The notes under the pieces are model-generated. The model saw only the letters and a list, made by a program, of their open reading frames with translations. It did no database searches and was not told where the DNA came from. A DNA stretch of 31,854 bases from Bradyrhizobium sp. (GTDB lineage: Bacteria > Pseudomonadota > Alphaproteobacteria > Rhizobiales > Xanthobacteraceae), in assembly GCA_028290305.1 (NCBI GenBank), contig JAQGKC010000075.1:1-31854 (forward strand), in the 5' to 3' direction. Both the position numbers and the translations under genes were made by a program. Below are positions 1 through 31,854 of the stretch, in pieces. The number at the start of each line of letters is the position of its first letter. Within the stretch, counting starts at the first letter, position 1.

Positions 1-1
1 A

Positions 2-1756
2 AACTCCTATTTCTGGGTCAAGCCGGACCGCATCGTCCCGCTGCAATTCGTCCGGGAAGTCAGCGGGCGGCTTGATTTCCGCGGCAACGAATTGCGCCCG
101 CTCGACGAAGCGAGCGTTCGGGCGGCCGCGCAATTCTTCAAAGCGCAGCGCATCCGCGCCATCGGCATCTGCCTGCTGCACTCCTATGCCAACGATGCCC
201 ATGAACGCCGCGCCGCGCAGATTGTGGCGCAGGAATATCCGGACGCGACGCTGTCCCTGTCCTGCGTGGTGCTGCCCGAATACCGCGAATATGAGCGCGC
301 CGTCACCACGCTGGTCGACGCCTTCGTCAAGCCGCACATGGAGCGCTACCTCAAGCGCGTGCATCAGGAACTCGGCGCCGGGCTGCAGGACAAGCCGTTT
401 CTGGTGATGCAGTCGAGCGGCGGCGTCGCCAGCGCCGATCAGGTGGTGCGCAAGCCGATCACCACCGCGCTGTCGGGCCCTGCGGCCGGTGCGCTGGGTT
501 GCGCTGTCATCGCAGAAATCGCGGGCTTCCCGGATCTGGTGACGCTGGACGCCGGCGGCACCTCGACGGATCTTTGCCTGATCGAAGGCCGCAAGCCGCA
601 GGTCACCAATGGCGGGTCGGTCGGCCCGTTTCCGGTGCGGATCCCGATGATCGACATCGAGACCATCGGCACCGGCGGCGGCTCGATTGCCTGGCTCAGC
701 CGCGAAGGTCATCTCAAGGTCGGCCCGCGCAGCGCCGGCGCCGAACCCGGGCCGATGTGCTATCCGAACGGCGGCGGCGAGCCGACCATCACCGACGCCA
801 ATCTGGTGTTGGGGCGAATCCCGCCGTCGTTGATCGGCGGCGGCATTCCGCTTGACGTTGCGCGCGCGCGATGCGGCATCGCCGCCCTGGCGCAGCGGCT
901 GCCCGGCAATATGAGCGTCGAGCAACTGGCCAGCGGCATCATCGAAATCGCGAACTGGAGCCAGGCCAACGCGATCAGGCAGATGACGATCCAGCGCGGC
1001 ATCGATCCGCGCGCGTTCGCGCTGTTGTCGTTTGGCGGCGCCGGTCCGGCTCAATCCGCCGCGGTGATGGATCTGCTCGCGATGAAGGCCTGCATCGTGC
1101 CGCCGAATCCCGGCAACCTCTCGGCCTTCGGCCTGCTCGCGGTGGACTGGCGTACCGATCACATCGTCACCAAGGTGATGCACGAAGATGCCATCGATCT
1201 TGCCGACGTCGCCGCGCGCTATGCCGCGCTGGAGCGCGACGCGACGGCGACGCTGGAACGCGACGGCATCGAGGCTTCGCGCATCAGGCTGGTCCGCGAG
1301 GCCGACATTCGCTACGCTGGTCAATCGATGGAGGTGCGCGTCACCGCGCCCGGCGGCACCGTCGATGCCTCATTCCTGGCGGGATTGATTGGCGCCTTCA
1401 ACGCCGCGCATCTCAAGACGTTTGGCTATAACTACGCCGGACGGCAGAAAATCGAACTCGTCAATTTGTGTGTTTCGGGTTTCGGCCTAATCGAGCGGCC
1501 GCAGATGCCCAGGCTCGCCGCGCGGAAAGGTGATTTCGCGCCGAAATCCAGTCGCCCGGTTTATTTCGGCGCAAAATTCTGGGATACGCCGGTGTTCGAC
1601 CGCGCCGCGCTGCCGCCGGGCGGCAGAATCGATGGACCGGCGATTGTCGAGGAATTCGGCTCAACGACCGTGGTATTCCCCGGTCAATCTCTCGAGCTCG
1701 ACCCGCACGGCATTCTTGTCATCCGCTCTATATCGTCGCAGGAGACGTCGCGATGA
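2..1756 (+). CDS. hyuA: Hydantoinase/oxoprolinase subunit A (HyuA), 5'-truncated by window edge
   Basis: The reading frame is open from base 2, so the true start lies left of the window; about 584 residues of a protein usually near 690 are visible. HyuA and HyuB form an ATP-dependent cytoplasmic amidohydrolase or carboxylase family (N-methylhydantoinase, 5-oxoprolinase, acetophenone carboxylase). The actin-like ATPase motif TLDAGGTSTD is encoded around 538-570, and glycine-rich segments GTGGGSIAW and SFGGAGPAQ follow at about 670-700 and 1029-1056. A C-terminal domain (PAIVEEFGSTTVVFPG near the end) is typical of HyuA. The stop overlaps the hyuB start as ATGA, which points to translational coupling. 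The substrate cannot be read from sequence; the neighbouring ring-opening amidohydrolase suggests a cyclic amide or ureide. Family confidence is high and substrate confidence is low. A TTG at 92 is an internal codon, not the start. Confidence 0.93.
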   Translation, partial: NSYFWVKPDRIVPLQFVREVSGRLDFRGNELRPLDEASVRAAAQFFKAQRIRAIGICLLHSYANDAHERRAAQIVAQEYPDATLSLSCVVLPEYREYERAVTTLVDAFVKPHMERYLKRVHQELGAGLQDKPFLVMQSSGGVASADQVVRKPITTALSGPAAGALGCAVIAEIAGFPDLVTLDAGGTSTDLCLIEGRKPQVTNGGSVGPFPVRIPMIDIETIGTGGGSIAWLSREGHLKVGPRSAGAEPGPMCYPNGGGEPTITDANLVLGRIPPSLIGGGIPLDVARARCGIAALAQRLPGNMSVEQLASGIIEIANWSQANAIRQMTIQRGIDPRAFALLSFGGAGPAQSAAVMDLLAMKACIVPPNPGNLSAFGLLAVDWRTDHIVTKVMHEDAIDLADVAARYAALERDATATLERDGIEASRIRLVREADIRYAGQSMEVRVTAPGGTVDASFLAGLIGAFNAAHLKTFGYNYAGRQKIELVNLCVSGFGLIERPQMPRLAARKGDFAPKSSRPVYFGAKFWDTPVFDRAALPPGGRIDGPAIVEEFGSTTVVFPGQSLELDPHGILVIRSISSQETSR

Positions 1757-3642
1757 ATGTGCACCACACGCCGCGTCCGTGGCCAACCGCGCCGCTTCGC
1801 GAAGCCGTCTCGGTCGACCCGATCGTGCTGCAGATCGTCGAAGGCACGCTGAATTCGATCGAAGCCGAAATCGAATACGCCATCGAGCGCACGGCGCGCA
1901 GCCCCATGATCCGCGAAGCGCATGATTTTCGCGTCGGGCTGTTCGACCGCTATTGCCGCAAGCTGACCGGGCGTTCCTATTCGGCGATGCCGAATGGCGT
2001 GGTGCGTGACTTTCCACCGGAGACGATGAAGCCCGGCGACGTGTTCCTGATGAACGACACGTATTTGACGGAAGGCTCGATCGGGCACTTGCCCGATCTG
2101 TGCAGCACGGTGCCGGTGTTTCACGAAGGCGAGGTGGTCGCCTATATCCAGGCGTTCGGTCATCATGATGACGTCGGCGGCCGGGTACCCGGCTCGATGC
2201 CAGGTACCGCGGCCACCGTGTTCGAGGAAGGCATCGCGATCCCGCCGGTGAAGATTTATAGCGAAGGCGTGCGCAACGATGCCGTCTTCACCATTGTCCG
2301 CCGCAATACCCGCGTGCCGGAGATGCTGTCGGCCGATCTCGACAGCGAAATCCAGGCCTGCCTGATGGGCGCGCGGCGGATGGCCGGCCTGTTCGAACGC
2401 TTCGGCCAACAGCAGGTCGAAGCCTGCTTTCAGGCGATCCTGGAGAAGTGCCGCGACATCTATCGCAATGAACTGCTCGCGAAGATCGCCGACGGCGAAT
2501 ATGTCTGGGAGGATTACGTCGAGCATGATGGCATTACCGATCCGAAGCTGCACAAGATCGCGCTGAAGATGACCAAGAAGGGCGGCAAGATCACGCTTGA
2601 CTTCAACGGTACTGATCCGCAATCGACCGGACCGATCAATTGGCCGGCCGACTATGCCGACGGCGCATTCCTGATCAAATGGATCGCGCCGATCCTGCGC
2701 AATCTCGCCGATACGCCGGAGCGCGCCGCGGAAATCCACGTCAACGAAGGCGTCTGCGACGTGTTCGATGTGATTTTTCCTCCGAAGGGCACGCTGATCA
2801 CGCCGGAATGGCCGGCCGCGACCAATGCGCGGTCCTTTGTGCTTCTGCGCTGCCTTGGCCTGCTGGCGGGTGTGGTGGCGCAGGCGGTCGACGGCCGGAT
2901 GCCGGCCGATCAGGAGACCATCCGCTACACCGGATTCTTCGGCACTGATCTGGACGGCAAGCCGTTCCTGTCGCGCGAGGTGCTGGGTGGCGGCTCCGGC
3001 GGGCGATATTATGCCGACGGCAATGACGCGATTCATATCGTGCCGGACTCGCGCAATCAGCCTGCCGAATTCACCGAGACGCGATTTCCGCTTTTGGTCG
3101 AAAAGCTTGCGCTGCGAACCGATTCCGGCGGCGCCGGTCTGCGCCGCGGCGGGCAGGGCTATGAAAAGCATTATCGCGCGCTGGTCGATTGCCGCACCAT
3201 CGTCACCGCCGACCGGGTGCGGCTGGGCTGTTATGGTTTGAACGGCGGCAAGGCGGGGCGGCCGTTCTGCGTCACCGTCGATGCCGAGGGCGAAGGCTAT
3301 GATCTCGGCGGTCTCGTTGATGGCGAACCTGTCCTGAAAGGGCAGGTCGTGCGCGTGGTGACGACCGGCGGTGGCGGCTGGGGTGATCCGTTGCAGCGCG
3401 AACTGGAACTGGTGCTGCGCGATGTCGTCGAAGGCAGGGTCTCGCTCGCAAGCGCCAAAGCGGATTATGGTGTCGTGTTCATGGTCGCAGGTTCCACTGA
3501 GCAGCCTGTGATTGATGAGGCGGCGACAAAGCGACGCCGGGCCGACATGGGGAAGGCGCGAAATACCCCGCCGCCGATGATTGACCGCGGCGAGGGCTAT
3601 GAAAAGATGCTGCGCGGCGAACACCGGCCGCGGCTGCGGTGA
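1753..3642 (+). CDS. hyuB: Hydantoinase/oxoprolinase subunit B (HyuB)
   Basis: This is a full-length 629-residue HyuB, the partner of HyuA in ATP-dependent hydrolysis or carboxylation of cyclic amides and related compounds. Family hallmarks are DPIVLQIVEGTLNSIEAEIEYAIERTARSPMIRE-type sequence at residues 18-50, MNDTYLTEGSIGHLPD near residue 100, an HHDDVGGRVPGSMPG metal-site-like stretch near 137-151, and the C-terminal glycine-rich TTGGGGWGDP near 537-546. The ATG at 1753 lies 8 nt after an AGGAG-type ribosome site inside the 3' end of hyuA, so the 4-bp ATGA overlap is well supported. A 36-nt gap separates it from the ring-opening amidohydrolase gene. The substrate is unknown; N-methylhydantoin, oxoproline or a pyrimidine or triazine breakdown product are all possible. 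Confidence 0.94.
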   Translation: MNVHHTPRPWPTAPLREAVSVDPIVLQIVEGTLNSIEAEIEYAIERTARSPMIREAHDFRVGLFDRYCRKLTGRSYSAMPNGVVRDFPPETMKPGDVFLMNDTYLTEGSIGHLPDLCSTVPVFHEGEVVAYIQAFGHHDDVGGRVPGSMPGTAATVFEEGIAIPPVKIYSEGVRNDAVFTIVRRNTRVPEMLSADLDSEIQACLMGARRMAGLFERFGQQQVEACFQAILEKCRDIYRNELLAKIADGEYVWEDYVEHDGITDPKLHKIALKMTKKGGKITLDFNGTDPQSTGPINWPADYADGAFLIKWIAPILRNLADTPERAAEIHVNEGVCDVFDVIFPPKGTLITPEWPAATNARSFVLLRCLGLLAGVVAQAVDGRMPADQETIRYTGFFGTDLDGKPFLSREVLGGGSGGRYYADGNDAIHIVPDSRNQPAEFTETRFPLLVEKLALRTDSGGAGLRRGGQGYEKHYRALVDCRTIVTADRVRLGCYGLNGGKAGRPFCVTVDAEGEGYDLGGLVDGEPVLKGQVVRVVTTGGGGWGDPLQRELELVLRDVVEGRVSLASAKADYGVVFMVAGSTEQPVIDEAATKRRRADMGKARNTPPPMIDRGEGYEKMLRGEHRPRLR

Positions 3643-3678
3643 AACGAAGACAAGACGCACAACGGGAGTTTCTGACGC

Positions 3679-4773
3679 ATGGCGATTGAAGTTGCGAAGG
3701 TCGAACTGAAAACCGTTCAGGATGCGAGTGGCCTCGAGGGATTAATCGCGTCCGGCAAGTTCGGCGCCGACGAGGTCATCGCGGTCATCGGCAAGACCGA
3801 AGGCAATGGCGGCGTTAACGATTTCACCCGCATTCTGGCCGACCAGGCGTTTCGCCGTGTGCTGCTCAAGAACGGCAAGCGTTCTGAGGCCGAGATTCAC
3901 AATGTGCCGATGGTCTGGTCCGGCGGTTGCGACGGCGTCATCACGCCCCATGCCACGATCTTCGCCCGTAATAACAAGACCGGTCCGGCCGACAAATCGC
4001 GCCTCGTGATCGGAACGGCGCTCAGCGCGGAATTGCTGCCGGAAGATATCGGTCGCCCCGCGATGGTTCAGAAGGTCGCCGACGCCGTCAAGGCGGCGAT
4101 GAAGGACGCCGGGATCACCGATCCGAAAGACGTGCATTACGTCCAGACCAAGACGCCGCTTCTGACCATCGAATCGGTCCGCGATGCGGAATCGCGCCAC
4201 CAGACATTGGCCTGCGAGGTCCACGACTCCATGGGCGTTTCCAATGGCACCACCGCGCTCGGCATTGCCGTCGCGCTGGGTGAGGTGGCGATGCCGAAAG
4301 CCGAGCAGATTTGCAAGGATCTCGATCTCTATTCGTCGGTGGCGTCGTGTTCTTCGGGCGTGGAACTGACCCAGGCGCAGATCGTGCTGCTCGGCAACAA
4401 AGCGGGCGCGGGCGGACGGTATAGGATTGGCCATTCCGTGATGCGCGACGCGCTTGATATCGATGGCATTTACGATTCAATTCGCGACGCCGGCATCGAG
4501 TTGCCGGAACGGCCGCGGTCGGAGGACCTCAAGGGGCGCGTCGTCAACTGCTTCATGAAGTGCGAGGCCGACCGCACCGGCATGCTGCGCGGCCGGCGGC
4601 AGATCATGCTCGACGATTCCGACGTGCATCATCACCGCCATTCGAAGGCGGCGGTGGGCGGCGTGGCGGCGCTTGCGATCGGAGATCCCGCGGTATTCGT
4701 CTCGGTGGATGCCATGCATCAGGGGCCGCATGGCGGGGGCCCGGTGATCGCCATCGTCGAGTTGGACGAGTAA
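3679..4773 (+). CDS. Ring-opening amidohydrolase (cyanuric acid hydrolase / barbiturase family)
   Basis: This 364-residue protein belongs to the small AtzD/TrzD/barbiturase family, which hydrolyses a ring amide of cyanuric acid or barbituric acid through serine-lysine dyads. All expected pieces are visible: GKTEGNG with K39, WSGG with S81, VQTKTPLLT with K158, CSSGVEL with S226, FMKCEAD with K294, and the final [16 protein letters not shown] with S342. Length is normal for the family. The ATG follows GGGAG by 11 nt. The third serine loop reads SVDAMHQGP, whereas my recollection of AtzD is SGGAEHQGP, so the substrate may differ. It sits between hyuAB and an ABC importer, with an amidase gene downstream. 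Barbiturase, cyanuric acid hydrolase or an undescribed ring specificity are all open; family assignment is near certain. Confidence 0.93.
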
Positions 4774-4804
4774 AACCGGCACGTTCCTTGCTCCAATTCG
4801 TGTG

Positions 4805-4858
4805 CCCGCCGGCCATCTGACCGGTGGGTGCTCGCAAGGTGTATGACGGGGAGCACAC
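4805..4858 (+). promoter_or_regulatory. Possible structured leader before the binding-protein gene
   Basis: In the 86-nt gap before the binding-protein start, an 8-bp stem (4805-4812 with 4821-4828, one G-T pair, 8-nt loop) is seen. Two alternative pairings reach the ribosome-binding region: GTGCTC 4828-4833 with GAGCAC 4851-4856, and GTGTGC 4800-4805 with GCACAC 4853-4858. The GGGGAG ribosome site (about 4848-4853) overlaps these pairings. The structure could stabilise mRNA for high binding-protein expression or modulate its translation. No T-tract follows, so it is not a classical terminator. It could also be chance in GC-rich DNA. Confidence 0.3.
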
Positions 4859-4859
4859 G

Positions 4860-5834
4860 ATGAAATCGCTGAAACTTCAGATCTGCGCAGTCGCAGCGCT
4901 GGTCTTGAGCGTCGTTACGTTCGGCCACGCGTCCGCGCAGGACAAGGTCTCGGTCGGTGTGTTTCCGGTTAGCTCCTCGCTGCCCTATTTCGTCGCGCTG
5001 GAACGGGGGTTTTTCAAGGAACAGAACATCGAGCCGGAGATGACCAAACTGATGGGCGGCCCGCCGAACGTTGCCGCGATGATGACCAACCAGATCGAGG
5101 TTTCGGCGGTGCTGGTTACGCTCGAGGGATTGAACGCCAATGTGAAGAAGCCCGGCGTGGCGATGTACATCGCGCTCAACAGCCAGACCAAGGTCTGGAA
5201 GATGGAACAATTCGTCGTCCGCAACGGCTTCAAGGCGGAGACGATCGCGGACCTCAAGGGCGCCAAGCTGATGTCGGCGCCGGGCCCAGCCAATCTCAAC
5301 ACCGCCAAGGCCATTCTCGCCAAGAACGGCCTGAAGGACGGCGACTACACCATCGATCAACTCGACATGGGCCAGCACGTCAACGCCATGACCGCCGGAA
5401 CATTTGACGGCGGATATACGCTTGAGCCCAACGCCTCGATGATGATCAAGGCCGGGGTTGCGCGGTCGCTCGAAGCCGGCGTCATCTCCAAATATATCCT
5501 TGGCGACGAAGCCGCCGATGCCTATGCGGCCGGCTGCGCCATGACCAGCGATTTCATCCAGAAGCGGCCTGACGTCGCCAGGCGTTTCGCCGTCGCGTGG
5601 GGCAAGGCCATCGATTTCATCAACAAGAATCCGGACGAAGCGCGCAAATATCTCGCCAACAACACCTACACGCCCGACAACGTGGTCGATATGGTGTCGA
5701 TGCTGGGATACGTCATGGCCGGCGATATGAGCCCCAAGCAGATCGGTGATTTGCAGAAACTGGCCGACTTCGGCAACTCGATCGGGGTCGTCCCTGAGAA
5801 GCTCGACGTCACCAAAGTCCTGCAGAAATTCTGA
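4860..5834 (+). CDS. ABC transporter substrate-binding protein, NitT/TauT (NMT1-like) family
   Basis: The protein has 324 residues and is secreted to the periplasm. It starts at ATG 4860 after a GGGGAG ribosome site and has a clear signal peptide (MKSLK, hydrophobic core, HASA cleavage after about residue 26). The mature part follows the NMT1/SsuA-like pattern: a beta strand, then FPVSSSLPYFVALERGFFKEQ, with lobe-switch segments further on (NGFKAETIADLKGAKL). Relatives bind nitrate, sulfonates, taurine, thiamine precursors or phthalate-like acids, so the ligand cannot be read from sequence. The ATPase gene follows after 7 nt, so the three transporter genes form one unit. The position between a ring-opening amidohydrolase and an amidase suggests import of their substrate. 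Confidence 0.9.
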   Translation: MKSLKLQICAVAALVLSVVTFGHASAQDKVSVGVFPVSSSLPYFVALERGFFKEQNIEPEMTKLMGGPPNVAAMMTNQIEVSAVLVTLEGLNANVKKPGVAMYIALNSQTKVWKMEQFVVRNGFKAETIADLKGAKLMSAPGPANLNTAKAILAKNGLKDGDYTIDQLDMGQHVNAMTAGTFDGGYTLEPNASMMIKAGVARSLEAGVISKYILGDEAADAYAAGCAMTSDFIQKRPDVARRFAVAWGKAIDFINKNPDEARKYLANNTYTPDNVVDMVSMLGYVMAGDMSPKQIGDLQKLADFGNSIGVVPEKLDVTKVLQKF

Positions 5835-5841
5835 GGCGCCC

Positions 5842-6666
5842 GTGGCTGGAGCACAGCTAGCTGCAAAGATCGAATTGGCGGGCAAAGTTCCGGATTCGAC
5901 GCGGCGGACAGCTCCCCACGTCACGATCCGCGGCCTGACCAAGCGATTTTCCGACGCCACGATCTACGACAACTTCGATTTCGATATTCCGCGCGGCAAG
6001 TTGATGTCGGTGTTCGGTCCGAACGGCTGCGGCAAGAGCACGCTGATCAACATGATCGCGGGACTGTTTCCGGTCGATGCCGGCGAGATCCTGTTCGACG
6101 GGCAGCCGCTCAGCAAGATCAAATTCGGATATGTATTCCAGAATTACCGCGAAGCGATGTTTCCCTGGCTGCGCGCCTTCGACAACATAGCCTATCCCTT
6201 GAAGGTGATGGGGGTGCCAAAGGCCGAGCGCATCGTTCGCGTCGAGAAACTCGTTGCCAATCTCAACGTCAAGATCGATCTCAGCCTCTACCCTTACCAG
6301 ATGTCGGGCGGTCAGCAGCAACTGGTTTCGATCATGCGGGCGCTGATCGTCGAGCCGGAAATCCTGTTCCTCGACGAGCCATTCTCGGCGCTGGACTACG
6401 AAATGACATTGTTCATGCGCGAGCAGTTGCAGCGCGTTTTCATGGAGACGGCAACGACGACGGTGCTGGTGTCGCACGATCTGGAAGAAGCGGTGTATCT
6501 GTCGGATCGCATCCTGCTGCTCTCTCGCCATCCCGCCCGCGCCGTCGAATTCGTCCATTACGACGCGCCACGACCGCGGACGCTAAAGACCATGTCGGAA
6601 GCCGACTTCATCAGCACCAAGGCGCATTGTCTCGAGGTGTTCCAGCGCGAGGTGCGCAAGGGATGA
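5842..6666 (+). CDS. ABC transporter ATP-binding protein, NitT/TauT type
   Basis: The energising subunit of the importer has 274 residues from GTG 5842, 7 nt after the binding-protein stop. Longer frames upstream would overlap that gene, so GTG is chosen. All ABC motifs are present in order: Walker A GPNGCGKST (59-67), Q-loop VFQ (Q100), signature MSGGQQQ (154-160), Walker B ILFLDEP (174-180) and switch histidine in SHDLEEA (H212). FPWL after the Q-loop is typical of the nitrate/sulfonate/taurine ATPases. Its stop overlaps the permease start as ATGA. It would act at the inner face of the membrane with the permease at 6663. Confidence 0.93.
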   Translation: MAGAQLAAKIELAGKVPDSTRRTAPHVTIRGLTKRFSDATIYDNFDFDIPRGKLMSVFGPNGCGKSTLINMIAGLFPVDAGEILFDGQPLSKIKFGYVFQNYREAMFPWLRAFDNIAYPLKVMGVPKAERIVRVEKLVANLNVKIDLSLYPYQMSGGQQQLVSIMRALIVEPEILFLDEPFSALDYEMTLFMREQLQRVFMETATTTVLVSHDLEEAVYLSDRILLLSRHPARAVEFVHYDAPRPRTLKTMSEADFISTKAHCLEVFQREVRKG

Positions 6667-7418
6667 AGCGATTTCAGGTTTTCCTGCCTTTCGTTGGTGT
6701 CGCGGTGCTGCTGGCGGTCTGGTCGCTGACGGTCTGGGCGCGGGTCGTCGATCCCGTCCTGCTGCCGTCGCCGGTTGCGACATTCCGCGCGATGTGGGTC
6801 GGGATGACCAACGGCAAGCTCGGGCTCGATTTCCTCAAGACCGTCGAACGCACGATCTATTCCACGGCGATCGCGGCGGTCATTGCAATCCCGCTTGGGA
6901 TCCTGCTCGGCTCATCCGAAAAGCTTTATCGCTCAGTCGAGTTCCTGATCGACTTCTTTCGCTCGACGCCGGCCTCGGCGATGTTTCCACTGTTTCTGGT
7001 GCTGTTCGGCGTCGGCGACCGCACCAAGATTTCGGTCGCCGCCTTCGGTGCAGCGCTGGTGATCCTGTTCAATGTCGCCTATGGCGTGATGAACGCCCGC
7101 AAGACACGCATTCTGGCGGCGCGGGTGATGGGCGCCTCGCGGGTCCGGGTGCTCTGGGATGTCATGCTGCTGGAATCCCTGCCGCAAACCTTCGTTGGAC
7201 TGCGCAACGGCGTGTCGCTGGCGCTGGTGATTGTGGTCGTTGCCGAGATGTTCATCGGTTCGACTGATGGGCTCGGCCAGCGCGTGTTCGAGGCACAGCA
7301 GTTATTCAATATGCCCGACATGTACGCGGCGATCTTCGCCGCGGGGGCGCTCGGCTATGGCCTCAATCTCCTGTTCCTCACCATCGAACGTCGATTCGTG
7401 CACTGGTCGGGCAAGTAA
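6663..7418 (+). CDS. ABC transporter permease, NitT/TauT type
   Basis: This is a 251-residue inner-membrane permease with about six hydrophobic segments, starting at ATG 6663 in an ATGA overlap with the ATPase gene. The first helix is at residues 4-26. The EAA-like cytoplasmic loop that contacts the ATPase is visible as ARVMGASRVRVLWDVMLLESLP (about 157-178). Length and layout are normal for SsuC/TauC-type permeases. It probably acts as a homodimer, because this transporter has only one permease gene. The amidase gene starts 11 nt later, suggesting the same transcript. Confidence 0.92.
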   Translation: MKRFQVFLPFVGVAVLLAVWSLTVWARVVDPVLLPSPVATFRAMWVGMTNGKLGLDFLKTVERTIYSTAIAAVIAIPLGILLGSSEKLYRSVEFLIDFFRSTPASAMFPLFLVLFGVGDRTKISVAAFGAALVILFNVAYGVMNARKTRILAARVMGASRVRVLWDVMLLESLPQTFVGLRNGVSLALVIVVVAEMFIGSTDGLGQRVFEAQQLFNMPDMYAAIFAAGALGYGLNLLFLTIERRFVHWSGK

Positions 7419-7429
7419 CGGAATTTCAT

Positions 7430-8839
7430 ATGATCGAGAATCTGAGCCGCAAGACGGCCGTCGAACTGGCGTCGTTGATCGCGACCAAGGCGGTCAGCCC
7501 GGTCGAGGTGCTCGACGCCCATCTCGCCACGATCGCGCGCGTCAATCCCAAACTCAATGCCATTGTGACGCTGGTGGCCGAGGCCGCGCGCGCTCTGGCA
7601 AAGGATGCCGAGGCGGCCGTGATGCGCGGCGACAAACTCGGCGGGCTGCATGGGCTGCCCGTGGTGATCAAGGACATCACGCCGACCGCTGGTATCCGCA
7701 CCACCTATGGTTCGCCGTTGTTCAAAGACAATGTGCCGACGGAAGATGCCGAGGTGGTGCGGCGTCTGAAAACGGCGGGTGCGATCGTGCTCGGCAAGAC
7801 CAACACGCCCGAATTTGCGGCCGGCGCCAATACCTTTAATGACGTGTTCGGCGTTACCCGTAACCCCTGGAATCCGGCGTTGAGCCCGGCTGGTTCTTCC
7901 GGCGGATCGGCGGTCGCGGTGGCAACAGGAATGGTGCCGTTGGCGCAGGGTACCGATTTCGGCTGCTCGATCCGAATGCCGGCGTCGTTCTGCGGCATTG
8001 TCGGGATCCGGCCGACGCCGGGGCTGACGCCGAACTGGCCGATGCCGCTCGCCTGGGATCCAGGCCAGGTTCATGGCCCGCTGGCGCGCACCGCCGAGGA
8101 CGCGGCGCTGATGCTCGATGCGATCGCAGGCTTTAGCCCGATATCACCGATTTCGGTCGCACCGCCATGGGCGAGTGCGCGGGCCATCGTCGCAAAAGCC
8201 AACGATGTGAAGGGCCTGCGCGTCGCTTATGTGTCCGACATCGCCGGTATCGGCGTCGAACCTGAGATCGACGGCATCTGCCGGGCAACCGCGCTGTCGC
8301 TGCGCGACGCCGGCGCAACGGTGGAGGAGATTGCGTTCGATACCTCCGACGGCAAGTCGCCGTATCAGGCCTGGCGCGGGCTGTGGATGGTCGGGCAACA
8401 ATTTGTCAATCTCGACCGGCTCGAAGAGTTCGGCGTCAATCTCAAAGGCAACGTCAAGGCCGGTCTCAAGGTGACGCCGCTGGATTTTGCCGCGTCCGAA
8501 CAGAAGCGCCAGGAGCTGTTCCGGCGCTTCGCAAAATTGTTCGAACAATACGATCTCCTGATTACGCCACAATCGCCGGTAAAGCAGTTTCCGGTCGAGA
8601 TGAATTTCCCGACCCTGATCAACGGCAAGAAGCTCGACAATTACACCGACTGGATCGCCGGCTCGTTCCTGATCACGCTGATGAGCCTGCCCGGCGGCAG
8701 CGTGCCGGCCGGCATGACCAGCGATGGATTGCCGGTGGGTATCCAGATCGTCGGGCCGCGCTTTGAGGAACCTTTGATTCTATCAACAATGAAGATCGTT
8801 CAGCAGACCCATCCGATCGGCTGGCCTCCTCACGCGTGA
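7430..8839 (+). CDS. Amidase-signature family hydrolase
   Basis: The protein has 469 residues, cytoplasmic, no signal peptide. The Ser-cisSer-Lys triad of the amidase-signature family is recognisable: K81 in GLPVVIKDI, S156 in PAGSSGGSA, and nucleophile S180 in GTDFGCSIRMP. The usual GGS before the nucleophile is GCS here (Cys179). Family members cleave linear amides such as biuret, allophanate, ureidomalonate, indoleacetamide or Glu-tRNA-linked glutamine. Its place after a ring-opening amidohydrolase and an importer suggests it cleaves the ring-opened ureide, for example as a ureidomalonase- or biuret hydrolase-like enzyme, but that is inference. The 3' end overlaps the convergent NmrA-like gene by 10 bp. 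The ATG follows the permease stop by 11 nt with only a weak ribosome site. Confidence 0.9.
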   Translation: MIENLSRKTAVELASLIATKAVSPVEVLDAHLATIARVNPKLNAIVTLVAEAARALAKDAEAAVMRGDKLGGLHGLPVVIKDITPTAGIRTTYGSPLFKDNVPTEDAEVVRRLKTAGAIVLGKTNTPEFAAGANTFNDVFGVTRNPWNPALSPAGSSGGSAVAVATGMVPLAQGTDFGCSIRMPASFCGIVGIRPTPGLTPNWPMPLAWDPGQVHGPLARTAEDAALMLDAIAGFSPISPISVAPPWASARAIVAKANDVKGLRVAYVSDIAGIGVEPEIDGICRATALSLRDAGATVEEIAFDTSDGKSPYQAWRGLWMVGQQFVNLDRLEEFGVNLKGNVKAGLKVTPLDFAASEQKRQELFRRFAKLFEQYDLLITPQSPVKQFPVEMNFPTLINGKKLDNYTDWIAGSFLITLMSLPGGSVPAGMTSDGLPVGIQIVGPRFEEPLILSTMKIVQQTHPIGWPPHA

Positions 8840-9690
8840 GCGGCAGCCGTTCGCGCGGCAAATGACGCCAGCGACGTTGGCGGGCGTCCGAGCAACCAAC
8901 CAAGCACGTTGGGATTGCCCTTGAGCCCGTCGCGCGCGTAGGCGCCAAACATCTTGATCAGCGTTTCGCGCTGATAGTCGTCCATACCTGCGCTGCGGGC
9001 ATGCTGTTCCCAACTCTCGATGGTTCGGGCTTCGGCCCGAATGGCTTTCTTCAGCGCCTTGCCGAATGTATCGGCGATCTCGATCTGGTTGAGCGGCGGG
9101 GTGCCGGCCAGTTCATAGGTTGCGCCGGAATGGCCGTCCTCCGTCAGCACCAATGCTGCAACTCCCGCAACGTCGTCGAGATCGACGAGGCTAAGCCGCG
9201 TCTCGATGGGGTAGGGCACGCGATAGACGCCGTCGCCGACCATGCGATCCCATTCGGCGAGCGAGTTCTGCATGTAGGCGGTAGGCTGCAGGATGCTGAT
9301 GTCCAGTCCGGAGCTGAACAGCATCTCCTCGACCCGCAGCTTGTTCCAGTGGTGCGGCATGGCTTCGATCTGTGGATGCAGCACGGAATGATAGACGAGG
9401 CGGGAGACGCCCATATCGGTCGCAGCGCGAATGAGCGTCTTTGCGAAAGTCACTTCGTGCGGACTTACATTTGGGCAGATGTGATAGACCGCATCCGCTC
9501 CTCGCACAGCCTGGGAAAACGAATGCGCATCGTCCATCGCACCCGCGACGACGTCGCTGACGCCCAGGGCCAGCAGCGCGGTTTCATGCGCCAGGCTTCG
9601 GACGAACGCGCGCACGACCGCGCCGCGCGCGACGAGCGCCTTGATAACTGCCTTTCCCGTCTTGCCGCCTGCGCCCGTGACAAGGATCAT
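8830..9690 (-). CDS. NmrA-like / atypical SDR NAD(P)-binding protein
   Basis: This 286-residue protein has a Rossmann fold beginning MILVTGAGGKTGKAV, the GxxGxxG dinucleotide-binding motif at residues 7-13, followed by an arginine-containing second strand (RAFVR) that often favours NADP. The middle (VYHSVLHPQIEAMPHHWNKLRVEE) and YMQNSL match NmrA/HSCARG- and quinone-reductase-like atypical SDRs that lack the classical YxxxK tetrad. It may be a redox sensor or small-molecule reductase. ATG 9690 lies 21 nt after the stop of the Mo-subunit gene with a CAGGAT ribosome site, so it is probably the fourth gene of the hydroxylase operon. It is convergent with, and overlaps by 10 bp, the amidase gene. 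The substrate is unknown. Confidence 0.85.
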   Translation of the reverse strand: MILVTGAGGKTGKAVIKALVARGAVVRAFVRSLAHETALLALGVSDVVAGAMDDAHSFSQAVRGADAVYHICPNVSPHEVTFAKTLIRAATDMGVSRLVYHSVLHPQIEAMPHHWNKLRVEEMLFSSGLDISILQPTAYMQNSLAEWDRMVGDGVYRVPYPIETRLSLVDLDDVAGVAALVLTEDGHSGATYELAGTPPLNQIEIADTFGKALKKAIRAEARTIESWEQHARSAGMDDYQRETLIKMFGAYARDGLKGNPNVLGWLLGRPPTSLASFAARTAAAHA

Positions 9691-9711
9691 GCGTCATATC
9701 CTGACAGTGCG

Positions 9712-12054
9712 TTAGCGTTGCGCGTTCCGGGTCAGTTCGAACAACCGGCTCGGGCTGAGCGGGATTTCGAGCAGCTCCACGCCGCGGCCTTTCAGATCGA
9801 GCGCGTCTTCGATCGCCTGGGCGAACAGTGGCCCCGCAGGAATTGCGCCGGCTTCACCCGCTCCCTTGATGCCCATCGGATTGAGCGGCGACTTGGTTAC
9901 CGTGTGGGCAAGCTCCATTCGGGGAACTTCGAGCGCAGTCGGCAGCAGATAGTCGGCAAGCGAGGCGTTCAGCAGTTGCCCCTGATCATCGAACACCAGC
10001 TTCTCGTAGAAGGCGTTGCCGATCCCCTGCGCGACGCCGCCATGGATCTGGCCAGCGAGGATCATCGGATTGATCACGGTGCCGCAATCATGCACCACGA
10101 CATATTTCAGGATTTTCAGGTCGAACGTCTTCGGATCCATTTCGATGATCATGGCGTGGACGCCATTTGCCGTCGCCCCCATGGGAGGTCCGAAATATTG
10201 CGTCGATTCCAGCCCCGGCTCGGTACCCGGCTGGACCGCCCCCCTCATCGGATTGGCCTGGTCCGCGAGAGTCCCCAGTTTGACGAATTTTTCGGGAATG
10301 CCGACGATCGAGACCTTGCCGTCTTCGATCACGAGGTCCTCTTCGGAACATTCGAACAGATCGCTCGCGAGCTTCAAGGCCTTCTTCCGCACGACCTTTG
10401 AGGCTTCGTTGACGGCATTGCCCGCGACCACGGCGCCGCGGCTGGCAAACGTACCGGCGCCCCAGTAGAACTGGTCGGTATCTCCGGTGACGACGTCGAC
10501 ATCCGTGACGGCGACGCCGAGCTGATCGGCGGCAATCTGGGCAAAAACGGTGAAGTGCCCTTGCCCCTGGGTGCCGATGCCGGTTGCAACGCTCACCTTG
10601 CCGTTGGATTGAACCTGAACCTTGGCGCCTTCGTAAGGGCCGATGCCGGTGCCCTCGACATAGCAGGCCACGCCGATGCCGATGTGGCGGCCTTCGGCGC
10701 GCAGTTTCGCTTGCTCGTCTTTGAAGGTGCCGTAGCCGATGGCGTCGAGCGCCATATCGAGCACCGGCTCATAATTCCCGCTGTCGTATTCGAGCACTTC
10801 GAAATCCTGATAAATGATTTCGTTATTGTAAGGAAACGCATCGGGCGGAATGAGATTTCGCCGCCGAATCTCGGCCGGGTCGATGTTCAATTCGTTCGCT
10901 GCGAAGTCGAGCAGGCGTTCCATGACGAATACGCCGTGCTGACGCCCGGCGCCGCGATACGGCGTGACGATCGGGAGATTGGTGAACAATTGGGTGAAGG
11001 TGCTGTCGTAGTTCGGCACGACATAGGGGCCGAGCAGGGTGCACTGGCTGTTAATCGGCACTGTCAGCCCATACGGATCGTAGGCGCCGCCGTCGTGCAG
11101 GAAAACGTCCTTGATACCAAGAATCCGGCCGTCGTTGCTCAGCGCGATCTCGGCATCGTGAATCTGTCCCCGTTCGTGGGTGGTGGCAAAGAAATGCTCA
11201 AGCCGGTCCTCGATCCATTTGACTGGCCGATTCAGCTTCATCGACACCCACGGCAGCAGTACTTCCTCGGGATAAAACATCATGATCTTCGGTCCGAAAC
11301 CGCCGCCGACGAACGGCGCGATCACCCGAACCTGTCGCTCGCTGAGGCCGAGCATGCCGGCGAGGCCGTTACGGACGAATACCGGCGCTTGCGTGGTGTC
11401 CCAGATCGTCATCTGGTTGGCGCGCGCATCCCATTGCGCGACCACGCCTCGGGTTTCGATCGGCGATGAAATGCCGTGTTCATAGTGGAAACGGCGTTTG
11501 ATGATGTGATCTGCCTTGGCGACAGCCGCGGCATAGTTGCCCTTGGTCTGCCGGACATGCGCTGACACGTTGGAGCCGACGTCGTCGTGAACAAGTGCCG
11601 ATTCTGCGCTCAGGCCCTTTTCCAGATCGACTACGGCTGGAAGTGGTTCAAGTTCGATGTCGATATCGCCGAGTGCATCCTCGGCGATATAGCGGCTCTC
11701 CGCGATCACAATGACAAGGGGCTCACCGACGTGGCGGACCTTGTCCTTGGCGAGCGGAACCTGGGTTCGCTCGTTGAAGACAATGCCGGCAATCGGCGGC
11801 GGCGGTACCAATATAGGGCCGGGTTGCCAGTAATCGCCGAGGTCGCTGGCGACGTAGGCGGCGACAACGCCGGGACGCTGCAGCGCTTCCGAAACATCGA
11901 TTTTCAGAATTCGGGCGTGCGCCAGCTGGCTGCGCAGGAACGCGACATGCAACATGCCGGGCAGTTCGACGTCATCGATGAATAGCGCTTGGCCGGTGAG
12001 GAGCCTGCGATCTTCATTGCGTTTGATCGGTTCGCCGAATGTGCGCGTGGACAT
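9712..12054 (-). CDS. Molybdenum hydroxylase large (Mo-cofactor) subunit, CoxL/XDH family
   Basis: This is the 780-residue catalytic subunit, which binds Mo-molybdopterin cytosine dinucleotide-type cofactor and hydroxylates an aldehyde or N-heterocycle carbon using water. Visible marks are VGGGFGPK (249-256), the active-site loop PYRGAGR (365-371), QGQGHFTVFAQIAAD near 505-520, and the catalytic glutamate in GIKGAGEAG (about E734). The loop resembles the AYRGAGR of so-called form II CODH-like enzymes. It lacks the AYxCSFR loop with the Cu-binding cysteine, so true CO oxidation is unlikely. It starts 4 nt after the FeS subunit stop; gene order is FAD, FeS, Mo subunit. Substrate unknown; the context favours a nitrogen heterocycle such as a pyrimidine. 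No cofactor-maturation genes (coxD, xdhC) are visible. Confidence 0.92.
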   Translation of the reverse strand: MSTRTFGEPIKRNEDRRLLTGQALFIDDVELPGMLHVAFLRSQLAHARILKIDVSEALQRPGVVAAYVASDLGDYWQPGPILVPPPPIAGIVFNERTQVPLAKDKVRHVGEPLVIVIAESRYIAEDALGDIDIELEPLPAVVDLEKGLSAESALVHDDVGSNVSAHVRQTKGNYAAAVAKADHIIKRRFHYEHGISSPIETRGVVAQWDARANQMTIWDTTQAPVFVRNGLAGMLGLSERQVRVIAPFVGGGFGPKIMMFYPEEVLLPWVSMKLNRPVKWIEDRLEHFFATTHERGQIHDAEIALSNDGRILGIKDVFLHDGGAYDPYGLTVPINSQCTLLGPYVVPNYDSTFTQLFTNLPIVTPYRGAGRQHGVFVMERLLDFAANELNIDPAEIRRRNLIPPDAFPYNNEIIYQDFEVLEYDSGNYEPVLDMALDAIGYGTFKDEQAKLRAEGRHIGIGVACYVEGTGIGPYEGAKVQVQSNGKVSVATGIGTQGQGHFTVFAQIAADQLGVAVTDVDVVTGDTDQFYWGAGTFASRGAVVAGNAVNEASKVVRKKALKLASDLFECSEEDLVIEDGKVSIVGIPEKFVKLGTLADQANPMRGAVQPGTEPGLESTQYFGPPMGATANGVHAMIIEMDPKTFDLKILKYVVVHDCGTVINPMILAGQIHGGVAQGIGNAFYEKLVFDDQGQLLNASLADYLLPTALEVPRMELAHTVTKSPLNPMGIKGAGEAGAIPAGPLFAQAIEDALDLKGRGVELLEIPLSPSRLFELTRNAQR

Positions 12055-12058
12055 CCTG

Positions 12059-12541
12059 TCAGCCCCGCATTCGTTCGGCAGCCGTCATCACGGCATCGAC
12101 GATGTTCTGGTAGCCGGTACAGCGGCACAGATTCCCGGAAAGCGCCTCACGTACCTCGTTCTCGTTAGGTGAGGCGTTTTCATTGAGAAATGCCGTCATG
12201 GTCATTAAGATGCCGGGCGTGCAGTAGCCGCATTGCAGGCCGTGATGATCATGCATCGCCTGCTGCAACGGATGATATTCACCATCCTTGTCGGTCAGGC
12301 CCTCAACCGTCGAAATTTCATGATTTTTCGCCTGCACGGCGAGCATCAGGCATGAGCGCACGGGCTGGCCGTCGAGCAAGATGGTACAGGCCCCGCAGAC
12401 GCCATGTTCGCAGCCGACATGCGTGCCGGCCAGCGCCAGATCATGGCGAAGGAAGTCGCTCAGCAGCATGCGCGATTCCACGCGGCGCTGATATTTCCTG
12501 CCGTTCACCGATAGCGTGATATCGTGATAGTCAGTGTCCAT
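12059..12541 (-). CDS. Molybdenum hydroxylase small subunit, two [2Fe-2S] clusters (CoxS-like)
   Basis: The 160-residue electron-transfer subunit carries two [2Fe-2S] clusters between the Mo and FAD subunits. The plant-ferredoxin-type cluster ligands are C44, C49, C52 and C64 (GCEHGVCGACT, then SCL). The second cluster uses C104, C107, C139 and C141 (CGYCTPG, then GNLCRCTGY). ATG 12541 is chosen because the protein then begins MDTDYHDITLSVNG like other family members; the longer open frame would intrude into the FAD-subunit gene. It overlaps the FAD-subunit 3' end by 11 bp, and the Mo-subunit gene follows after 4 nt. Confidence 0.94.
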   Translation of the reverse strand: MDTDYHDITLSVNGRKYQRRVESRMLLSDFLRHDLALAGTHVGCEHGVCGACTILLDGQPVRSCLMLAVQAKNHEISTVEGLTDKDGEYHPLQQAMHDHHGLQCGYCTPGILMTMTAFLNENASPNENEVREALSGNLCRCTGYQNIVDAVMTAAERMRG

Positions 12542-13406
12542 CGCGCACCCGCTGGTAAGCTGTCTGCAGTGCTCGCTCGGTGAGTACGCCCGCGATATGG
12601 CGCTGATAATCCGCGGTGGCATGAACGCTGCCGCCCGGGTCGATCAATGCCTGCGCCGCTGCCGCGACATGGCGTATCGCATCTTCGGTCAGTTGGTGCC
12701 CTACAAGATCACCGGCTGCCGAACTGGCATCGATGGGGGTTTCGCCCACGCCGCAGAAAGTCAGCCGAACATCGGTGCATTCGCTTTCGTGGCCCAGAGT
12801 GATCATCGCGGCCACCCCGACAATGGCAAAATCGCCGCGCCGGCGCGCGATCTCCATGAAGCAACACCCGGTGCGCGGCTTTGGCTGAGGCAATTCGATT
12901 TCCACCAGCATTTCGTCGGGCTGGAGCTCGGTCGTGAGCGCGCCCACAAAAAAGTCCGGTGCCTCGATCCATCGTTCTTGCTTTGCTGCCTGAATGCGGA
13001 ACCGGGCGCGCAACGCCAGCGCGATGGCGGGAAGCTCCGAGGCGGGGTCGGCATGTGAAAGATTTCCGCCGATCGTGCCGCGATTGCGGATTTGCGGATG
13101 TGCGATATGCGGCAGCGCCTCGCCGATCAGAGGAAATGCATTTGCAAAAGCCGCGTCGCGTTCCAGCGCCCGGTAGCGCGTGACCGATCCAATCCGTGTC
13201 ACCCCGCCGAAGGGGTGAATACCGGCCAGATTCTCGATCTCATTGATGTCGATCACAATGGCCGGCTGCGCGAGGCGAAAATTCATTGCCGGCATCAAGC
13301 TCTGTCCGCCAGCCAGAAACTTGGCGCCGTCGCCATGTTCCGCCTTGAGCGTGAGTGCGTGCTCGAGCGAGGTGGCGGCGATGTATTTGAAGGGAGCAGG
13401 CTTCAT
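12531..13406 (-). CDS. Molybdenum hydroxylase FAD-binding medium subunit (CoxM-like)
   Basis: The 291-residue flavoprotein subunit passes electrons to the external acceptor. The two FAD-binding signatures of the CO dehydrogenase/XDH flavoprotein family are present: AGGQSLMP (about 32-39) and TIGGNLSHADPASELP (about 108-123). ATG 13406, giving MKPAPFKYIAA, matches the usual family N-terminus; a TTG 42 bp upstream would add an atypical extension and is not favoured. It is the first gene of the - strand operon FAD-FeS-Mo-NmrA. The 227-bp region upstream is shared with the divergent importer operon and should hold its promoter. Confidence 0.92.
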   Translation of the reverse strand: MKPAPFKYIAATSLEHALTLKAEHGDGAKFLAGGQSLMPAMNFRLAQPAIVIDINEIENLAGIHPFGGVTRIGSVTRYRALERDAAFANAFPLIGEALPHIAHPQIRNRGTIGGNLSHADPASELPAIALALRARFRIQAAKQERWIEAPDFFVGALTTELQPDEMLVEIELPQPKPRTGCCFMEIARRRGDFAIVGVAAMITLGHESECTDVRLTFCGVGETPIDASSAAGDLVGHQLTEDAIRHVAAAAQALIDPGGSVHATADYQRHIAGVLTERALQTAYQRVRDGH

Positions 13407-13633
13407 GGCGCTCGCGTGTAACAACAGAACGCGGTCGCCCGCTTTCAAGCGCTACGCCGCGCTCAAAGTATGAGGCGCGCTCTTGCGCAAGTCAAAAAAC
13501 GGGTGGGCTTTTTGCCCATCTGAAAATCCGATAAGGGTATGTTTGAGCCCGATGGTATTGATGCCCATTTAATATCTTCTTATGCGTAAACATTGAGCGC
13601 GCCATTTACTGCAGTGTTTGCCACTATTTGCGA
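13407..13633. promoter_or_regulatory. Divergent intergenic region between hydroxylase and importer operons
   Basis: These 227 bp separate two divergent operons and must contain both promoters. Seen in it are a perfect 10-bp palindrome CTTGCGCAAG at 13482-13491, the terminator-like hairpin at 13494-13520, and an AT-rich tract near 13555-13590 with a weak TTGATG...TATGCG pair (spacing 17) that could be a + strand promoter. No regulator gene lies nearby. The site assignments are tentative. Confidence 0.4.
13494..13520 (-). terminator. Terminator- or attenuator-like hairpin in the leader of the hydroxylase operon
   Basis: Read on the - strand, a stem GATGGGC / GCCCACC-type with an AAAAA loop (13520-13502; five perfect G-C-rich pairs plus a G-C and a G-T pair) is followed two bases later by six T residues (13499-13494). 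This is the form of an intrinsic terminator. It lies about 88 nt upstream of the FAD-subunit start and points towards it, so it would act as a leader attenuator or stop upstream readthrough. No short leader peptide gene was identified. Confidence 0.45.
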
Positions 13634-14560
13634 ATGGCGCTGCAAATGCCGAAGTCGTTGAAGCTGGATGATACGGGCGTTACGCTGAGCGCGGACGAAC
13701 GAGAATCGTTCGTCACACGAATCGAACCGGCAAGCATGAGCAACGCTGCGGATGCCAACGCTGAGTCAGTTTCTTCGCCGCAGCGCTTGGCGGTCGATGT
13801 ACGCAATGTTTCGCTGACGTTCGAGACATCAGACGGCAAGGTCGAGGCGTTGTCGAATGTCAGTCTGCAGATCGCCGACGGCGAATTCGTTTCCTTCATC
13901 GGGCCTTCCGGATGCGGCAAAACAACGATGCTGCGGGTGATCGCTGATCTTCAGCAACCGACGGCGGGCACGCTTCTCGTCAACGGCATGAGCGCGGAAC
14001 AGGCGCGCCTCGATCGCCGATATGGATATGTCTTCCAGGCGCCGGCTTTGTTTCCGTGGCGCACGATCGAGAAGAATCTAAAACTGCCGCTGGAGGTCAT
14101 GGGTTTTTCCGATAGCGAGCAGCAGCAGCGGGCGGCGCGCTATCTGGCGCTGGTCAATCTCACCGGCTTCGAGCGCAAGTTTCCCTGGCAATTGTCCGGC
14201 GGTATGCAGCAACGGGTCTCGATTGCCCGCGCACTGTCCTTCGATCCAGCGCTGCTGTTGATGGACGAGCCGTTCGGCGCGCTCGATGAAATCGTCCGTG
14301 ATCACCTTAACGAGCAGCTATTGCAATTGTGGGACAAGACCGGAAAGACAGTCCTGTTTGTAACCCACTCAATCCCCGAAGCGGTCTTCCTGTCCACCAA
14401 AATCGTGGTGATGTCACCGCGCCCCGGGCGGATTATCGATATCATCGATTGTAACTTTCCGCGCGACCGCACCTTGGAAATTCGCGAGACGCCCGAATTT
14501 CTCAAGATCGCACAGCGCGTGCGTGTCGGGCTTCGGGCGGGGCATTCCTATGACGAGTAG
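13634..14560 (+). CDS. ABC transporter ATP-binding protein, NitT/TauT/ThiZ type
   Basis: ATPase of the second importer, about 308 residues from ATG 13634. Motifs counted from that start: Walker A GPSGCGKTT (90-98), Q-loop VFQ (Q135), signature LSGGMQQR (187-194), Walker B LLLMDEPF (207-214) and H245 in VTHSIPEA. The family core starts near residue 50, so the first ~50 residues are an unusually long leader. ATG 13736 (beginning MSNAADANAES) is an equally possible start; neither has a strong ribosome site. The gene overlaps the first permease by 11 bp. It is most like ATPases that serve thiamine-precursor, riboflavin, nitrate or sulfonate importers; the ligand depends on the binding protein at 16630. 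Confidence 0.9.
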   Translation: MALQMPKSLKLDDTGVTLSADERESFVTRIEPASMSNAADANAESVSSPQRLAVDVRNVSLTFETSDGKVEALSNVSLQIADGEFVSFIGPSGCGKTTMLRVIADLQQPTAGTLLVNGMSAEQARLDRRYGYVFQAPALFPWRTIEKNLKLPLEVMGFSDSEQQQRAARYLALVNLTGFERKFPWQLSGGMQQRVSIARALSFDPALLLMDEPFGALDEIVRDHLNEQLLQLWDKTGKTVLFVTHSIPEAVFLSTKIVVMSPRPGRIIDIIDCNFPRDRTLEIRETPEFLKIAQRVRVGLRAGHSYDE

Positions 14561-15476
14561 CGCGCTCGCTCTCCCGGCGTCAGGTGCCGGCGCGCCGCGG
14601 CGTCATCCGCTGGTATTTCGTTATGCGCCGATTTTGACGATCGTTATGGCGCTGATTGCGATCTGGTATATCGCGGCGGTGCTGATGAACCTTTCGCAGG
14701 TGCGCGACGCCTTCGAGCGCGAGGAGACGCCCTACACGGTCTCCGACCTGATCGCCGGCACCATGAGTGGTGAACGGCCGCTGCTGCCGGCACCGCACCA
14801 GGTGATAGTAGCCTTCACTGATTCGGTTTTCGGTTATGCGCCGACTGCGCCGCGGAGCCTCGTCTATCATTCGGCGATAACGTTATCGGCGACGTTGCTC
14901 GGATTTTTCCTGGGCGCGCTGCTTGGCATCGGGCTGGCGTTGATGATCGTGCACAGTCGCGTGCTCGAGAAAAGCCTGCTGCCCTGGATCATCTGCTCGC
15001 AGATGGTGCCGATCCTGGCGCTGGCGCCGATCTTCATCGTGGTGCTCGGCGCGATCGGATTGCAGGGGCTGCTGCCGAAGTCGATCATTTCGGCCTATCT
15101 GTGTTTCTTCCCGATCACGATCGGGATGGTGAAGGGTTTCACGGCGCCAGATCCGATGCAGCTCGATCTGATGCGGACGTGGTCGGCGACGCCCCGGCAG
15201 GTGCTGTCGAAGCTGCGCTGGCCGTCGGCCGTTCCCTATCTTTTCGCGAGCCTCAAGGTTGCCATCACCATCTCGCTGATCGGCGCGATCGTGGCCGAGC
15301 TGCCGACTGGCGCCGAAGCCGGCATTGGCGCGCGACTGCTTGCGGGGTCTTACTATGGCCAGACGATTCAGATCTGGGCGGCGCTGCTGGCGTCGGCGAT
15401 CCTCGCCTCGGGATTGATCGGGCTGGTGGATCTCGCGGAGCGTGGCGTGGCGCGGCAAATGGGAACGCGGCCATGA
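14550..15476 (+). CDS. ABC transporter permease 1
   Basis: The 308-residue inner-membrane subunit starts at ATG 14550, overlapping the ATPase gene by 11 bp. A first helix (about residues 27-48) is followed by a charged ~70-residue periplasmic-looking stretch (FEREETPYTVSDLIAG) before the canonical permease domain (about 105-300). The ATPase-contact loop is DLMRTWSATPRQVLSKLRWPSAVP, in which the usual glycine (YGA) is replaced by WSA. GAIVAELP near the end is conserved in SsuC/ThiX-like permeases. It pairs with a second, different permease encoded next (ATGA overlap), so the channel is probably a heterodimer. Confidence 0.9.
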   Translation: MTSSALALPASGAGAPRRHPLVFRYAPILTIVMALIAIWYIAAVLMNLSQVRDAFEREETPYTVSDLIAGTMSGERPLLPAPHQVIVAFTDSVFGYAPTAPRSLVYHSAITLSATLLGFFLGALLGIGLALMIVHSRVLEKSLLPWIICSQMVPILALAPIFIVVLGAIGLQGLLPKSIISAYLCFFPITIGMVKGFTAPDPMQLDLMRTWSATPRQVLSKLRWPSAVPYLFASLKVAITISLIGAIVAELPTGAEAGIGARLLAGSYYGQTIQIWAALLASAILASGLIGLVDLAERGVARQMGTRP

Positions 15477-16597
15477 ACCCGCAACGGCAAAGACTGGGAT
15501 TTATCCTTGCTGCGGGCGGCATGCTGTCGGCCTTGATCCTGCCGTTCTCAAACGAGGCGGTTGCTCCCTTGCCGGCGCGTCCGATATTGCTGGCAATGAT
15601 CCTCGCCGCGGCGTTGCTGTTTGCGGCTGCCGCCCGGATCGGTGGATCGCGGGCCGTCGCGCCCGGTTTGGCGGGCGTTCTATGCGGAGCGGCGACGACG
15701 CTGGCGCTGCTGCGCGACCCCGGAATCAGCGGCTCGGCTGCGGCCGGGTTTTGGGCGATGGTGCTCGCGGTTTGGCTCAGCGCCGCGCTGTGCGTGGTCC
15801 AGCTTGCTTCCGGCCGTCCACGCGATGAAGCATCGCGCCGAACGCTCAAGCTCGCGATTCCCCTGCTATTCGGGGCGGTGGTGTTCTATCTCTGGGAAGT
15901 GCTGGTGCGCGGCTTTGGCGTACCCTCGGTGATCATGCCGGCGCCGAGTGCGGCGGCGGCGCGGTTCGCCGCGTCGTTGCCAATCCTTGGTCAGGACTTT
16001 GTCCAGACCTTTATTCGCGGTGTCTTGATCGGCTACGTCATTGGTTGCGGCGCGGGCCTGCTGGTTGCGATTGTCGCTCAGCGTTTTGCCTTTTTGGGCC
16101 GCGGCCTGCTTCCGCTCGGGAATTTCTTTTCGGCGCTGCCACTGGTCGGCGTCGCGCCGATCATGGTGATGTGGTTCGGCTTCGACTGGCCATCGAAGGC
16201 CGCCGTCGTGGCGCTCGTGACATTCTTCCCGATGCTGGTGAATACGCTCGCCGGACTCTCAGCATCCGGGCATATGGAGCGCGACCTGATGCGGTCGTAC
16301 GGTGCGGATCATCGGCAGATGCTGACAAAACTCTATTTGCCGGCGGCGTTGCCGTTCATTTTCAACGCGCTGAAGATCAACGCCACGCTGGCGCTGATCG
16401 GTGCGATCGTCGCCGAATTCTTTGGGACGCCGACGCAGGGCATCGGTTTTCGTATCTCGACAGAAGCAGGGCGCATGGCGATCGACATGGTGTGGGCGGA
16501 AATCGCTCTCGCCGCGATCGCCGGAATGGCTTTTTACGGACTTGTCGCGCTCGCCGAGCGCGCGACCACTTTCTGGCATCCATCCTATCGAACCTGA
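15473..16597 (+). CDS. ABC transporter permease 2 with extra N-terminal membrane segments
   Basis: This 374-residue permease starts at ATG 15473 in an ATGA overlap with permease 1. Residues ~130-365 form the normal NitT/TauT permease domain, with the ATPase-contact loop DLMRSYGADHRQMLTKLYLPAALP and GAIVAEFFG following it. The first ~115 residues are unusual: three or four additional hydrophobic segments rich in Ala, Leu and Gly with no motif I recognise. Ordinary family members are about 250-270 residues, so the extension is a real addition in frame with normal codon use. Its role is unknown; it may aid heterodimer assembly or regulation. Confidence 0.9.
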   Translation: MNPQRQRLGFILAAGGMLSALILPFSNEAVAPLPARPILLAMILAAALLFAAAARIGGSRAVAPGLAGVLCGAATTLALLRDPGISGSAAAGFWAMVLAVWLSAALCVVQLASGRPRDEASRRTLKLAIPLLFGAVVFYLWEVLVRGFGVPSVIMPAPSAAAARFAASLPILGQDFVQTFIRGVLIGYVIGCGAGLLVAIVAQRFAFLGRGLLPLGNFFSALPLVGVAPIMVMWFGFDWPSKAAVVALVTFFPMLVNTLAGLSASGHMERDLMRSYGADHRQMLTKLYLPAALPFIFNALKINATLALIGAIVAEFFGTPTQGIGFRISTEAGRMAIDMVWAEIALAAIAGMAFYGLVALAERATTFWHPSYRT

Positions 16598-16629
16598 CTC
16601 GGCGGGTTCTCAAGCTTTCGGAGTATCGC

Positions 16630-17616
16630 ATGAAGAAACTAGTGGCATTCGCAGCCGGCATGACAATGGGCTTGTCATTCGCGACTGCGCAAGCGGCGGA
16701 TACGGTCACCATCCAGTTGAAATGGGTCTCGCAAGCCCAGTTCGCCGGTTACATCGTGGCCAAGGAGAAGGGTTTCTATAAGGACGTCGGGCTCGACGTC
16801 ACGATCAAGCCAGGCGGACCGGACGTGGCGCCTCCGCAGGTGATCGCCGGCGGTGGTGCCGATGTCGTGGTGGACTGGATGCCGTCGGCGCTGGCGTCGC
16901 GCGAGAAAGGCGTACCGCTGGTCAATATCTCGCAGACCTTCAAGAAATCCGGACTCGAGCTGACCTGCCGCGCCGAAACCGGCATCAAGAAACCCGCCGA
17001 CTTCAAGGGCAAGACCCTCGGCATCTGGTATGGCGGCAACGAGTATCCGTTCCTGTCCTGGATGTCGAAGCTCAATTACAAGACCGATGGCTCAGCCGGT
17101 GGCATCAAGATCATCAAGCAGGGCTTCAACGTCGATCCGATTCTGCAGAAGCAGGCCGACTGCGTTTCGACCATGTCCTACAACGAGTATTGGCAGGTGA
17201 TCGACGGCGGCTTCAAACCGAGTCAGCTGGTCGTGTTCAAATATGAAGACGAGGGTGTCGCGACGCTCGAGGACGGTCTCTATGTGCTGGAAAAGAACCT
17301 GAAGGACCCGGCGTTCGTGACCAAGATGGCGAAATTCGTCAAGGCCTCGATGAAGGGCTGGGACTACGCCAAGAGCCATCCCGATGAAGCCGTGAAGATC
17401 ATCCTCGCCGGCGACTCGACAGGTGCGAAGACCGAAAAGGACCAGAAGCGGATGATGACGGAAATCTCCAAGTTGCTTGGTGCTTCCGACGGCAAGCTGG
17501 ACGTCAAGGACTATGACCGAACGGTTGCGACGCTGATGTCGGGCGGATCGGATCCCGTCATTACCAAGAAGCCGGAAGGCGCTTATTCCTTCGCGGTCTA
17601 CGACGCGATGAAGTAA
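16630..17616 (+). CDS. ABC transporter substrate-binding protein, NMT1/ThiY-like
   Basis: The 328-residue periplasmic protein starts at ATG 16630, with signal peptide MKKLVAFAAG...AQAA cleaved near residue 22-23. The mature start IQLKWVSQAQFAGYIVAKEKGFY is very close to the WVPQAQFAGYYVA pattern of the ThiY/NMT1 group, whose characterised members bind formylaminopyrimidine or related pyrimidine or flavin precursors. This makes a pyrimidine-like or fused heterocyclic ligand plausible, but not proven. It is the last gene of the ATPase-permease-permease-binding protein operon, and a strong hairpin follows 21 nt after the stop. The divergent Mo hydroxylase may act on the imported compound. Confidence 0.92.
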   Translation: MKKLVAFAAGMTMGLSFATAQAADTVTIQLKWVSQAQFAGYIVAKEKGFYKDVGLDVTIKPGGPDVAPPQVIAGGGADVVVDWMPSALASREKGVPLVNISQTFKKSGLELTCRAETGIKKPADFKGKTLGIWYGGNEYPFLSWMSKLNYKTDGSAGGIKIIKQGFNVDPILQKQADCVSTMSYNEYWQVIDGGFKPSQLVVFKYEDEGVATLEDGLYVLEKNLKDPAFVTKMAKFVKASMKGWDYAKSHPDEAVKIILAGDSTGAKTEKDQKRMMTEISKLLGASDGKLDVKDYDRTVATLMSGGSDPVITKKPEGAYSFAVYDAMK

Positions 17617-17637
17617 CTGGCCGCAGAGTCGAATCGA

Positions 17638-17667
17638 GTGGGCGGCTGCCCGATTTCGGCCGCCCAC
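17638..17667 (+). terminator. Hairpin after the second importer operon
   Basis: A perfect 9-bp GC-rich stem, GTGGGCGGC at 17638-17646 with GCCGCCCAC at 17659-17667, has a 12-nt loop and lies 21 nt after the binding-protein stop. There is no T-tract after it, so it may be a weak terminator or a 3' mRNA-stabilising structure. Confidence 0.5.
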
Positions 17668-17763
17668 AGAGCGCCGGGAGCGACTTTCGGCGTTTGCCGT
17701 TCACCCATATGAAGCGATCGATTGTCGAGACCAGACCGCGTTTACGTGGCGGTTTAATTGAGC

Positions 17764-17985
17764 ATGCATCCCGATAACCGGAACAAGACATATTATGTTA
17801 TCGTGACGCGGCGCGGCGAGGGGACAAATCCCTTCTGTTGGGAGATCCAGCGCCGGCGGAAAGCAATGGGTATCAAGGTCTCCGGGTCCGGCTATCGCTC
17901 ATATCGGGCGGCTCAGGACGCCGGAAGCAAAGCGTTGCATAAATTTCTGGACGATCTTGCCAAAGAGGGCAGCGCAAACTGTTGA
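17764..17985 (+). CDS. Small basic protein of unknown function
   Basis: The frame encodes 73 residues from ATG 17764 (a TTG six bases earlier is possible). It has an N-terminal YYVIVTRRGEG strand-like segment, a conserved-looking CWEIQRRRK stretch, then SGSGYRSYRAAQDAGSKAL and a short C-terminal helix. The pattern (a beta strand, FCWEI, then a helix carrying AAQDAG) resembles short uncharacterised proteins common in Bradyrhizobium-type genomes. No signal peptide or membrane segment is seen. It stands alone between the importer hairpin and poxB. Function unknown. Confidence 0.6.
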   Translation: MHPDNRNKTYYVIVTRRGEGTNPFCWEIQRRRKAMGIKVSGSGYRSYRAAQDAGSKALHKFLDDLAKEGSANC

Positions 17986-18228
17986 CCCGTACGCACCCGC
18001 ATCCGGCGTCTTCCCGACGGCTTTTCAGGGCAAAAATTTTTCTCCTGCCGAACAAAAGTTCCCTGTGTCAAAAGAATTCCTCGATATTGAAATAATTCAC
18101 CCGTTGGCTCGCGCAGGGATTTGTACAAAGTCGCTGCGGTTCACGCACCGTTGCACTGGTTTGGTCTGGGATTGCCCCGGCAGTCGCGCTAAAAGACGAA
18201 CTTCGCAGCGCTACGTAAGGAAAGCACC
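17986..18228. other. Intergenic region upstream of poxB
   Basis: No gene is recognised in these 243 bp. They contain an AT-rich segment near 18030-18100, the inverted pair GAAC-AAAA-GTTC at 18050-18061, and a 10-bp palindrome TTTGTACAAA at 18120-18129 that could be an operator. The poxB ribosome site AAGGAAAG lies just before 18229. I see no convincing sigma-70 promoter. Confidence 0.35.
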
Positions 18229-19965
18229 ATGCGGATAGATAACGTCGCGGACCTTATCGCGGAGACCCTGATCCAGGCCGGTGTGAAGCGCATCTTCGGC
18301 GTCGTCGGTGACAGCCTGAACGGCCTTACAGAGGCGTTGCGCCAGCGAAAGGCGATCGACTGGATTCACGTTCGACATGAGGAAGTCGCGGCTTTCGCCG
18401 CCGCAGGCGAGTCGCAAATTACCGGCGAACTCGCGGTGTGCGCGGGCTCTTGCGGACCCGGCAATCTGCATCTCATCAACGGCTTGTTTGACGCCCACCG
18501 TAGCCGCACCCCTGTGCTGGCCATAGCGGCGCAAATTCCTTCCGGCGAGATCGGTGGCGGCTATTTTCAAGAGACTCATCCGCAGGAACTATTCCGGGAA
18601 TGCAGTCACTATTGCGAACTGGTCTCCGATACGGCCCAGCTTCCTTACGTGTTGGAGAACGCAATTCGCGCCGCGGTCGGACGGCGCGGTGTGGCGGTTC
18701 TGGTAATTCCCGGCGACGTCGCGCTGCGCCGATCGCCCAAGCGGAGCATTTCGCCGAATGCCGGGCTGCTGCCGGTCGCGCCCGTCGTCCGTCCGGCCGA
18801 GCCCGAGTTGACGGCGTTGGCCGAGCTTCTCAACGGCGCCGGGCGCGTCACGTTGTTTTGCGGCCGCGGCTGCGCTGATGCCCATGACAGTCTGATGCAG
18901 CTTGCGGAGATCCTCAAGAGCCCGATCGTGCATGCGCTCGGCGGCAAGGAATATGTGGAGTTCGACAATCCTTACGACGTCGGCATGACGGGGTTTATCG
19001 GGTTCTCCTCGGGGTACGCCGCCATGCACGCCTGCGACGTACTGCTCATGCTGGGAACCGATTTTCCTTACAAGCAATTCCTGCCGACAGACGCCAGGAT
19101 CGCCCAGGTTGACATCCGACCGGAGAATTTGGGTCGCCGGTGCAAGCTCGATCTTGGACTCGTGGGCGACGTTGGGGCCACGATAAACGCGCTACTGCCG
19201 AAGCTTTCTGCGAAGAGCAACAGCAAGCATCTTAGTGATAGCGTGGCCCACTATAAGAAAGCCCGCGCAGGGCTGGACGAACTCGCCCGCGGCACGCCCG
19301 GCAACAAGCCGATCCACCCGCAATACCTCGCGCGTGTGCTCAGTGAGCAAGCATCCGACGATGCTGTCTTCACGGCCGACGTCGGCACGCCCACCATCTG
19401 GGCGGCCCGCTACCTCAAGATGAACGGACGCCGGCGTCTTGTCGGGTCCTGGGTGCACGGCTCGATGGCCAATGCGATGGCGCACGCGATCGGGGTCCAG
19501 GCGGCACGGCCGGGGCGCCAGGTCATATCGATGTCGGGTGATGGCGGATTTGCCATGTTAATGGGAGACCTGATCACGCTGACGCAGATGAAGCTCCCCG
19601 TGAAGGTCGTGATTTTCAATAATGGCACACTGGGTTTCGTGGCGCTGGAGATGAAGGCGGCGGGGTTCGTCGAGTCCGGAGTTGATCTGCAAAATCCTGA
19701 CTTCGCAGTCATGGCGCGTGCCATGGGCATTCACGCTGTGCGGGTCGAGGATCCGGGCGATCTGCCGAACGCGATCCGTAATGTGCTGGCCCATGACGGT
19801 CCGGCGGTGCTGGACGTGGTGACCGCGACACAGGAGCTCTCGATGCCACCGACGATCACAACGGAGCAGGTCAAGGGCTTCAGTCTGTGGGTGCTCCGGG
19901 CCGTGATGAGCGGGCGTGGCGACGAGGTCATCGACCTGGCGAAGACCAACCTGTTACCGCGCTGA
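18229..19965 (+). CDS. poxB: Pyruvate:quinone oxidoreductase (pyruvate dehydrogenase, ubiquinone), PoxB
   Basis: The 578-residue enzyme converts pyruvate to acetate and CO2 and feeds electrons directly to the quinone pool; it needs thiamine diphosphate and FAD and works at the inner membrane surface. The sequence matches E. coli PoxB from end to end: [10 protein letters not shown] near the N-terminus, [10 protein letters not shown] with the activating glutamate, [35 protein letters not shown], the ThDP site [11 protein letters not shown]...NN, and the C-terminal lipid-binding tail [25 protein letters not shown]. The ATG has a good AAGGAAAG ribosome site. It appears monocistronic. A 16-bp stem-loop follows about 118 nt after the stop. 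It has no obvious link to the heterocycle genes. Confidence 0.96.
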
Positions 19966-20083
19966 CTGGATCAAGTCGGATACCACGCTCCAACGTTACG
20001 GCGCCGAATAACGCTGTGCATATCGAGCGGTTATGGAACGGGTTGGTTTTTCGGAGTTATCGCAGCGCATTTTGGCAGGCTGC

Positions 20084-20127
20084 TGAATGTTGAAGCCGGC
20101 CGCATCAGCGACCGGCTTCAACATTCA
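20084..20127. terminator. Long perfect stem-loop between convergent genes
   Basis: A perfect 16-bp stem (20084-20099 with 20112-20127, core GTTGAAGCCGG/CCGGCTTCAAC) with a 12-nt loop lies between poxB (+) and a small secreted protein gene (-). Neither side has a T-tract. It probably ends transcription or protects transcript ends from both directions. Confidence 0.55.
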
Positions 20128-20136
20128 ACCTGATGT

Positions 20137-20367
20137 TTAGCGACCGGCGGGCGCCGACATCGCGCCATTTTCGTAACGCGACCAGCCTGGCTGTGCCGAC
20201 GGGGCGACCCAGCCATAGGCATCGTTGGCGTTGCGGTATGGTTCGGCCACCGGCGCCGGTGCACGATCCACCCTTCGGGCTTTATGACGCTCCGCGGCCG
20301 CGGCGATCTGAACTGTCGAGGCAGCCAACAAGGCCGTACCTAAAATTGTCAGGATTGTCTTTCTCAT
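20137..20367 (-). CDS. Small secreted protein of unknown function
   Basis: The 76-residue product starts at ATG 20367 with a GGAGAT ribosome site 6-8 nt upstream. Residues 1-24 are a signal peptide (MRKTILTILGTALLAAS, ending AAAA). The mature ~52 residues are proline-, alanine- and arginine-rich with a NANDAYGWVAPSAQPGWSRYENG stretch, a type of short exported protein often seen in rhizobia. No enzymatic motif is present. It is transcribed alone, convergent to poxB and divergent from another small exported protein gene. Confidence 0.7.
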   Translation of the reverse strand: MRKTILTILGTALLAASTVQIAAAAERHKARRVDRAPAPVAEPYRNANDAYGWVAPSAQPGWSRYENGAMSAPAGR

Positions 20368-20642
20368 CGTGGATCTCCCATGTGCAGGCGCTTTGTTGCG
20401 AAGCGAAAGGCGTCCGCATGTCAGCGCCTTGTTCCCCCTACATAGTGGTCGGTCACGCTGATTATTACGACAGTGCCAATCACGAAACGGCGAGCAAATT
20501 TCTTGGTCAAAAATTTTTTCGGCTAAATATTCATCAGCGAATCACCTGAACTGGCTCTCGTTCGATGCGAACAACTTTATGGACTTCCTTTGACCGATCC
20601 GGTTCAATGCAGGCCGAACGCTGTGTCTTGCGAGAGAAGCTG
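20368..20642. other. Divergent intergenic region between two small secreted-protein genes
   Basis: No gene is recognised. An AT-rich tract at about 20495-20535 includes TTGGTC (20503-20508) followed by an AATATT-like hexamer at roughly 17 nt, a weak + strand promoter candidate for the gene at 20643. Confidence 0.3.
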
Positions 20643-20912
20643 ATGAAGAAACTTGTATTTGCAATTCTCTTGATCTCATCGCCTGCCTGGGCACAAACGA
20701 AATTGCTGCCCAAGAACGCGACCGCGCGTGTCGACAACTGCGCCCCGATTGGCCGGACCGCAGACGGCAAGCTGGTTTATTCGATGAAGTGCGACAATTT
20801 GCCGGCGCCGCCACCGCCGCCGCAGGCTGAAACCGCGCCGCCCCCGGAGCCCGAAGTGCAACGCAGCGGAATTTTCGGCCTGTCTTATGAAAGAAAGCGG
20901 CCGGGCGAATAG
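20643..20912 (+). CDS. Small secreted proline-rich protein of unknown function
   Basis: ATG 20643 after GAGAGAAG gives an 89-residue protein with a signal peptide (MKKLVFAILLISSPAWA, cleavage after residue 17). Two cysteines in the mature part (DNCAPIG and SMKCDN) could form a disulfide. A proline run (PAPPPPPQAETAPPPEPE) follows and then a basic tail. An upstream in-frame ATG at 20565 would bury the signal peptide and is rejected. A weak hairpin with one mismatch (20976-20998) lies downstream. Function unknown. Confidence 0.68.
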   Translation: MKKLVFAILLISSPAWAQTKLLPKNATARVDNCAPIGRTADGKLVYSMKCDNLPAPPPPPQAETAPPPEPEVQRSGIFGLSYERKRPGE

Positions 20913-21092
20913 GCCCAGCTTTTTCTGGAGTGAAGAACGAGCTTAGCCTTAGCCGCAGTGCGATTACCCCCTTTGCCAAGACCTGCAAAAGGCCTTGGAA
21001 TGTGGCCGTCGGCTGGAATGTTCCTTGCTTCTGGTGAGTTCGGCTGCAATCTAGGTTGCCGCAGCCCGTTCCTGAGCACGCGAGAATTTTGA

Positions 21093-21506
21093 ATGAGCCA
21101 ACTCATCGTCCACGCCGGCGACTTCACGTTCCAGGCCCGATTCGAAGAACAATTGGCGCCCAGGACCTGCGCGGCGTTCCGCCGTGCCATGCCGTTCGAG
21201 AGCCAGGCGATCCATGTTCGCTGGAGCGGCGAGGGAGTCTGGATGCCGCTTGGCGATCTTGATTTCGGTGTCTCCTATGAGAACCACACCAGCTACCCCG
21301 CCCCCGGCCAGATCATTCTTTATCCCGGCGGCATCAGCGAAACCGAAATTCTGCTGGCCTATGGCGGCGTGCACTTCGCCAGCAAGATGGGCCAACTCGC
21401 GGGCAATCATTTCATCACGCTGACCTCAGGTCTCGAGAATTTGCCTGCGCTGGGCAAGACCGTGCTGTGGAAGGGCGCGCAGAAAGTCCGCTTCGAGGCC
21501 ACGTAA
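21093..21506 (+). CDS. DUF3830 family protein
   Basis: This 137-residue cytoplasmic protein is recognised as DUF3830 from its pattern: RFEEQLAPRTCAAFRRAMPFES, then HVRWSGEGVWMPLGD, the SYENHTSYPAPGQIILYPGG core, and EILLAYGG. The fold is expected to be cyclophilin-like, and no enzymatic activity is established for the family as far as I know. It is the first gene of the purine operon; its TAA stop shares a base with the puuE ATG, so the two are tightly coupled. A role in allantoin or ureide handling is inference from that coupling. Confidence 0.82.
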   Translation: MSQLIVHAGDFTFQARFEEQLAPRTCAAFRRAMPFESQAIHVRWSGEGVWMPLGDLDFGVSYENHTSYPAPGQIILYPGGISETEILLAYGGVHFASKMGQLAGNHFITLTSGLENLPALGKTVLWKGAQKVRFEAT

Positions 21507-22441
21507 TGACTGAGGCCGGGTACCCGCGCGATCTCCATGGCTACGGTCGCAACCCGCCCGATCCGCGCTGGCCTGGTGGCGCGCGGGTCGCCGTGCAGTT
21601 CGTGGTGAACTTCGAAGAGGGCGGCGAAAATAATATTCTGCACGGTGACCGCGCGTCAGAAGCTTTCCTCTCCGACGTATTGGGCGCCCAGCCCTGGCCG
21701 GGGCAACGCCACGCCAATATTGAATCGATGTTCGAATACGGCTCGCGCGCCGGCTTCTGGCGGCTATGGCGAATTTTCACCGAACGCAAGCTGCTGACGA
21801 CTGTGTTTGGCGTTGCGACGGCGTTGAAACGAAATCCGCAAATTGTCGTCGCCATGAAAGAGGCCGGCTGGGACATCGCCAGCCACAGCCTGAAATGGAT
21901 CGAGCACAAGGACATGTCGGAGGCGGAGGAGCGGGCGGAGATCGCCGACGCCATCCGCGTTCACACCGAAGCCACCGGGCAGCGCCCGCTCGGTTGGTAC
22001 ACCGGGCGTTCATCCATCAACACGGTGAAGCTGGTGATGGAAGCCGGCGGTTTCATGTACTCTTGTGATTCCTATGCCGACGATCTGCCGTACTGGATCA
22101 AGGGACCGACCGGACCGCATCTCATCATTCCCTACAGCCTCGATGCCAACGATATGCGGTTCGTCAACGCGCAAGGCTTCGGCGGTGGCGACCAATTCTT
22201 TACCTATCTCAAGGACAGTTTCGACGTGCTCTACGCGGAAGGTGAAACGTCGCCGAAGATGATGTCGGTGGGCCTGCACGGCCGCGTGGTTGGCCGGCCG
22301 GGACGCGCAGCGTCGCTCACGCGGTTTCTCGACTACATCATGGGGCACGAAAAAGTCTGGATACCGACGCGGCTGCAGATCGCGCAGCACTGGCACGCCA
22401 ATCTCGCGCATCTTGCCGCAAACGCAGCTAGCGTCGGGTAG
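21506..22441 (+). CDS. puuE: Allantoinase PuuE (polysaccharide-deacetylase fold)
   Basis: The 311-residue enzyme opens the allantoin ring to allantoate. It belongs to the metal-independent PuuE type, unrelated to the amidohydrolase-fold allantoinase AllB. Family marks are YGRNPPDPRWPGGARVAVQ at the N-terminus, FVVNFEEGGENNILHGD (32-48), FEYGSRAGFWRLWR, WDIASHSLKW, and IPYSLDANDMRF. The start at ATG 21506 overlaps the DUF3830 stop by one base (TAATG); an upstream in-frame ATG at 21467 would lie inside that gene. The uraD-uraH gene begins 6 nt after its stop. Together with that fusion and urate oxidase it forms the urate-to-allantoate route. Confidence 0.93.
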   Translation: MTEAGYPRDLHGYGRNPPDPRWPGGARVAVQFVVNFEEGGENNILHGDRASEAFLSDVLGAQPWPGQRHANIESMFEYGSRAGFWRLWRIFTERKLLTTVFGVATALKRNPQIVVAMKEAGWDIASHSLKWIEHKDMSEAEERAEIADAIRVHTEATGQRPLGWYTGRSSINTVKLVMEAGGFMYSCDSYADDLPYWIKGPTGPHLIIPYSLDANDMRFVNAQGFGGGDQFFTYLKDSFDVLYAEGETSPKMMSVGLHGRVVGRPGRAASLTRFLDYIMGHEKVWIPTRLQIAQHWHANLAHLAANAASVG

Positions 22442-22447
22442 GGCGGC

Positions 22448-23335
22448 ATGTCGCAAAAGACGCTCTCCGATTTGAACGCGTGCAGCAAGGACGACTTCGT
22501 CGCAGCGCTCGCGAACATTTTTGAGTATTCGCCATGGATCGCCGAACAGGCCGCAGTGGCGCGGCCTTTTGCCGGCGTGAACCAGCTATTCGACGCGATG
22601 AAAGCTGCTGTCGATCGTGCGGCGCCGGAGCTTCGCCTCGCACTGATCAAGGCGCATCCCGATCTCGCCAACAAGACGCAGCGCGCCGCGGGGCTTACTG
22701 CGGAATCCAGCGCGGAACAGAACAGCCTGGGACTGGACCGGTTATCGGATGCCGAATATGAGGCATTCGAGCGTGTCAACAATGCTTACCGCGCCAAGTT
22801 CGGTTTTCCCTACATCGTCTCCGTGCGCCGCCATACCAAGGATTCCGTTCTGCGGGATTTCGCGCGCCGTCTGCCGAACGATACAAAAACCGAAACGCAG
22901 AAGTCGATCGAGGAAATCTGCCGGATCGCGGCGTTGCGTGTCGATCAGGTGGTGGTATCGGATGATCGGATACAGGTACACGGGCGTCTGTCGACCCATG
23001 TGCTCGATACCCATAGCGGCAGGCCGGCGGCGGGGATTGCGGTCGAGCTAACTGAGCTATCCGAACTGGGCGCAAGCCGCGTGGTGACGCGTACAATCAC
23101 CAATGCAGATGGCCGCACCGATCAGCCGCTGATTCACGGCCGGCCGGTGCCGATTGGGCGCTATGAACTAACGTTCAGCGTCGGGGATTACTTTGCCCGA
23201 CACCAGGTAGCGATGTCGGATCCGCCGTTTCTCGATCAGATTCCGTTGCGGTTTTCGGTGAGCGAGCCCGAGGGCCATCTTCACGTGCCGCTTTTGGTCA
23301 CGCCCTGGAGCTACGCGACCTATCGGGGGAGTTGA
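22448..23335 (+). CDS. uraD-uraH: OHCU decarboxylase - HIU hydrolase fusion (UraD-UraH)
   Basis: A 295-residue bifunctional protein carries out the two steps after urate oxidase. Residues ~1-165 are UraD (2-oxo-4-hydroxy-4-carboxy-5-ureidoimidazoline decarboxylase), with the catalytic histidine in KAHPDLA (H70) and AEQNSLGLDRL and KFGFPYIV. Residues ~178-295 are UraH, the transthyretin-related hydroxyisourate hydrolase, with LSTHVLDTHSGRPAAGI (H184), GHLHVPLLVTPW and the diagnostic C-terminus YRGS. The product is S-allantoin. UraH works before UraD in the pathway although it is the C-terminal domain. The same domain order is known in plant allantoin synthase. It is co-transcribed with puuE (6-nt gap). 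Confidence 0.95.
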   Translation: MSQKTLSDLNACSKDDFVAALANIFEYSPWIAEQAAVARPFAGVNQLFDAMKAAVDRAAPELRLALIKAHPDLANKTQRAAGLTAESSAEQNSLGLDRLSDAEYEAFERVNNAYRAKFGFPYIVSVRRHTKDSVLRDFARRLPNDTKTETQKSIEEICRIAALRVDQVVVSDDRIQVHGRLSTHVLDTHSGRPAAGIAVELTELSELGASRVVTRTITNADGRTDQPLIHGRPVPIGRYELTFSVGDYFARHQVAMSDPPFLDQIPLRFSVSEPEGHLHVPLLVTPWSYATYRGS

Positions 23336-23580
23336 TCCTCACACGTGCTGTGCGGGCGTGACGAAACACCGGCTATAAGCGGCTGATGAAAGGTGCGGCA
23401 ATTCTGCCGAAGATTCCGGCAGCGACGACCGTGTCATGGGCGCCGAGCGCAGGCCGCATCGGCGCCGATCGGCCGAATTCGAGAACAAAGCTTGCTCAAT
23501 GGCACGAACGTTGCTCATTATTGGCCCAACCGGGCGACCGTAACCTTGCGAGTTCGCCAGTTGAACCGGAGGTTCTGCGC
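23336..23580. other. Region upstream of urate oxidase
   Basis: The 245 bp between uraD-uraH and urate oxidase hold an in-frame open stretch but no recognisable protein. TATAAG at about 23371 could be part of a promoter, but no matching -35 element at normal spacing is seen. A separate promoter for urate oxidase is plausible from the gap alone. Confidence 0.3.
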
Positions 23581-24420
23581 GTGCCGCTCATCAAGAACAA
23601 ATATGGAAAAGGCCGGGTCCGCGTCATGCGGATTCATCGCGACGGCGACAAGCATGAGGTCAGCGAGCTCAACGTCAAGGCGATGCTTGAGGGAGATTTT
23701 GCGCGAGCCTACACGCACGCCGACAACTCCACGTCGGTGTCGACCGACACCATCAAAAACGTGGTCAATACCGTCGCTCGCGAAAATACCGGTTTGTCCA
23801 CCGAGGAATTCTGTCAGGTGCTGGCGAAGAAATATCTCGACAGCTATCCGCAGGTCGCTTCGGTTGCCGTGACGGCGCATGAAACGAAATGGAGCCGCTT
23901 GAGTTTCGGCGGCAAGCCGCATCCCCACAGTTTTGTGCTCGACAGCAACGGCAAACCGTTTGTCGAGGTGACGGCAACGCGCGGAGGCGCGATGCTCGTT
24001 TCTGGCATCGACGGCTTTACGTTCATGAAGTCGACCCAGTCGGGCTGGGAGAATTACGTCAAGGATCGCTACACCACGATTCCCGAGACCCACGACCGGA
24101 TGTGCGCGACCAGCATGGTGGCGTCCTGGAAGTGGTCGGCGAAGCCGGCAAGTTATCCGGCGACGAATGCGAAGATTCTCGACACCCTGCTGGAAGTGTT
24201 CGGCACCACCTACAGTTCAAGTGTGCAGGACAGCCTGTATCGCATGGGCGAAGCCGCGCTCGCCGCGGTGCCCGAAATTTCCGAAATCAGCATGGCATGT
24301 CCCAACATGCATTTCATCCTGATGAACCTTTCGGCGTTCGGGTTGGATAACAACAACGATGTGTTCCTGCCGACCGACGAGCCGCACGGCCAGATCGAGT
24401 GCACGGTGGGACGGGGATGA
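23581..24420 (+). CDS. uox: Urate oxidase (cofactor-free uricase)
   Basis: The enzyme oxidises urate with O2 to 5-hydroxyisourate and H2O2. GTG 23581 is chosen as the start: GGAGG ends 8 nt before it, and the product (279 residues) begins PLIKNKYGKGRVRV as uricases do. An open frame continues 65 codons upstream from ATG 23386 but that stretch has no family resemblance. The catalytic relay is visible as K10 (YGKGR) and T55 (VSTDTIKN). The substrate-site segments CPNMHFILMNLSAFG and DVFLPTDEPHGQIECTV close the protein. It is the last gene of the purine operon, or the first of its own unit given the 245-bp gap before it. The repeat element at 24428 follows. Confidence 0.95.
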   Translation: MPLIKNKYGKGRVRVMRIHRDGDKHEVSELNVKAMLEGDFARAYTHADNSTSVSTDTIKNVVNTVARENTGLSTEEFCQVLAKKYLDSYPQVASVAVTAHETKWSRLSFGGKPHPHSFVLDSNGKPFVEVTATRGGAMLVSGIDGFTFMKSTQSGWENYVKDRYTTIPETHDRMCATSMVASWKWSAKPASYPATNAKILDTLLEVFGTTYSSSVQDSLYRMGEAALAAVPEISEISMACPNMHFILMNLSAFGLDNNNDVFLPTDEPHGQIECTVGRG

Positions 24421-24427
24421 TTGATTT

Positions 24428-24545
24428 CGTCATTGCGAGCCACCGGGTCGTGCGAATGCGCGCCCGATGACAGGCTCCGCGAAGCAATCCACGGGCGGAA
24501 ACTACAGAATGGATTGTTTCGTCGCTTACACTCCTCGCAATGACG
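24428..24545. repeat. REP-like dispersed repeat with 12-bp terminal inverted repeats
   Basis: The 118-bp element starts CGTCATTGCGAG (24428-24439) and ends with its exact inverse CTCGCAATGACG (24534-24545). Inside, GCGAAGCAATCCA and TGGATTGTTTCG form a second, imperfect inverted pair, so the whole can fold into a long hairpin. Elements with these CGTCATTGCGAG ends and CGAAGCAATCC core are, to my recollection, very common between genes in Bradyrhizobium and Rhodopseudomonas. It sits between two convergent genes (urate oxidase and the Mo hydroxylase) and could act as a bidirectional terminator. No gene is encoded. Confidence 0.8.
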
Positions 24546-24591
24546 GCACCGCACGGCTTCGTGTTGCGCAGCATCCAGGGTACAGTGCTTT

Positions 24592-27312
24592 CTAGCCAAA
24601 CTTCTCCTGCAACGCCGGAAACAACCGGTCCGGCTTGAACGGCACCGCCGTGAAACGGATGCCGGTGGCATCAGCGAGTGCGTTGCCGAGCGCGGCTGCC
24701 ACCGGATTGTAAGGACTTTCGCTCATCGATTTGGCGCCCATCGGCCCGATGCTATCGGTGGTGTCAGCAAAAAAAACCTCTGTGCGCGGAATGTCCGCAA
24801 AGGACGGCAAGTGGTAGTCGCGAAATCTGGGATTAACGATGGAGCCGTTATCATCGATCACCATCTCTTCATACAGCGTGGCGCCGAGCGACTGCGCGAC
24901 TCCGCCCTCGATCTGTCCACGGCACTGCATCGGATTGGCGACGCGGCCGGCATCCGCGGCGTGCACGCTTTTGAGTATTTTGATTTCACCGGTGCCCTTG
25001 TTCACGGCGACGCGAAAGCCCTGGACATTGAATGCGACCGAGCGCGGCGTTCCTTCCGAGCTTCCGTTCGCGCAAAGCGTCTTGCCTTGATCTCGCGCCA
25101 TCTCCGCTAGCTGAGCAAACGAAAGACGTTGCCTGCCGCAGACCACGGAATCGTTCTCGAGGATGCACGAACCGGGATCCGTCCCTGTCGTCTGGGAAGC
25201 AAAAATCTTGATATCGTCGGCCAGATTTTCCGCCGCGGCCTGCGTCGCGCGTCCGGCGACGAACGTGCCGGTGCTGCCATAGGCGCCGGTATCGTGGCCG
25301 CCATGCGCCGTGTCGGATTGCAACAGGCGGATTTGATCAACTGTTGTCGCCAACGCCGTCGCGGCGATCTGGCGATGCACCGTGCTGGTGCCGTTGCCGA
25401 ATTCCGCCGTTCCGACGGTCAGCTCGAATCCGCCGTCCTCGCGCAGCGAAATTCTGGAATCGGCGATATGCCCGTCCGGCGGCACGGTATCGATCATGGT
25501 GAGTGCGATGCCATCGCCGATCAGCCAGTCGGCGGAGAGATCGACCCTCGGTCGTTCGGCCTGCATCGCGCGCTCGACCAGATCGAGGCATTGATCGAGC
25601 CCGTAGCTGCCGTAGGACACGTCGGTATGCCCGGGGCCGGGCGGCGACAACATCGGATCGCCCGACTTGACCATGTTGCGGCGGCGAATTTCGTAAGGAC
25701 TGATGCCGAGGCCCTTGGCCAATTCGTCGATCGCGGCTTCCACCGCGAACAGCGTTTGCGGCAAGCCATAGCCCCGAAAGGCGCCAGATGGCACGGTGTT
25801 GGTATAGGCGACGACGGCATCGACCTTCTTGTTTGGGCAATTATAGACGCCGAGCGACTCGCCGCAGGCATGAAACAGCACTGGACCGGCGTGGTTGCCA
25901 TAGGCGCCGGTGTTCGAGAGCACGTCGATCTGTAACGCCGTCAGTTTTCCGTCCTGGTCGGCGCCTGCCTTCACGGTGACGCGCATCGGATGCCGGGTCG
26001 ACGTCGAGATGAATTGTTCTTCGCGGGTGAGCTCAAATTTGACCAGGCATCCGGTTTTGATGGCAGCCAGCGCGAGAATATCCTCGACGAACATTTCCTG
26101 TTTGCCGCCGAAGCCGCCGCCGACGCGTTCGCAAAACACCCTGACCTTGTCCGGCGCGAGGTTGAAAATATCCGCCAGCGCGCGGCGCGTCAGGAACGGC
26201 GTTTGGGTACTGGAGCGGACGTTGAGAACGCCGGTGGCATCGACCCAGGCGAGGCCGCCATGGGTTTCCAGAGCGGCGTGCTGAACACGCTGGGTGGTGA
26301 ACGTCCCCTCGTAGGTGACCGCGGCTTGCGCCAGCGCGCTTGCGACATCGCCATACTCGCCGTGGGTTTCCGCCACGATGTTGCGTGGCGCATTCGCGAC
26401 GCGCTGTTCCGGCGTCTTGCCAGCATGAATCGCCGGTGCACCCGGTGCAATCGCCTGCGCCGGATCGACCACCGCAGGCAGGATGTCGTAATCGACCTTG
26501 AGGCGGCGGCAGCCTTCTTCCGCCGCAGCCTCGGTCTCCGCAACCACGGCGGCAACTTTTTGTCCAATGAAACGGACGACATTGTCCAGCACGCGGGTGT
26601 CGTCCGGGTCCATCCAGGCTTTCTCGTGCCGCGCGGTGGAGAACAGGCGATCCGGCGCGTCTTCGAAGGTCAGCACCGCGTGCACACCTGGAATGTTCAG
26701 CGCCGCCGTCTTGTCGATCGAGATGATTTTTGCGTGCGGATGCGGTGAGCGCAGCATCTTGATGTGGAGCACGCCCTCCATCGCCAAATCGAAGGTATAG
26801 CGTGCCGCGCCGCGTACCACCTGCGGTCCCGCAGGTGCAGGCAGGCTGCGGCCGAATGCGCTGCCCGCTGCGGCGTCTTCCACATTGGATTTGCCATTCA
26901 GCGCGTCTTCGATCGCGCGATAGCCGGTGCAGCGGCAGATATTGCCTTTCAGCGACGCGCCGAGGTCCTGCCGCTGCGCCTGGTTGAGCGATGCGCAGGT
27001 CAGGATCATGCCCGAGGTGCAGAATCCGCACTGAAATGCCTGCGCATCGAGAAACGCCTGCTGCATCGGGTGCGTGCCGCCATCCGGCGCGAGGCCTTCG
27101 ATGGTCGTGACGGCGTGGCCATCGGCACGGAAGGCGGGGATCAGGCAGCTGTGTACCGGCTCGCCGTCGATCAGCACCGTGCAGGCGCCGCAGTCGCCGG
27201 CGTCGCAGCCTTTCTTGACGCCGAAATGCCCAAGCTCACGCAAAAACGTACGCAGGCACTGGCCCGCATGCGGACGTGCGGAAAATACCTTGCCATTGAC
27301 CTCGAAACTCAT
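24592..27312 (-). CDS. Mo hydroxylase: fused [2Fe-2S] and Mo-cofactor subunit (XdhD-like)
   Basis: This 906-residue protein joins a ferredoxin-like small subunit to a xanthine-dehydrogenase-type catalytic subunit. Cluster one uses C36, C41, C44 and C56; cluster two uses C95, C98, C126 and C128 (CGFCTSG, GNICRCTGY). After a linker near 140-160 the Mo domain begins. It contains GGGFGGKQEM, AFRGYGLPQ (with the arginine that in xanthine dehydrogenase contacts the purine), DTGAYGSTGTFVAG and the catalytic glutamate at about E865 in SMSESPYNP, an unusual neighbourhood for the normal GVGE. The probable reaction is hypoxanthine/xanthine to urate, with a related heterocycle possible. Canonical bacterial XDH instead pairs FeS+FAD with a separate Mo chain. 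Its ATG overlaps the FAD-subunit stop by 4 bp. Confidence 0.92.
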   Translation of the reverse strand: MSFEVNGKVFSARPHAGQCLRTFLRELGHFGVKKGCDAGDCGACTVLIDGEPVHSCLIPAFRADGHAVTTIEGLAPDGGTHPMQQAFLDAQAFQCGFCTSGMILTCASLNQAQRQDLGASLKGNICRCTGYRAIEDALNGKSNVEDAAAGSAFGRSLPAPAGPQVVRGAARYTFDLAMEGVLHIKMLRSPHPHAKIISIDKTAALNIPGVHAVLTFEDAPDRLFSTARHEKAWMDPDDTRVLDNVVRFIGQKVAAVVAETEAAAEEGCRRLKVDYDILPAVVDPAQAIAPGAPAIHAGKTPEQRVANAPRNIVAETHGEYGDVASALAQAAVTYEGTFTTQRVQHAALETHGGLAWVDATGVLNVRSSTQTPFLTRRALADIFNLAPDKVRVFCERVGGGFGGKQEMFVEDILALAAIKTGCLVKFELTREEQFISTSTRHPMRVTVKAGADQDGKLTALQIDVLSNTGAYGNHAGPVLFHACGESLGVYNCPNKKVDAVVAYTNTVPSGAFRGYGLPQTLFAVEAAIDELAKGLGISPYEIRRRNMVKSGDPMLSPPGPGHTDVSYGSYGLDQCLDLVERAMQAERPRVDLSADWLIGDGIALTMIDTVPPDGHIADSRISLREDGGFELTVGTAEFGNGTSTVHRQIAATALATTVDQIRLLQSDTAHGGHDTGAYGSTGTFVAGRATQAAAENLADDIKIFASQTTGTDPGSCILENDSVVCGRQRLSFAQLAEMARDQGKTLCANGSSEGTPRSVAFNVQGFRVAVNKGTGEIKILKSVHAADAGRVANPMQCRGQIEGGVAQSLGATLYEEMVIDDNGSIVNPRFRDYHLPSFADIPRTEVFFADTTDSIGPMGAKSMSESPYNPVAAALGNALADATGIRFTAVPFKPDRLFPALQEKFG

Positions 27313-28136
27313 CGCTGCGGCGTGCCCTGCAGTTCATCGCGAATTTCTTCGGCAAGGCGCAGCGTCATGTGCTTGCGCCACGCCGGCTTGCCATGGATGT
27401 CGTTGTGGTAGAGCCCGTCGGGAATCTGATCCTGGATCGCTTCGCACAATTGGCTTGCTTGCGGGATTCCGGCAAAGGACAATCGAACCGGCCGCGCCGT
27501 CGATGCCGTCACCGTCAGCGCCAGGGCGCCGTCGCTGCTGAGGCTGCCGATCAGCAGTGCCGCCGAACGGCCAACCGGCGTCAGCGATATCTGGCGAAAC
27601 GCCGAGCGCCGCTTCAGCGCCGCGAGCGGAATATCGATTTGCCGTAAGAGATCGCCTGGAGCGAGCACGTTGCGCTGGTTGCCGATGACGAAGTCGACGA
27701 CGTCGATTTTCTGCTCGCTGCCATCGGCCTTCCAGATCGCGCAGACGCCATCGAGCGCCGCCGTCAACGCGATCATCGGGCCGGCCGGCAACGACATGCA
27801 AAGGTTGCCGCCGACGGTTGCGGTCTTCCATATCTTGAAGGACGCCAGAAATGCGCGGCAGCATTGGTTGATCAGGGGTGACGCAATCCATTCTGGCGGG
27901 CATATGAGGGCGTCAAGCTGCGCGACCGTGCAGGTCGCGGCGATCGTCAGCTTGGTATCGCCGATCGTCAGTGCCGGCCATTTGAAATCGGTGAGGTCGA
28001 TCAGCCGCGTAAGATGGACCTGAGGCTCCGAGAACAGCCAGGTCCCGCCCGCGAGCCAAGCATCGCCTGCCGCCCAAACGGGCAATTGCGCCCGCGTTTG
28101 CGGGCGAGCAACCTCGGTGACGGTGTTCAAATCCAT
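27309..28136 (-). CDS. Mo hydroxylase FAD-binding subunit
   Basis: The 275-residue flavoprotein subunit is partner of the FeS-Mo fusion. FAD-binding motifs are AGDAWLAGGTWLF (about 23-35) and TVGGNLCMSLPAGPM (about 106-120); the second lacks the aspartate usually found a few residues after GGN, where PAGP stands. ATG 28136 (MDLNTVTEVARP) is preferred; a longer open frame to 28199 would run through the promoter-like element and the palindrome at 28179-28190. The 4-bp overlap with the fusion gene indicates translational coupling. The gene is divergent from the 8-oxoguanine deaminase-like gene. Confidence 0.9.
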   Translation of the reverse strand: MDLNTVTEVARPQTRAQLPVWAAGDAWLAGGTWLFSEPQVHLTRLIDLTDFKWPALTIGDTKLTIAATCTVAQLDALICPPEWIASPLINQCCRAFLASFKIWKTATVGGNLCMSLPAGPMIALTAALDGVCAIWKADGSEQKIDVVDFVIGNQRNVLAPGDLLRQIDIPLAALKRRSAFRQISLTPVGRSAALLIGSLSSDGALALTVTASTARPVRLSFAGIPQASQLCEAIQDQIPDGLYHNDIHGKPAWRKHMTLRLAEEIRDELQGTPQR

Positions 28137-28169
28137 GGATACTCTTGCAGTTTCAACGCGATGATCCTC

Positions 28170-28199
28170 TTTATAAAAGTCTTGCAAGACGGACGCCAA
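28170..28199 (-). promoter_or_regulatory. Promoter-like element with a perfect 12-bp palindrome in its spacer
   Basis: On the - strand, TTGGCG (28199-28194) and TATAAA (28175-28170) are 18 nt apart, a good sigma-70-type arrangement about 34 nt upstream of the FAD-subunit ATG. The spacer contains the perfect palindrome GTCTTGCAAGAC at 28179-28190, a likely operator because binding there would block RNA polymerase. A half-site-like TCTTGCAG lies at 28143-28150. No regulator gene is present in the window, so the binding protein is unknown. Confidence 0.5.
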
Positions 28200-28288
28200 C
28201 TTCCGGGAGGGATTCCGGCTGGTCTTTGAATTGCAGGTAGCCTTTGGAAGCGCTTTTTTAGACCGAAATCCTGGAGATGCCGCAGGCC

Positions 28289-29635
28289 ATGGATCAAACG
28301 CACGCGATCTGGATCAAAGACCCCCTGGCCATTCTCGCCGATGGCGCGGAGCGGGGCATCGTCGTCCGCAATGGCCGTATCGTCGAACTGGTGCCCAAGG
28401 GCGGCCAGCCGACAACACCCGCGGCTTTCTTCGAGGCCGGCGACCATGTGGTCCTGCCCGGGCTGATCAACACCCACCATCATTTCTACCAGACGCTGAC
28501 ACGGGCGCTGCCGGCAGCGCTGGATCGAGAGTTGTTTCCATGGCTGCAAGCACTCTATCCGGTTTGGGCGCGGTTGACGCCTAAAGCGCTCGACCTCGGC
28601 GTCACCGTCGCGATGTCGGAGTTACTGCTCTCGGGCTGTACCACGACCACCGATCATCATTATGTCTTTCCTGCCGGGCTGGAGGACGCCGTCGATATTG
28701 AGGTCGCCGTCGCCCAGCGGCTCGGCGTCCGCGTGTTGCTGACCCGCGGCTCGATGAACCGCTCGCAGCGCGACGGCGGCCTGCCGCCTGATAGCGTCGT
28801 ACAGGATGAAGACACCATCCTCGCCGACAGCGAACGCGTCGTCGCGAAACATCATCAGCGCGGCGAGGACGCCATGGTGCAGATTGCGCTGGCGCCATGC
28901 TCGCCGTTTTCAGTCACGACGTCGCTGATGAGCGCCACCGCGGCGCTGGCGGAAAAGTTGGACGTCCGCCTGCATACCCATCTGGCGGAAACCGAGGACG
29001 AGAACAAATTCTGCGAGCAGACGCATGGCTGCCGCCCGCTCGATTATCTCGAGCAATGTGGCTGGCTCAATGCGCGAACATGGCTGGCACACGGCATTCA
29101 TTTCAAGCCCGAGGAAATGAAGCGGCTCGGCAAGGCCGGAACGACGATCAGCCATTGCGCCTGCAGCAACCAGCTTCTGGCATCGGGCTGCTGCCCGGTC
29201 TGCGACATGGAAGAGGCGGGGGTAGCGATCGGCTTGGGCGTCGACGGCTCGGCCTCGAACGATAAATCCAATCTGATGCAGGAGGTGCGTGCCGCGTTCC
29301 TGTTGCAGCGGGCGCGCTACGGCGTTGGCCGCGTCAGCCACAAGGACGCGCTGCGATGGGCTACCAAGGGATCGGCGGCCTGCGCCGGTCGCCCTGAACT
29401 TGGCGAAATCGCAGTTGGGAAAGCCGCCGATCTCGCGCTGTTCAAGCTCGACGAGTTACGCTTCTCCGGCCACGGCGATCCGCTGGCGGCGCTGGTTCTA
29501 TGCGGCGCGCACCGCGCCGACCGCGTCATGGTCGGCGGCAAATGGACGGTCATGGATGGCGCAATTCCCGGGCTCGACCTACCCGACCTGATCCGGCGCC
29601 ACAGCGCCGCCGCGCACGCGATGCAAGTGGCATAG
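28289..29635 (+). CDS. 8-oxoguanine deaminase-like amidohydrolase
   Basis: The 448-residue cytoplasmic zinc amidohydrolase resembles the PA0142-type 8-oxoguanine deaminases, which convert 8-oxoguanine to urate. Marks include VVLPGLINTHHHFYQTLTR (Zn ligands H63 and H65), LFPWLQALYPVW, RLHTHLAETEDEN, LAHGIHF, HCACSNQLLASG and the acidic metal ligand in GLGVDGSASND. ATG 28289 is placed 12 nt after GGAG; ATG 28277 is directly adjacent to that GGAG and so less likely, though possible. Direct formation of urate would feed the urate oxidase encoded nearby. Relatives include SsnA, isoxanthopterin, guanine and chlorohydrolase-type deaminases; the Leu-Phe-Pro-Trp segment favours 8-oxoguanine. It is divergent from the Mo hydroxylase genes. 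Confidence 0.88.
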   Translation: MDQTHAIWIKDPLAILADGAERGIVVRNGRIVELVPKGGQPTTPAAFFEAGDHVVLPGLINTHHHFYQTLTRALPAALDRELFPWLQALYPVWARLTPKALDLGVTVAMSELLLSGCTTTTDHHYVFPAGLEDAVDIEVAVAQRLGVRVLLTRGSMNRSQRDGGLPPDSVVQDEDTILADSERVVAKHHQRGEDAMVQIALAPCSPFSVTTSLMSATAALAEKLDVRLHTHLAETEDENKFCEQTHGCRPLDYLEQCGWLNARTWLAHGIHFKPEEMKRLGKAGTTISHCACSNQLLASGCCPVCDMEEAGVAIGLGVDGSASNDKSNLMQEVRAAFLLQRARYGVGRVSHKDALRWATKGSAACAGRPELGEIAVGKAADLALFKLDELRFSGHGDPLAALVLCGAHRADRVMVGGKWTVMDGAIPGLDLPDLIRRHSAAAHAMQVA

Positions 29636-29648
29636 GCCATCCCGAACG

Positions 29649-29678
29649 AAAAGGGTCCGGGCGCTGTCGCCCGGACCC
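29649..29678 (-). terminator. Intrinsic terminator of the BMP transporter operon
   Basis: A perfect 11-bp stem (GGGTCCGGGCG 29653-29663 with CGCCCGGACCC 29668-29678, loop CTGT) is followed on the - strand directly by TTTTCG. It lies 25 nt after the stop of the BMP binding-protein gene. The same stem ends 17 nt after the deaminase stop on the + strand and may terminate that gene too, although no T-tract follows there. Confidence 0.8.
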
Positions 29679-29703
29679 CGGTAGTCCCGAAAAACGTCCG
29701 GCC

Positions 29704-30783
29704 TTACTTGCCGGGCATCGCGTCGTCGATGCCCTTGACGTAGAAGTTCATGCCGAGGACCTGACCGTCGGCAAGATGGTCGCCGCCCTTGCACTCAACT
29801 TCCTTGCCGTCCTGGCCGATGACCGGGCATTTGAACGGCTGCAGCTTGCCTGAGGTGATAGCGGCCTGGGTATCTTCGGCCATCTTCTTCACGTCGTCGG
29901 GCATGTTGGTATAGGGCGCCATCTCGAACATCTTGGTATCGAGCCCGCCCCATGTGTCCTCGGATTTCCAGCTGCCGTCGAGCTCGGCCTTCACGCGGGA
30001 GATATAATAGGGCGCCCACGTGTCCATAATCGAAGTGAGCTGCGACTTGGGGCCGAACTTGATCATTTCGGAATCCTGTCCGAACGCCACTTTGCCGCGT
30101 TCGCTCGCGATCTGCATCGCCGCCGGGCTGTCAGTGTGCTGCATGATGACATCGGCGCCTTGATCGAGCAGCGCCTTGGCGGCGTCGGCTTCCTTACCCG
30201 GATCGAACCACGAATTCGCCCAGATGATTTTGACTTTGATGTTGGGGTTGATCGTCTGTGCGCCCAGCATCGTGGCGTTGATACCCGAGACAACTTCCGG
30301 GATCGGGAACGACCCGATGTAACCGAGCACACCGGCCTTCGACATCTTGGCCGCGATCTGGCCCTGGATGTAACGGCCCTGATACCAGCGCGCCGAATAG
30401 GTCGCCATGTTCTTGTCGCGCTTGTAGCCCGAGCAGTGCTCGAAATGCACGTTCGGGTACTTCTTTGCCACCTTCAGGGTTGGGTCCATGTAACCGAACG
30501 ACGTGGTGAAGATCAGCTTGTTGCCGGCGCGAACGAGTTGTTCGATGGCGCGCTCGGCGTCGGGACCTTCGGGGACGTTTTCGAGGTAGGTGGTTTCGAT
30601 CTTGTCGCCGAATTCCTTGGCCAGCGCCTGGCGCGCCAATTCATGTTGGTAGGTCCAGCCGAGGTCTCCGACCGGCCCAAGATAGATGAATCCGACCTTC
30701 AACTTGTCGGCGGCCCAAGCGCCACTGCTGATACTGCCCGCAAGCAGAAAGGCGGCGGCAGCCGCAAGAAGTGTTTTCCTCAT
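29704..30783 (-). CDS. BMP-family ABC transporter substrate-binding protein
   Basis: The 359-residue periplasmic protein starts at ATG 30783 (GGAGAT ribosome site), with signal peptide MRKTLLAAAAAFLLAG...AWA cleaved near residue 24; there is no lipobox cysteine. The BMP/PnrA family pattern is clear: KVGFIYLGPVGDLGWTYQHE, then FTTSFGYMD, KYPNVHFEHCSGYK, GVLGYIGSFPIPEVVSGINA and VIMQHTDSPAAMQ. Characterised relatives bind purine nucleosides or purine-like ligands, and some rhizobial members bind other compounds. Next to urate, 8-oxoguanine and allantoin genes a purine or ureide ligand is likely. The upstream permease gene (30859) ends 75 nt before this start. The terminator at 29649 closes the operon. 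Confidence 0.93.
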   Translation of the reverse strand: MRKTLLAAAAAFLLAGSISSGAWAADKLKVGFIYLGPVGDLGWTYQHELARQALAKEFGDKIETTYLENVPEGPDAERAIEQLVRAGNKLIFTTSFGYMDPTLKVAKKYPNVHFEHCSGYKRDKNMATYSARWYQGRYIQGQIAAKMSKAGVLGYIGSFPIPEVVSGINATMLGAQTINPNIKVKIIWANSWFDPGKEADAAKALLDQGADVIMQHTDSPAAMQIASERGKVAFGQDSEMIKFGPKSQLTSIMDTWAPYYISRVKAELDGSWKSEDTWGGLDTKMFEMAPYTNMPDDVKKMAEDTQAAITSGKLQPFKCPVIGQDGKEVECKGGDHLADGQVLGMNFYVKGIDDAMPGK

Positions 30784-30858
30784 CGTCAATCTCCAAACAG
30801 TCGGGGGGAACACAGTCCGAGATGTGGCGCCCCATCGCGCACGCCCGGAATTTTGAAA

Positions 30859-31776
30859 TCAGCGGTCGGGCACGAATACCGTGCCCAGCGCCGCGGGCGC
30901 GGTCGAGCCGCCGGTGCGGGCGCGCGACAGCGCCACCAGCACGATGATGGTCGCAAGATAGGGCAGCGAAGACATGAACTGCGACGGAATTCCGATGCCG
31001 GCGCCCTGCGCATGCAATTGCAGGATCGTCACCGCGCCAAACAGATAGGCGCCGATCACGAGGCGCCCCGGCCGCCAGGATGCGAACACGGTCAGCGCCA
31101 GCGCGATCCATCCGCGGCCGGCGGTCATGCCGGGAATGAAGAAGGGCGTATAGGCCAGCGGCAAATAGGCTCCGGCGAGGCCGGCGCAGGCGCCGCCGAA
31201 CATCACGGCGTACATCCTTATTCGAAGCACCGGATATCCCAGCGCATGCGCGGAGATGTGATTGTCGCCGCAGGCGCGCAATATCAGTCCCGCGCGCGTC
31301 CGGTACAGAAACAGCCAGACGCCGACCACCAGCGCCAGCGAGAAATAGACGAAGGCGTCCTCGCCGAACAGGATGCGGCCGACCAGCGGGAGTTCGGTCA
31401 GGCCCGGAATGTGGAGATGCGGCGCCGGCGTAATTCGTTCGCCGACGAAGCCGGCGCCGATCAGCCCGGACAGTCCGATGCCAAGGATCGTCAGCGCGAG
31501 GCCCGAGGCGACCTGGTTGACCGCGAGGCCCAGGGTCATCATCGCGAAGATCAGCGACAGCAATGTGCCGGCGACGACCCCGCACAGCGCGCCGATAAAG
31601 ATCGAGCCGCTTAGCCAGGCGCCGCCGAAGCCGCAGGCCGCGCCGACGATCATCATGCCCTCGACGCCGAGATTGAGTACGCCGGAGCGTTCGGTCACCA
31701 GCTCGCCGGTGGCCGCGATCAGCAATGGCGTCGATGCCGCGAGCACCGACAGGATGATGGCTTCAACCAGTTCCAC
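30859..31776 (-). CDS. BMP-family ABC transporter permease
   Basis: This 305-residue permease has eight to ten hydrophobic segments and belongs to the branched-chain amino acid/ribose-type permease fold used with BMP binding proteins. Diagnostic sequence is TGELVTERSGVLNLGVEGMM at residues ~24-42, then TLGLAVNQVASGLALT, RACGDNHISAHALGYPVLRIR (the ATPase-contact loop) and GRGWIALALTVFASWRPG. The start is GTG 31776, which overlaps the preceding gene's end by 14 bp. It works with the partly visible permease upstream and an ATPase that must lie outside the window. Confidence 0.93.
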   Translation of the reverse strand: MELVEAIILSVLAASTPLLIAATGELVTERSGVLNLGVEGMMIVGAACGFGGAWLSGSIFIGALCGVVAGTLLSLIFAMMTLGLAVNQVASGLALTILGIGLSGLIGAGFVGERITPAPHLHIPGLTELPLVGRILFGEDAFVYFSLALVVGVWLFLYRTRAGLILRACGDNHISAHALGYPVLRIRMYAVMFGGACAGLAGAYLPLAYTPFFIPGMTAGRGWIALALTVFASWRPGRLVIGAYLFGAVTILQLHAQGAGIGIPSQFMSSLPYLATIIVLVALSRARTGGSTAPAALGTVFVPDR

Positions 31777-31852
31777 GGGGCACCTGCCGGGATGCGAAGA
31801 TGAGCCGGAAGCGGTAGAGGATCAGGGAATCGCAGGCGAGCACGTAGAACAG
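31763..31852 (-). CDS. C-terminal end of first BMP-type ABC permease (partial)
   Basis: On the - strand the frame entering from the right edge encodes 29 residues, ending LFYVLACDSLILYRFRLIFA...GTG before TGA at 31763. The VLACDSLILYRFRL ending is typical of the other permease of BMP-type transporters. The gene overlaps the GTG start of the next permease by 14 bp. The rest of this gene, and probably the ATPase gene, lies beyond the window. Confidence 0.7.
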   Translation of the reverse strand: MFYVLACDSLILYRFRLIFASRQVPRGTG

Positions 31853-31854
31853 CA

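Follow-up and report, generated by a model that had tools for sequence, protein, structure and literature searches.

A barbiturase-type gene and a candidate uracil/thymine dehydrogenase in a probable oxidative pyrimidine catabolism island of Bradyrhizobium

A stretch of 31,854 nucleotides of Bradyrhizobium sp. DNA (contig JAQGKC010000075.1; hereafter, the window) encodes a ring-opening enzyme close to a molybdenum hydroxylase. Which ring is degraded by this set of genes? Rhodococcus erythropolis JCM 3132 degrades pyrimidines oxidatively by means of uracil/thymine dehydrogenase, barbiturase (EC 3.5.2.1), and ureidomalonase. The oxidative pathway was described in the 1950s, according to the part of PMC3758960 available to us, and the literature excerpts searched named no gene assigned to uracil/thymine dehydrogenase, the first enzyme. 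We assume here that this dehydrogenase is an enzyme of the molybdenum family. A preliminary description of the window had proposed an oxidative pyrimidine (barbiturate-type) island with a barbiturase/cyanuric acid hydrolase-family enzyme, an amidase-signature hydrolase, a three-subunit molybdenum hydroxylase, and two importers, one with a ThiY-like binding protein. All of these were found (Table 1), and the reading is supported by the clade and specificity residues of the ring opener, and by gene linkage and co-occurrence. We consider it probable that the importers, CoxMSL, barbiturase, amidase, and HyuAB form an island for oxidative pyrimidine catabolism, for which we infer every substrate and reaction from sequence.

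Table 1. Features of the island, with positions in the window.
Feature	Position	Strand	Evidence and remarks
HyuA-like subunit, ATP-dependent cyclic-amide hydrolase, truncated by the window edge	2..1756	+	Best solved relative N-methylhydantoinase 7hk5, 386 bits
HyuB-like subunit	1753..3642	+	N-methylhydantoinase 7hk5, 221 bits
Barbiturase (AtzD/Bar family, barbiturase clade)	3679..4773	+	PF09663 466.9 bits; TIGR02714 487 bits
ABC importer 1, NMT1-type binding protein	4824..5834	+	PF09084/PF13379; real start probably near 4860
ABC importer 1, ATPase (listed ORF)	5746..6666	+	Real start probably near 5890
ABC importer 1, permease	6627..7418	+	
Amidase-signature hydrolase; proposed ureidomalonate (or malonamate) hydrolase	7430..8839	+	PF01425, 347 bits
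NmrA-like NAD(P)-binding protein, recurrent partner	8830..9690	− (same as CoxL)	PF05368
CoxL-type Mo hydroxylase large subunit, motif PYRGAGR; candidate uracil/thymine dehydrogenase	9712..12054	−	Mo-cofactor domain; solved relatives, tree, co-occurrence
CoxS-type 2Fe-2S subunit	about 12059..12541	−	PF01799, PF00111; ORF opens 12622, real start probably 12541
CoxM-type FAD subunit	about 12531..13406	−	PF00941, PF03450; ORF opens 13448
ABC importer 2: ATPase, two permeases, ThiY-like binding protein (about 16600–17616)	about 13628..17616	+	Divergent from CoxMSL

The ring opener has the AtzD/Bar fold and is 67% identical to the characterised barbiturase (Bar) of R. erythropolis. The phylogenetic check that had been suggested for this enzyme was run, and a 100/100 branch separates 25 barbiturase-type sequences, including Bar and the window protein, from the 30 cyanuric-type sequences tested. 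The residues given for barbiturase specificity in the available part of PMC3758960 are N195, H321, K325, V345, and S/A346 (AtzD numbering). At these positions, the window protein has N-H-K-V-D and Bar has N-H-K-V-S, while the solved cyanuric acid hydrolases compared have the signature R-T-R-G-G, which the window protein lacks. Thus, four of the five barbiturase residues are matched, and position 346 is Asp in place of the Ser or Ala of the published group. N-H-K-V is present in all 82 readable rows of the 84-row alignment, the other 2 (L063 and one L067 fragment) being incompletely readable. Asp-346 is found both with and without HyuAB and so is not a mark of HyuAB partnership. The NCBIfam equivalog model NF052395, ‘cyanuric acid amidohydrolase’, gives a score of 449.6 on the ring opener against a cut-off of 360, a labelling that does not appear in the preliminary description.

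The best solved relative of CoxL is quinoline 2-oxidoreductase (533 bits), with CO dehydrogenase lower (496 bits); the nearest solved relative thus hydroxylates an N-heterocycle. The glutamate of the KG.GE motif is kept, and the Cys motif of form I CO dehydrogenase, AYXCSFR, is replaced by PYRGAGR. This motif and the nearest solved relative rule out CO dehydrogenase as the identity of CoxMSL. Form II ‘CO dehydrogenase’, whose CoxL has AYRGAGR, resembles the window enzyme in being without the CSFR cysteine motif. However, the gene order is coxMSL in the window and coxSLM in form II, as given in the part of PMC13203968 available, where the role of form II CoxL is stated as unclear, and the window context appears to be pyrimidine catabolism. 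CoxMSL is the best candidate for uracil/thymine dehydrogenase (EC 1.17.99.4), with uracil oxidation suggested by linkage and co-occurrence. In the CoxL tree, the barbiturase-linked sequences of L007, L031, L052, and L054 fall outside the clade of the window CoxL, and clustering of the ‘barbiturase-linked’ label over the whole tree was not significant (83 of 500 shuffles as low). This tree omitted XDH-type large subunits and CoxL-type sequences of <550 residues or <30% identity (L058 and L067 are absent), and two of its rows duplicate genes (L083 = L060, L084 = L074).

The HyuA/HyuB pair, overlooked earlier, lies directly upstream of the barbiturase gene; the intergenic distances are −4 bp (HyuA to HyuB) and 36 bp (HyuB to barbiturase). 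HyuA scores below all NCBIfam cut-offs, the nearest being caprolactamase alpha (433 bits vs. 1000), and we propose that it may carry out a ring- or ureide-opening step. The pair shares its family and two-part layout with N-methylhydantoinase and caprolactamase (HyuAB, CapAB), but it falls under every curated cut-off compared and is partnered with CoxMSL and barbiturase. HyuAB thereby emerges as a close partner that had gone unrecognised. It is not, as a general rule, a simple substitute for the amidase, since the window, L006, L008, L015, L058, L060, and L067 have both. The amidase itself could cleave ureidomalonate (N-malonylurea hydrolase, EC 3.5.1.95), judging from its membership of the amidase-signature family; on the AtzE model TIGR02715, it scores 204 bits vs. 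a cut-off of 426.

Another gene missing from the preliminary description encodes the NmrA-like protein. It is found near barbiturase in L002, L080, and L060, adjoins CoxM in L138, and is present in at least 6 of 20 actinobacterial islands. The best solved relative of the importer 2 binding protein is 3ix1 (E = 1.5e-15), a ThiY-type protein that binds N-formyl-4-amino-5-aminomethyl-2-methylpyrimidine, and L143 (Bradyrhizobium sp. dw_411) and L067 repeat the gene order of importer 2 beside CoxM. The solved relatives of the NMT1-family protein of importer 1 are weak. No uracil permease was found in the window, and a scan for promoters and terminators showed no excess over shuffles. Positions 21093–31776 form a separate purine/urate block.

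A contig scan kept the best 80 of 521 relatives, and the locus of R. erythropolis JCM 3132 was absent from these. Neighbourhoods were tallied for all 82 loci of relatives and separately for the 45 loci flanked on each side by 7.5 kb or more, with matches at blastp E ≤ 1e-8, so that weak ones are counted (MatB, 25%, in L038; amidases, 28–32%, in L032, L059, and L069). A molybdenum hydroxylase large subunit is present in 15 of the 45 long-flank loci, and none was found within the available flanks of the other 30, which speaks against universality. In L009, L012, and L027, CoxMSL lies inside the HyuAB–barbiturase run on the same strand, and an NCS2 uracil-permease-like gene is located between CoxL and barbiturase. 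L060, the closest named relative among the best 80 of 521, has the order of the window together with an upstream LysR gene and a cytosine-deaminase-like gene. The L039 run contains genes for a RutG-like permease, a cytosine-deaminase-like protein, barbiturase, amidase, malonyl-CoA decarboxylase, and malonyl-CoA synthase (821 bits; cut-off, 558), and G139 has a 62% CoxL set adjoining the genes for amidase and malonyl-CoA synthase. The malonyl-CoA synthase and decarboxylase neighbours fit malonate as the product. Permease and cytosine deaminase models in the relatives mostly scored under their curated cut-offs.

AllF/AllG-like genes are located beside barbiturase in L022 and L042, both with carbamate-kinase-like genes, and in L065, with an AllH-like gene. 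In the available part of PMC11326118, the oxamic transcarbamylase AllFGH with carbamate kinase belongs to the allantoin pathway of E. coli. By contrast, these genes in the relatives are paired with barbiturase (in L022 and L042 also with malonyl-CoA decarboxylase) and not with allantoin genes, and they are absent from the window. HyuAB and AllFGH appeared mutually exclusive in most of the first loci, but some actinobacterial islands hold both.

In 394 genomes of one actinobacterial class, barbiturase, window-type CoxL, and window-type HyuB were found in 76 genomes each, and all three in 72; HyuB is present in 74 of the 76 barbiturase carriers. The E-value limits of these searches were set once, by judgement, and G005, the source genome of the CoxL query, is counted among the 394. 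Barbiturase and CoxL are on the same contig in 49 cases, on the same strand in every case and within 30 kb in 44. The preliminary description had raised the caveat that the genes are on two strands. This split stands for the window, but as an objection it is eased by these 49 pairs and by L009, L012, and L027. Stretches around barbiturase contain HyuB (24/40) and ArcC (25/40), whereas shifted control stretches of the same genomes contained HyuB, CoxL, or ArcC in 0/20. The gene association is far beyond chance, and the shifted controls and the 394-genome linkage rule out a chance neighbourhood. The suggested co-occurrence check shows that the gene sets recur together in other genomes. However, a control CoxL paralogue also tracks barbiturase carriers (31/40 vs. 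6/40 non-carriers, the first 40 of 58 drawn at random from each group), so the co-occurrence is inflated by lineage. The 20 upstream island stretches were picked once the CoxL positions were known, and CoxL in 20/20 is therefore by construction. Other island tallies are lower bounds, because the high-GC gene picker loses true genes when antisense frames win; it missed barbiturase in 1 of the 20. An amidase was found in at least 8 of these islands, a nitrilase-type hydrolase in at least 8, neither in 4, and both in none.

In the proposed pathway, pyrimidines or their precursors would enter through the ABC importers. CoxMSL would then oxygenate the ring, giving barbiturate from uracil and 5-methylbarbiturate from thymine, and barbiturase, with three Ser–Lys pairs, would convert barbiturate to ureidomalonate. 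Malonate would be freed by the amidase, together with urea in a direct step or through hydrolysis of malonamate. HyuAB may perform a further ATP-driven hydrolysis, and our best guess is that it acts on a ring that barbiturase cannot use, e.g. 5-methylbarbiturate from thymine. Like the R. erythropolis JCM 3132 route, the window has a barbiturase of the same clade and adjacent enzyme types that could perform the other two steps; unlike that route, it adds HyuAB, two ABC importers, and the NmrA-like gene.

Could the substrate be another N-heterocycle, such as a modified pyrimidine, a hydantoin-like ring, or another azine? The barbiturase-like enzyme and CoxMSL would then have shifted substrates, and HyuAB would be the main ring opener. 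HyuB accompanies barbiturase in nearly all actinobacterial carriers, yet the three steps of the textbook route leave no place for it. Asp-346 is unlike characterised Bar, the window has ThiY-like importers and no uracil permease was found there, and L135 has a CoxMSL–HyuAB pair without barbiturase, beside a cytosine-deaminase-like gene and importers. However, genes of the uracil-permease-like, cytosine-deaminase-like, and malonate-activating types are repeatedly found next to barbiturase or CoxL, and both the four specificity residues and the high identity match a barbiturase active on barbiturate. We regard this alternative as unlikely. Less likely still is that barbiturase and amidase alone belong together, with CoxMSL and HyuAB as neighbours by lineage and lifestyle and uracil oxidised by an enzyme encoded elsewhere. 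It would account for the 30 long-flank loci without a linked molybdenum hydroxylase, for the inflation by lineage, and for genomes without window-type CoxL: two Rhodoplanes (G002 and G003; L036 and L010) have barbiturase and HyuAB but no CoxL >39% at E ≤ 1e-60, and in G213, which carries barbiturase, amidase, MCD, and MatB, CoxL gave no match at E ≤ 1e-260. Against this, the linkage in the actinobacterial sample is tight and same-strand, it extends to Alphaproteobacteria and to loci with Rokuibacteriota and Acidobacteria in their titles, and the control paralogue and barbiturase are at least 389,691 bp apart in the 7 of 31 cases where both are on one contig.

An s-triazine pathway is the least credible reading and would be very surprising. 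The cyanuric acid hydrolase pathway (AtzD/TrzD, AtzE, AtzF) has the ring-opener protein family and an amidase-signature partner in common with the window, and the NF052395 score favours it. However, the separate clade and the active-site residues, N-H-K-V in place of R-T-R-G, rule out a cyanuric acid hydrolase. Furthermore, no searched window protein, the amidase included, reached the allophanate-hydrolase or AtzE cut-off, none is listed as a biuret hydrolase, and relatives carry malonate genes.

The reading as an oxidative pyrimidine island names a specific candidate, CoxMSL, for the first step and suggests what some members of the form II CoxL group may act on. If it is true, the current NCBI equivalog model mislabels the window barbiturase as a cyanuric acid hydrolase. 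The relatives also suggest an ATP-recovering AllFGH variant. A broader joint reading is tentative, and we would sooner doubt it than rely on it: the clade of form-II-like PYRGAGR CoxL enzymes, which neighbour barbiturase in loci whose titles name four phyla, would be uracil/thymine dehydrogenase; HyuAB, a near-obligate companion, would be the ATP-driven opener of 5-methylbarbiturate, forming the thymine branch; and AllFGH with carbamate kinase would, in many relatives, split ureidomalonate phosphorolytically, recovering ATP. If this were true, the ‘rare’ oxidative route would have hydrolytic and energy-saving variants and would be present in roughly a fifth of the species sampled from one actinobacterial class (76/394).

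The ring opener at 3679-4773 is, by sequence, of the barbiturase type. Its best match among solved structures was 5hwe (497 bits), an entry named 'Barbiturase' that we take to be the R. erythropolis enzyme, and the best cyanuric acid hydrolase scored 323 bits. In a tree of 55 sequences, a 100/100 branch puts R. erythropolis Bar together with 24 rows of barbiturase type, whose loci bear the titles of three phyla. On its other side are three cyanuric acid hydrolases with solved structures and, from genomes of the order of Bradyrhizobium sp. dw_411, 27 proteins of cyanuric type. The window's protein falls on the barbiturase side, in line with the barbiturate-type pathway proposed in the preliminary description. 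According to Peat et al. (PMC3758960), cyanuric acid hydrolases have R-T-R-G-G at specificity positions 195/321/325/345/346, and barbiturases have N-H-K-V-S/A. The window's enzyme has N-H-K-V-D, and N-H-K-V was found in all 82 fully readable rows of the 84 aligned, the window among them. The fifth position carries D in the clade of the window, which is made up mostly of Proteobacteria but includes some Acidimicrobiia and other groups; the remaining Actinobacteria have A, S, or G there. Gln is reported at the Arg188/195 site of a barbiturase subgroup in PMC4051656, whereas the sequences aligned here have Asn. Because the NCBIfam equivalog for cyanuric acid amidohydrolase, NF052395, scores 449.6 bits on this barbiturase-clade protein, above its cut-off of 360, automatic annotation would probably mislabel it as that enzyme.

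The window (31854 bp, 61% G+C) has gaps of -4 to 86 bp within its first gene run, using estimated starts. The nearest named relative among the matches listed is dw_411 (L060; barbiturase 96%, CoxL 92% identical). In dw_411 (L143-L144), the gene order of the window is kept, followed by about 23 kb of other genes and then the same purine block. The DUF3830 protein (21093-21506) stands before the allantoinase. DUF3830 may take part in ureide metabolism, since a 73% identical DUF3830 in L129 adjoins a divergent cyanuric-hydrolase-family protein.

Features of the window
Feature	Position	Strand	Remark
HyuA-HyuB-barbiturase-binding protein-ATPase-permease-amidase	2-8839	one strand	left edge of the window falls inside the run
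CoxM-CoxS-CoxL-NmrA	13406-8830	opposite strand	tail to tail with 2-8839
Second ABC importer	13628-17616		divergent from CoxM
Ubiquinone-dependent-pyruvate-dehydrogenase-like gene	18229-19965		1010 bits on NF006591
Purine/urate block: DUF3830, PuuE allantoinase, UraD-HIUase fusion, uricase, two-gene xanthine-dehydrogenase-like enzyme (XdhA-C fusion and XdhB), 8-oxoguanine/guanine deaminase, BMP-type importer	21093-31776		starts about 3.5 kb beyond the second importer

Barbiturase neighborhoods were collected from the best 80 of 521 confirmed relatives (64-96% identity) and two plasmid-collection records. In the 45 of these 82 loci that are flanked on each side by 7.5 kb or more, blastp matches (E ≤ 1e-8) were found to amidase (16), Mo hydroxylase large subunit (15), HyuB (14), cytosine-deaminase-like (13), AllG (11), AllF (10), carbamate-kinase-like (9), RutG-like permease (4), malonyl-CoA decarboxylase (4), and malonyl-CoA synthase (4, one only 25% identical) proteins. 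L009, L012, and L027 carry HyuA-HyuB-CoxM-CoxS-CoxL-uracil-permease-like-barbiturase on one strand. L035 (titled Rokuibacteriota) reads barbiturase, CoxL, cytosine-deaminase-like, and L039 reads RutG-like permease, cytosine-deaminase-like, barbiturase, amidase, malonyl-CoA decarboxylase, malonyl-CoA synthase. Such malonate genes fit barbiturate and not cyanurate, because the opened product of the former contains malonate and cyanurate contains none. Several models stayed below the curated threshold: the uracil permease model gave 203 bits in L009, where 477 is required, and the cytosine deaminase model 366 in L060, where 438 is. These names are therefore family-level only; the malonyl-CoA synthase of L039 is securely predicted (821 bits, cut-off 558).

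Co-occurrence was measured in 394 genomes drawn evenly across the class of Catenulispora rubra, presumably Actinomycetes. Barbiturase (E ≤ 1e-130), L074-type CoxL (E ≤ 1e-230), and L002-type HyuB (E ≤ 1e-190) were each present in 76 genomes, with 74 sharing barbiturase and CoxL, 74 barbiturase and HyuB, and 73 CoxL and HyuB. All three occur together in 72 (hypergeometric 3.5e-75, which ignores kinship), and the gene set does recur in other genomes. The exceptions are barbiturase without CoxL (G372, G471) or without HyuB (G552, G558), CoxL alone (G375), HyuB alone (G460), and CoxL with HyuB but no barbiturase (G618). A paralogous CoxL was present in 31 of 40 barbiturase carriers vs 6 of 40 non-carriers, so lineage inflates plain co-occurrence, and the argument rests on linkage, not on presence alone. 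All same-contig pairs are on the same strand: 49 for barbiturase-CoxL (median 17.9 kb; 25 more on different contigs), 54 for barbiturase-HyuB (5.7 kb; 20 more), and 59 for CoxL-HyuB (8.9 kb; 14 more). Where the paralogous CoxL shares the contig of barbiturase (7 of the 31 genomes), it is at least 389,691 bp distant. HyuB was found in 24 of 40 barbiturase stretches and carbamate-kinase-like genes in 25, and none of 21 tallied families was present in 20 control stretches of 20 kb, taken 200 or 300 kb off the barbiturase stretch in 20 of these genomes.

Twenty actinobacterial islands of about 40 kb, all with CoxL by construction, give the composite order AllG and AllF (divergent), PucR, RutG-like permease, CoxM, CoxS, CoxL, amidase or nitrilase-type hydrolase, HyuA, HyuB, NmrA-like or class III CoA-transferase, carbamate-kinase-like, barbiturase. 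HyuB is present in 20, barbiturase in 19, carbamate-kinase-like in 15, RutG-like in 14, AllF and the CoA-transferase-type family in 13 each, and AllG and PucR in 12 each. The amidase slot is filled in 16 (amidase 8, nitrilase-type 8, never both), with neither found in four. NmrA occurs in six, and therefore the NmrA-like gene adjoining CoxL in the window is a recurrent island member. A family after CoxL in eight islands is probably CoxG-like, on the basis of one PF06240 match, in L074.

The window's CoxL is closer to quinoline 2-oxidoreductase (533 bits) than to CO dehydrogenase (496) among solved relatives. Its motif is PYRGAGR, and the KG.GE glutamate is kept, but the Cys motif of CO dehydrogenase is missing. 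Form II CoxL is described in PMC13203968 and PMC7248562 as having an unclear role and possibly oxidizing a different substrate. In a 35-row tree, the window's clade (97/88) has 16 rows representing 14 distinct genes. Barbiturase loci supply nine of them: loci of Alphaproteobacteria and Actinobacteria, plus two MAG loci that are almost identical and carry the titles Rokuibacteriota and Acidobacteria. L085, L086, and L104 are from genomes with barbiturase elsewhere, L103 is from one without detected barbiturase, and L089 is a dw_411 paralogue adjoining HyuAB. Four barbiturase-linked CoxLs lie outside this clade, and clustering of that label over the whole tree was not significant (83/500 shuffles). 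Among 347 genomes of the order of dw_411, CoxL (E ≤ 1e-260) matched in three (G001, G038, G139) and barbiturase (at least 77% identity) in three (G001, G038, G213), two being shared; other barbiturase-family matches were at most 48% identical.

More than one Mo hydroxylase type may have been recruited, since six loci, mostly actinobacterial by title (L064-L066, L068, L072, L076), hold an XDH-type enzyme, distinct from CoxMSL, close behind barbiturase in the same-strand order barbiturase, AllG, XDH-type. This enzyme is perhaps an independently recruited uracil oxidase. L015, L016, and L028 have, near barbiturase, a gene resembling FAD-dependent monooxygenases (PRK07236 type; 401 bits for the one in L015). 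In L015 and L028 a cytosine-deaminase-like gene is nearby as well, and no Mo hydroxylase was found in the stretches covered for these three loci. The monooxygenase-like protein is another candidate oxidizing enzyme.

HyuB is a partner as close as CoxL, but the textbook oxidative pyrimidine route has no place for it. By profile and structure matches, the window's genes are related to N-methylhydantoinase and caprolactamase, which spend ATP to hydrolyze cyclic amides. L135 of dw_411 pairs a second CoxMSL (CoxL 48%) with HyuAB (35/29%), with no barbiturase in the same stretch, which suggests that HyuAB could open a ring oxidized by a CoxMSL enzyme. The L135 cluster adjoins a cytosine-deaminase-like gene and two importers and probably encodes a sister pathway that acts on a different heterocycle. 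The R. erythropolis barbiturase is reportedly specific for barbiturate and its dehydrogenase is said to take thymine also, and therefore 5-methylbarbiturate would need its own opener. HyuAB might instead cleave ureidomalonate. Tentatively, we prefer the reading that HyuAB would open 5-methylbarbiturate derived from thymine.

Ureidomalonate differs from oxalurate by one CH2. AllFGH splits oxalurate with phosphate to give carbamoyl phosphate, which is used by carbamate kinase (PMC11326118). The order in L022 and L042 (barbiturase, carbamate-kinase-like, an unnamed gene, AllF, AllG, malonyl-CoA decarboxylase, malonyl-CoA synthase) suggests a possible energy-saving phosphorolytic branch splitting ureidomalonate in these relatives; the gene set is absent from the window. 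AllF/AllG-like genes, partly AllH-like, also stand beside barbiturase in L030, L057, L064-L066, L068, L072, L075, and L076.

In the open-access listings and passages covered, no gene is assigned to uracil/thymine dehydrogenase, and barbiturase is not connected with HyuAB or CoxL. We know of no such gene assignment elsewhere. The core of the preliminary description, an oxidative pyrimidine island, is very probably right, and the evidence now names a specific candidate, CoxMSL, for the first enzyme and adds a previously unnoticed partner, HyuAB.
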